From Phycisphaerae bacterium (lineage in GTDB: Bacteria > Planctomycetota > Phycisphaerae > Sedimentisphaerales > SM23-30): a stretch of 42,242 nucleotides of DNA. Location: positions 1-42,242 of the forward strand of contig JAEIOG010000039.1 in the NCBI GenBank assembly GCA_016342495.1, given 5' to 3'. Positions within the stretch are counted from its first letter, which is position 1. The number at the start of each line of letters is the position of its first letter. The notes under the pieces were generated by a model. It was given only the letters and a program-made list of their open reading frames with translations. It did no database searches and was not told the origin of the DNA. Shown here piece by piece: positions 1 through 42,242 of the stretch. The translations under genes were made by a program, and so were the position numbers.

Positions 1-341
1 TCAAATAACAGTTATCTTCATATGGAGATGTATCGGCAATATTGACCCAAACCTTTAATTATGACTAAGCACTAGCTAGAAATGCTAATATTCCATATCA
101 AGCCAGCATTTCCCTGATTTTCATAGAATTATTTAGAATTGTTTAGTATAAATTCATGTACAGATAGGAACAAATTTTTGGATAAAATTGGGACCTAAAT
201 TCCGTAATAGAAATAAGTAGGATTATTTAATTGCTTGTATTACATTTACAGAGACTTAATACCGCTTAGCTATATCAATATTTATGTGAATTTTAACTGC
301 GGAGTTTAGATTGTCGATTATTATTTATTGAGGACGAAAAA
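1..341. other. AT-rich region without a recognisable gene
   Basis: No convincing reading frame is seen in this stretch. Positions 27-51 hold a motif (GATGTATCGGCAATATTGAC and following bases) that recurs with small gaps at 1238-1259, upstream of the excisionase-like gene. A GAGG ribosome-binding site at 330-333 serves the first gene. The left attachment site of the mobile element, expected as a copy of the tRNA 3' end, is not present here, so the element should continue beyond the left edge. Confidence 0.5.
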
Positions 342-1052
342 ATGGCACAAAACAACAATTTAATGGGATGGCTTTGGAAGATTGTTACCGAATTCAATGA
401 ACTTGTAGTAAATCGACGAGAATTTGTTGTCGACTGTATTAATGAATATGTGAAGCCTGAACTGACCGGTGAAAATACCGACCAATATTTACCCAAAATA
501 TCTAAAAAGGTGGCCTATCTTGCGTGTGTCTATAATGTTATGATTGCATATGACGAGCTTAAAGCCCAGAGAATGGAGCTGATGCCACTACAATTATTTC
601 CCTTACCTGATGATTGGATAAATCTAAAAGGCAAGCATAAAGCTAAAGCAATAGAAGTACTTCGAAAAGATATAGAATGGTATACATTGTTTAGTCAACA
701 TGAAATTGCCGGACAATGTCAAGACCATCAAACAGCGGCAGGGACAAGTAAAATTGAACGATATTGGCGGGATGTATCTAAATGGCTTGCGGGCCAGCAA
801 CAACAAAGAGTCCAGAAAAGTGGCACTGCCGCCAAACCAAAAAAACGAGGACGAAAAAAACTTTCTAATGAAATTGATGCAAAAGACAATGAAATATTAA
901 AATCTTGGAATATCGCCAAAGCCGACGGCCAAACAAGGCAATGCTTTTGCGATCATAATGACATAACATTGAAGCAAATGGAACGAATACAAAGCCGTCA
1001 ATCACAGCGTAAAAGGCGGGCAAAAAATGATATTCGTAGAACAAATCGCTAG
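342..1052 (+). CDS. hypothetical basic protein of the mobile element
   Basis: This is a 236-residue protein that I do not recognise. The N-terminal two thirds look helical and of mixed charge. Around residues 165-172 there is a very basic KPKKRGRKK stretch resembling an AT-hook or a nucleic-acid-binding tail. The last 35 residues are also strongly basic (SQRKRRAKNDIRRTNR). The ATG is preceded by TTGAGGACG, giving a GAGG ribosome-binding site about 8 nt upstream. A good rho-independent terminator follows at 1107-1131, so the gene is probably the end of a transcript. Its place beside excisionase-like, primase and integrase genes suggests an accessory role in the mobile element, perhaps DNA binding; that role is inferred. 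Confidence 0.6.
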   Translation: MAQNNNLMGWLWKIVTEFNELVVNRREFVVDCINEYVKPELTGENTDQYLPKISKKVAYLACVYNVMIAYDELKAQRMELMPLQLFPLPDDWINLKGKHKAKAIEVLRKDIEWYTLFSQHEIAGQCQDHQTAAGTSKIERYWRDVSKWLAGQQQQRVQKSGTAAKPKKRGRKKLSNEIDAKDNEILKSWNIAKADGQTRQCFCDHNDITLKQMERIQSRQSQRKRRAKNDIRRTNR

Positions 1053-1106
1053 AACAAAAACCCGTATTATTAAAATTTATTTTTTTAAAAAAAACTTACC
1101 TACTTT

Positions 1107-1131
1107 AAGCCCCAAAAATGGGGCTTTTTTT
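1107..1131 (+). terminator. rho-independent terminator
   Basis: AAGCCCC and GGGGCTT form a 7-bp stem around the loop AAAAAT, followed directly by a run of T. It lies 55 nt after the stop of the 342-1052 gene and should end that transcript. Confidence 0.85.
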
Positions 1132-1147
1132 GTTTTAAACCTTAGAT

Positions 1148-1186
1148 TTTGTACGAACAAATTCCACTTAAATTTGTTCGTACAAA
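1148..1186. repeat. 16-bp perfect inverted repeat
   Basis: The arms TTTGTACGAACAAATT (1148-1163) and AATTTGTTCGTACAAA (1171-1186) are exact reverse complements separated by 7 nt. No T-run follows, so it is not a terminator. It lies about 100 nt upstream of the excisionase-like start. It could be an operator for the element's regulator or a recombination/replication site. The structure is seen; the role is inferred. Confidence 0.7.
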
Positions 1187-1284
1187 CCATGTGCCACAAT
1201 AAAGGTAAAGATGGTCAGTATTAGACCAGCTATCGCTGATGTACGGCAATAGGACCAAATTAACACGTTTATTTGAGGTTAATA

Positions 1285-1518
1285 ATGAAAAAAAAATCAA
1301 AAAGTGTAACACAACCATTAATGCTGAATATTTCCCAAGTGGCGGAATTGCTAAATTGCAGCCAACGCCACTGCTGGCGGATGGCAAAAGAGGGTTTGAT
1401 GCCACAAGCTTTGGCCATGGGTGGAACAAAACGCTGGTCAGTAAAGCAAATCGAAGCTTGGATTAAAGATGGCTGTAAACCAGTCAGAAAGGAAGCACAA
1501 AAATGCTTAAAAAAATAA
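1285..1518 (+). CDS. excisionase-type helix-turn-helix DNA-binding protein
   Basis: This 77-residue protein contains a MerR-like/excisionase HTH. The pattern LNISQVAELLNCSQRHCWRM, then G-x-x-P-x-A and KRWSVKQIEAWI, is that of the HTH_17 family: the first helix pair recognises DNA and the R-W-x-V-x-x-I-x-x-W-I strand and helix form the wing. Such proteins act as recombination directionality factors or small regulators of integrated elements. I place the start at the ATG at 1285 rather than the in-frame TTG at 1273, because GAGGT at 1275-1279 is then correctly spaced. The 3' end overlaps the next gene by 16 nt, which implies translational coupling. Partnership with the integrase at 5028-6353 is inferred from context. 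Confidence 0.8.
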   Translation: MKKKSKSVTQPLMLNISQVAELLNCSQRHCWRMAKEGLMPQALAMGGTKRWSVKQIEAWIKDGCKPVRKEAQKCLKK

Positions 1519-2075
1519 AAACCCCTATAATAACTAGTAATATTACAGGAACAAAAGTCAACAATGAAAAAATCAGTGATACTACTGATTTCCTGAATCC
1601 TGAACAGCAAAGAGCTTGGGAATTTTTAACTGATGAGTTAAAAACACGTTTTGATGAATATTGTAATTCAATTGAATCGCTAAATCCTATAGATAAAAGT
1701 CTTATGCTTGACGAACCAAGACTACTCCGCTGGATGGATGGCGGATGTGAGCAACCCTTCGAAGTGCCAAGAGCCACTGATGAAGCCCATTATAATGCTT
1801 CTATAATGCGATTACACGACGCAATTGGCAAAAATCTGACGGATTTAGTTTCTATGTGGAATTTTAACGAACAACATTATAACCAGAACACAGTCAGACA
1901 CTTTGAACTGTTGACTTTATCATTTGTGAGGGAATTGTTGAGAATAGCCGATTTGCTGAACCAAGAAGGCTATACAGTGAAATTGCAACAATTGCAATGG
2001 TATTTAAGCACTTGTATATGGGATACAAATGATGGAAGTGATGGAAAATCTGAAGATAATAAGGAGATTAAATAA
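1503..2075 (+). CDS. hypothetical protein between excisionase-like and primase genes
   Basis: This is a 190-residue, mildly acidic protein of unknown function, predicted mostly helical (FVRELLRIADLLNQEGY, and EQQRAWEFLTDELKTRFDEY near residue 37). No signal peptide, membrane segment or catalytic motif is seen. Its start overlaps the end of the excisionase-like gene by 16 nt. Its TAA stop shares one base with the ATG of the primase gene (TAATG), so it is translated with the replication protein and may be an accessory to it. The ATG at 1503 has the A-rich context AGGAAGCACAAA upstream, which contains an AGGAA ribosome-binding site. Confidence 0.6.
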   Translation: MLKKIKTPIITSNITGTKVNNEKISDTTDFLNPEQQRAWEFLTDELKTRFDEYCNSIESLNPIDKSLMLDEPRLLRWMDGGCEQPFEVPRATDEAHYNASIMRLHDAIGKNLTDLVSMWNFNEQHYNQNTVRHFELLTLSFVRELLRIADLLNQEGYTVKLQQLQWYLSTCIWDTNDGSDGKSEDNKEIK

Positions 2076-4534
2076 TGTCAGAAAATAAACTGTTAAACGC
2101 CGCCCTGCTTTATATAAAGCGGGGCTGGCATATATTACCACTCCAGCCATGCGGCAAGAAACCTCTTACCCCGCACGGTTGTAAGGATGCTACAACGGAC
2201 GAGCAACAGATAAGGCAATGGTGGCAACGATGGCCAGACGCTAACATTGGTCTGCTATGTGGGCCAAAGTCCGGTGTTTATGTCGTCGATATTGATAATG
2301 ACCCGGATAAGAATGTTGATGGCTGGGACTCAATAGCACAGTTAGAGGCTGAACATGGCATGATAGCACCGACTGTCACCCAGGCAACGCCAAGGGGCGG
2401 AGCGCATTACTTCTTTAAGGCAGAAAAACCGCCTGCCAATAAAAACAGTTTCCGTAACGGTATCGATATACGGTCAGACGGATATTATGTCGTTTTGACC
2501 CCATCGGTTCACCCTAACGGTCTGGAATACCATTGGGTAGAAGGTTTTAGCCCTGATAAAGTAGATTTTGCTGAATATCCCGACTTTATGCGTCCGGAGA
2601 TCAAGCCTGTAGCCGTTCCGAAGCTTACTACTGCACCGAGGACCATAATAGACCAGACGGATATTTACCGGCAAGCAAGGGCATATCTGGCCCAATGTGA
2701 CCCGGCTGTACAAGGTCAGGCTGGCCATGATAAACTGATGTGGGCGGCGACTGCTATGGTGCATGGTTTCGAACTGGATGAATCGACAGCCTTTACCCTG
2801 CTGGAGCAGGAATATAACCCCCGTTGCAATCCGCCATGGGATTTGAATAATTCAAAAGACTACAAAGACTTTCGTCGTAAGGTCAGACAGGCCCGAATCA
2901 CCCAACATAGCAAGCCGAGAGGGTGGCTATTGAGTGAGTTTGGTCTGCGTGACGAGGAACTCTTAAGACATGGTAAGATACTTGCAGATAGGCTTTTAGC
3001 TAATTTTTTTGATGCCAAAAATTGGCCAGACCCTAAGCCTATTGATAACAACTTGACGACAGTGAAAGAGTTTGATGCTGAATTACTTCCTGAAAAATTT
3101 CGGGGTTGGGTTATTGATATTGCTGACCGTAAACAATGCCCGCCCGATTATGTAGCGGTGGCCATTATGGTAGCATTTGCGGCGATAGTAGGCCGCAAGC
3201 TGGCTATCAGGCCAAAACGACAGGACGATTGGACGGTTATACCTAACCTATGGGGTATGGTGATCGGTTGTCCATCGACTATGAAAAGCCCTCCAGTCAA
3301 AGATGCCCTGAAACCTTTGGTACAGCTTGACGCTAAGGCATATCAAAAGTATCAACAGGAATTATTGACTGCTAAAAATCAGATTGATAAAGCTGAAATT
3401 ATTATTAGCACACTTAAAGCTGAAATAAAAAAGCTGGCCAAAGACAAAAAAGATTCCAGCGATCAGCAGGCCAGAATTAATGCTCTGCAAAATATCGGTC
3501 AGCCAAAACTAAAAAGATATATAGTTTCAGATATTACCATTGAAGCACTGGGAGCTATCTTAGCTGATAATCCCAATGGGGTATTGGTTTATCGGGACGA
3601 ACTCAATGGTTTGCTACGCAGCCTGGAAAAACCGGGACAGGAACCGGCCAGAGCCAGTCTATTAGAAGCCTGGGATGGTAACGGCAGCTGGAGAACCGAC
3701 CGTATCGGTAGAGGACATATAAGAATTGATGGGGCTTGTATTTCAATTTTAGGTACAATACAGCCTGGAGTCCTAACAGATCATATTGCTTCGGCTACAT
3801 CTGGCGGTAATGGTGATGATGGACTGATGCAACGGTTCCAATTGGCAGTATGGCCAGATACCAACGAAAACTACAAGTATGTTGACCGGTACCCAGACAA
3901 TCAGGCAAAAAAACAAGTATTTGATCTATTTAAATCTATTGATGATATTGACGTGCAAGCTTTAGGTGGCCAGTATGATACTTTTGATGATGAACAAAAA
4001 GATGTACCATTCATTTATTTTGATCATGGTGCCCAAGATTTATTTGCTGACTGGCTTACCAAACTGGAAAATCATCTAAGAGAAGAAACCGAAAGGCCCT
4101 GTATGGCTGCTCATCTAGGTAAATATCGAAGTCTGATACCATCGCTTGCCCTGCTGATACATTTGGCCGATGGTGGCAAGGGTAATGTTAGCAAAGTAGC
4201 ACTGGAAAAGGCTATTGCCTGGGGGCATTATCTGGAAAGCCACGCACGAAAAATATACAATTCTGCATTGGCCGACAGCAATTATGGATCATCTATTCAG
4301 ATACTGGCTGAACACTTAAAAAAAAGTAACTTAGAAAATGGTTTTACCTGCAGGGATATACAACGCAAAGGCTGGCGGAATTTAATAGAACAAAAAGATA
4401 TAAAACGAGCCCTAAATCAGCTTTGTAGCCTAGATTGGCTTAGGCCTGAAATAAAATCAACTGGCGGAAGGCCCAAAACTATTTATAAAATAAATCCGAA
4501 GATTGTCCAATTGCACCTGGCGAAGGCTGTATAA
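2075..4534 (+). CDS. Prim-Pol / DUF3987 replication protein
   Basis: This 819-residue protein fuses two modules found in phages, plasmids and integrated elements. Residues about 8-170 form a bifunctional primase-polymerase (AEP/Prim-Pol) domain. It has a G-x-x-x-A-T-T-x-x-x-Q-I-x-x-W-W entry, a metal-binding VVDIDND around residues 69-75, TPRGGAHYFF around 105-114, and a GIDIRSDGYYVVLTPS block around 128-143. Residues about 310-740 match the DUF3987 helicase-like family, with a P-loop-like GCPSTMKSPP near residue 397 and a VYRDELNGLL acidic motif near 503. A winged-helix-like tail follows (GRPKTIYKINP). The expected role is primer synthesis and DNA unwinding for replication of the excised element. 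It is coupled to the upstream gene by a one-base overlap. Confidence 0.85.
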   Translation: MSENKLLNAALLYIKRGWHILPLQPCGKKPLTPHGCKDATTDEQQIRQWWQRWPDANIGLLCGPKSGVYVVDIDNDPDKNVDGWDSIAQLEAEHGMIAPTVTQATPRGGAHYFFKAEKPPANKNSFRNGIDIRSDGYYVVLTPSVHPNGLEYHWVEGFSPDKVDFAEYPDFMRPEIKPVAVPKLTTAPRTIIDQTDIYRQARAYLAQCDPAVQGQAGHDKLMWAATAMVHGFELDESTAFTLLEQEYNPRCNPPWDLNNSKDYKDFRRKVRQARITQHSKPRGWLLSEFGLRDEELLRHGKILADRLLANFFDAKNWPDPKPIDNNLTTVKEFDAELLPEKFRGWVIDIADRKQCPPDYVAVAIMVAFAAIVGRKLAIRPKRQDDWTVIPNLWGMVIGCPSTMKSPPVKDALKPLVQLDAKAYQKYQQELLTAKNQIDKAEIIISTLKAEIKKLAKDKKDSSDQQARINALQNIGQPKLKRYIVSDITIEALGAILADNPNGVLVYRDELNGLLRSLEKPGQEPARASLLEAWDGNGSWRTDRIGRGHIRIDGACISILGTIQPGVLTDHIASATSGGNGDDGLMQRFQLAVWPDTNENYKYVDRYPDNQAKKQVFDLFKSIDDIDVQALGGQYDTFDDEQKDVPFIYFDHGAQDLFADWLTKLENHLREETERPCMAAHLGKYRSLIPSLALLIHLADGGKGNVSKVALEKAIAWGHYLESHARKIYNSALADSNYGSSIQILAEHLKKSNLENGFTCRDIQRKGWRNLIEQKDIKRALNQLCSLDWLRPEIKSTGGRPKTIYKINPKIVQLHLAKAV

Positions 4535-4548
4535 TTCTGGCATAAAGT

Positions 4549-4601
4549 GCTTTTGTCGATAATATGTCAATATTATGACAGTAGCTGTTATTGACAAAAG
4601 C
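4549..4601. repeat. nested inverted repeats in the primase-HTH intergenic region
   Basis: The outer arms GCTTTTGTCGATAA (4549-4562) and TTATTGACAAAAGC (4588-4601) pair over 14 positions with one G-T wobble. Inside lies a second small palindrome, TGTCA-atatta-TGACA. The same 269-nt gap holds TTACCCC/GGGGTAA arms and a GC-rich GCGCGCTGGCGCG block in an otherwise AT-rich stretch. This may be an operator for the HTH protein or an origin of replication; neither role can be proven from sequence alone. Confidence 0.6.
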
Positions 4602-4768
4602 AAGGCTATTAATCCTTGTTTGGAAGGCTTAAATGATGTTTTTCACTTCTATTACCCCTTTTGTCAGTTTTTCTATGCTATTGTAGCATTGCATTAATCA
4701 GGGGTAACTCAGGGTTAATCAAAATTTCACAGGTGCGCGCTGGCGCGTTAACAGATAAAAAAATATAT

Positions 4769-4797
4769 TTGATATTAAAACAAGTACAAGGTAATAT
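4769..4797 (+). promoter_or_regulatory. possible sigma-70 promoter for HTH-integrase pair
   Basis: TTGATA (4769-4774), a 17-nt spacer and TAATAT (4792-4797) match the -35/-10 layout. The expected start of transcription falls at or next to the ATG at 4804, so a transcript from this promoter would be nearly leaderless. This is a pattern match only. Confidence 0.35.
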
Positions 4798-4803
4798 ATA
4801 GAT

Positions 4804-5028
4804 ATGAATACAAAAGCACAAAAAAAATTAATATTAAGCGACTATCTAAGGCAAGCCATCAATGGGGCTGATATGTCTAGATATGCAATATGTAAAGCAA
4901 CAGGCATCGATCAAGCCAGTATGTGCCGGTTTATGGCTGGCAAAACAGGACTATCCAGTAGCCATTGGGATGCTTTAGGTACTTTATTAGATCTGGAAAT
5001 AGTTAAAAAAAGAAAGGTAGGTAAATAA
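4804..5028 (+). CDS. small XRE-like helix-turn-helix regulator
   Basis: This 74-residue protein has a compact HTH: SDYLRQAINGADMSRYAICK, then ATGIDQASMCRFMAGKTGLS, followed by a helix ending in LGTLLDLEIV. This is the order of a Cro/C1-type domain, in which the Q-A-S-M-C-R-F-M helix is the recognition helix. It occupies the whole protein, as in small phage-type repressors. The stop TAA overlaps the integrase ATG by one base (TAATG), so the two are co-translated and the protein probably controls integrase expression. An AAGG at 4788-4791 is the only candidate ribosome-binding site and lies 12 nt upstream. Confidence 0.75.
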   Translation: MNTKAQKKLILSDYLRQAINGADMSRYAICKATGIDQASMCRFMAGKTGLSSSHWDALGTLLDLEIVKKRKVGK

Positions 5029-6353
5029 TGGCTTGTTTAACTTCTGAAAAAGGTTGTAGAATTATCCAGCTATCACCTGGTGAGCACCCCAAAAGGCCAT
5101 GTATCAGATTGGGCAAAAAGATTACCAAACGAGAAGCAGAGTCGGTAAGGGTACATATAGAAAATATTTTACGATCAAATAAAACAGGAACACCCTTCCC
5201 GCCAGCAACTGCTGATTGGCTGGTCAGCATCCCAGTATCATTAAGAAAAAGACTGGAACATATAGGCATAATGGCTGTATCAAAGAAACAGAATGATATT
5301 ACCTTAGAGCAATGGCTGAAGAATTACATTAACAGCAGGACCGATGTAAAAAAACAAACTGTTGTAAAACTAAAACATACCGCCGATAAGATGACGACCT
5401 TTTGGTCAAAAACTAAAATGTTAAGTCATATTACCCCTGCTGACGCTGATAAATTCGTAATATTTCTTAAATCACTAGGGCTGGCCAGTGCTTCTATAGC
5501 ACGAACGATTAAATATTGTAAGCAATTCTTTAGTGCCGCTATAAGGGCTAAAATAATCACTGAAAACCCCTTTGAACATATTAAGCCTGGAAGTATGGCT
5601 AATGCTTCCAGATTCTTTTTTGTGAGCAGGGAAATAATTGATGTCGTTATAAATGCCTGTCCTGATATGGATTGGAAGTTGACATTCGCATTGGCCCGTT
5701 ATGGTGGTCTGCGTTGTCCATCTGAAATATACCGCCTTAATTGGCAGGATATACACTGGGACGAAGGGTATATGCTTGTTCATAGCCCTAAGACTGAACA
5801 CCACGGAAACAAGGGCATGCGTAAAGTACCTCTATTTCCCGTAATTATGCCATTACTACTAGAAGCATTTAATCAGGCAGCAGACGGCCAAACGAATGTT
5901 ATCAGTAAATACAATCGCAAAAACCAGAACTTGCGTACACAGGCTACCAGAATTATCAAAAAAGCAGGTATTGAACCTTGGCAAAAGATTTTTCAGAATT
6001 GCCGATCCAGCAGAGAAACAGAGCTTTTAAACATTTATCCAGTACATCAAGTGTGTAGCTGGCTGGGTAATAGCCCGGCTGTAGCAATGAAGCACTACGC
6101 ACAGATAACCGACAACGACTACCTTAAAGCCGCTGGCATTCAACAGGTTGAAAAAAAATCAGGGCACAATTCAGGGCAGTCAGCGTTTGCAGGCCATAGA
6201 CTAGAATTGACAAATGATAAAACTGACCTACATAAACTATTATCCGACAATGGTTTTGGCAATAATTTGCAAGAATTGACAAATCCCTGCAATGATAAAA
6301 ATTTAGGTAAAATGGGCCCAGTAGGACTCGAACCTACGACCCAGCGATTATGA
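5028..6353 (+). CDS. tyrosine-type site-specific integrase
   Basis: This 441-residue tyrosine recombinase catalyses integration and excision of the element. An N-terminal arm region (about 1-85) precedes a SAM-like core-binding domain (about 90-180), seen in TLEQWLKNYI...LSHITPADADKFVIFLKSLG. The catalytic domain shows the first Arg in ARYGGLRCPSEIYRLNW, a Lys in HSPKTEHHG, the second Arg in NCRSSRETEL, the His in VHQVCSWLGNSP and the nucleophilic Tyr in AMKHYAQI. About 80 residues follow the Tyr. The last 13 or so codons (GPVGLEPTTQRL) are the antisense of a tRNA 3' half, and the TGA stop lies in the tRNA anticodon loop. This places the integration site in the tRNA gene. Start is ATG at 5028, coupled to the preceding gene, with AAAGG upstream. 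Confidence 0.93.
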   Translation: MACLTSEKGCRIIQLSPGEHPKRPCIRLGKKITKREAESVRVHIENILRSNKTGTPFPPATADWLVSIPVSLRKRLEHIGIMAVSKKQNDITLEQWLKNYINSRTDVKKQTVVKLKHTADKMTTFWSKTKMLSHITPADADKFVIFLKSLGLASASIARTIKYCKQFFSAAIRAKIITENPFEHIKPGSMANASRFFFVSREIIDVVINACPDMDWKLTFALARYGGLRCPSEIYRLNWQDIHWDEGYMLVHSPKTEHHGNKGMRKVPLFPVIMPLLLEAFNQAADGQTNVISKYNRKNQNLRTQATRIIKKAGIEPWQKIFQNCRSSRETELLNIYPVHQVCSWLGNSPAVAMKHYAQITDNDYLKAAGIQQVEKKSGHNSGQSAFAGHRLELTNDKTDLHKLLSDNGFGNNLQELTNPCNDKNLGKMGPVGLEPTTQRL

Positions 6354-6386
6354 GTCGCTTGCTCTAACCAACTGAGCTATGGGCCC
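6313..6386 (-). tRNA. tRNA-Ile(CAU), the lysidine-modified isoleucine tRNA
   Basis: The 74-nt cloverleaf folds completely: acceptor GGGCCCA/TGGGCCC with discriminator A, D stem GCTC/GAGC, anticodon stem AGCGA/TCGCT with loop CTCATAA (anticodon CAT), and T stem GTAGG/CCTAC with TTCGAGT. No CCA is encoded. The anticodon stem and the bases around it resemble bacterial tRNA-Ile2 (ileX type), which is read as Ile after lysidine modification by TilS. The elongator tRNA-Met looks different in this arm, so Ile is preferred over Met. The gene overlaps the 3' end of the integrase on the opposite strand and is the probable attB. Confidence 0.9.
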
Positions 6387-6554
6387 TGGGGCTACAGACG
6401 AATCTGCAACATTATTAACTTGTACAAAACATTTGCCTAAAGACAAAGCTTGAAAAGTGTTCAAATAATTTACAAACTTAAAGCCTTTTCTGCAAGCATT
6501 TTAACGAGAAAAACATGACGTTTTTCATTTTTTTTATAGCTACAGCAAAAGCAC

Positions 6555-6583
6555 AAAAAAACCGATCAGATAAACCAATCGGT
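6555..6583 (-). terminator. rho-independent terminator downstream of rpsT
   Basis: ACCGAT (6561-6566) and ATCGGT (6578-6583) form a stem. Read on the minus strand it is followed by TTTTTT. The other side also carries a T-rich tract, so it could work in both directions. It lies about 115 nt beyond the rpsT stop. The rest of the 6387-6698 gap shows no gene. Confidence 0.65.
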
Positions 6584-6698
6584 TTGATTTTTTCATTATC
6601 TATACAATTCAAGATTAGACTTAAAATAACCGTAAACGAGCTACTAAAATCTATGGCCTAACCATAAACTCTAATTAACTCAAGGTTTATAAATCAAA

Positions 6699-6980
6699 TT
6701 ATCCAGCATGCTTAGCTTTGACTTCGTTGAATTGACGAGCCAGCTGAGATTTCTGTCTTGAACCTTTATTTTTATGAATATAATTAGTAGCAACCAGACG
6801 ATCAATCTTCTTCTGGGCTAATTTCAACTCTGTTTCGATCGCAGCGACATCAGTGCTGGTCTTAGCTACTTCCAGGAACTTTTTAATCTGAGTTTTAACT
6901 GCACTATTACGAGCGCGGTTTCTCATACGCCTTTTAGCGTTTTGCCTGATTCTTTTTTTCGCAGTTAGCGAATGTGCCAC
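6699..6980 (-). CDS. rpsT: 30S ribosomal protein S20
   Basis: This 93-residue basic protein has the classic S20 layout. It opens with MAHSLTAKKRIRQNAKRRMR, continues with N-R-A-R-N-S-A-V-K-T-Q-I-K-K-F as the first long helix, and ends with the K-x-x-x-R-L-V-A-T-N-Y-I-H-K-N-K-G-S-R-Q-K-S-Q-L motif. S20 binds 16S rRNA in the body of the small subunit. Length is normal for the family. The start codon is GTG, preceded by AAGGAG with about 7 nt spacing. This is a chromosomal housekeeping gene, which confirms that the tRNA beside it marks the host side of the integration site. Confidence 0.97.
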   Translation of the reverse strand: MAHSLTAKKRIRQNAKRRMRNRARNSAVKTQIKKFLEVAKTSTDVAAIETELKLAQKKIDRLVATNYIHKNKGSRQKSQLARQFNEVKAKHAG

Positions 6981-7299
6981 AAGGTAACTCCTTATATTAT
7001 AACATCTTAAGTGTAGAGACCCGGCAAATCATCCTTGTCATTTACCTGATCACACAATCCAATAACATCTTACATAGACATACAATATCTATTAAGAATC
7101 AGGAATTCTACAAAGTTATTGGTCATTTGCAAAGTTAAAAATTATGATTTTTCACCTTTTTTACTATAAATTTACCTGATTGTGCACTATTGCTGCCTTT
7201 TTGGCATGGTTTTAAAACGAGTATGGCCCGTCACGGGGGGGGGTATGACAGGCCAAAGGGTGATAAAATTTATCATTTAATTTATTTAAATATAATTAA
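6981..7299. other. intergenic region between rpsT and ATPase gene
   Basis: No reading frame is supported. A TATAAT at about 6994-6999 on the minus strand is too close to the rpsT start to be its -10 box with confidence. The only clear structure is the hairpin at 7225-7254. Confidence 0.5.
7225..7254 (-). terminator. possible terminator hairpin with a 9-G tract in the loop
   Basis: GGCCCGTCA and TGACAGGCC pair with one mismatch around a loop containing nine consecutive G (7235-7243). On the minus strand a T-rich stretch (CGTTTTAAAA) follows some 8 nt later. It lies 46 nt downstream of the ATPase stop. The homopolymer could also be a site of length variation or sequencing error. Confidence 0.4.
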
Positions 7300-8658
7300 T
7301 CAGTCGGTATATTCTAATTCTTCAGTATAGCTATCGTTATAAACCAAATCGGAATCTGAATTTTTCTGCAGTTTATCCTCTTCGATAGCGGCAATATCCA
7401 GCCAACAGGCCTGGTAGACTTCTTCCATAGAAGCCATCCCCATAGCGGCCTTGCTCAGAGCATCGACAATAACGGGTTTAACGCCATTGCTTCTGAATGT
7501 ATCCCTGATTAATTCATGCGAAGTACCATGAGTAATCATTTTAGAAACATCTTTGCCAATAGTAGCGATTTCAAAAACACCCAATCGATCAGTGTGGCCA
7601 TAGCCACCACATTCATTACAACCTACCGAATTATAAACCTGGTCAGGTACCGCCATGTTATAATGTTCAAAAAGTTCGGTTTCCTGTTGTGTCAACTTGC
7701 GGCCAGTCGAACAGTTCATACAAAGTTTACGCACCAATGATTGCGATATAATCATTCTTAATGTTGATCCCAGAACATAATAAGGCACGCCCAGATAATG
7801 CATTGTTTCAACCGCCGAAGCAGAATCGGTAGAATGCAAAGTCGCGATAACCAGTCGCCCTGCCATTGCTGCCCGAGCGGCGATCATAGCAGAATGCTCA
7901 TCACGAATTTCACCAACAATGATAACATCAGGGTCCATTCTCAGAACCACTCGCAAACCTTCATACATCGTTAAACCATGGTCCTCATCGACCTGAATCT
8001 GCCTTAGATGATCCATATCATGTTCGATAGGGTCTTCGATTGAAACGCCGATTTTCTTTTCAAGTTCCAGCATCGAAGCTAAGGCATAAAGAGAAGAAGA
8101 TTTACCGGCACCAGTGGAACCAGAAACCAGTACCAGTCCATGCTGAGCTTTCATGGCATTTCGAATCTGCTGTTGCTGCTGATCTGAAAAACCTAAACTT
8201 TCCGGGCTGGTAAACTGTTCTGGGGTGGTCATAAACCGCATATGGGCGGCATCACGCTGACCAGCTGGGGTAATAACTATACGAATATCACGAGCACCCA
8301 TTTCAGTCAACCAACGCATCTGGCTTTCCACTGGAACAAAATGCTTTTCAATATCAATCTTGGCGGCAACCTTAACTTGATTTAAGAGTCGCTGCCCTTC
8401 AGCCATTGCCAGTTTCTGCTTGGTATGCACGATGCCATCAATTCTGAACCTGATAGCCATTTTATCACCAAATGGGTCAATATGAACATCGGTTGCCCGG
8501 TCCAGGATCGCCTGCTGTAGCAAATTAGTAAGATTTTCAGGATATTGCGGTGATATTTCAATATCAGTATCATCGTCAACATCACCATTTAGAAGATCAT
8601 TTTCCAAAGCTTTATCAAGTTCAACGCTCAGCAGGAAATCATCAAGATGCTGATCCAT
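7300..8658 (-). CDS. GspE/PilB-family secretion ATPase, short orphan form
   Basis: This 452-residue hexameric ATPase of the type II secretion/type IV pilus family would power pseudopilus or pilus assembly at the inner membrane. It shows DRATDVHIDPF (start of the N2 domain), Walker A GSTGAGKSS near residue 180, an IEDPIEHDM Asp box, Walker B DPDVIIVGEIRD near 240, the ATLHSTDS His box, and two Cys pairs (CMNC, CNEC) near 311 and 350 that form the usual zinc site. The N-terminal MshEN domain present in the 567-residue paralogue at 20046-21749 is missing, replaced by a short acidic stretch. The ATG at 8658 is chosen because GAGGAG lies 6 nt upstream; an upstream in-frame start at 8712 lacks such a site. 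No pilus gene is adjacent. It may serve the second secretin/pilin locus. Confidence 0.9.
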   Translation of the reverse strand: MDQHLDDFLLSVELDKALENDLLNGDVDDDTDIEISPQYPENLTNLLQQAILDRATDVHIDPFGDKMAIRFRIDGIVHTKQKLAMAEGQRLLNQVKVAAKIDIEKHFVPVESQMRWLTEMGARDIRIVITPAGQRDAAHMRFMTTPEQFTSPESLGFSDQQQQQIRNAMKAQHGLVLVSGSTGAGKSSSLYALASMLELEKKIGVSIEDPIEHDMDHLRQIQVDEDHGLTMYEGLRVVLRMDPDVIIVGEIRDEHSAMIAARAAMAGRLVIATLHSTDSASAVETMHYLGVPYYVLGSTLRMIISQSLVRKLCMNCSTGRKLTQQETELFEHYNMAVPDQVYNSVGCNECGGYGHTDRLGVFEIATIGKDVSKMITHGTSHELIRDTFRSNGVKPVIVDALSKAAMGMASMEEVYQACWLDIAAIEEDKLQKNSDSDLVYNDSYTEELEYTD

Positions 8659-9021
8659 AGTTTTCTCCTCAAAATACCATTCGTCTACAACAGTTAAGCA
8701 AAGCTTATACATAAGCTTTATTATAAAGAACTTAAATAGACATTATATCTACGATTTGATTAACAATAATATTATATCTATACAGATAAATTCGTCTAAA
8801 TCACAGGCCGTCTTGAATGGCCAGATCATTATTTAACATATTTAGTCATAAATGCCCTTTTTGCGGTTTATTGGAGTAAATTTATCATTTTATGGGACTG
8901 AGGCTATACCGTTGAAATCTGAATTTGACGCCATAACAATGCTGATTTTAATCAATACTTGAGTTGGCGGCTCTATTTCAGAGTGTATATCCAAAACAGG
9001 GTTTAAGTCCGATAATTTTAC

Positions 9022-9050
9022 TTGTTATATCAAGTTTTTCCGGGTATTAT
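9022..9050 (+). promoter_or_regulatory. probable sigma-70 promoter of beta-helix gene
   Basis: TTGTTA (9022-9027), a 17-nt spacer and TATTAT (9045-9050) form a good -35/-10 pair. The predicted start of transcription, about 9057, coincides with the palindrome at 9057-9074. This leaves a leader of about 77 nt. Confidence 0.5.
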
Positions 9051-9056
9051 AGAGAT

Positions 9057-9074
9057 ACTAATATGGATATTAGT
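9057..9074. promoter_or_regulatory. palindromic operator candidate at predicted transcription start
   Basis: ACTAATAT-gg-ATATTAGT is a perfect 8-bp inverted repeat with a 2-nt centre. Its position over the predicted start site of the beta-helix gene is typical for a repressor operator. The function is inferred. Confidence 0.45.
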
Positions 9075-9133
9075 GCATAAGCGTCGCTAAAAATGAACAA
9101 TAGCTGACGATTAAATAAGGAAAGGATGCCAGC

Positions 9134-12100
9134 ATGATCTGCAAAAAATTAGATTTTTTCGCGATTTTCTTCGCATTATTGCTCATTTCCGGTATTTTTT
9201 CTGAATTTCCCAATCCGTCTTACGGGGCAGATATTTTTGTCCCAACCGGGACATCGATCCAGACTGGCATCGATACCGCCAGCGATGGTGATATTGTAAT
9301 TGTCGCACCAGGGACTTATGCTGAAACCATCGATTTCAAAGGCAAAAAAATCATAGTCCAAAGTTCAGATCCTGCCAACGATTCTATCGTGGAAAATACC
9401 ATAATTGACTGCTCGGCCCTTTCAGACACCGGCGTATTATTTATCACTGGTGAAACTATTGAATCTCAACTCAATGGCTTTACCATAACCAATGGAAAAG
9501 GCTATTGGGGCTGGGCCGGAGCGATTTTAATTGCGGAAAATTCCGGGGCAACCATAAGAAACTGCATCATCAGCGGACACAATACCACCACTAATGCCGG
9601 GGCAATCAGCTGTGAATCAAGCGAAGAATCAATTTTCATAAACTGCAAATTCTCAAATAATCATACCAAAAGATATGGCGGAGCAATATATTGTATCAGC
9701 TCAAAAGTTTCATTTTATAATTGTGACTTCATTGGCAACAGCGTCGAACTTTATAGCGGCGGAGCATTATATTTTTATAATGATTGTGAGGTGGAATTGA
9801 CTGATTGCTATTTTGAAGATAATTCTGCCAGTGCTAAAGGCGGAGCAATTTTTCTTTCGGCCAGTACAATAACAATCATTGATAGTTATCTGGTGGAAAA
9901 CAATGCGAACTATGGCGGCGGGATATATTGCTATGCCAGCAATGGTCGAATTGATAACAGTGTAATTAATGGTAATGAATCACTTGATGGCGGCGGAATA
10001 TATTTAGAAAGTAATTCTAAGCCTGAAATTTATAATTGCGTGCTGGCTGGCAACAAGGCAACTAATACCCAGGCTGGCGGTGCATTGCATTGCATAACCG
10101 GCAGTAACCCTAAGGTGCGAAATTCCATTATCTGGAATAATAAAACCCGGCAGATCGCCGCACCCTATGCAGTCACTGGCACACCAGATATTAAATACTG
10201 CTATGTAACCGGTGGCTGGGGAATCCCCGACCCAGATGATGGCAGCGGTTCAGAATGGGACCACAACCTCAATCCAATCGATGACGACCCCGGTTTCAGC
10301 ACAGCTGGCAGCTGGGATGTCAATGTATGGGTAGAAGTCGAAGATATTAAAAACGCATACCGAATCGAATCAGATTCTATCTGCTTTGACACGGGAGAGT
10401 CACAATACGCACCAGCTTTCGACCTGAAAGATATCGATAGCAATAATCGTTTTTGTGACGAAGCTGTTGATATTGGTATTAATGAGCTGAACCCTGGCCA
10501 TAAAATTTATAATGAAAATAATGAGCAATGGTATAGCGATATTCAAAACGCGATGAGTCAAGCTACCCTTGGCGATATTATAACGATAAACCCCGGTCTA
10601 TATATATCTGACTACAGAATCGATTTTAAGGCCGGTACAACCTTGCAAAGTCGCCATCCCGACAAAATGGATTTTCGTGACAATACTGTCATAAAAGGCA
10701 ATGAATTGTCCAGCATTATTTATTTTGGCCCTTCTGATTCTAACGAATCTTTATTAGATGGCTTAACTCTGGCAAATAACAGCGCTGAAAATGGCGGAGC
10801 GATTAATATCTTTCAGGCACAGCCAACCATTCGAAGATGTATTATCAGAGATAATGTCGCAGTGCAAGGTGGCGGGATATATTGCCAAAACACCAATGGC
10901 ATAAAAATTGAAAAATGTATTATAAAAAACAATATCGCTTATGAAAAAGGTGGAGCAATTGTTCTTGAACAGGATAATTTTATCTTAGACACTTTCACTC
11001 TGGATTTATCGGATAGCGTCATTGTGGGTAATACTTCAGAAGATGCCGCAGGCGGGATATATTGCGGTGAAGATGGCACTTTCGAGATTAGCCGCTGCAC
11101 CATCAAAAAGAATTACCCTTATGCTATTGAATATATGGGCGTGTGGGAACAATCTATCAATAATTCAATTATCTGGAATAATGCTCTAGCAGAAGATGAA
11201 ACAGAACAGCTTGATCAATTTCTGCTGTTTACTAAATCCGCCATTGTACTTAGTAATTGCAATATACAGGGTGGATGGGAAAATATTTTAGTAGATGAAA
11301 ATACTGATTATGCAATTATCAGCACCGACCCCATATTCCAGGGCTACACTGATGAAGGTGACCCCGATGACCCCAATGATGACAAATTCGTTGACCATGA
11401 CTATATACTAAAGAGCAATTCACCTTGCATCAATGGCGGCGACCTTAGCTATCAGGATGAAACTACATTTGATATTGACGGCAATATCAGATTATCCCAT
11501 TGCTGTCTGGATATTGGGGCCTGGGAGCATACTGAACCGATTTTATCTGGCACTAAACACCTGATCTATAATCAGTCTGAAAACTCCTGGCATTGCACCA
11601 TTCAAGATGCTGTCGATGAATCTGAGGCCGGCAATACCATTATCATAGGCCCTGGGGTATACAATGAAAATATTGTTATTGAAAAAGCTAACCTTGTCCT
11701 AAAAGGCCGCAGTATTTGGGAACGTGATGTAGTTAGCAATACTACCATCGATGGCCAAAGTCTGGGTCCAGTAATACAACTGGTCGCTGAAAAAGCTGGC
11801 GGTACCGAAATCAGGGGAATCTCAATGAGAAATGGTGCAAATGAAGCTGGCGGCGGAATAACAAGTTCTAAAAACGATAATATAAAAATCCGTAACTGCA
11901 ATATCCTTAACAACAAAGCCAACAGCAGAGGCGGCGGGATTTATCTATCAGAAGCAGCCAACAGCACCGTAGATTTTTGTCTCCTAGGTGATAATGACAG
12001 CTCCTATGGCGGTGGACTATATGCTGATATGACCGATAATCTTAACCTGAATAATAATTTTATTATCAGCAATATCGCTAATGACCCTAATAATCTTAGC

Positions 12101-13831
12101 CGCGGCGGCGGAGTTTTCATCAGCACCAGTAAAAATGTTAAACTTGATTTCTGCACGATATATGGCAATGCAACTGTGGGTTCGGTTTTAGGCAGCGCCA
12201 TTTACCTCGGCGATGGGATAACCAATGCCGATATTAATAATTCAATTGTTTGGGGTAATGTCCCGGCCTTTGACCATATTTTTGACATTGACGATGCCCA
12301 GACAGAATTGAACTATTGCGACATCGAAGGTGGATGGCTGGGTGAAACTAAAATTGGAAAAAATAATATTAATATTGATCCTGATTTTGTCTATGTAGGT
12401 GGCGAAGAAGAACAATGGGATTGGCATCTTAATGAAAATTCACCTTGCGTTAATGCTGGTGACCCGACCATTAAATATTTAGCCACCCAGACAGATTATG
12501 ATGGCAATGCCCGCTATCTCTTTGGCAGGGTAGATATCGGCGCCGATGAAATGAGCCAGCTTGACCCGGACAATTTAAGCAATGTCGTCAAAAATGAAAC
12601 CAAAAACACCTGGTTCAATACCATCCAGAAAGCCATCGATGCGGCCGCATCAAAGGATGTGCTAATCGTTATGCCTGGGGTATATAAAGAAAATATCAAA
12701 GTCCACCGCCAGGGCCTGACCTTAAAAACCGTAGACCCGCAAGATAAAGATATTCAGGCAACCACCATTATTCTTGGAACTAATGGCTCTGATGATATGT
12801 ATGACTCCACGATTACTATGCCCAGCGGTTTAGCCAAAGGCGTTACTATTGATGGCTTTACTGTAATTTGCGGGACAGGCTATTTTAATGATAAAGGTAA
12901 TACCGACCCTAATGACGATGAAACTTTTGGTGGCGGGGTATATTCTATCAACAATAATGAATTTACCCTCAGAAATTGCTTGTTTCTGACAACTTCAAAT
13001 GTGGATGTTGGCGGTGCGATTTATATTGATGCCAGCCAAACCAAAGTCAGCACAATCGAAAAATGCTGGTTTGGATTCTTCCAAGCTAATAAACGCGGCG
13101 GTGCAATTGCTCTGGATAGATGCTATGACTTTAATATCAAAAATAATCTGATAACCGATTGTCACTCAACCGCTGATGATTCCAGCAGTATTGATATGCA
13201 AAGGTCCAGACGGGTGGAAATAATAAATTGCACTATTCATAAAAGCGATGCAGTTATTGCATGGGACAGTTGCTACCAGATATACCTTAGAAATAGCATC
13301 TTATGGGGCGATATGGCTCTGCCTGCTATTGCGGACCCCGACAACAAAATAACTGCTGAATATAATAATATTCAAGGTGCCCCCAGTGAAATAAATCACA
13401 ATATTGATACCGACCCGCTTTTTGCCAATACCACAAATGTACTGGATTACGACTTCCACCTGCGCAGCACTATTGGCCGCTGGGATTGGCAAATCAATGC
13501 CTGGGTTCAGGACGCATTGGACAGCCCATGTATCGATACGGGCAAGCCCGAGGGTCTGGCCTGGCAAAGCGAATGCTGGCCTAATGGGCAACTAATCAAT
13601 ATGGGCTCTTACGGTGGCACCCCCCGGGCATCGCTTTCCACGTCGTCCGATAATTTTAGTGTAGCCGACGTTAATTATGATAATGTTATAGATATATTAG
13701 ATTTCACCGCGGTGCTGGATCATTGGCTGGATAAGGTAGGCCCAAACATATATGACAGAAATAATGATGGTCATGTCAACTTATATGAAATTGCTATACT
13801 GCAATTTAACTGGCTTTTGGAAAGACAATGA
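9134..13831 (+). CDS. giant exported beta-helix protein with C-terminal dockerin-like domain
   Basis: This 1565-residue protein starts with a signal peptide (MICKKLDFFAIFFALLLISG, cleavage probably near residue 31). The body is four tandem right-handed beta-helix modules starting near residues 32, 455, 806 and 1150. Each opens with a [Y/W]-x-x-x-I-Q-x-A/G-I-D-x-A...G-D-x-I-x-I-x-P-G-x-Y sequence, followed by repeated I-x-N-C-x-I and GGGIY/GGAIY coils. Such folds (pectate-lyase-like, PF13229-type) bind or cleave polysaccharide, though no catalytic residue set can be assigned here. Residues about 1507-1565 form a dockerin-like pair of Ca-binding loops (DVNYDNVIDILDF and DRNNDGHVNLYE). ATG at 9134 follows AAGGAAAGG. 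It directly precedes the type II secretion locus and is a likely secreted substrate; this is inferred. Confidence 0.88.
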   Translation: MICKKLDFFAIFFALLLISGIFSEFPNPSYGADIFVPTGTSIQTGIDTASDGDIVIVAPGTYAETIDFKGKKIIVQSSDPANDSIVENTIIDCSALSDTGVLFITGETIESQLNGFTITNGKGYWGWAGAILIAENSGATIRNCIISGHNTTTNAGAISCESSEESIFINCKFSNNHTKRYGGAIYCISSKVSFYNCDFIGNSVELYSGGALYFYNDCEVELTDCYFEDNSASAKGGAIFLSASTITIIDSYLVENNANYGGGIYCYASNGRIDNSVINGNESLDGGGIYLESNSKPEIYNCVLAGNKATNTQAGGALHCITGSNPKVRNSIIWNNKTRQIAAPYAVTGTPDIKYCYVTGGWGIPDPDDGSGSEWDHNLNPIDDDPGFSTAGSWDVNVWVEVEDIKNAYRIESDSICFDTGESQYAPAFDLKDIDSNNRFCDEAVDIGINELNPGHKIYNENNEQWYSDIQNAMSQATLGDIITINPGLYISDYRIDFKAGTTLQSRHPDKMDFRDNTVIKGNELSSIIYFGPSDSNESLLDGLTLANNSAENGGAINIFQAQPTIRRCIIRDNVAVQGGGIYCQNTNGIKIEKCIIKNNIAYEKGGAIVLEQDNFILDTFTLDLSDSVIVGNTSEDAAGGIYCGEDGTFEISRCTIKKNYPYAIEYMGVWEQSINNSIIWNNALAEDETEQLDQFLLFTKSAIVLSNCNIQGGWENILVDENTDYAIISTDPIFQGYTDEGDPDDPNDDKFVDHDYILKSNSPCINGGDLSYQDETTFDIDGNIRLSHCCLDIGAWEHTEPILSGTKHLIYNQSENSWHCTIQDAVDESEAGNTIIIGPGVYNENIVIEKANLVLKGRSIWERDVVSNTTIDGQSLGPVIQLVAEKAGGTEIRGISMRNGANEAGGGITSSKNDNIKIRNCNILNNKANSRGGGIYLSEAANSTVDFCLLGDNDSSYGGGLYADMTDNLNLNNNFIISNIANDPNNLSRGGGVFISTSKNVKLDFCTIYGNATVGSVLGSAIYLGDGITNADINNSIVWGNVPAFDHIFDIDDAQTELNYCDIEGGWLGETKIGKNNINIDPDFVYVGGEEEQWDWHLNENSPCVNAGDPTIKYLATQTDYDGNARYLFGRVDIGADEMSQLDPDNLSNVVKNETKNTWFNTIQKAIDAAASKDVLIVMPGVYKENIKVHRQGLTLKTVDPQDKDIQATTIILGTNGSDDMYDSTITMPSGLAKGVTIDGFTVICGTGYFNDKGNTDPNDDETFGGGVYSINNNEFTLRNCLFLTTSNVDVGGAIYIDASQTKVSTIEKCWFGFFQANKRGGAIALDRCYDFNIKNNLITDCHSTADDSSSIDMQRSRRVEIINCTIHKSDAVIAWDSCYQIYLRNSILWGDMALPAIADPDNKITAEYNNIQGAPSEINHNIDTDPLFANTTNVLDYDFHLRSTIGRWDWQINAWVQDALDSPCIDTGKPEGLAWQSECWPNGQLINMGSYGGTPRASLSTSSDNFSVADVNYDNVIDILDFTAVLDHWLDKVGPNIYDRNNDGHVNLYEIAILQFNWLLERQ

Positions 13832-14262
13832 TATACTCAAACCCTATTTGACTGGTGATATTTAAGGTATTATTTTGCGATATTTTGAGCAAATATGTAC
13901 TTTCTAAAGCCTTTTTTGTCTTTTCCGAGCCTTTTGCCACCCTCTAAAAATGGATTTTATCCCGGGTTATATTAAACAGCTATCAATTGTAGCCGATAAT
14001 AGATAAACGTCTTAAGGAAGGCATTTTACACAAAAAATAAATATTAGTGGAACTTGAATCAGCAATGATGGTCAAAGCTTATAGAAATACATAATATAAC
14101 TGAATCTGAGACGCATCTGCGAATTATGAATAACGTTAAATTCTTTTGTGACAAGAACTTGACGAATCGAGCGAAAAAAGGTAAGCTGGGCTGATTATTC
14201 AAATAAGACAGGTTATAACGGTTGGGTAAATCAGGTGGTTTCCTTGCCAGAGGTATAATAGA
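13832..14262. other. intergenic region before the secretion operon
   Basis: No supported gene and no clear terminator for the beta-helix gene are seen. The region is AT-rich. A weak TTGACG...TAAGCT pair near 14159-14187 is a poor promoter match. AGAGGT at about 14249-14254 serves as ribosome-binding site for the next gene. Confidence 0.45.
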
Positions 14263-15390
14263 GTGAACAACAAGAGTATATGGTATATAAACTGCACAAT
14301 CGTGATTATTGCAATTGCGATACTGGTTTTCGGCATATATGGTATGCCCATAAACAAACTTCTCGCCCTGCTGGGAAATAGCAATGGTAGCACCATTAAT
14401 GCTGGCTCGGACGGAAATGATATTATCGTAAAATACCCTTTGGTGACCGCTGCAGACGCTTTTTCCGATAGATTCAGACCTAAAATAGTAAAAAAAGACC
14501 CTACCCCAGTCAAACAAGTCAAACCTGTAGAAATTAAATACGGCAAAGTTAAACTCGTTATTGAGGAAGTCGAAGGTTTCAATGGCGGTGGCTGGAAAGT
14601 CGCTGGCAGTGATTGGCTCGAAAGTGGTCAGCAAGCCGACAAGGTACAGGTTGGGCGTACTCATAATATCGCGTTTAAGGATGTTGAAGGTTGGGATAGT
14701 CCAAAAATGACTGCCAAAGTCAAAGAAAATGAAATAACCGAATTGACCGTAAAATACAGCAAAATCATTTATGGCAAAGCAGTTGTCAATATCGAAGCAG
14801 CCGAAGGTCTGGAGCAGGCACAATGGCAAATAGATGGCAAATGGTATAATAGCGGTCAAACAGTTGAAAATCTTCGAGCCGGAGCTAAAACCATTAATTT
14901 TAAGGCGGTGCCAGGCTGGACTGCACCGGACAATATCAGTTGCACGGTTAAGGAAAATGAATTAGCAGAATATTCGGTAAGTTATAGCCGCCCCAAACCC
15001 GCTGACCCGCAATTTAAGCTATCGGCAACTTTAGCTATGGGTAATGGCAAAGGCGAAGCTTGGTTTAAAGCATCAAATTCCAGTAAAGAACAACATTTTC
15101 GAATTGGCGAAAAGGTAGATAAATTTGTATTATCAAAAGTATTTGATGGCTCGGTAGTCTTAACTCAGGATGGTTTTGAATATACAGTGGAGATCATCAA
15201 AGTAAACGCCCCAGCAATGCCAAAGCCACCAACAAACCCTATGAATGCAAAATCTGGTTATACGCCGAGGCAGCCAACAACAAATTCTACCAACAGTAAT
15301 CGTCCCGAAACTACGCCAGGTAGCTCCAATTCAAGATCTACCCTGCCAAGCCGTTATCAAAGGACAGGCAGTACAGCTGGCTCTAATTGA
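14263..15390 (+). CDS. gspC: GspC-like inner-membrane protein with two inserted Trp-Gly repeats
   Basis: This 375-residue protein starts at GTG with AGAGGT upstream. One membrane helix lies near residues 7-28, the N-in topology of GspC. Residues about 90-166 and 169-243 are two copies of a beta domain (Y-G-K-V/A...W-x-x-x-G-x-W-x-x-S-G-Q-x-x...F-K-x-V-x-G-W-x-x-P...V-K-E-N-E-x-x-E-x-x-V-x-Y-S). Similar repeats occur in other planctomycete exported proteins. Residues about 246-313 resemble the GspC homology region that contacts the secretin: K-L-S-A-T-L-A-M-G...F-R-I-G-E-K-V-D...V-V-L-T-Q-D-G-F-E-Y-T-V-E-I. A Ser/Thr/Pro-rich tail replaces the usual PDZ or coiled coil. Position just before gspD supports the call; sequence evidence alone is moderate. 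Confidence 0.65.
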   Translation: MNNKSIWYINCTIVIIAIAILVFGIYGMPINKLLALLGNSNGSTINAGSDGNDIIVKYPLVTAADAFSDRFRPKIVKKDPTPVKQVKPVEIKYGKVKLVIEEVEGFNGGGWKVAGSDWLESGQQADKVQVGRTHNIAFKDVEGWDSPKMTAKVKENEITELTVKYSKIIYGKAVVNIEAAEGLEQAQWQIDGKWYNSGQTVENLRAGAKTINFKAVPGWTAPDNISCTVKENELAEYSVSYSRPKPADPQFKLSATLAMGNGKGEAWFKASNSSKEQHFRIGEKVDKFVLSKVFDGSVVLTQDGFEYTVEIIKVNAPAMPKPPTNPMNAKSGYTPRQPTTNSTNSNRPETTPGSSNSRSTLPSRYQRTGSTAGSN

Positions 15391-15398
15391 TTATGATA

Positions 15399-15848
15399 CT
15401 ATTTTAAGACTAAAAACCACTTTTGATGTTTTATAGAATAATGAAAAGTAAAATTAATAATATTAGAAATTTCTTTACGATATGGCGCAGGCTTATAGTT
15501 GAGAGTGAACTGGACCTGGGCGGTTTGGGGGTCATCGAAATTAACGATAAAGCCTTCGGGAACCCAACGACCAATAGAGACAATAGAATAATTTGGGCCC
15601 AGAATTCTGGCAGCGATAGCATCGCCAGAGAGTTTGGGGGCATCGGCAGAAGATGGTTCAACAAAGTCGGTGAGTTTGCCATAAGACTTTGAGGCCAAAG
15701 CTTTCAGCAGGTTATCCATGGTAGATTTCACCTGGGACCGCTGCAGATGATAAATATCTGCCTGAGATTTGGAATCGACCAATATAGTTTGCGTTTTGCA
15801 AGAAGACAATATAAAGATAATAAGAAAACAATAATAGAACTTGCTCAT
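15399..15848 (-). CDS. small lipoprotein, antisense between gspC and gspD
   Basis: This 149-residue protein has a lipoprotein signal peptide: MSKFYYCFLIIFILSSC, with Cys17 as the lipidation site after the lipobox I-L-S-S. The mature part has a helical start, then an alternating beta pattern ending F-T-F-H-Y-S-I-K-H-Q-K-W-F-L-V-L, which is compatible with an NTF2-like fold. AAAGGA lies 9 nt before the ATG. Its start is only 34 nt from the gspD start on the other strand, and its end is 8 nt from the gspC stop, so it sits antisense inside the secretion locus. Small lipoproteins beside secretin genes are often pilotins; that role is a hypothesis here and no family match is claimed. Confidence 0.75.
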   Translation of the reverse strand: MSKFYYCFLIIFILSSCKTQTILVDSKSQADIYHLQRSQVKSTMDNLLKALASKSYGKLTDFVEPSSADAPKLSGDAIAARILGPNYSIVSIGRWVPEGFIVNFDDPQTAQVQFTLNYKPAPYRKEISNIINFTFHYSIKHQKWFLVLK

Positions 15849-15882
15849 ACATGATATCCTTTACTACGGAGTAAATAAAAAG

Positions 15883-18800
15883 ATGGTTCACAGAAATAAT
15901 AATCGACAAGACGATAATGTCAAGGCAAGTATTTCAAAAAAAAATATAAAAGAAATATATAGAAACTGGAAACAGTTATTTGTCTGGCCTAATATAGTGG
16001 CATTAACACTATTAACTGGGGTAGGAATCTGGATCATTTTTGATATAAATACTGTCAAGGCTCAGGACCCCAATGATGCTGAGCAGACTAATGTCAAAGT
16101 TGAAGCAGCAGAAGTCACAGAAGATGATATTGAAGTATCAGCTGACGACACGGTGATTATACCGGCAGGTAAAAAGAAGCCTGAAGAAGTCAGCGATTAT
16201 GAATATATGGCATTATTTATGGAACTGGAAGGCCTGAAAAAGAGCAAGCCCGGTTCAGATGAGTTAAAAGCATTTGAAGATTATTTCGATAAAGTAACGG
16301 ATGTCATCCAACAAAAGCTCGATAAGGATGCGGTTAAAAATCGAAGTTCAGCTACTAAAAAGCCACCTGTCTCATCTATTAAAAAGCCAGCAACCACAGT
16401 AAAGCCTGTGGCCAAACCGGTTGAAAAAGTTGAAAAACCAAAGACAGATAAAAAAGAAACGAAAACTCCCAAGCCAGAAGCTGTTAAGACTAAGAATCCA
16501 ACTAAAACTACAGCAGTAAACGTAGCAGCAGACGAGAAACCTCAAGACGCACAGCCAGATACATCCGGTGATGTTTCATTAGAAATCAAAGAAGGTTTTG
16601 TGATAATCAAAACCGAAAGTGATATAGTAGACCTGGCAAAACTGCTGGAGACTATCGGCAAAGAACTTAAATTAAACTATATATATTCTGATGGTCAGAT
16701 ACCCAAAGGCCGGGTAAAGTTAGTCCAATATGAACCCATCAGCCGCGAGGAATTGTTGCCATTGATGCAGCATGTTCTGGCGGTTGAAGGTTATGTGATG
16801 GTAGAAGACCCCCCATTTACCCGTATCGTCAAACGTGGGGATGCATTAAAACTTGATGGTCATGAACTAAATGGCGAAACTAATCGTGAAGACATGGTAG
16901 TGACAAGATTAGTTACTATAAATAACGCAAGGGTAAGTGAAGTTGAAAATGTGCTTAAAACCTTTGTGATAGACGCAACTACGGTGCGGTCTTTGCCCCA
17001 GACAAATATATTGATGATCACTGAATATCAGCGTAATATCCCCCGGCTGATGAATATTATCAAGATGATAGATCAGGATGAGGCAAATCGTAAACTGAAA
17101 ACATATCAGCCTAAATATTTATTTGTTGAAGAGGCTCAGGGCACACTGGAACAATTAATGCGTGAGCTTAATCAGGCCAAGCTGACCGGATCGATACCAA
17201 ATATGTCAATAGCTGCACCAAGCGTAAGAGACAGAAGCCCAAGTGCCAATACACAACCGCAATTGTCACCAACAATTAACAGGCCCGGCCCATCACGTGA
17301 CGAATTAAGCGTATTTCTTTATGCTGACGCAAGGACTAATCGTTTAATCGCCATTGGCACCAAGGCAGAACTGGAACAGCTGGAATATTTAATTGAGCTG
17401 ATGGATATTGAAGAACCGGCATCAGTGCTGAACATTCGTTCCATGACAATTGAAAATCTGGAAGTTGAAGATGCCCTGGAAAAGATTCAGAGTTTATTTG
17501 AAGCATTGAGCAATGCCCAGTCAGCCAGCAGCTCAGGGGCTCCCAGTCCTGCATCGTCAAATCCTCGGGCACCGGTTCGCATAATCAGTTCTAAGAGCAA
17601 AGATACTGGTGGACGAACACCATTTATGTTAGCTGATGAAAGATTAAATAGAATTCTGGTAGTGGGTTCGGACCAACAAATCGCACAAGTTGAAGATTTA
17701 CTAGGACTGGTTGACCTGGCGATGCCGGATGCTGAAATAAGAGTTGAGCCAATTGGTTTCGATCATATTCGGGTTGAAAACGCAATCGAAAAGCTGGAAG
17801 AAATGCTCAAGGCCCTGGATGGCCAGGAGCCTGTTGGTTCGAGCAGTTCAAGCAGTCGCTTACGAACATCTAATATCCCACGACCAGGAACTCCCACTTC
17901 ATCCAGCAACAATAACAGTAGCAGCAGTGGCTTTATCAAAACCGGTGAAGACGGTCCTTATCTGGTAGCTGATGAGCGAACAAATCGTTTATTAGTGATA
18001 GGTAATGCCCAGCAGGTAGCCGAAGTCAATAAATTGATTGCTATATTAGATGTTGACATTAATCTGAAACTCCAGGTATTGACAATTCAGTATATTCCAT
18101 GTACCGATATTGCTCCGCAACTGGCGGACCTGATTAAAGCTCTGGAAGAAAAAGATTCCGCTGGCGGCACTGGCTCAAGCGGTTCATCGCGGACAGCATC
18201 TCGTTATGGCTCAACGGGCAGCTCATATTCCCGTTCGGGGACTTCCTCAAGATATGGCAACAGTCGTTCTAATACCCCACCAGCTGAAATAACCAAGATA
18301 GAACCAGATGGGCCATATCTGCTTCCTGACCAGCGTACCAATCGTTTGCTGGTTGTTGGTACAGATAAACAATATGAAATGGTTAAAGAGTTGCTGCCGG
18401 TACTTGATGTGCCGCCAACGGGCTATGACTCGATGAAACTGGAGAAATTTGAACTTAAATATGTAGACGCCGAAGAAGCTTATCAGGTACTCAAAGATTT
18501 AGGTGTAGTCGAAGTTGACAGTGAAAACCAGAATCCACGCGAACGTGCCCGTAATTCAAACTTCAGTGATACACGTGAATTTATTGTAGTTGGCCCAAAT
18601 GGAACAACACAAAGTAATATCGGTGAAAATGCTCTTGGCTCTCCGATGCTTCCGGGCATGGAAGAACCAGAAATCCGGGTGGCCTTGCAGCATTCGACCA
18701 ATAGAATATTTGTCTATGCCGCTGAATATCAATTAATCGATATAAGAACTATCATAAATGAAATTGATGTCAACCCTGAAGGGGCTATGGGCAAAGTAGT

Positions 18801-19935
18801 GATCCATTTCCTGGAAAATCGAGAACCAGACGCGGTGGCAACTATGCTACAGGAAGTCATGGATTCCAAGCGACTGGATGACTCTGCCGGCGGTGATACT
18901 AAGCAGTATTATCCTGGGGCCGAGTTCGCTCCGAAGATTGTGGCTTTGACTGATATCTATGGCGTAGCGGTAAGTGCCAGTCAAAAGCAACATGATGAAA
19001 TAACAGATATTATTGAACAGCTGGATAAGAGATTGCCCCAGGTATTGATTGAAGCAACATTGGTGCAGGTCAGCGAAGATGACGCATTGAATCTGGGGAT
19101 TGACTCCAAAGGAGTCTGGAACAGTTCACAAGATTATATATCTGGCAATTCTTCAGTTTTAGCCGCTGAACTGTCCGGGGGCAGCGATTCTGGGGTAATA
19201 ACACCTATAACAGCTGGCAGCGGCGCTACTATCGCATTTTTCAATGACGATATTATCCATGCGGTATTAAATACGTTCAGAAATCAAAATAATGGCAAGA
19301 TTGAATCAACGCCAAGGGTTCTGGTAAATGATAATGAAGAAGGTATGATAAAAAGTACCCGCAGCGAACCAAAGACAAAGATTACCATTCAACCTGGTTC
19401 TGATACGCCGATAGAAACCTCCGATGGTTATGAAGATGCCGGTACAGAACTGACCATCACCCCGCATATCAGCGAAGGAGACTTCCTTAAGCTAACGATT
19501 AATCTGCAAGTTAATAGTTTTGACGGCAAAGCAACCGGGGCGATTCCGCCACCAAAAAATAATAATTCCATCAGCACAACTGTTACGGTTCCTGACCAGA
19601 GAACAATCGTTTTAGGTGGACTGACAACCCAAAGCGATGGGATGAGGGTCAAGAAAGTGCCAATACTGGGCGACATCCCTGGGATTGGAGCATTATTCAG
19701 AAGTACATCCAAAACCAAAGTGCGTTCGGTATTATATATATTTGTGAAAGCATCAATTGTACGTATGCCTGAAGATAAAGACGATGGCAAACCAAACTTT
19801 GATGACATTGAAAATCTTACCAAAGACCATCAGCAAAAACTTAAAGATTTTGAAGATAATCGTCAGCAGTTGGAATTTATTCCTACCTGGCCTAAGAAGA
19901 AATCTCCGGCCCGTAAGGAAGATGATGAACAATAA
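15883..19935 (+). CDS. gspD: type II secretion secretin, extended with many N-domain repeats
   Basis: This is a 1350-residue outer-membrane secretin; usual GspD is about 650-700. A long cytoplasmic n-region precedes the export segment (about residues 32-56, ending TVKAQ). A Lys/Pro/Thr-rich linker (about 150-217) leads to an N0-like domain (about 230-323). At least six or seven N1-like (secretin_N) repeats follow, between about 336 and 1052, several ending in R-T-N-R-L-L-V-I-G...V-x-x-L-I-x-x-L-D-V and separated by Ser/Gly-rich linkers. The secretin barrel domain (about 1055-1297) shows V-L-I-E-A-T-L-V-Q-V, TPRVLVNDNEEG, V-P-D-Q-R-T-I-V-L-G-G-L-T and V-P-I-L-G-D-I-P-G-I-G-A-L-F-R. I use the ATG at 15883 (GGAG upstream) rather than a TTG at 15841. 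It is the outer-membrane pore of this locus. Confidence 0.92.
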   Translation: MVHRNNNRQDDNVKASISKKNIKEIYRNWKQLFVWPNIVALTLLTGVGIWIIFDINTVKAQDPNDAEQTNVKVEAAEVTEDDIEVSADDTVIIPAGKKKPEEVSDYEYMALFMELEGLKKSKPGSDELKAFEDYFDKVTDVIQQKLDKDAVKNRSSATKKPPVSSIKKPATTVKPVAKPVEKVEKPKTDKKETKTPKPEAVKTKNPTKTTAVNVAADEKPQDAQPDTSGDVSLEIKEGFVIIKTESDIVDLAKLLETIGKELKLNYIYSDGQIPKGRVKLVQYEPISREELLPLMQHVLAVEGYVMVEDPPFTRIVKRGDALKLDGHELNGETNREDMVVTRLVTINNARVSEVENVLKTFVIDATTVRSLPQTNILMITEYQRNIPRLMNIIKMIDQDEANRKLKTYQPKYLFVEEAQGTLEQLMRELNQAKLTGSIPNMSIAAPSVRDRSPSANTQPQLSPTINRPGPSRDELSVFLYADARTNRLIAIGTKAELEQLEYLIELMDIEEPASVLNIRSMTIENLEVEDALEKIQSLFEALSNAQSASSSGAPSPASSNPRAPVRIISSKSKDTGGRTPFMLADERLNRILVVGSDQQIAQVEDLLGLVDLAMPDAEIRVEPIGFDHIRVENAIEKLEEMLKALDGQEPVGSSSSSSRLRTSNIPRPGTPTSSSNNNSSSSGFIKTGEDGPYLVADERTNRLLVIGNAQQVAEVNKLIAILDVDINLKLQVLTIQYIPCTDIAPQLADLIKALEEKDSAGGTGSSGSSRTASRYGSTGSSYSRSGTSSRYGNSRSNTPPAEITKIEPDGPYLLPDQRTNRLLVVGTDKQYEMVKELLPVLDVPPTGYDSMKLEKFELKYVDAEEAYQVLKDLGVVEVDSENQNPRERARNSNFSDTREFIVVGPNGTTQSNIGENALGSPMLPGMEEPEIRVALQHSTNRIFVYAAEYQLIDIRTIINEIDVNPEGAMGKVVIHFLENREPDAVATMLQEVMDSKRLDDSAGGDTKQYYPGAEFAPKIVALTDIYGVAVSASQKQHDEITDIIEQLDKRLPQVLIEATLVQVSEDDALNLGIDSKGVWNSSQDYISGNSSVLAAELSGGSDSGVITPITAGSGATIAFFNDDIIHAVLNTFRNQNNGKIESTPRVLVNDNEEGMIKSTRSEPKTKITIQPGSDTPIETSDGYEDAGTELTITPHISEGDFLKLTINLQVNSFDGKATGAIPPPKNNNSISTTVTVPDQRTIVLGGLTTQSDGMRVKKVPILGDIPGIGALFRSTSKTKVRSVLYIFVKASIVRMPEDKDDGKPNFDDIENLTKDHQQKLKDFEDNRQQLEFIPTWPKKKSPARKEDDEQ

Positions 19936-19953
19936 GCTCGAATTATTGTAATA

Positions 19954-20014
19954 GGTAGGATGGGCTATGCCCATGCTGATAAAATTACATCGCGATAGCG
20001 ATACCTAATTATTG
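19954..20014 (+). repeat. intergenic repeat, copy A
   Basis: This roughly 60-nt unit carries ATGGGC-tat-GCCCAT, then GCTGATAAAATTACAT, then ATCGC-gata-GCGAT: two small hairpins in a fixed order. Nearly the same sequence occurs at 40833-40920 and, diverged, at 39709-39782. This copy sits in the 110-nt gap between gspD and gspE and could act in the messenger as an RNA structure that modulates the D/E ratio. That role is inferred. Confidence 0.8.
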
Positions 20015-20045
20015 ATAGTAAAATCCAAACTGGATCAAAATAAAA

Positions 20046-21749
20046 ATGCAAGAGCAACTATTAACAATCGCAAAAGAACAGGACATCGTCGATGCCGAAG
20101 TGCTAGAGGAGTTTCTGTTAAGATATTCCCATAAAGCTGTCAAGGATAGAAAAGCACTTGATGAGGCATTGCTTCATGCCGGCTTGTTTACCGAAGATCA
20201 GATGCTGCGGCTGTTTGGCCAATATCTGGAGATGCAGTTCTACAGTGAGATAGAAGCATCGAAAGTACCATTAGAATTCATCGAAAAGGTGCCATCAAAT
20301 TATGCCCATCATCATAATGTAATTGCTATTGGCAAAGAAGATGATGAAGTTATTATAGCCACGTGCAAGCCTTTGGATATGTACGCGATGGATAATATTG
20401 GGCGTTTGCTGGATTGTTCGGTGCGGCCAGCACTGGCGACAAAGGCTACTATCAGCACCGCTATCAATGAAGCTTATGAACAAAAAGTTACTGTTCTGGA
20501 AGATATTGCAGATGAGGTAGATGCCCAGGGTATTGAAAGCCTTATAGGTGAAGTGTCATCTGAAGATTTGCTGGATGTGGTGAATCGCCCTCCAGTTATT
20601 CGACTGGTAAATGATATTCTGTTTAAAGCTTTGCAGATGCGGGCTTCGGATGTGCATATCCATCCATTCGAACAGAAAATTCTTATCCGCTATCGCATAG
20701 ATGGTTTGATGTACGATATGCTTTCACTTGACACTCGAATATTACCTGTAATTGTCTCGCGTGTAAAAGTAATGGCTGGAATGGACATAGCCGAAAGAAG
20801 AATGCCGCAGGATGGCCGTTGCAGTGTACGTATTGGCCCACGTGAGGTTGATTTACGTGTCAGTACCGTGCCCACTGCTTATGGCGAAAGACTGGTTTTG
20901 CGTCTGCTGGATAAAAGTACAGGCGTTTACAAACTGGAAAGTCTGGGTCTGGCACCAAGTGATTTTGAGCAAGTCGATGATTTAATTAAACGGCCCCATG
21001 GGGTAATGTTTATTACCGGGCCAACCGGAAGTGGTAAAAGTACAACACTATATAGCTTTCTGCAGAGACTTGATATCCGTGAAAAAAATGTTATTACAAT
21101 TGAAGATCCTATTGAATACCACATCGACGGCATTAGCCAGATTCAGGTGGCCAGCAAGAAAGGTATGACTTTTGTTACCGCCCTTCGCCATGTTTTACGT
21201 CAGGATCCTGATGTTATAATGGTCGGTGAGGTTCGTGACGAAGAAACCGCCCGCATGGTTATCCAGTCATCGCTGACCGGACATTTGGTTTTCAGTACAT
21301 TGCATACCAATGATGCCGCCGGTGCTATTACACGTATGCTCGATTTTAATGTTGAGCCATACCTGGTGGCTTCTTCAGTCGCTGGCGTGCTGGCTCAGCG
21401 ACTGGTTCGGAAACTTTGCACTTCATGTAAAAAATGCGTTGAAGCCGAATCAGCTGAAATGCGTAAGCTGGGAATTGGTTTCGCCGCTTTTGAAAAAGTA
21501 TATCAAAGTGTTGGTTGCGACAAATGCTTCCAGACCGGCTATATGGGACGAATGGGACTTTATGAATTGATGGTCGTAGATGATGATATTCGCCAATGTA
21601 TTTATCAGCGTAAAACCGCCGGGGCGATCAAAAAATCGGCGATGGAAAGTGGAATGAATACCTTGAGAATGGATGGCCTGCGTAAAGTTGAGATGGGCGA
21701 AACTTCGCTGGAAGAAGTTCTGCGTATGGCTCAATCAGATAATGTTTAG
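20046..21749 (+). CDS. gspE: type II secretion ATPase GspE
   Basis: This 567-residue ATPase drives pseudopilus assembly. The N-terminal 150 residues form an MshEN-type domain (L-L-H-A-G-L-F-T-E-D-Q-M-L-R-L-F...). The core follows: MRASDVHIHPFEQ, Walker A GPTGSGKSTT near residue 326, ITIEDPIEYHIDG, Walker B DPDVIMVGEVRDEETA near 387, FSTLHTNDAA, and zinc-binding CTSCKKC and CDKC near 457 and 491. All hallmark motifs are intact. No strong ribosome-binding site precedes the ATG; an A-rich stretch lies there, and intergenic repeat copy A is just upstream. It sits between gspD and gspF as in canonical operons. Confidence 0.96.
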   Translation: MQEQLLTIAKEQDIVDAEVLEEFLLRYSHKAVKDRKALDEALLHAGLFTEDQMLRLFGQYLEMQFYSEIEASKVPLEFIEKVPSNYAHHHNVIAIGKEDDEVIIATCKPLDMYAMDNIGRLLDCSVRPALATKATISTAINEAYEQKVTVLEDIADEVDAQGIESLIGEVSSEDLLDVVNRPPVIRLVNDILFKALQMRASDVHIHPFEQKILIRYRIDGLMYDMLSLDTRILPVIVSRVKVMAGMDIAERRMPQDGRCSVRIGPREVDLRVSTVPTAYGERLVLRLLDKSTGVYKLESLGLAPSDFEQVDDLIKRPHGVMFITGPTGSGKSTTLYSFLQRLDIREKNVITIEDPIEYHIDGISQIQVASKKGMTFVTALRHVLRQDPDVIMVGEVRDEETARMVIQSSLTGHLVFSTLHTNDAAGAITRMLDFNVEPYLVASSVAGVLAQRLVRKLCTSCKKCVEAESAEMRKLGIGFAAFEKVYQSVGCDKCFQTGYMGRMGLYELMVVDDDIRQCIYQRKTAGAIKKSAMESGMNTLRMDGLRKVEMGETSLEEVLRMAQSDNV

Positions 21750-21762
21750 TTGAGAAATTAAT

Positions 21763-22977
21763 ATGCCAACTTTTGAATATATAGCTCTTGACAGAACCGG
21801 CAAAAAAAGCCAGGGTTCAGTAGCTGCCGAATCGGCTTCTGCGGCCCGGAAACTTCTGCGCAATCGCCAGTTGCACGCTACCAAACTTCGCCCTATCAGT
21901 GAAGCTTCCCACGAACATAAATTTGAATTGGGCAAACTTTATGGCGCTAAACGGCGGCGGATAGTGCTGGAATTCACCCGACAACTTTCAACTATGATCG
22001 GGGCTGAGGTACAATTGACGGAGGCCTTGGCGGTATTGGTAGCTCAACAACAGGATGGGAAATTTTCGCATATTTTACAAAATATCCGCGACCAGCTGCT
22101 TTCGGGAGAAAATCTGGCTGATGGCTTAAAAGAATATCCTTTGTGGTTTGATAAAATTTATGTCTCGATGGTTCGGGTAGGCGAGGCGACCGGAAACCTT
22201 GGCCGATCGCTTGAATTGTTGGGCGATTATATCAATAAAAAACAAAGACTGGAAACCAAAATCAAATCCGCGATGATTTATCCGTCGGTTCTGGTCAGTT
22301 TCAGTATCATTGTAACAGTGATTCTGGTTACTTTTGTGGTTCCGAAATTATCGAAAATCATTCTGGCACGTGGTAATGATTTGCCGGGATCGACAAAATT
22401 CCTTATGGGAACCAGCGATTTTATGACTAGTTACTGGTGGATTATTCTACTTGGCCTGTTGGCTGCATGGATAGGATTTCAGAAATTCCTCAGCACCAAA
22501 TCTGGCAGAATTTTATTCGACAGGACATTATTAAAATTGCCTGTAATAGGCGATATTCTGAAACAAAGTATTGTTGCAAGATTTGCCACTACGCTGGCGG
22601 CATTGATTCGCAGTGGTATGCCGATGGCCGACAGTTTACAGGTTGTTGCTGAAGTTACCGGCAATAGTATCATGGCAACGGCGGTTCGGACGGCCCGGGA
22701 ACGTATCATTGGCGGTGCTGATGTTGCCACGCCTTTACGAGAAAGTAAAGTTGTGGATTTAGCAACTGCGCATATGATTTCGGTGGGTGAAAGAACTGGT
22801 GAACTGGAAAAAATGCTTTTGACAATAGCCGACAGTCTGGAAGAAAGTACAGATATTACCGTGACAAGGATCAGTGCAGTTATGGAACCAGCAATCATTA
22901 TTGGCATGGCTGGCGTGGTTGGCTTTATTATGTATTCAATTATGATACCAATTATGCAGGTATCAAATCTTGATTAA
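21763..22977 (+). CDS. gspF: type II secretion platform protein GspF
   Basis: This 404-residue polytopic inner-membrane protein contains two GspF (T2SSF) domains. The opening MPTFEYIALDRTGKKSQGSV and L-R-x-x-x-L-x-A-T-K are typical. F-T-R-Q-L-S-T-M-I-G-A-E-V-Q-L-T-E-A-L begins the first cytoplasmic domain, and the second repeats it as F-A-T-T-L-A-A-L-I-R-S-G-M-P-M-A-D-S-L. Three membrane helices lie near residues 168-192, 225-243 and 374-398. It links the ATPase to the pseudopilus. Start lies 13 nt after gspE. Confidence 0.95.
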   Translation: MPTFEYIALDRTGKKSQGSVAAESASAARKLLRNRQLHATKLRPISEASHEHKFELGKLYGAKRRRIVLEFTRQLSTMIGAEVQLTEALAVLVAQQQDGKFSHILQNIRDQLLSGENLADGLKEYPLWFDKIYVSMVRVGEATGNLGRSLELLGDYINKKQRLETKIKSAMIYPSVLVSFSIIVTVILVTFVVPKLSKIILARGNDLPGSTKFLMGTSDFMTSYWWIILLGLLAAWIGFQKFLSTKSGRILFDRTLLKLPVIGDILKQSIVARFATTLAALIRSGMPMADSLQVVAEVTGNSIMATAVRTARERIIGGADVATPLRESKVVDLATAHMISVGERTGELEKMLLTIADSLEESTDITVTRISAVMEPAIIIGMAGVVGFIMYSIMIPIMQVSNLD

Positions 22978-23022
22978 AATGTAATTAAAACAATGAGGAA
23001 ATTTTTGATAGGAGAATTCAGA

Positions 23023-23466
23023 ATGGACAACATGAGAAAAAATAAATCCGGGCTCAAACGAAGCGGTTTCAGTCTGGTTGAATTGATGGTGGTAATTGTG
23101 ATCATCGGTATTTTAGGTGGCATTGTAGCTCCTAGAATTCTACAAAACATCGAAAAAGCTAACAGAACTGCCGCCAAACAACAGATTGATATTTTTGCCA
23201 AAGAGATTCAAAAATACAGAATAGACACCAAACAATATCCTGAAGCTTTAATTGATCTGGTCGAAGATCCCGGGCTTAAAGGCTGGCAGGAAGGTGGCTA
23301 CATGGACAATGTTCCTCTTGACCCATGGGATGGTGAATATCAATACTGGACTAATGAAGGTGATAAAAGCATCCCATTTGAAATTCTATGTTTAGGACCT
23401 AATGGTAATGATGATGGCGGTGTTGAAGATGACATCGCTTATCCATTCATAGACAACGAAGAATAA
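23023..23466 (+). CDS. gspG: major pseudopilin GspG
   Basis: This 147-residue prepilin has a type III signal: cleavage is expected at KRSG^FSLVELMVVIVIIGIL, with Glu at +5. The head domain contains A-K-E-I-Q-K-Y-R-I-D-T-K-Q-Y-P, G-G-Y-M-D-N-V-P-L-D-P-W-D-G-E-Y-Q-Y and C-L-G-P-N-G-N-D-D-G-G. These are hallmarks of GspG, in which the last loop binds calcium. The ATG at 23023 is preferred to an upstream in-frame ATG at 22993, because AGGAG lies 8 nt before it. It forms the pseudopilus shaft. Confidence 0.95.
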   Translation: MDNMRKNKSGLKRSGFSLVELMVVIVIIGILGGIVAPRILQNIEKANRTAAKQQIDIFAKEIQKYRIDTKQYPEALIDLVEDPGLKGWQEGGYMDNVPLDPWDGEYQYWTNEGDKSIPFEILCLGPNGNDDGGVEDDIAYPFIDNEE

Positions 23467-23478
23467 GCACAAACGCTA

Positions 23479-24105
23479 ATGAAATGCCAATACCTTAATA
23501 ATTCAGCTAAAGGGATGACCTTGCTAGAGCTATCGGTGATTATGACAATAATTGCCCTGACTTTGGCTATCGTTCCATTTAAGTCAGCTGAAAATATTCG
23601 CAAAACTGATGTCAGTCAGGATGTCCAGCAATTCGCTGACACCATGCGTGATATTGCTGAACATGCGGTATTGACTGGCAAGTCTTTTGAGCTGGTATTG
23701 GATATTACCGATTGCGTTTATAATGTATATGAAGCAGGACCTGAAAATCAGCAGGATGAACAAAAAAAAACGGATATCAGCGAGTTAACCGATGATGAAT
23801 TGCTGGAATTTGAAGATGATGATCTGCTATTAGATGAAGATGAAAAAGAAAGTATTTTTGAAGACCTTACTATGCTGATAAGTTTCATTGAAGAAATAGA
23901 ATTCTCCGATGGCTCGCGTCAATATTCCGGTGAGCTGATTATGCGAGCAACGCCAGGTGGCTGGGATAAATCAGTATTGTTTCAAACAATGGATGATGAA
24001 AATGAATATATGAACTTTATTCGGCTGGATGAAGGAACACCCAGGGTAACGGTATCGGAATTTGATCTGGAAATACAAGAATCCAAAAAGAATGTCGGCA
24101 TATGA
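23479..24105 (+). CDS. gspH: minor pseudopilin GspH-like, with acidic insertion
   Basis: This 208-residue prepilin is processed at AKG^MTLLELSVIMTIIALTLA with Glu at +5. The helix continues into Q-Q-F-A-D-T-M-R-D-I-A-E-H-A-V-L-T-G-K-S-F-E-L-V-L-D-I, which matches GspH. Between about residues 92 and 135 there is an unusually acidic stretch (D-D-E-L-L-E-F-E-D-D-D-L-L-L-D-E-D-E-K-E) absent from typical GspH. It overlaps gspI by four bases (ATGA). The ribosome-binding site is weak. Assignment is by sequence plus operon position. Confidence 0.85.
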   Translation: MKCQYLNNSAKGMTLLELSVIMTIIALTLAIVPFKSAENIRKTDVSQDVQQFADTMRDIAEHAVLTGKSFELVLDITDCVYNVYEAGPENQQDEQKKTDISELTDDELLEFEDDDLLLDEDEKESIFEDLTMLISFIEEIEFSDGSRQYSGELIMRATPGGWDKSVLFQTMDDENEYMNFIRLDEGTPRVTVSEFDLEIQESKKNVGI

Positions 24106-24872
24106 GAATCAGGATTTCTACATATAGTCATCGCAGTTGGGGCATCGCCCTTTTGGAAGCATTAGCCAGCGGCATAATCCTCGCTATTATGCTGACCTTG
24201 ACGCTGAAGGCATATCATAGCAGGCTTGACCGAATTGGCGATATGAAAATACGAGAATATGCCGGGGTAGTAGCTGAAAGGCAAATGGAAATACTGCTGG
24301 CATCACAGCAGGAACCTGACGACACCGGAACTTATCAGGAAGATAATGTCGATCCGGATTTCATCTGGAAGGTTGACCTGGAAAGAATAGTTGTAGATGA
24401 TGACAGGACCAGTGAAATCGAAGCTGATTATATGAATACGCTTATCAAGGCAACGATTACGGTAAAATTAAACAGTCAGTCAGATATGGGTATCGATCCG
24501 GTAGAACGTATCCGATACATGTCTTTTTTAAGAGGTGTTGACGGCAACCCGGTAGGTGTGCCGCTACCGAAAGATGATGTAAATTATAATAAAAATACGC
24601 AGGATAAGGATGAAGAGCCACTGGAACCTGAAGAAAAAGATCCAACTGGCGACTTAGCGGATTTAGATAAAGAAATCGCTGCAACAGAACAGCGAATAGC
24701 AGAGCTTGAATCACTGCTCAATGATATCAATACTCTTTTGTCTCAGTCAATGAATGACGACCTGAAAAAGATAGTCCAAGGCATGCATACAAATACCAAA
24801 ATTGATTTGGATGCCGCAATGAAAAAGCTTGCTTCGTTAAAGCAACAACGCCAAATATTATTAAGTCAATAA
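24102..24872 (+). CDS. gspI: minor pseudopilin GspI-like, with C-terminal coiled coil
   Basis: This 256-residue prepilin has the cleavage site WG^IALLEALASGIILAIML, with Glu at +5 and the E-A-L/M-x-x-G feature of GspI. Typical GspI is about 120-130 residues. Here the head domain (to about residue 150) is followed by an acidic linker (K-D-E-E-P-L-E-P-E-E-K-D) and a coiled coil (about 190-256, A-A-T-E-Q-R-I-A-E-L-E-S-L-L...L-A-S-L-K-Q-Q-R-Q-I-L). This extension could mediate contacts at the pseudopilus tip. It is coupled to gspH by the ATGA overlap, and gspJ begins 1 nt after its stop. Confidence 0.83.
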   Translation: MRIRISTYSHRSWGIALLEALASGIILAIMLTLTLKAYHSRLDRIGDMKIREYAGVVAERQMEILLASQQEPDDTGTYQEDNVDPDFIWKVDLERIVVDDDRTSEIEADYMNTLIKATITVKLNSQSDMGIDPVERIRYMSFLRGVDGNPVGVPLPKDDVNYNKNTQDKDEEPLEPEEKDPTGDLADLDKEIAATEQRIAELESLLNDINTLLSQSMNDDLKKIVQGMHTNTKIDLDAAMKKLASLKQQRQILLSQ

Positions 24873-24873
24873 A

Positions 24874-25563
24874 ATGAACAACAAAGGTTATTCAATGCTG
24901 GAACTGCTGGTTGCCATGGTAATCGGCACATTAATGATAGCTCTGACGCTGGAGATATTAGAACAGACCCGTCAGACGGCTCAGGCGATAGCTGTCGAGA
25001 TGGAATCCAGTAATGACCTGCAATATTGCCTGGATAGATTAAGCGATGATGTAGTGCAGGCAGCTTTCAGTAATGCCCAGTTTAAAGTAGACCAGAGATC
25101 CAAAGGCGATCAGATACTTTCGCATTTGCGGATAATGACCGGTCAGGGCAAAGTTCAAGGTAAAGAGGTAAAAGGAAACCATATTGACTGGATTACCGAA
25201 GCTAATGACGATGAAACACTGACACTGTATCGAAGAGAATTTAATAATGCCACCAGGGAAGATGCGGTATTTGTGCCTTTATGTAATAATTTATTTTCTT
25301 TTGATGTCGAACTGTTAAACAGCGCAGGACTGGAAGATCCTAATCAAGCCCCGGCAATGTTACAGGTCAGGGCCAGCCATTATGCCAATATTGAAGAACG
25401 TCCTGAATCGATACGCGAAACCTCTAAAACATTTTGTTTGAGACGCGATATTATTATGACATTAGGAGCACAAAAGGCCACACCGCCAACAAGTAATGAC
25501 ACCAACAATTCAAATATTACCCCAAAATCGACGTATAGTCCGGGTATTAAGTCAAAAAAATGA
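24874..25563 (+). CDS. gspJ: minor pseudopilin GspJ-like
   Basis: This 229-residue prepilin is cut at NKG^YSMLELLVAMVIGTLMI, with Glu at +5. It is followed by L-E-I-L-E-Q-T-R-Q-T-A-Q and D-L-Q-Y-C-L-D-R-L-S-D-D-V, as in GspJ, whose first head helix has an R-L-x-x-D-L pattern. Further strands (L-T-L-Y-R-R-E-F and L-F-S-F-D-V-E-L-L-N) fit the GspJ beta sheet. The C terminus is Ser/Thr/Asn-rich. It overlaps gspK by ATGA. It is expected to form the tip complex with GspI and GspK. Confidence 0.87.
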   Translation: MNNKGYSMLELLVAMVIGTLMIALTLEILEQTRQTAQAIAVEMESSNDLQYCLDRLSDDVVQAAFSNAQFKVDQRSKGDQILSHLRIMTGQGKVQGKEVKGNHIDWITEANDDETLTLYRREFNNATREDAVFVPLCNNLFSFDVELLNSAGLEDPNQAPAMLQVRASHYANIEERPESIRETSKTFCLRRDIIMTLGAQKATPPTSNDTNNSNITPKSTYSPGIKSKK

Positions 25564-26720
25564 AAAGATATATGAAACAAAAAGGATTTACACTATTAGT
25601 GAGTATGATTGTGCTTACATTACTATGCACAATCATAAGTCGCTTTTTGTATAAAACCTCATTATATCTCAGTTCATCCCAGCATCGTCAAAATAAAGTG
25701 CAATGTCGCTATGCCGCAGAATCAGGGATTGTCTTGGCATCCCGGTTGATTCGTAATATGTTGCAAGAACAGCAGGATGCATTTGTAAAAAACATTCACG
25801 ATAAAAATAAATCAGTAGCTATCAATGACATTGATTATGATGACCCCAACAATTTCAGCCCTGATGCACAATCAGCCAAAACATATAATCCTTTTAATCT
25901 CGATGCATTTGTTATCAGTAAAAAAACTAAAACAATAGGCAAAGCAAAAGTCGAAATTGAAATCATCGACGAAAATGCCAAGCTGCCTTTGTTGTGGATA
26001 GTCCAAAGCCCATTCGAAAAGAAAAATGGTTTCGACAGTCTAAAAGCACTCAATAGCGTCCTTGATACCGATTACAAAACCCGAGAAGCATTAGTTGAAT
26101 TAATCAAACAAAGCACAAAAGGCATCAAGCTGCCCCAGAATAAGTTTATCATTGCCAAATCCAGTACGCGCAGGCTTAGTGGGTTGCGTAACAGTCGCAG
26201 CAGCAATACCCCTTCTCCAATTATCTGGAAAAATATCGCGGGTAAAGCACCCAGAGATTTAAATGAACTCAGGCGTGATTATATTGTTCAGGTTAGTCAG
26301 GGCTGGGTAGATGAGCTTAAAAATAATACTAAATATAAAAGCCTCAAAGAAAAACTCGCAGGTTCTGATAACCCAATGACCGATTATATCAGCACCTGGA
26401 ACAATACCAAGCTGAATTTAAATACCGCTCCGGCAGAAGTGATATACGCCGCCTTTGAGCCAATCGGCATGACAATGGAGATGGCTAATGAAGTGGTTAA
26501 ATTCCGCAATGAAACCCCCCTGTCGTCGCCAAACTTACTTGATATTATCCCCGGCTTAAGTGAAATAAGTAAAGCGGTGGGAATGTGTTATACAAATAAA
26601 AGTGATACCTTTACAATAAGAGTTACAGCCAGATTGGGTCAGGCCCAATACAAACTCTATAGCTGCACTATTCATACCAGCGGCAAAATAGAGAATCTGG
26701 CAGTATTTACAGGAGATTAA
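25560..26720 (+). CDS. gspK: minor pseudopilin GspK, tip protein
   Basis: This 386-residue protein has the N terminus QKG^FTLLVSMIVLTLL. Residue +5 is Val rather than Glu, the known peculiarity of GspK. The Y-A-A-E-S-G-I-V-L-A-S segment and T-K-L-N-L-N-T-A-P-A-E-V-I-Y-A-A-F with I-I-P-G-L-S are typical of the GspK SAM-like domain, and the length fits the family (about 320-390). It would cap the pseudopilus with GspI and GspJ. It overlaps gspJ by four bases, and gspL starts 3 nt after its stop. Confidence 0.92.
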   Translation: MKRYMKQKGFTLLVSMIVLTLLCTIISRFLYKTSLYLSSSQHRQNKVQCRYAAESGIVLASRLIRNMLQEQQDAFVKNIHDKNKSVAINDIDYDDPNNFSPDAQSAKTYNPFNLDAFVISKKTKTIGKAKVEIEIIDENAKLPLLWIVQSPFEKKNGFDSLKALNSVLDTDYKTREALVELIKQSTKGIKLPQNKFIIAKSSTRRLSGLRNSRSSNTPSPIIWKNIAGKAPRDLNELRRDYIVQVSQGWVDELKNNTKYKSLKEKLAGSDNPMTDYISTWNNTKLNLNTAPAEVIYAAFEPIGMTMEMANEVVKFRNETPLSSPNLLDIIPGLSEISKAVGMCYTNKSDTFTIRVTARLGQAQYKLYSCTIHTSGKIENLAVFTGD

Positions 26721-26723
26721 GCT

Positions 26724-28118
26724 TTGTCCAGTAATAATTGTCTGGGAATATATTTTGGCAAAAACGCCATTACAGCAGTAGCAGTCAGCAAACATCACCA
26801 CAGTTTTGAATTGGGTGAAATACGCAATATTGATATTTCTGAAAATTTTCTGGTAGAACCGGATAATATCAGTGTACTGCAGTCATTAAAATCACTGCCG
26901 GGTAAGGCAAGCATGGTTTCGATGGCCCTGGATGGTATTTATTATAAAAGCCATCCGCATCATACTGAATTTCTGGAAAACAAACAGATTGACCAGGTTT
27001 TAAGATATGACATAGAAGATTCTTTTGCCGTTGACGCCGAAGAAATCGCCCTGTGTTATCAAAAAGAAAACACCAGTGAATCCGGCTGTGATATAATAGT
27101 TCATGTTACTAATCGTCATAAACTCAATAATATTATTGAAGTTTTTGAAAATGCTGGCATTGACCCGTTGACCATTGAACCTGACATCAATGCTTGGCTG
27201 CATTATATAAATAATTGTCCTGATGGCAATGACAATAAATCAATGGTTTTGCTTGGCTGCACGGATAATAATTTATTTATCGTGGTAACAGATAGCAATG
27301 GCAAGGTTAAATTAAGTCGAAATATCCCCGCAGGTCAAAAAATAACAAAAGCTATTTTAAGTCGTGAATTGAAAAGAACGTTTTCGATTCTTCCCGAAGG
27401 TGTCAAACCCACCAGAATATTATGGCATAATGCAGGTTTAGCTCAAGCCGAAATTGCTGAAATTGCTCAGGAATTGAATATGGACCAGGCCCAGGCAAAT
27501 CATGAAAGTATGGCCGTAGCAATTGCTGCCGGGGCTGCTATGGGTTTGATGGGTGGCCAACAGCAGGCTGATTTTCGTGCTGACAATCTCAAGCCCAAAG
27601 CCGTAATAAAAGCACGTAATTTCGCTTTATACAGTTTGTCTGTTGCAGTATGCCTGCTTTTATGTGTAATTCTTCTGATTAACTTCCAAAAGATTAAAGT
27701 CCACAAAGAAACCAGCGATTCCGCCAACGAGGTTATCGCAAAAGTGCAAAAACTAGTTTTTGCCGATAGCAAGACCAGTGGCTCAGCTGCTTTAAAACGC
27801 AAACTCGACAAAGAACTTAAAGCCCTGATGGATAAGACTTCAGGCGAAATAAATGTCAGTGATTCAGAATCAGCTAATGGTAATTTGCTGGCATTGCTGA
27901 ACGCATTAAATAAGCTGGATGAAAACTTCAACTTTATCATTGAAGAAATTGATATTAATGAAGAACAAATCCGAACTTTCCGAGGGTCGGTTTTAACATT
28001 AGCTGATTATGAACTATTGAGTAATCAACTGAAAGAGTCAGGCCTGGAATCTATCAGGGCTAATGTTGACAATGCCGGTATCAGAATTGATTTTACTTTT
28101 CAGCTCCAACAAAAATAG
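26724..28118 (+). CDS. gspL: GspL-like (PilM/GspL) assembly protein
   Basis: This 464-residue protein starts at TTG, 8 nt after AGGAG. The N-terminal 290 residues have an actin-like fold as in GspL/PilM (LGIYFGKNAITAVAV, I-E-P-D-I-N-A-W-L-H-Y, M-V-L-L-G-C-T-D-N-N-L-F-I-V-V). One membrane helix lies near residues 301-322, and a periplasmic domain follows (to 464) with a ferredoxin-like pattern. GspL anchors the ATPase GspE to the membrane. The 260-285 segment (M-A-V-A-I-A-A-G-A-A-M-G-L-M) resembles the end of PilM. Operon position after gspK supports GspL. Confidence 0.85.
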   Translation: MSSNNCLGIYFGKNAITAVAVSKHHHSFELGEIRNIDISENFLVEPDNISVLQSLKSLPGKASMVSMALDGIYYKSHPHHTEFLENKQIDQVLRYDIEDSFAVDAEEIALCYQKENTSESGCDIIVHVTNRHKLNNIIEVFENAGIDPLTIEPDINAWLHYINNCPDGNDNKSMVLLGCTDNNLFIVVTDSNGKVKLSRNIPAGQKITKAILSRELKRTFSILPEGVKPTRILWHNAGLAQAEIAEIAQELNMDQAQANHESMAVAIAAGAAMGLMGGQQQADFRADNLKPKAVIKARNFALYSLSVAVCLLLCVILLINFQKIKVHKETSDSANEVIAKVQKLVFADSKTSGSAALKRKLDKELKALMDKTSGEINVSDSESANGNLLALLNALNKLDENFNFIIEEIDINEEQIRTFRGSVLTLADYELLSNQLKESGLESIRANVDNAGIRIDFTFQLQQK

Positions 28119-28151
28119 CATACAATGACAAAATAATAAACAGAGGCAATT

Positions 28152-28703
28152 ATGAATTTTGAATTAAATGAAGAAACTTTGAAACAACCTATGACCTGGG
28201 CGGTAATTATCCCGGTTTGCTTGATGCTGGCAACTATATATAGCTGTTTCAGCCTGAAAAAATACAGCGACACCGCTAAAAATAATGCCGACACGGTTCA
28301 GGAACTGTATGAGACCAAAGACCAGATATTATCATTACGCCAGGAATTAAATATTGGCAATCGAATCTCCGATATTAAAGAATTCGATTTGGCCGAATTC
28401 CTTATCAGCAATGCCAAAGAATCCGACATCCCCTTGACCAATATCAGCGCCGGGCGAATCTCAAACAAAATTGATAAAAGAAATAATTCAACGATAAGCA
28501 AACAGAACTTCTCCATACGCAAAGTTGATATGTTCCGACTGGGAAAATATATTACTAAAGCCAAAATTGCCTATGCCGACCTGGACTGCACCCAGATTCA
28601 TATCAGCCGTTCTATGAAGCTTACTACCACTCGTGAAGCTAAAACTGGTGGCGACGCCTGGGATGTAGACCTTAGCTTTGTCTATGTTACCCCAGAAAAA
28701 TGA
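28152..28703 (+). CDS. gspM: GspM/PilO-like assembly protein
   Basis: This 183-residue protein has one membrane helix near residues 16-36 (AVIIPVCLMLATIYSCFSL), a heptad-like helix (N-N-A-D-T-V-Q-E-L-Y-E-T-K-D-Q-I-L-S-L), and a periplasmic ferredoxin-like domain (F-D-L-A-E-F-L-I-S-N-A-K-E-S-D-I-P-L-T-N-I-S). This is the architecture of GspM, the partner of GspL. Sequence similarity in this family is always weak, so position carries much of the evidence. AGAGGC precedes the ATG. The stop is followed after one base by the convergent hemW stop, with no terminator between. Confidence 0.72.
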   Translation: MNFELNEETLKQPMTWAVIIPVCLMLATIYSCFSLKKYSDTAKNNADTVQELYETKDQILSLRQELNIGNRISDIKEFDLAEFLISNAKESDIPLTNISAGRISNKIDKRNNSTISKQNFSIRKVDMFRLGKYITKAKIAYADLDCTQIHISRSMKLTTTREAKTGGDAWDVDLSFVYVTPEK

Positions 28704-28704
28704 T

Positions 28705-29832
28705 TTAATAAAGGATGAAGTCAGCCATAATGGTATCGGCGATGAGCTGGCCTTGTTGACTTAATTTAATATTATGGGCATCCACTTCAACTAAACCGCG
28801 AGCTACATGCTCGTCAATGACATCTTTAAATAAGCTCAAAGGGTCATAGTCGGTTAATTGCTTGAACTTCTCAATATCAATCCCATCAATCAATCTCAAC
28901 ATAACAATAGCGATTTGACAGGCATATTGTAGCGGTTCAATCTGCTGGGACTGAGTAAAAGCCGGGCAATCTGCTTCGATGGCCTGCACATATCTGGCGA
29001 TATCAGCGGTATTTTCCGTTCGATTCATGCGATAAAATGATCCGGCTGCCGGGCCAATTCCAAGGTATTGACCACCCTGCCAGTATACCAGGTTATGCTC
29101 GCAGCGATAGCTGCCTTTGGCAAAATTGGAAGTTTCATATTGCTTCAGGCCGGCATTATTTAACATTTCGATGGCCAACTTGTACATTTGCAAATCCAGC
29201 TCTTCATCTGCAGGGATGATATCACCTTTTTCCAGGGCTGCGGTCATTGGCGTTCCGGGGTCATAAGATAAACTATAAGCTGAGACATGGTTTATATCAA
29301 GTGAGATTAACTGCTGAAGATTATATTGCAACTGGTTGAGGTTCTGGCCCGGAAGTGCAAAAATGGTATCCAGTGAGATATTGTCAAAGCCAGCAGCTTT
29401 GGCACTGGCAACCGCTTTGTAAATAGCATCAGCATTATATCTGCGACCAAGGGCGATTAGCTGTTGGTCAATAAAACTCTGAGCTCCCATTGAAATCCGA
29501 TTAACACCCTTTTGCCTGATCTGCTTTAATGCAATGCTGTCGAGTTGGCCGGGGTTGATTTCAACAGTGAATTCTTTGGCTTTGCCCAGCCTTGCGTTAA
29601 GATTATCAATCAGCCAGAGCAGATTATCAGTGCCGATACAGGATGGACTGCCGCCGCCGATATAAATAGTCTCAGCGGGTATATCAAGTTTATAGCTGTC
29701 AAGTTCCTTAATTAAAGCTTTAAGTAAAGGCTTAACATCACAGCCAGCCAATGGCACCGAATAGAACCCGCAATAATTGCATTTGCTGATACAATAAGGG
29801 ATATGAACATAAATTGATATTGATTCAGGCAT
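28705..29832 (-). CDS. hemW: HemW-like radical SAM protein
   Basis: This 375-residue radical SAM protein carries the cluster motif IPYCISKCNYCGFYS (Cys14, Cys18, Cys21). Other family motifs are T-I-Y-I-G-G-G-S-P-S, E-I-N-P-G-Q-L, R-I-S-M-G-A-Q-S-F, L-D-T-I-F-A-L-P-G-Q, Y-S-L-S-Y-D-P-G-T-P and the C-terminal HemN_C domain. HemW is the heme-chaperone homologue of coproporphyrinogen oxidase HemN. The length (about 375, against about 450 for HemN) and the C-N-Y-C-G-F form favour HemW. The real substrate cannot be read from sequence. The ATG has no strong ribosome-binding site. Confidence 0.9.
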   Translation of the reverse strand: MPESISIYVHIPYCISKCNYCGFYSVPLAGCDVKPLLKALIKELDSYKLDIPAETIYIGGGSPSCIGTDNLLWLIDNLNARLGKAKEFTVEINPGQLDSIALKQIRQKGVNRISMGAQSFIDQQLIALGRRYNADAIYKAVASAKAAGFDNISLDTIFALPGQNLNQLQYNLQQLISLDINHVSAYSLSYDPGTPMTAALEKGDIIPADEELDLQMYKLAIEMLNNAGLKQYETSNFAKGSYRCEHNLVYWQGGQYLGIGPAAGSFYRMNRTENTADIARYVQAIEADCPAFTQSQQIEPLQYACQIAIVMLRLIDGIDIEKFKQLTDYDPLSLFKDVIDEHVARGLVEVDAHNIKLSQQGQLIADTIMADFILY

Positions 29833-29933
29833 AGAGAATAAGTTAAAAGTGAAAAGTTATGGTGTCGCTAATGCGACTTTATTTTAAAGTGTCTCAGCGC
29901 AACTGTTGCCTGCCCTTATATCTGCCCGGCCCG

Positions 29934-29961
29934 GTAAAGACGTTGCATGCAACGTCTCTAC
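29934..29961. repeat. near-perfect palindrome (GTARAGACGTTGCATGCAAC type)
   Basis: This 28-nt sequence reads GTAAAGACGTTGC/ATGCAACGTCTCTAC, a dyad broken at one position in 14. A related dyad (GTAGAGACAAGGAATGCCTT and following) lies at 39651-39675. Such GTAGAGACG...CGTCTCTAC elements recur between genes in many bacterial genomes. The surrounding 29884-30067 stretch is more GC-rich than its neighbours. It also holds CCAGCTT-c-AAGCTGG (30053-30067), directly after the dUTPase-like stop, and no gene. Confidence 0.7.
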
Positions 29962-30067
29962 AATTATGTACCCCGCGCTAGACATCCAGCCGGATGCAGG
30001 CGGCAACGACGCCGGAACAAACACCAACCAGTGGTTCTTATGTAAGTTGTGTCCAGCTTCAAGCTGG

Positions 30068-30490
30068 CTAGATGATGTCTTTGTTATCATCTTCGGTTTT
30101 GTTGGCCATGGAATAATCATTATCCTGTCGATTATGATTGACCCCGAGCTTTTTCTGATAGATACGAAAAGCCTCATCGGCATCCATCCCCACACATTGG
30201 GCCAGGGAAATCCAGAAAAACAGCATATCGATGACTTCTACTTTGGCATTCTGATGATTGTGCAGCAGGAACCTTTTGCCATCTTTGGCCTCGGTGCACC
30301 AATGTTTCCAGTAGGTGCAATCCCGCAATTCTTCCAGTTCATTACTCATAGCCGCCAGATAATTTGCTATCCACTCACCGGCATATTGAGGGTCAAAGTT
30401 TTCCCGCAATGCCTTGGCATCAAAGCCGGTGCGTTTATTCAATTCAGCCTGCAATTCAAACAACTCAGCGAGCCTGTCTTTATTTTCCAT
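30068..30490 (-). CDS. dUTPase-like all-alpha NTP pyrophosphatase
   Basis: This 140-residue protein resembles the dimeric dUTPase/MazG superfamily, which hydrolyses dUTP or related nucleotides to the monophosphate and pyrophosphate. Two acidic metal-binding segments are visible: S-N-E-L-E-E-L-R-D (near residue 49) and K-V-E-V-I-D-M-L-F-F-W-I-S (near 83). Between them lies W-K-H-W. They correspond to the E-x-x-E and E-x-x-D motifs of the family. R-I-Y-Q-K-K-L-G-V-N-H-N-R-Q-D-N-D-Y-S matches the conserved K-x-x-x-N-x-x-R-Q-x-x-x-Y end of dUTPase_2 (PF08761). Start is ATG with AAAGGA upstream. The preferred substrate is uncertain. Confidence 0.75.
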   Translation of the reverse strand: MENKDRLAELFELQAELNKRTGFDAKALRENFDPQYAGEWIANYLAAMSNELEELRDCTYWKHWCTEAKDGKRFLLHNHQNAKVEVIDMLFFWISLAQCVGMDADEAFRIYQKKLGVNHNRQDNDYSMANKTEDDNKDII

Positions 30491-30650
30491 ATTCTATAAA
30501 TCCTTTTAGTACAAGGGTTTCTGTATCTCACATCAAGGGCTACAGTATCGCCGGAAACCCTCTGTCTGTCAAGGAAGATTATTGCCGCTAAGGTTTTTTA
30601 GCGATAAATTAACTCAAAAAACCCAACCAGGTAAGAACCGGGCCCGGCGG

Positions 30651-30760
30651 TTAACTATCAAATTTGCTTTTTGATAGTATAAAACAAGCCTGCCGATACT
30701 ATCAGCGACTCTCGTTGACACTATCAAAGCCCCCTGTTGATAGTATCAGCAGCACCGCGA
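30651..30760. promoter_or_regulatory. five 9-bp boxes at exact 22-bp pitch
   Basis: Boxes begin at 30651, 30673, 30695, 30717 and 30739: TTAACTATC, GATAGTATA, GATACTATC, GACACTATC and GATAGTATC. The core is near-palindromic GATASTATC. The spacers between boxes are not conserved. The constant pitch of about two helical turns places all boxes on one face of the helix. The array ends 31 nt upstream of the -35 box of the AraC-family gene, an activator-like position, and may be that protein's own binding site. Confidence 0.7.
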
Positions 30761-30791
30761 CAGTCAATCATAATGAAAGAATAATCCCCAC

Positions 30792-30820
30792 TTGACAATC
30801 AAACATCAATTAACTACAAT
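30792..30820 (+). promoter_or_regulatory. sigma-70 promoter of AraC-family gene
   Basis: Consensus TTGACA (30792-30797), a 17-nt spacer and TACAAT (30815-30820) are seen. Transcription should begin near 30827, giving a 47-nt leader to the ATG at 30874. This is the best promoter match in the window. Apart from it and the box array, the 30491-30873 gap shows nothing further. Confidence 0.75.
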
Positions 30821-30873
30821 AATGGATATTAGTAACCTTGCACATATGCTGTTTTATCCCAATAAGGGGCTTT

Positions 30874-31791
30874 ATGCCAACTAAACCCAAAATAAGTAAT
30901 AAGCTGGACCTGAAAATCTCCCTCGGCCGGCCCGCGCTGGTACTGGATGCCGGATACTTCTATTTTGACACCGAGCCCTTTGAAAACCAGCCACTGGCCA
31001 TTGTCTGTGGCGGCCATGAGAAATGTTCACCGACTTTCACCCTTAACCGCAACAGCTATCCCTATTTTGTTATTAAATATACCATCAGCGGTCAGGGAAT
31101 CTTCAAGTGGAATTCCGATTATCATCAGCTGACCAGCGGGTGCCTGACCAGTTTCTCCCCTGATACACCCCATCAGTATTTCGCTAATCCCGATGACCCG
31201 ATGGAACATATTTTCATTACTTTTATTGGCACCGAAGCCAAAAGATTATTAGATTTGACCCCGCTGGGAGCAACTGGATTCATGCAGGTTCCTAACCCCG
31301 GGGCGATGCTTAACTATATGCAGACCATCTTTGATAAAGGCTGTGAGAAAAGACCTTATCACCAGGCCATCTGCTGTAATTATTTAAGGATTGCTTTATT
31401 GGAATTGGCGGGCAGTTCGACCGAATTACCATCTAACAGCTCTGCGGCCATGCAAACCTATCAGAGATGTAGAAAGTATATCGATCAGAACTTTTCAGAA
31501 TTGTATGCCGTAACCCAGGTAGCCAAAGCCTGCTTTATTGATGTGCGATATATGGCCAGATTATTCCGCCAATTAGGGGCCATGACACCCTATCAATATC
31601 TAATGAGACTGAAACTCAATAAAGCAGCGAACCTGCTATTGCATACATCAATGTCGGTTAATGAAGTGGGAAAAGCTGTGGGATTTGAAGATCAATATCA
31701 TTTTTCCCGAAACTTCAAGAAAATGCATTCGCTGAGCCCCAGAAATTTTCGTAATCAACATATAGGACAAGACCAACAGATAGACAGCTAA
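30874..31791 (+). CDS. AraC-family transcriptional regulator
   Basis: This 305-residue regulator has an N-terminal cupin-type sensing domain (about 20-170), with F-V-I-K-Y-T-I-S-G-Q-G-I-F-K-W and F-S-P-D-T-P-H-Q-Y as in AraC-type ligand-binding domains. Its C-terminal double HTH (about 210-300) reads Y-A-V-T-Q-V-A-K-A-C-F-I-D-V-R-Y-M-A-R-L-F-R-Q, then S-V-N-E-V-G-K-A-V-G-F-E-D-Q-Y-H-F-S-R-N-F-K-K. Such domains usually bind sugars. I choose the ATG at 30874 over a TTG at 30838 because AAGGGG lies 6 nt upstream. The 22-bp box array upstream suggests autoregulation. Ligand and other targets are unknown. Confidence 0.9.
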   Translation: MPTKPKISNKLDLKISLGRPALVLDAGYFYFDTEPFENQPLAIVCGGHEKCSPTFTLNRNSYPYFVIKYTISGQGIFKWNSDYHQLTSGCLTSFSPDTPHQYFANPDDPMEHIFITFIGTEAKRLLDLTPLGATGFMQVPNPGAMLNYMQTIFDKGCEKRPYHQAICCNYLRIALLELAGSSTELPSNSSAAMQTYQRCRKYIDQNFSELYAVTQVAKACFIDVRYMARLFRQLGAMTPYQYLMRLKLNKAANLLLHTSMSVNEVGKAVGFEDQYHFSRNFKKMHSLSPRNFRNQHIGQDQQIDS

Positions 31792-31804
31792 GATGAGCAC
31801 TGTT

Positions 31805-33475
31805 TCAGTCGAGTTTATGCTGATAAACTCTGTGCATTGCCAGGCTGGAAGAATCTTCTTTGACAGCTTCCAGTTCATCCAGCAAAGCTTGTAAATCACA
31901 ACTAAGAAATACCTCTGCCAGTTCCGGGTCAAACTGGGTTCCACTGAAACGTCTGATGTCAGCTTTGATTACCGACAAAGGCATGGCCTTGCGATATACG
32001 CGGTCTGATGTCATTGCATCAAATGAGTCGGCAATCATAACAATTCTGCCAACCAATGGAATATCTTTGCCGGATAATCCTTGCGGATAGCCCTTGCCAT
32101 CATATCGTTCGTGATGAAATGATGCAGCCTGGCTGACATGTTCCATTTGTTTGATGCCACTTAGTATTTTAGTTCCAATTTCAGGATGCTTTTTAATTTC
32201 GAGAAATTCTTCATCATTCAGTTTCCCCGGTTTAAGCAAGACAGCTTCGCTGACGCCGATTTTGCCAACATCATGCAGCAAGCCCCCCAGATAAATATTA
32301 CTAATGGTATCATCATCTAAATTTATTTTTTTCGCTAAATGTCTGGCAATTATAGCGACACGTTCTGAATGACCACAGGTATAGCGATCCTTGGCATCAA
32401 TACTGGAAGTCAAAGCCTTTAAGGTTCCTATCATCAAATCCTGCATGTCAGCATAAAGCCTGACATTTTCCAGGAAAACGGCAATTTCGCTGCCAACCGA
32501 AACCAGAAGCTTACTATCTATAGAATTGAAATCATCACGTTCGATTTTATTGACAGCAACCAATGCCCCTAAAACCCGCCCATCACGACAAATAGGGACA
32601 CTGACAATATTACGAATAGGATCAGGCCAGGTGAAATCATTGGTGCTGCTCAGTTCACTATCCATAAAAGCTACCTGAACTAAATCATCACTGGAGTCAA
32701 CGGTAGAAAGAGCCTCGGTCTGTGACCAGATTGCTTCTAAGTGTTGAAGTTGAAGTTCAATCTGGCCAGTATAGGTAACCATAGGCATATATTGCTGTTG
32801 TTGCTGATTTTCAGATTGCCACCAGAAAATAATCAAAGCCTCTGCATTTAATACCTCACGTATTTCTCTGCCCAGTTCAGGAAAAAAATCCTGCGGTTTT
32901 TGAGTCAATCGCATTTTTTCTGTTATATTATGCAAAAGTGATAATTCTTCATAGGATTGAGCCAATGAATAACTGAGTTGTTCGACAGCTTGCTGCTGTT
33001 CAATAGCATAATATTTTTGCTGGATAATTTTATCAGTAAGCACCGCCAGCAAAGGTAAAGTTTTTGCTGCTGAGATTGACTGATTAGCAACGATATTCGA
33101 TATATATTGACTATCAATTTGCAATTTATCGCAAATTCTGTGCAATTCTTCGCTAGGCTGATATTTCAAAGGATCAATATCAAAAACCAGACAGGCAACA
33201 ACATTATTACGATTATAAACTGGTACAACAATACAATGGTCATCGGCAAGCTGTAAGCGGAAAATAAAGCCCTGTTCAGCTAAATCGAAATGGAACTCGG
33301 TGATTTCTTTGATATAATCAGGCCACCGGAAATCATTGGTACTAAATTCACTCAAACAATGCCCCTGGACACTATACAAAGCTGAAGCCAACTGCATAGA
33401 TCCGAAAAGCTCCTGTAGCTCAAAACAACCAGAAAGGTCGAGTCTGTCTTTAATTGTGGCAGAACTATTAGCCAT
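31805..33475 (-). CDS. GAF / HD-GYP cyclic-di-GMP phosphodiesterase
   Basis: This is a 556-residue cytoplasmic protein. The N-terminal 190 residues resemble a PocR-like ligand sensor (F-E-L-Q-E-L-F-G-S-M-Q-L-A...), including a V-A-C-L-V-F-D-I-D-P segment. A GAF domain follows (about 195-345). The HD-GYP domain lies at about 350-530, with G-H-S-E-R-V-A-I-I-A, G-G-L-L-H-D-V-G-K-I-G (His401, Asp402), H-P-E-I-G and H-H-E-R-Y-D-G-K-G-Y-P. All metal ligands and the GYP motif are intact, so hydrolysis of cyclic di-GMP (or a related dinucleotide) is expected. It is last in an operon with a response regulator and a kinase, which links cyclic-di-GMP to this secretin/pilin locus. Confidence 0.9.
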   Translation of the reverse strand: MANSSATIKDRLDLSGCFELQELFGSMQLASALYSVQGHCLSEFSTNDFRWPDYIKEITEFHFDLAEQGFIFRLQLADDHCIVVPVYNRNNVVACLVFDIDPLKYQPSEELHRICDKLQIDSQYISNIVANQSISAAKTLPLLAVLTDKIIQQKYYAIEQQQAVEQLSYSLAQSYEELSLLHNITEKMRLTQKPQDFFPELGREIREVLNAEALIIFWWQSENQQQQQYMPMVTYTGQIELQLQHLEAIWSQTEALSTVDSSDDLVQVAFMDSELSSTNDFTWPDPIRNIVSVPICRDGRVLGALVAVNKIERDDFNSIDSKLLVSVGSEIAVFLENVRLYADMQDLMIGTLKALTSSIDAKDRYTCGHSERVAIIARHLAKKINLDDDTISNIYLGGLLHDVGKIGVSEAVLLKPGKLNDEEFLEIKKHPEIGTKILSGIKQMEHVSQAASFHHERYDGKGYPQGLSGKDIPLVGRIVMIADSFDAMTSDRVYRKAMPLSVIKADIRRFSGTQFDPELAEVFLSCDLQALLDELEAVKEDSSSLAMHRVYQHKLD

Positions 33476-33504
33476 AGCTTGCCTTTTGCCCCCATATAGT
33501 AGTA

Positions 33505-33897
33505 TTATCCAATTGCTGTAACTGGGCTTAAAATATCGTTAACTATCATCAATAAATGCCTTGGCCCAAACGGTTTATTAATACACAAATTGATGCCGGC
33601 AGCGTGCATTTCATCTTCATTTAAGGCAAAGCCACGAGCAGTCAACAGTATTGCTGGAATATTTTTGGTTGAGTCGATCTGTTTAAGCCGACTACATAAT
33701 TCCAGCCCCGACAAATATGGCATCTGATAATCAGTTATTATCATATCTGGCAGTTGGCTTTGTGCAATTTCAAAAGCATCTTTGCCATCTCTTGCGGTCA
33801 AAACTTCATATCCAGCATTTTTTAATTTTAAAGAAATCACATGCAGTATATGAATCTCATCATCTACAACCAAAACCTTTTTGCCAGTATTTGTCAT
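33505..33897 (-). CDS. single-domain response regulator
   Basis: This 130-residue CheY-like receiver has no output domain. It shows the acidic pair Asp12/Asp13, phosphoacceptor Asp56 in I-I-T-D-Y-Q-M-P, Thr86 in A-I-L-L-T-A and Lys108 in I-N-K-P-F. Its ATG begins 1 nt after the TGA of the sensor kinase, so the two are translationally coupled, and the HD-GYP gene follows after 29 nt. It probably relays the kinase signal by protein contact, with the HD-GYP protein or the secretion machinery as the obvious partner. The partner is inferred. Confidence 0.93.
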   Translation of the reverse strand: MTNTGKKVLVVDDEIHILHVISLKLKNAGYEVLTARDGKDAFEIAQSQLPDMIITDYQMPYLSGLELCSRLKQIDSTKNIPAILLTARGFALNEDEMHAAGINLCINKPFGPRHLLMIVNDILSPVTAIG

Positions 33898-33898
33898 T

Positions 33899-35356
33899 TC
33901 ACATATCCTCCGTTAGTTTAACTTGCTGTGTGGCCATAGGAATCGCAATACAAAATGTACATCCCTGATTTTCCTGACTTGCAACAGTGAGTCTGCCTCC
34001 ATGAACATTTTCCACAATTTGACGAGCCAGACTTAAGCCCAGACCGGTCCCTCCGGCCAAATCCTTGTGCGCCGGAACCCGGTAGAATCTGTCAAAAACC
34101 TGGCTTATGCAGGCTTGCGGGATACCGGGACCATCATCCTGAACTTCTATTAAGAGTTCGTTTTCCTTTTGCCTGACATCGAGATTGATATTTCCATTTT
34201 CATGGCAATACTTCACTGCATTGCTGACAAGATTAAGAATAGCCTGAATCAGCATTTCCCTGTCGGCTTCAAACTCACAAATAGCAGGAGAAATCGCACT
34301 TTGCAATGATATGTTTTTTTGACATACCTGAGGCATTACGATAGTCTTTATATCGGCTATTAATTCACCTATGTTTATAGTTTCATAATTGATTTTGTAA
34401 GCCTGGGACTCAATAGATGAAAAATTGAGTATTTCATCTATTAACAACTCCAGTTTTTTAGTTTGACTCTCTATTACCTGACAGAACTTGCCATGGTTAT
34501 CGGCCTCGCCATCATAAAGCATTTCGACATAAGCCCTGATGCTGGATAATGGTGTTTTAAGCTCATGTGATACGCCACTGACAAATTCATCCTGCATTCT
34601 GGCAAGTTCTTTTTCCTTGGTAAGGTCATGAATTACCACGACAACTCCCATCGGTTTTTTCGCCAGATCTTTGACGCTGCCAATTTTAATTTCAAGAATT
34701 AATTCCTGATCAGTTATAGGATGTTTTCTATGAATTTGCCGGATGACATCATTTCTGCCTGAACTTCGAACATATTTTATTAATTCGAGTAAATCCGGTT
34801 CATTAGCCAACACCTCATTTATCATTCTTCTGAAATTGAATTCCATGTTAAACTCAAAAAGCCCCTGAGCTACCGGGTTAGCCATCACCAGTTCATCATT
34901 TTCATCAATGACCAATACCGCTTCAGGAATACTATTTATTGCCGCTTCTATATGGCAGCGTTCAATTTCAGTAACATCAGCCTGAATTTTAAGCTCTTTA
35001 TTTTGAGTAACCAGATTCTTATGACAGAAACCAATATCAGTCAGATAATTATTAAATGCGGCAACCAGTTCAGATAATTCATCATCGGTATCAACCATTA
35101 TCATTCCAATTCGGCCTTCGCGGGCAAATTGCAACAACTGATTTTCTATATGGGATGTTGGGATACTGAACCGTATCGCTCGATCCCGCCAATACATAAC
35201 GCTAAGGATCATCGCAACAATAAGTAATGACCAGCTGAGCATACTGCTGTTATTAACCGACAAAGGCCAATCCGCAATAGTCCCAATGATCGTCAGCAAT
35301 ACGCATAGCCCAGCTATGAGAATCGGAGTATTAATTGTCCTTTTTATAATTATCAA
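33899..35356 (-). CDS. membrane sensor histidine kinase with PAS domain
   Basis: This 485-residue kinase starts at TTG with GGAGG 5 nt upstream. Two membrane helices (about 10-30 and 38-56) enclose only a few periplasmic residues. A HAMP-like segment (about 62-100), a short coiled coil and a PAS domain (about 125-235) follow: I-N-S-I-P-E-A-V-L-V-I-D-E-N-D. The HisKA phosphoacceptor is His264 (S-G-V-S-H-E-L-K-T-P-L). The HATPase domain shows the N box L-N-L-V-S-N-A-V-K-Y, G1 D-D-G-P-G-I-P and G2 G-G-T-G-L-G-L-S-L. With so little periplasmic sequence, it probably senses an internal or membrane signal. It is coupled to the response regulator. Confidence 0.93.
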   Translation of the reverse strand: MIIIKRTINTPILIAGLCVLLTIIGTIADWPLSVNNSSMLSWSLLIVAMILSVMYWRDRAIRFSIPTSHIENQLLQFAREGRIGMIMVDTDDELSELVAAFNNYLTDIGFCHKNLVTQNKELKIQADVTEIERCHIEAAINSIPEAVLVIDENDELVMANPVAQGLFEFNMEFNFRRMINEVLANEPDLLELIKYVRSSGRNDVIRQIHRKHPITDQELILEIKIGSVKDLAKKPMGVVVVIHDLTKEKELARMQDEFVSGVSHELKTPLSSIRAYVEMLYDGEADNHGKFCQVIESQTKKLELLIDEILNFSSIESQAYKINYETINIGELIADIKTIVMPQVCQKNISLQSAISPAICEFEADREMLIQAILNLVSNAVKYCHENGNINLDVRQKENELLIEVQDDGPGIPQACISQVFDRFYRVPAHKDLAGGTGLGLSLARQIVENVHGGRLTVASQENQGCTFCIAIPMATQQVKLTEDM

Positions 35357-35396
35357 ACCTGCCTCCTAATGGCAATTGTGATATATAGATATGGAA

Positions 35397-36599
35397 TCAA
35401 TATGATTTTATTTTACTCTGGCAAGCAGTCATCAATTCCTGGGCCAATGCCGTATCAGGATCGATTTGCAAAGCTCTGGCATAACAGTTCAAAGCTTCGG
35501 GAATTTTTTGCTGATGCTCATAAGAGCTGCCTAGTAAACAATATGCAAAGACATTTTTTTCATCGATACTCAAGACATGCTTTAAAGATTGTTCCGCCTG
35601 GATATATTGCGAATTTTTCATAGCGACATGAGCGACAATAATAATTGCGTCAACATAGTCCTTATCTAAGGCGATAGCCTTGCGAGCATACATTTCGGCT
35701 TTATTATAACTTTTAACCGCCAGAGCTGTCCGGGCCAGCCTGGTCCAGATAGCCGCACTAGAGGTGTCCCTGGCACTTACATATTCAAAGCAACGGCGGG
35801 CTTCATGGAATCTGCCCTGTTGGAAATAGCAATCGCCCAAAGCTAATTTGACTGGAACTGGAATGGGATTTTGCTCCATAATAAAGCGATCCCTGATTCT
35901 TTCCAGAACCCCAATTCCCTGATCATATTGACCATCATTGACAAGTGCCATCGCCAGAGATTCCTGAATAGTGATATTGTCGGGGCCATTGACCAGTGCT
36001 TTACGATACATAATCGCCGCGTCACGGTTTTTGCCTATATCGCGTAGAATATTGCCAGCAGCTACATAAAGAGCCTGCTCATTTATTCCATTTTGAAGCT
36101 GGGCGGTTATTAAATCAAAAGCCTTTGAATGTTCATTGTCTGTAACTAATAATTCAACCGCTGCCAGACAATATGAGATATTATCAGGAGCGATTTTCAG
36201 AGCTGATTGATAGGATTCCAATGCCAGTTTACGCTGAGCAATAGATTCAAAGGTTATGCCCAGCCAATAATAACTAATGGCATTATCGGGGTTGATTGAT
36301 ATGGCTTTTTCAAAACATTGTATCGCATCACTATTATTATTCTGAGCAAAACAAATTTGTCCCATGAGATGATATGCCGCAGCAGAATTCGGGGCCTGCT
36401 GCAATATCCGATCAACAGCAGCTAAAGCTTTTTCATACTGTTTAGCTTCATATTGGTTTTCGGCCAAACTAAGAGCCAGATTGACACGGGTCTGATTCCA
36501 TTGTCGCTGGACAGGATTGCTGCCCTTTTTGTGACAGCCACTACTCGCCAGGGGCAATATTAACAATAATAACAATAAAGTTTTGGATACAGATTTCAT
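35397..36599 (-). CDS. TPR lipoprotein
   Basis: This 400-residue protein has a lipoprotein signal peptide (MKSVSKTLLLLLLILPLASSGC, lipidation at Cys22). About nine tetratricopeptide repeats follow, visible as A-x-x-x-L-G/M-x-x-x-x-x-x-x-x-x-A-x-x-x-F/Y-x-x-A-L-x-I-x-P units spaced 34 residues apart. It lies 35 nt downstream of the secretin gene and 40 nt upstream of the kinase. TPR lipoproteins (PilF/PilW type) act as secretin pilotins in type IV pilus systems, so a role in localising the neighbouring secretin is plausible but inferred. Confidence 0.87.
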   Translation of the reverse strand: MKSVSKTLLLLLLILPLASSGCHKKGSNPVQRQWNQTRVNLALSLAENQYEAKQYEKALAAVDRILQQAPNSAAAYHLMGQICFAQNNNSDAIQCFEKAISINPDNAISYYWLGITFESIAQRKLALESYQSALKIAPDNISYCLAAVELLVTDNEHSKAFDLITAQLQNGINEQALYVAAGNILRDIGKNRDAAIMYRKALVNGPDNITIQESLAMALVNDGQYDQGIGVLERIRDRFIMEQNPIPVPVKLALGDCYFQQGRFHEARRCFEYVSARDTSSAAIWTRLARTALAVKSYNKAEMYARKAIALDKDYVDAIIIVAHVAMKNSQYIQAEQSLKHVLSIDEKNVFAYCLLGSSYEHQQKIPEALNCYARALQIDPDTALAQELMTACQSKIKSY

Positions 36600-36634
36600 T
36601 ATTTTACTCTTTAGTAATTAATTATAAGTGATAA

Positions 36635-38887
36635 TTAGAATTGCTTATTAGAACTACTGGCAACATCAACAGTGCCAAAATATGAATCGATAAACCAATG
36701 TGCAGATTCGCCAGTTAATTCAGTGAAAAATACACTGCCTTCTTCTGCCGCTGCATTAGCCGGTATCTTTGGCAAATATGGACCAAAAATCCCATTTTCA
36801 TTTATATTACCATCAATATCAGTTTTATTTGTCAAACGACTTGCAATAATGTTTGAATCTTTTTCAGTTGATCCGTCGCTATTCTGCCAGGGATATAAAT
36901 TATTATGTTGAATTTTATATAGTTCGCATTGTGAACGCAAAGTCTGCAAGCCTGATTGCGTTGCTGCATTCATCATATCAGCAGGCTCAACAACCACCTC
37001 AAGGGCATCTTGAAAATCAGTTCGAGCAACATCCTGCTCTAAAGCTAACCCAGGTGATAATGCCTGCTTTTGTTCCTCATGGAGCATATCCCGCTGGATC
37101 ATATCCTGCATAAAGTTTTTCATATTGCCAACACTGCCATCATAAATTTCCCGACAACGAAGCTCGTCACGCAACATCTGGGCATCACCAAACAGAGGAC
37201 TGATATTACATGCCATATCTGCATGCCAGAGTGCACGTTTTTTATTGCCGACATTCATTAATTCATTGGCACGCTGGAAATGATAATTAGCAATTTTTTC
37301 ACGCGACACGACACTGATATTTTCACGGGCACCCAGCATCAAACGATTAGATTTATGCAATGCATCCTGACCCATATCGTTGGCCACATCATTATTAATA
37401 ATATGGGGTGTAATCATGAAGATAACTTCTTCTTTTTTGTTTTCATCTTTTTTGCTGCGGAACAGATTACCCACAACAGGCAGGCCGCCTAATACTGGTA
37501 TCTGGCTTCTGGTTTCGGCATTTCTTTCTCGGAACAAACCACCGATAACAATGGTATTACCATCTTTAACCAAAACATTAGCTTTAACTTCTGTCAAAGT
37601 TTTTTCAGGAAGATTTTCGCCATTACCTTTGGCTACAACTTTACCTGTACTGTCTTCAGGATGTAGTTCCAGACGAATATAGCCATCACTCATCACAAAT
37701 GGTCTAAATCGCAGTATGGTACCGGTTTCCAGCATTTCAACAGTTGAAACCGAAGCTGTTCCGGTAGCTTCGGTGCTACCTAGATAACCCTGTTCGCCAC
37801 CAACTCTGACCAGACCATATTGTTTATTGAGGGTAAGAACTTTAGGATTGCCTAAGGTTACGACATCAGTAATGTTTTCCAGAGCTTTGATAAACAGGCC
37901 AATATTATTTTTAACCACGCCGATTTTCAAACCACCACTGCCAATATCAGCACTGATATCAGTACCGGACAAGCCAGAAATACTGCCACCTGCAACATCG
38001 CCAAAAACGCCGGCGACATCACCAAAATCAACACCACCCATAACATTAAAATCGACACCCAGCTCATTTACATCATCTAAAGATGCAACTAAAATAGTTG
38101 CTTCGATCATAACCTGCAGGGGCCTGATATCAATATCATTAAGTACATTTTCAACTTTATCCAGCACTTCCGGATAATCGACTAAAAGCAGATGATTACT
38201 GCCAGCCCAATCGTCATTACTGTCTTCATTAGTGCTTGACTTTGGTGTCTGAGACACTTCTGCATCACTGCTTAATAATGGTTTAATCACATCATAAGCG
38301 TCAGAAGCTGAAATATAATTCAGTTGAAACACCCGGGATTCTGTCTTACGATTAGCTAATTCAATCTTAGCAATCTCCTCTAAGGTATAAACACATATAA
38401 AAGATTCTTCTTCTATATAGGCAAAACTGTTAGTTTTCAAAACAACATCTAATGCTTCACGTGGCGTCACATCTGTCAAACTGACAGTCACATCACCTCT
38501 AACCCCGCGTGATGGTATAATATTTTTGCCAAGATCGACACTGACCATTTTTAGAAAGTCGGTTATATCGCTTTTATGTAAATATGACCTGGTACCACTT
38601 TCGATACTGACTAAGACACTTTTGCTTTCTACCTGTTTTACCGCTTCAGGAGCTTTAACTACCTCAACCGCTTGTTCAACAGCCTCAACAGCAGTTTCAA
38701 CCTTTTCTTTTGGCTCAGCTTCCACAGGTTCGCCAGCGACACCTTCGGCCAGATCAGATATTGGCTCTTCTTCCAGCTTGGGAGCCATTTCTCTTTTGAT
38801 AAGCTCGTCAGAGACTTCCTGTTGTGCAAAAACCAAACCCGAGAAAGCCAAAAGTACAATTGTCAATAAAACATAATTACGATTCAT
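36635..38887 (-). CDS. secretin with C-terminal prepilin-head domain (fusion)
   Basis: This 750-residue exported protein has signal peptide MNRNYVLLTIVLLAFSGLVFA. A Glu/Val-rich linker is followed by an STN/N0-like domain (about 90-170) and one N1-like domain (about 185-270, F-Q-L-N-Y-I-S-A-S-D-A-Y). The secretin barrel (about 275-515) shows P-L-Q-V-M-I-E-A-T-I-L-V-A-S, N-P-K-V-L-T-L-N, G-N-T-I-V-I-G-G-L-F, I-P-V-L-G-G-L-P-V-V-G-N-L-F-R and E-V-I-F-M-I-T-P-H-I-I. A TPR-like pair follows (about 545-580). Residues 645-750 match the head of the prepilin at 41055-41483 (SGLQTLRSQCELYK identical, then Q-H, Y-P-W, K-T-D, F-G-P-Y), without the pilin hydrophobic helix. AGGAG lies 8 nt before ATG. The TPR lipoprotein gene follows after 35 nt. 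Confidence 0.88.
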   Translation of the reverse strand: MNRNYVLLTIVLLAFSGLVFAQQEVSDELIKREMAPKLEEEPISDLAEGVAGEPVEAEPKEKVETAVEAVEQAVEVVKAPEAVKQVESKSVLVSIESGTRSYLHKSDITDFLKMVSVDLGKNIIPSRGVRGDVTVSLTDVTPREALDVVLKTNSFAYIEEESFICVYTLEEIAKIELANRKTESRVFQLNYISASDAYDVIKPLLSSDAEVSQTPKSSTNEDSNDDWAGSNHLLLVDYPEVLDKVENVLNDIDIRPLQVMIEATILVASLDDVNELGVDFNVMGGVDFGDVAGVFGDVAGGSISGLSGTDISADIGSGGLKIGVVKNNIGLFIKALENITDVVTLGNPKVLTLNKQYGLVRVGGEQGYLGSTEATGTASVSTVEMLETGTILRFRPFVMSDGYIRLELHPEDSTGKVVAKGNGENLPEKTLTEVKANVLVKDGNTIVIGGLFRERNAETRSQIPVLGGLPVVGNLFRSKKDENKKEEVIFMITPHIINNDVANDMGQDALHKSNRLMLGARENISVVSREKIANYHFQRANELMNVGNKKRALWHADMACNISPLFGDAQMLRDELRCREIYDGSVGNMKNFMQDMIQRDMLHEEQKQALSPGLALEQDVARTDFQDALEVVVEPADMMNAATQSGLQTLRSQCELYKIQHNNLYPWQNSDGSTEKDSNIIASRLTNKTDIDGNINENGIFGPYLPKIPANAAAEEGSVFFTELTGESAHWFIDSYFGTVDVASSSNKQF

Positions 38888-39114
38888 AATGTAACTCCTG
38901 ATGACGTTTTATGTCATCTTCTTGTACGCCAAAGCTAAATTTACAAATAAAAGCTTTGTTCTTAGTTTCTATATCGTCCACTAATTGTACCTCTTTTAGA
39001 TATTACACCATTTGTATTGGACATTATTTAATTTTGTTGACTGCATAATCAGCACAATCATCGCAGGCTATGTACTTAACCTAAAATACGCGTTTAAGCC
39101 TATAATAACGCTGA

Positions 39115-39624
39115 TTATTCAATTGTTATTTTTCCTGTAACAGGCTGCACAGTTATTTTTCTGGATAATTCTTTGCCTGTAAGTTCAACTGAGCCATCTG
39201 CCAGATCGACACCAACATCACTGTAAGGTCGGGCCATTCCGTCATATAGCAAGTAATCTCCCGCATCAAAATCGATATTTTCCATAGCTATCCCGGCATA
39301 GCTGGGTTCCCCAAAACTCATCTGATAATCTTGTTTAGTTATAGGATGCTTGATAGTCCCATAACTAAGGTCGTTATTCTGAATTTGAATTGTAACCGTC
39401 TGGTCATCTGAACTGAATACTACCCGGTGGATCTTACCTGTTGCGATACTTTGAGTCTGGGCATAAGTCAAAGCATTATTAAGATCTATCGCTGCGCTGT
39501 TAAGTATAAATTCTTCGGTATCTGCCATCGCCGGGACAATAATAGCTGCAGCAATCGCAAGGATCACTACCACCATCAAAATCTCTGCCAGGGTAAAACC
39601 GGATTGTCTATACTTTTGCAACAT
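39115..39624 (-). CDS. GspH-like pseudopilin
   Basis: This 169-residue prepilin has the cleavage site RQSG^FTLAEILMVVVILAIAAAII, with Glu at +5. The helix ends in D-L-N-N-A-L-T-Y-A-Q-T-Q-S-I-A-T-G-K-I-H-R-V-V-F, the typical GspH/FimT pattern, followed by beta strands. I use the ATG at 39624; a longer in-frame start at 39714 would add 30 residues encoded in intergenic repeat sequence and is unlikely. It is the last pilin gene before the secretin gene, from which it is separated by 227 nt. Confidence 0.87.
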   Translation of the reverse strand: MLQKYRQSGFTLAEILMVVVILAIAAAIIVPAMADTEEFILNSAAIDLNNALTYAQTQSIATGKIHRVVFSSDDQTVTIQIQNNDLSYGTIKHPITKQDYQMSFGEPSYAGIAMENIDFDAGDYLLYDGMARPYSDVGVDLADGSVELTGKELSRKITVQPVTGKITIE

Positions 39625-39650
39625 TTTCCATCTCTCACATAATCTTTTCA

Positions 39651-39675
39651 GTAGAGACAAGGAATGCCTTGTCTC
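39651..39675. repeat. palindrome related to 29934-29961
   Basis: GTAGAGACAAGG and CCTTGTCTC form a dyad around AATG, of the same GTAGAGAC...GTCTC class as the element at 29934. It lies directly before intergenic repeat copy B, upstream of the GspH-like gene. Confidence 0.6.
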
Positions 39676-39708
39676 CTCTGCTAGCCGAAGTAGCATGGCA
39701 ACCACTTT

Positions 39709-39782
39709 GCCCATGCTGATAAAATTACATCGCAGTAGCGATACCGATTATCGTATATTACTTCACTTGGCTAAAGTGTTAC
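39709..39782 (+). repeat. intergenic repeat, copy B
   Basis: GCCCATGCTGATAAAATTACATCGC matches copy A over the core, then A-G-T-A-G-C-G-A-T-A-C-C. The left hairpin arm is lost (CCACTTT in place of ATGGGCTAT). The right part, CTTCACTTGGCTAAAGTGTT, is shared with copy C but not with copy A. Confidence 0.7.
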
Positions 39783-39785
39783 GAA

Positions 39786-40073
39786 TTATTTACCTTTGTC
39801 TTTGTCTTTGCGTTTAACCTGCTCAGCGGTAACGATTTGCACTTTAACCCCGCCAGATGTCAAAGTCTGCTGAACTTTATCAACCGAGGCCTTAACCGCT
39901 TCTAATTGACTGATAACATCATTAAGTTGTTTCCCGCTATCAGGTATTGCCGCATTAGCCGTTGACAGTGTAGAAGGTGCATGACCCCACAAACCAACAC
40001 TGACAACCAATAATAAAACCGCTATAACGGTTAAAATAAATCTTGTATACTTATCAACTGTAACTACCATCAT
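39786..40073 (-). CDS. small single-pass membrane protein of the pilin cluster
   Basis: This 95-residue protein (94 if the second of two adjacent ATG codons at 40070 is used; AGGGG spacing favours it slightly) has one membrane helix near residues 11-29 (FILTVIAVLLLVVSVGLW). A short helical coiled-coil segment (L-N-D-V-I-S-Q-L-E-A-V-K-A-S-V-D-K-V-Q-Q-T-L) and a basic tail K-R-K-D-K-D-K-G-K follow. It is not recognised as a named family. It lies 55 nt after one prepilin gene and before the GspH-like gene, so a role in pilus assembly is possible. Confidence 0.7.
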   Translation of the reverse strand: MMVVTVDKYTRFILTVIAVLLLVVSVGLWGHAPSTLSTANAAIPDSGKQLNDVISQLEAVKASVDKVQQTLTSGGVKVQIVTAEQVKRKDKDKGK

Positions 40074-40128
40074 ATTTCCCCTGTTTTTTTTGCTTTCTTA
40101 CTCACTTGCTCTCTTACTCTCTTAAATT

Positions 40129-40626
40129 TCAATACTCATAATAACTTTCGCCACTTAAATCATTTCCGACAGAATTTGCACGAAAATCAATTTCAGCGGC
40201 TTTATAAATCCAACCTATTTCATTGCCACCGGTTGGCTCTGCGGGCATATCATCTGCATTTTGAATAACTTGAACAGCACTTGCTTTAGTTAAGGGATTT
40301 TCTGGTATAACACTTAAATAAGGGCCATAGCGAAACACATCGCTTTTGCTCTCATCGACATTACCATTTTGATCGGTAAATTTGGTAAGCTGATCAATAA
40401 AATTCTGCTCACTTAAGTTAGCTCCCTTATAACCAGGGGCCATTCCGTCATGCTGAGCCCGATAGATACTTATCTGAGTCCGCATAACCCGAAGATTTTC
40501 CATCATCATGGCTTCCTGAGATTCCATCGCGGCGCTGGAAAACTGTGGAATAACAATAGCTGCCAATATCCCTATGATTATCACAACTATTAATATTTCA
40601 ACTAGCGTAAAAGCATTGGCTTTCAT
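40129..40626 (-). CDS. type IV prepilin / GspG-like pseudopilin
   Basis: This 165-residue prepilin has the N terminus MKANA^FTLVEILIVVIIIGILAAIVIPQF, with Glu at +5. The residue before the cut is Ala rather than the usual Gly, an accepted but less common variant. The head shows L-R-V-M-R-T-Q-I-S-I-Y-R-A-Q-H-D, and Y-G-P-Y-L-S-V-I-P-E-N-P, the same family as the 41055 prepilin and the secretin tail. The start at 40626 is set by GAGGTG 6 nt upstream; the longer frame is not supported. A 23-bp inverted repeat lies 54 nt upstream. Confidence 0.88.
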   Translation of the reverse strand: MKANAFTLVEILIVVIIIGILAAIVIPQFSSAAMESQEAMMMENLRVMRTQISIYRAQHDGMAPGYKGANLSEQNFIDQLTKFTDQNGNVDESKSDVFRYGPYLSVIPENPLTKASAVQVIQNADDMPAEPTGGNEIGWIYKAAEIDFRANSVGNDLSGESYYEY

Positions 40627-40679
40627 ATAACACCTCAAATGAATTTTATCTAAGTAGGCTAACAACATCTACTTAACTG

Positions 40680-40753
40680 GTTTGAAAGTGCGAAAGTATG
40701 AACAAATGGAAGTTGAACGTAAAACTGCATTTCATACTTTCGCACTTTCAAAC
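40680..40753. repeat. 23-bp perfect inverted repeat
   Basis: The arms at 40680-40702 (starting GTTTGAAAGTGCGAAAGTAT) and 40731-40753 are exact reverse complements around a 28-nt centre. No T-run follows on either side. It lies immediately upstream of the 40129-40626 prepilin. It may be an RNA hairpin in the leader or the remnant of a small transposable element. Confidence 0.85.
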
Positions 40754-40760
40754 ATAAATA

Positions 40761-40831
40761 AACACCACTGACAATCCCTAGCTTGGGTATATACTTTATT
40801 GGACCCGGCACACCTAAAATCGCAAAACAGC
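40761..40831 (+). repeat. direct repeat, first copy
   Basis: About 71 nt, including GCTTGGGTATATACTTTATT followed by GGACCC and ending AAAATCGCAAAACAGC, are repeated at 40926-40998 with few differences. The two copies flank intergenic repeat copy C. Confidence 0.8.
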
Positions 40832-40832
40832 A

Positions 40833-40920
40833 AGTAGGATGGGCTATGCCCATGCTGATAAAAATCATATCGCGATAGCGATACCTATTATTCGTATTGC
40901 TTCACTTGGATAAAATGTTA
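40833..40920 (+). repeat. intergenic repeat, copy C
   Basis: GTAGGATGGGCTATGCCCAT and the ATCGC-gata-GCGAT hairpin match copy A. Downstream, TTCACTTGGATAAAATGTTA matches copy B. It is therefore the longest copy and joins the two partial ones. Confidence 0.8.
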
Positions 40921-40925
40921 CGATA

Positions 40926-40998
40926 AACACAACTGGCAATCCCCCAAGCTTGGGTATATACTTTATTGGACCCTGTGCACCAAAAATCGCAAAACAGC
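40926..40998 (+). repeat. direct repeat, second copy
   Basis: This is the second copy of the 40761-40831 sequence (GCTTGGGTATATACTTTATT and flanks). It ends at the terminator hairpin of the 41055-41483 prepilin. Confidence 0.8.
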
Positions 40999-41025
40999 CC
41001 GACAGTAAACATTTTACTGTCGGGC
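40997..41025 (-). terminator. rho-independent terminator of prepilin gene
   Basis: GCCCGACAGTAAA and TTTACTGTCGGGC form a perfect 13-bp stem with a 3-nt loop, 29 nt after the prepilin stop. On the minus strand TGTTTTGCGATTTTT follows, a T-rich though interrupted tract. It should separate this prepilin from the rest of the cluster. Confidence 0.7.
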
Positions 41026-41054
41026 CGGTTATCTATACCAATTCTGGCTTATAC

Positions 41055-41483
41055 TTATTCAGGTTTCTGGGCATCTGGAAGAATGGTACCCAAGGTTGTG
41101 ATAATCCAGTGATTTGTGCCATCAGCAGTATCTTCATCAACAAACAGAGCACCAGTTGCAAACGGATTTTCAGGTGTTGTTGGGAAATATGGACCAAAGT
41201 TACCAGCAGCAAGACCTGTAACATCAGTTTTGCTTTCCATAATACCAGCAATATCAGCAAAAGCGGCTGCCTGGTCCCATGGATAATTATCACTATGCTG
41301 AACCTTATATAGTTCACACTGACTTCTAAGGGTTTGCAAGCCACTGGTCAGGCTGGATTCTTTGGCATCCTGTGATGCATTGGAAAACTGCGGGATAATA
41401 ATCGCAGCTAAGATACCTAAAATAATCACAACGATCAAAATTTCGACAAGTGTAAAACCATTTGTATTTTTATTAATTCTCAT
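41055..41483 (-). CDS. type IV prepilin / GspG-like pseudopilin, parent-like of secretin tail
   Basis: This 142-residue prepilin is cut at NTNG^FTLVEILIVVIILGILAAIIIPQF, with Glu at +5. Head residues 47-142 begin S-G-L-Q-T-L-R-S-Q-C-E-L-Y-K-V-Q-H and continue with Y-P-W, E-S-K-T-D, F-G-P-Y-F-P-T-T-P-E-N-P and H-W-I. These match the last 105 residues of the secretin at 36635-38887. AAGGAAC lies upstream of the ATG. A stand-alone terminator follows, so it may be the highly expressed major pilin of this locus. Whether it forms a true pilus or a pseudopilus cannot be read. Confidence 0.9.
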   Translation of the reverse strand: MRINKNTNGFTLVEILIVVIILGILAAIIIPQFSNASQDAKESSLTSGLQTLRSQCELYKVQHSDNYPWDQAAAFADIAGIMESKTDVTGLAAGNFGPYFPTTPENPFATGALFVDEDTADGTNHWIITTLGTILPDAQKPE

Positions 41484-42242
41484 AACATGTTCCTTCTGTG
41501 CCTAGCAGCACTAATTTTTTCATTTACCTTTTTAACTGAACTTAAAATACTTTCAATACCTACGAGTAACCTTCTTCACTGTCAAAACCTTTTTGTCGTA
41601 ACACCTGCCTTTCAAATTTTTCTTTAGTGCCGCTATATGGACTTTCGTCCTATATTGTACCGTTATTTAATTTCGTTTTGTTTGTTATCAAAATGGCAAC
41701 CGTTTAGCCATCCTTATTTTCAATGTTCAACCAAAATGTAATATTAAAAAATCCCCTATGCAAAAAAAACTACCCTTTTTATCAATATTTTCTATCTTAC
41801 TCTTTCCCCGGATATACCCCAGCCGGTACAATCGGAATAAGCTACTATATATGTTCTGATCTGTACCGTTTGTGACAAATATAAGCTCTCCACTCAGATT
41901 CCTCCCCGGCCTTAATCCAAAAACTACACCAAAAAATCAACTTGATATTTATCGGACAGTCAAACCAACCATATAACCACAATCCCCAGCGCGTGGACGA
42001 CAAGGATAAATTCGGCGTCTAAATACCCTAAATTAGCCAACAAACAGCTGGTAGCGGCAGCGCCCAGCTAAAAAACGTAAATTGTGGTTTATCGCTAGTT
42101 GCTTTAATTATCATGGAATATGGCATAATGCCTTAGAACAGCACTGCCGCTTCGTGCTGTTTTGCGTTATTACTCCGGCAATTAAACAAGTGAATTACTC
42201 CGCTTTTGCGTATTGCACTTTTTCGTGATTGAAAAACTTTTT
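41484..42242. other. region without a recognisable gene
   Basis: I see no supported reading frame in these 759 nt. The left part holds the leader and probable promoter of the prepilin gene. A hairpin AACAGCAC/GTGCTGTT at 42137-42161 with only a weak T-rich tail may be a terminator. The rest is AT-rich and unassigned. Confidence 0.5.
41557..41585 (-). promoter_or_regulatory. possible promoter of prepilin gene
   Basis: On the minus strand, consensus TTGACA (41585-41580) is followed after 17 nt by TAGGTA (41562-41557), a poor -10 box. A leader of about 65-70 nt would precede the ATG. The -35 match is strong and the -10 match weak. Confidence 0.35.

Follow-up and report, generated by a model that had tools for sequence, protein, structure and literature searches.

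A planctomycete PilQ/GspD-type secretin gene that encodes an in-frame pilin head at its C-terminal end

The window, by which we mean the whole stretch of 42,242 nucleotides that was analysed, comes from a contig that is part of a 5.4 Mb draft genome (221 contigs). The features around the secretin gene are given below in the direction of transcription, with the parts of the secretin listed directly after the gene as a whole.

41055-41483, minus strand: PilA-type prepilin, a few genes upstream of the secretin, sister of the secretin's tail head in the tree (N_methyl, E 3.5e-8; tree)
40129-40668, minus strand: second prepilin, called PilB in this analysis, a more distant head paralogue (N_methyl; tree)
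39786-40073, minus strand: small conserved membrane-anchored operon protein with one N-terminal hydrophobic stretch (orthologues in the same place in 10 of 10 family loci)
39115-39714, minus strand: GspH/ComGD-like minor prepilin (N_methyl, E 8.1e-7; NCBIfam)
36635-38887, minus strand: whole fused secretin gene, 750 aa plus stop (open reading frame without internal stop; PF00263, E 7.6e-39; PF03958, E 6.3e-8)
38354-38590, minus strand: N0-like domain, residues 100-178 (PF21305, E 1.2e-5, 25.5 bits, slightly under the cut-off of 27; folded in the AF2 model)
38129-38341, minus strand: N1/Secretin_N domain, residues 183-253 (PF03958; AF2)
37397-38116, minus strand: secretin barrel domain, residues 258-497 (PF00263 at 335-497; the PilQ/GspD relatives in the PDB end at ~498-504)
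37058-37387, minus strand: C-terminal helical region with a helix at 501-523, TPR-like helices at 526-581 and a helix at 589-610 (common to orthologues, 29 aligned tails; helices 531-580 with pLDDT mostly 81-92)
36956-37057, minus strand: linker, residues 611-644 (low-confidence at 612-648 in the full model; last residues, from ~635, helical in the tail model)
36638-36955, minus strand: globular head of a pilin (GspG-type), residues 645-750, lacking the N-terminal helix of pilins (homology, predicted fold, conserved columns)
35397-36599, minus strand: TPR lipoprotein, PilW/PilF-type and pilotin-like, directly downstream of the secretin (TIGR02521, E 3.7e-26, under the cut-off)
33899-35356, minus strand: histidine kinase of the conserved operon (synteny)
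33505-33897, minus strand: response regulator (synteny)
31805-33475, minus strand: HD-GYP-type protein (synteny; HD-GYP call from reading the sequence)

We are nearly certain of the anatomy in this list, in which the predicted outer-membrane pore protein of a pilus-like machine bears an in-frame pilin head at its C-terminus. A sequence-only reading of this DNA had given exact coordinates for the secretin and prepilin reading frames and had left their strand unstated; both lie on the minus strand, and the plus strand at these positions contains many stops. The secretin domain (PF00263) scored 133.4 bits against a cut-off of 27.5, which places the protein in the secretin superfamily, and the Secretin_N domain before the barrel (PF03958) scored 33.2 bits against a cut-off of 28.2. 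The scores with the PilQ model (TIGR02515, 180.5 bits) and the GspD model (TIGR02517, 217.2 bits) were strong yet under the curated cut-offs of 284.35 and 351.35, respectively, and the protein is therefore a PilQ/GspD-type secretin rather than a proven member of either subfamily. The match with solved relatives (PilQ 9sh1 and 6ve2, GspD 6hcg) ends at about residue 500, the N-terminus of the protein reads as an export signal, and its named relatives come from Sedimentisphaerales and other Phycisphaerae (Planctomycetota). It is the genome's only secretin of its family, and the genome has no tail-less copy. The window also contains a second, type II-like cluster (15841-28703) with its own long secretin (1364 aa), an ATPase, a platform protein and several prepilins.

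Behind the barrel comes a helical region (501-610 here) that each of the 29 orthologues read shares. The TPR-like pair ahead of the head had been proposed to act as a hinge. The pair exists, but its helices (pLDDT 81-92 here) occur in all orthologues, so that it is a feature of the family and not part of the fusion; a hinge fits the disordered linker instead, and it is this low-confidence stretch, at ~612-640, that is peculiar to the fusion. Most orthologous secretins end shortly past the helical region, while several bear varied, low-complexity-looking tails, which indicates that the C-terminal end of this secretin is evolutionarily free and tolerates additions. Three such tails (L013:724-3276, L151:3752-6328 and L094:3626-6145) are acidic or Thr/Ser/Pro-rich and extend up to ~290 residues past the helical region. 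The tails of the orthologues were considered as parallel fusions and rejected, given their low-complexity look and the lack of a pilin head in them.

The tail of the secretin studied here (residues 645-750) aligns with residues 47-142 of the PilA prepilin encoded at 41483-41055. As the sequence-only reading had pointed out, SGLQTLRSQCELYK is identical in secretin residues 645-658 and prepilin residues 47-60, and it is followed in both proteins by Q-H, Y-P-W, K-T-D, F-G-P-Y and H-W in the same order. The local alignment of the tail with PilA had a score of 184, compared with a mean of 28.7 (sd 4.7, maximum 58) for 2000 shuffles (z = 33); the genome search gave 49% identity over 96 residues (E 1.8e-16), and the protein identity overall was 45-49%. 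A profile of 37 prepilins that was built without the tail matched secretin residues 641-744 at E 1.6e-31. The tail keeps all eight columns that are invariant across these other 37 prepilins (Q, H, P, T, G, Y, N and W), and the pilin NPF motif is lost from it (NAA instead). The nucleotide similarity between the tail and the PilA gene that had been described is real but patchy (best block 34/45; 58% over 198 bp). The pilin N-terminal helix is indeed absent, with neither a helix nor a class III signal in any frame of the linker, and a Pfam search of the fused secretin gave no match to N_methyl. Among the traits of type IV pilins and pseudopilins the tail thus has the head and the conserved core, and it lacks the cleavage/methylation motif and the hydrophobic alpha1-N.

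The AF2 model of the tail was computed from a prepilin alignment; a mixed secretin and pilin alignment misplaced the pilins and was left out of folding. The model showed one long and one short helix together with a three-stranded sheet (pLDDT 88.8, pTM 0.81), so that the tail is predicted to fold as a pilin head with an alpha1-C helix packed on an antiparallel sheet, in agreement with the original proposal. The best solved matches to this model were the heads of the major pseudopilins PulG, EpsG and GspG, with Z values of 3.8-6.8 (PulG 6.8, EpsG 6.5), and the first unrelated structure had a Z of 2.5. Values below 8 are modest alone, and it is the sequence match that carries the assignment as a pilin head. 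Foldseek alone gave no match to the tail with E < 0.001, its top rows nonetheless all being GspG/pseudopilin entries, and a sequence search of the PDB with the head profile returned chance matches only. In the full-length model of the secretin there was no confidence in the tail; the low confidence at residues 612-648 suggests that the head is probably carried on a flexible linker.

A maximum-likelihood tree built from 45 heads joined the tail with its own PilA (support 96/81) in a clade inside the PilA clade of the family, and this sister relationship points to a lineage-specific duplication of the PilA head as the source. The end branches were 1.16 for the tail and 0.71 for PilA. The two differ at 64% of synonymous (dS 1.42) and 43% of nonsynonymous sites (dN 0.64), and their identity at codon positions 1, 2 and 3 is 57, 64 and 47%, respectively. 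Since third positions are the least alike, the tail is not a recent copy of the neighbouring PilA gene. Of the recent in-frame gene fusion that had been suggested, the fusion is borne out by the sequence, the tree and the predicted fold, but its recent date is not supported by the synonymous differences and the end branches; the sequences indicate that the duplication is lineage-specific and not young. A pilin copy on contig C186 was considered as the donor and rejected, as it is a distant orphan prepilin. This gene (L045:6016-6540) belongs to the same head family, and there are no secretion genes among its immediate neighbours.

The operon of the family has the order PilA, PilB, small protein, GspH-like prepilin, secretin, TPR lipoprotein, histidine kinase, response regulator and HD-GYP protein, with PilM/PilN-like genes (judged by reading) between the GspH-like prepilin and the secretin in some family loci. 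Where the contig of a relative extends far enough, the TPR lipoprotein gene directly follows that of the secretin. The small protein at 39786-40073 had no NCBIfam family match and is perhaps a new part of the filament machine. In the window the family gene order is retained on either side of the tail, and immediately behind the tail the genes are again syntenic. An assembly join, a frame error, or a separate pilin gene with a missed start could in principle mimic a fusion, and the draft state of the assembly, with its 221 contigs, and the internal ATG codons at residues 638-639 would fit such an origin. With the synteny of the relatives on both flanks, a false insert would need two joins, which makes a join or frame error unlikely, and the DNA of the tail differs from that of the genome's only close pilin gene. 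As to a separate gene, the linker has no pilin N-terminus in any frame, the other two frames contain stops, and a product started internally would be without an export signal. We therefore consider an artefact or a misannotated separate gene most improbable.

A search of the linker for the lost pilin N-terminus found none, and no second pilin copy turned up in the gap that separates the two prepilin genes (40669-41054). A 56-nt direct repeat lies in this gap, its two copies 91% alike and 167 nt apart; no further copies were found in the genome. The gap also contains a perfect 23-nt inverted repeat (arms at 40680-40702 and 40731-40753) and, at 40992-41030, a hairpin that resembles a terminator. 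The repeats and the hairpin had no Rfam family match. Two relatives (L041:6597-7187 and L043:1336-1881) have an extra PilA-like prepilin between PilA and PilB, at the place of the repeat-bearing gap in the window.

The search for other secretins with such a tail, which the sequence-only reading had recommended, detected the fusion in this gene only within the sets searched. Among 121 secretin ORFs in the collected loci, some of which are the same gene fetched twice, the pilin-head profile matched only this gene, which appears twice (L001 and L005). With residues 485-750 as a composite query, a single gene covered both halves in the 161 order genomes. It was the window's own gene, and it was again the only one in 397 genomes of the class (among the best matches listed) and 392 genomes of the phylum; these genome sets overlap and the counts are not additive. 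In the class search, where only the best matches were listed, any fused gene would be expected to head the list, just as that of the window does. When the tail alone was used as the query against the 161 order genomes, the matches listed were otherwise only ORFs of prepilin size. Congeneric species did not appear in the genome searches. A report of a secretin-pilin fusion was not found in the open-access literature searched, which is not proof of absence.

When set against PilA, the tail has retained 19 of the 23 columns conserved in the family but only 20 of the 68 variable ones (Fisher p 9.6e-6). The nonsynonymous distance (pN) of the tail to the PilA genes of six relatives was 0.42-0.48, and that of PilA itself to the same genes was 0.42-0.46. 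In neutral simulations that drifted to 45% protein identity, the frame was stop-free in only 7%; the tail has no stop. These results suggest that the tail has probably been kept by selection. As the fusion is known from one genome only, selection that acted after the fusion is inseparable from selection that had already acted on the donor copy while it was still a free-standing gene. The main rival reading is that of a neutral passenger, a pilin head added by chance at a free C-terminal end and tolerated without a task. It agrees with the diverse low-complexity C-terminal tails, up to ~290 residues, on orthologues of the family and class, with the occurrence in a single genome, with the disappearance of the NPF motif and with a tail branch longer than that of PilA. 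It is harder to reconcile with a frame that stayed open despite the divergence, which few of the neutral simulations reproduced, and with the strong preference for conserved core columns (p 1e-5) at a rate equal to that of PilA, although part of this constraint may predate the fusion. We regard a passenger as a credible reading that falls somewhat short of an even chance.

In solved secretins the C-terminal S-domain is the region bound by periplasmic pilotins (PMC6532946, PMC10499894), and the tail should therefore hang in the periplasm, outside the barrel. The head had been suggested to lie inside the channel as a docking site or template for the pilus, or as a plug. The chambers of Neisseria PilQ can be filled by pili, according to earlier work cited in PMC3441751, so that pilin heads and secretin interiors can touch; but here the head follows the S-domain and the helical region on a linker and would be expected outside the barrel by analogy with the solved pilotin-binding regions. 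Placement inside the channel thus finds no support and appears very unlikely to us. The same neighbourhood raises the question of a pilotin-side or envelope anchor, in which the head would have been taken up for its small, stable fold rather than for contacts with pilins. The head adjoins the S-domain, the gene of the PilW-like TPR lipoprotein lies alongside, and in RcpA/TadD the last residues of the secretin bind the groove of the TPR pilotin, with C13/C14 symmetry (PMC10499894). Nevertheless, the head is missing from orthologues that are accompanied by the same TPR lipoprotein, and the conservation of pilin-specific columns exceeds the needs of a mere spacer, which makes an anchor of this kind unlikely.

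The reading we favour is a tethered docking module. The PilQ/GspD-type secretin of a planctomycete type IV filament system has gained a C-terminal pilin head through duplication of the head of its own PilA. By analogy with solved secretins, and given the export signal at the N-terminus and a C-terminus expected outside the barrel, each pore would display 12-15 heads around the waist on its periplasmic side, close to the TPR pilotin. Because the hydrophobic helix is missing, such heads cannot enter the membrane, be cleaved or polymerise. Since the pilin core is retained, as would suit a head that has kept its pilin-type contacts, a docking module is preferred; it could bind the partners of a normal pilin head, namely PilA, minor prepilins or the assembly platform, and would hold subunits or parts of the machine close to the pore. 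Taken as a whole, a folded and selected pilin-head module on a flexible linker that probably serves as a docking site has in our view about an even chance of being right, and the docking of pilin partners, considered by itself, is a tentative proposal that is at best evenly balanced. The loss of NPF, the longer branch of the tail, the addition-tolerant C-terminus, the single genome, the pilin alignment used as input for the tail model and the missing confidence for the tail in the full-length model count against this explanation. In the most specific and rather doubtful form of this reading, the 12-15 tethered heads would make up a ring on the periplasmic side of the pore and, as a built-in docking collar, capture or order pilin or minor pilin subunits. 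If this were true, the pore would be an active participant in filament assembly.

Secretins may contact pilin subunits in the periplasm or merely let the filament pass, and the transience of such contacts makes it difficult to test which is the case. A pilin head that is naturally and covalently joined to the pore, and constrained in the genome's only secretin of its family, points to a useful contact and offers a ready test construct. With the PilQ/GspD secretins (PF00263; TIGR02515, TIGR02517; PDB 9sh1, 6ve2, 6hcg) the fused gene shares the N0-N1-secretin layout and an operon with prepilins and a TPR lipoprotein; it differs from them in a C-terminal helical region of ~110 residues followed by a pilin head that was seen in no other secretin checked. 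The tail resembles the major pseudopilins GspG/PulG/EpsG and the PilA-type prepilins in its globular head fold and the eight invariant columns, whereas it is without the class III signal and the hydrophobic helix, has lost NPF and is appended to another protein. Natural GspA-GspB fusions, which are mentioned in PMC9239104, likewise combine two parts of one envelope machine in one polypeptide, but the partners are different and no pilin is involved. Modular pilins, which are widespread, graft extra modules onto polymerisable pilins, as in PilB of Streptococcus sanguinis (PMC8179133), and are alike in joining domains with a pilin module. They are recognised by an N-terminal class III signal and an extra C-terminal module; in the protein described here the order of the parts is reversed and the signal is absent. 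The fusion is the reverse of a modular pilin, with a pilin head that lacks the polymerising helix placed on another part of the machine, the pore protein.
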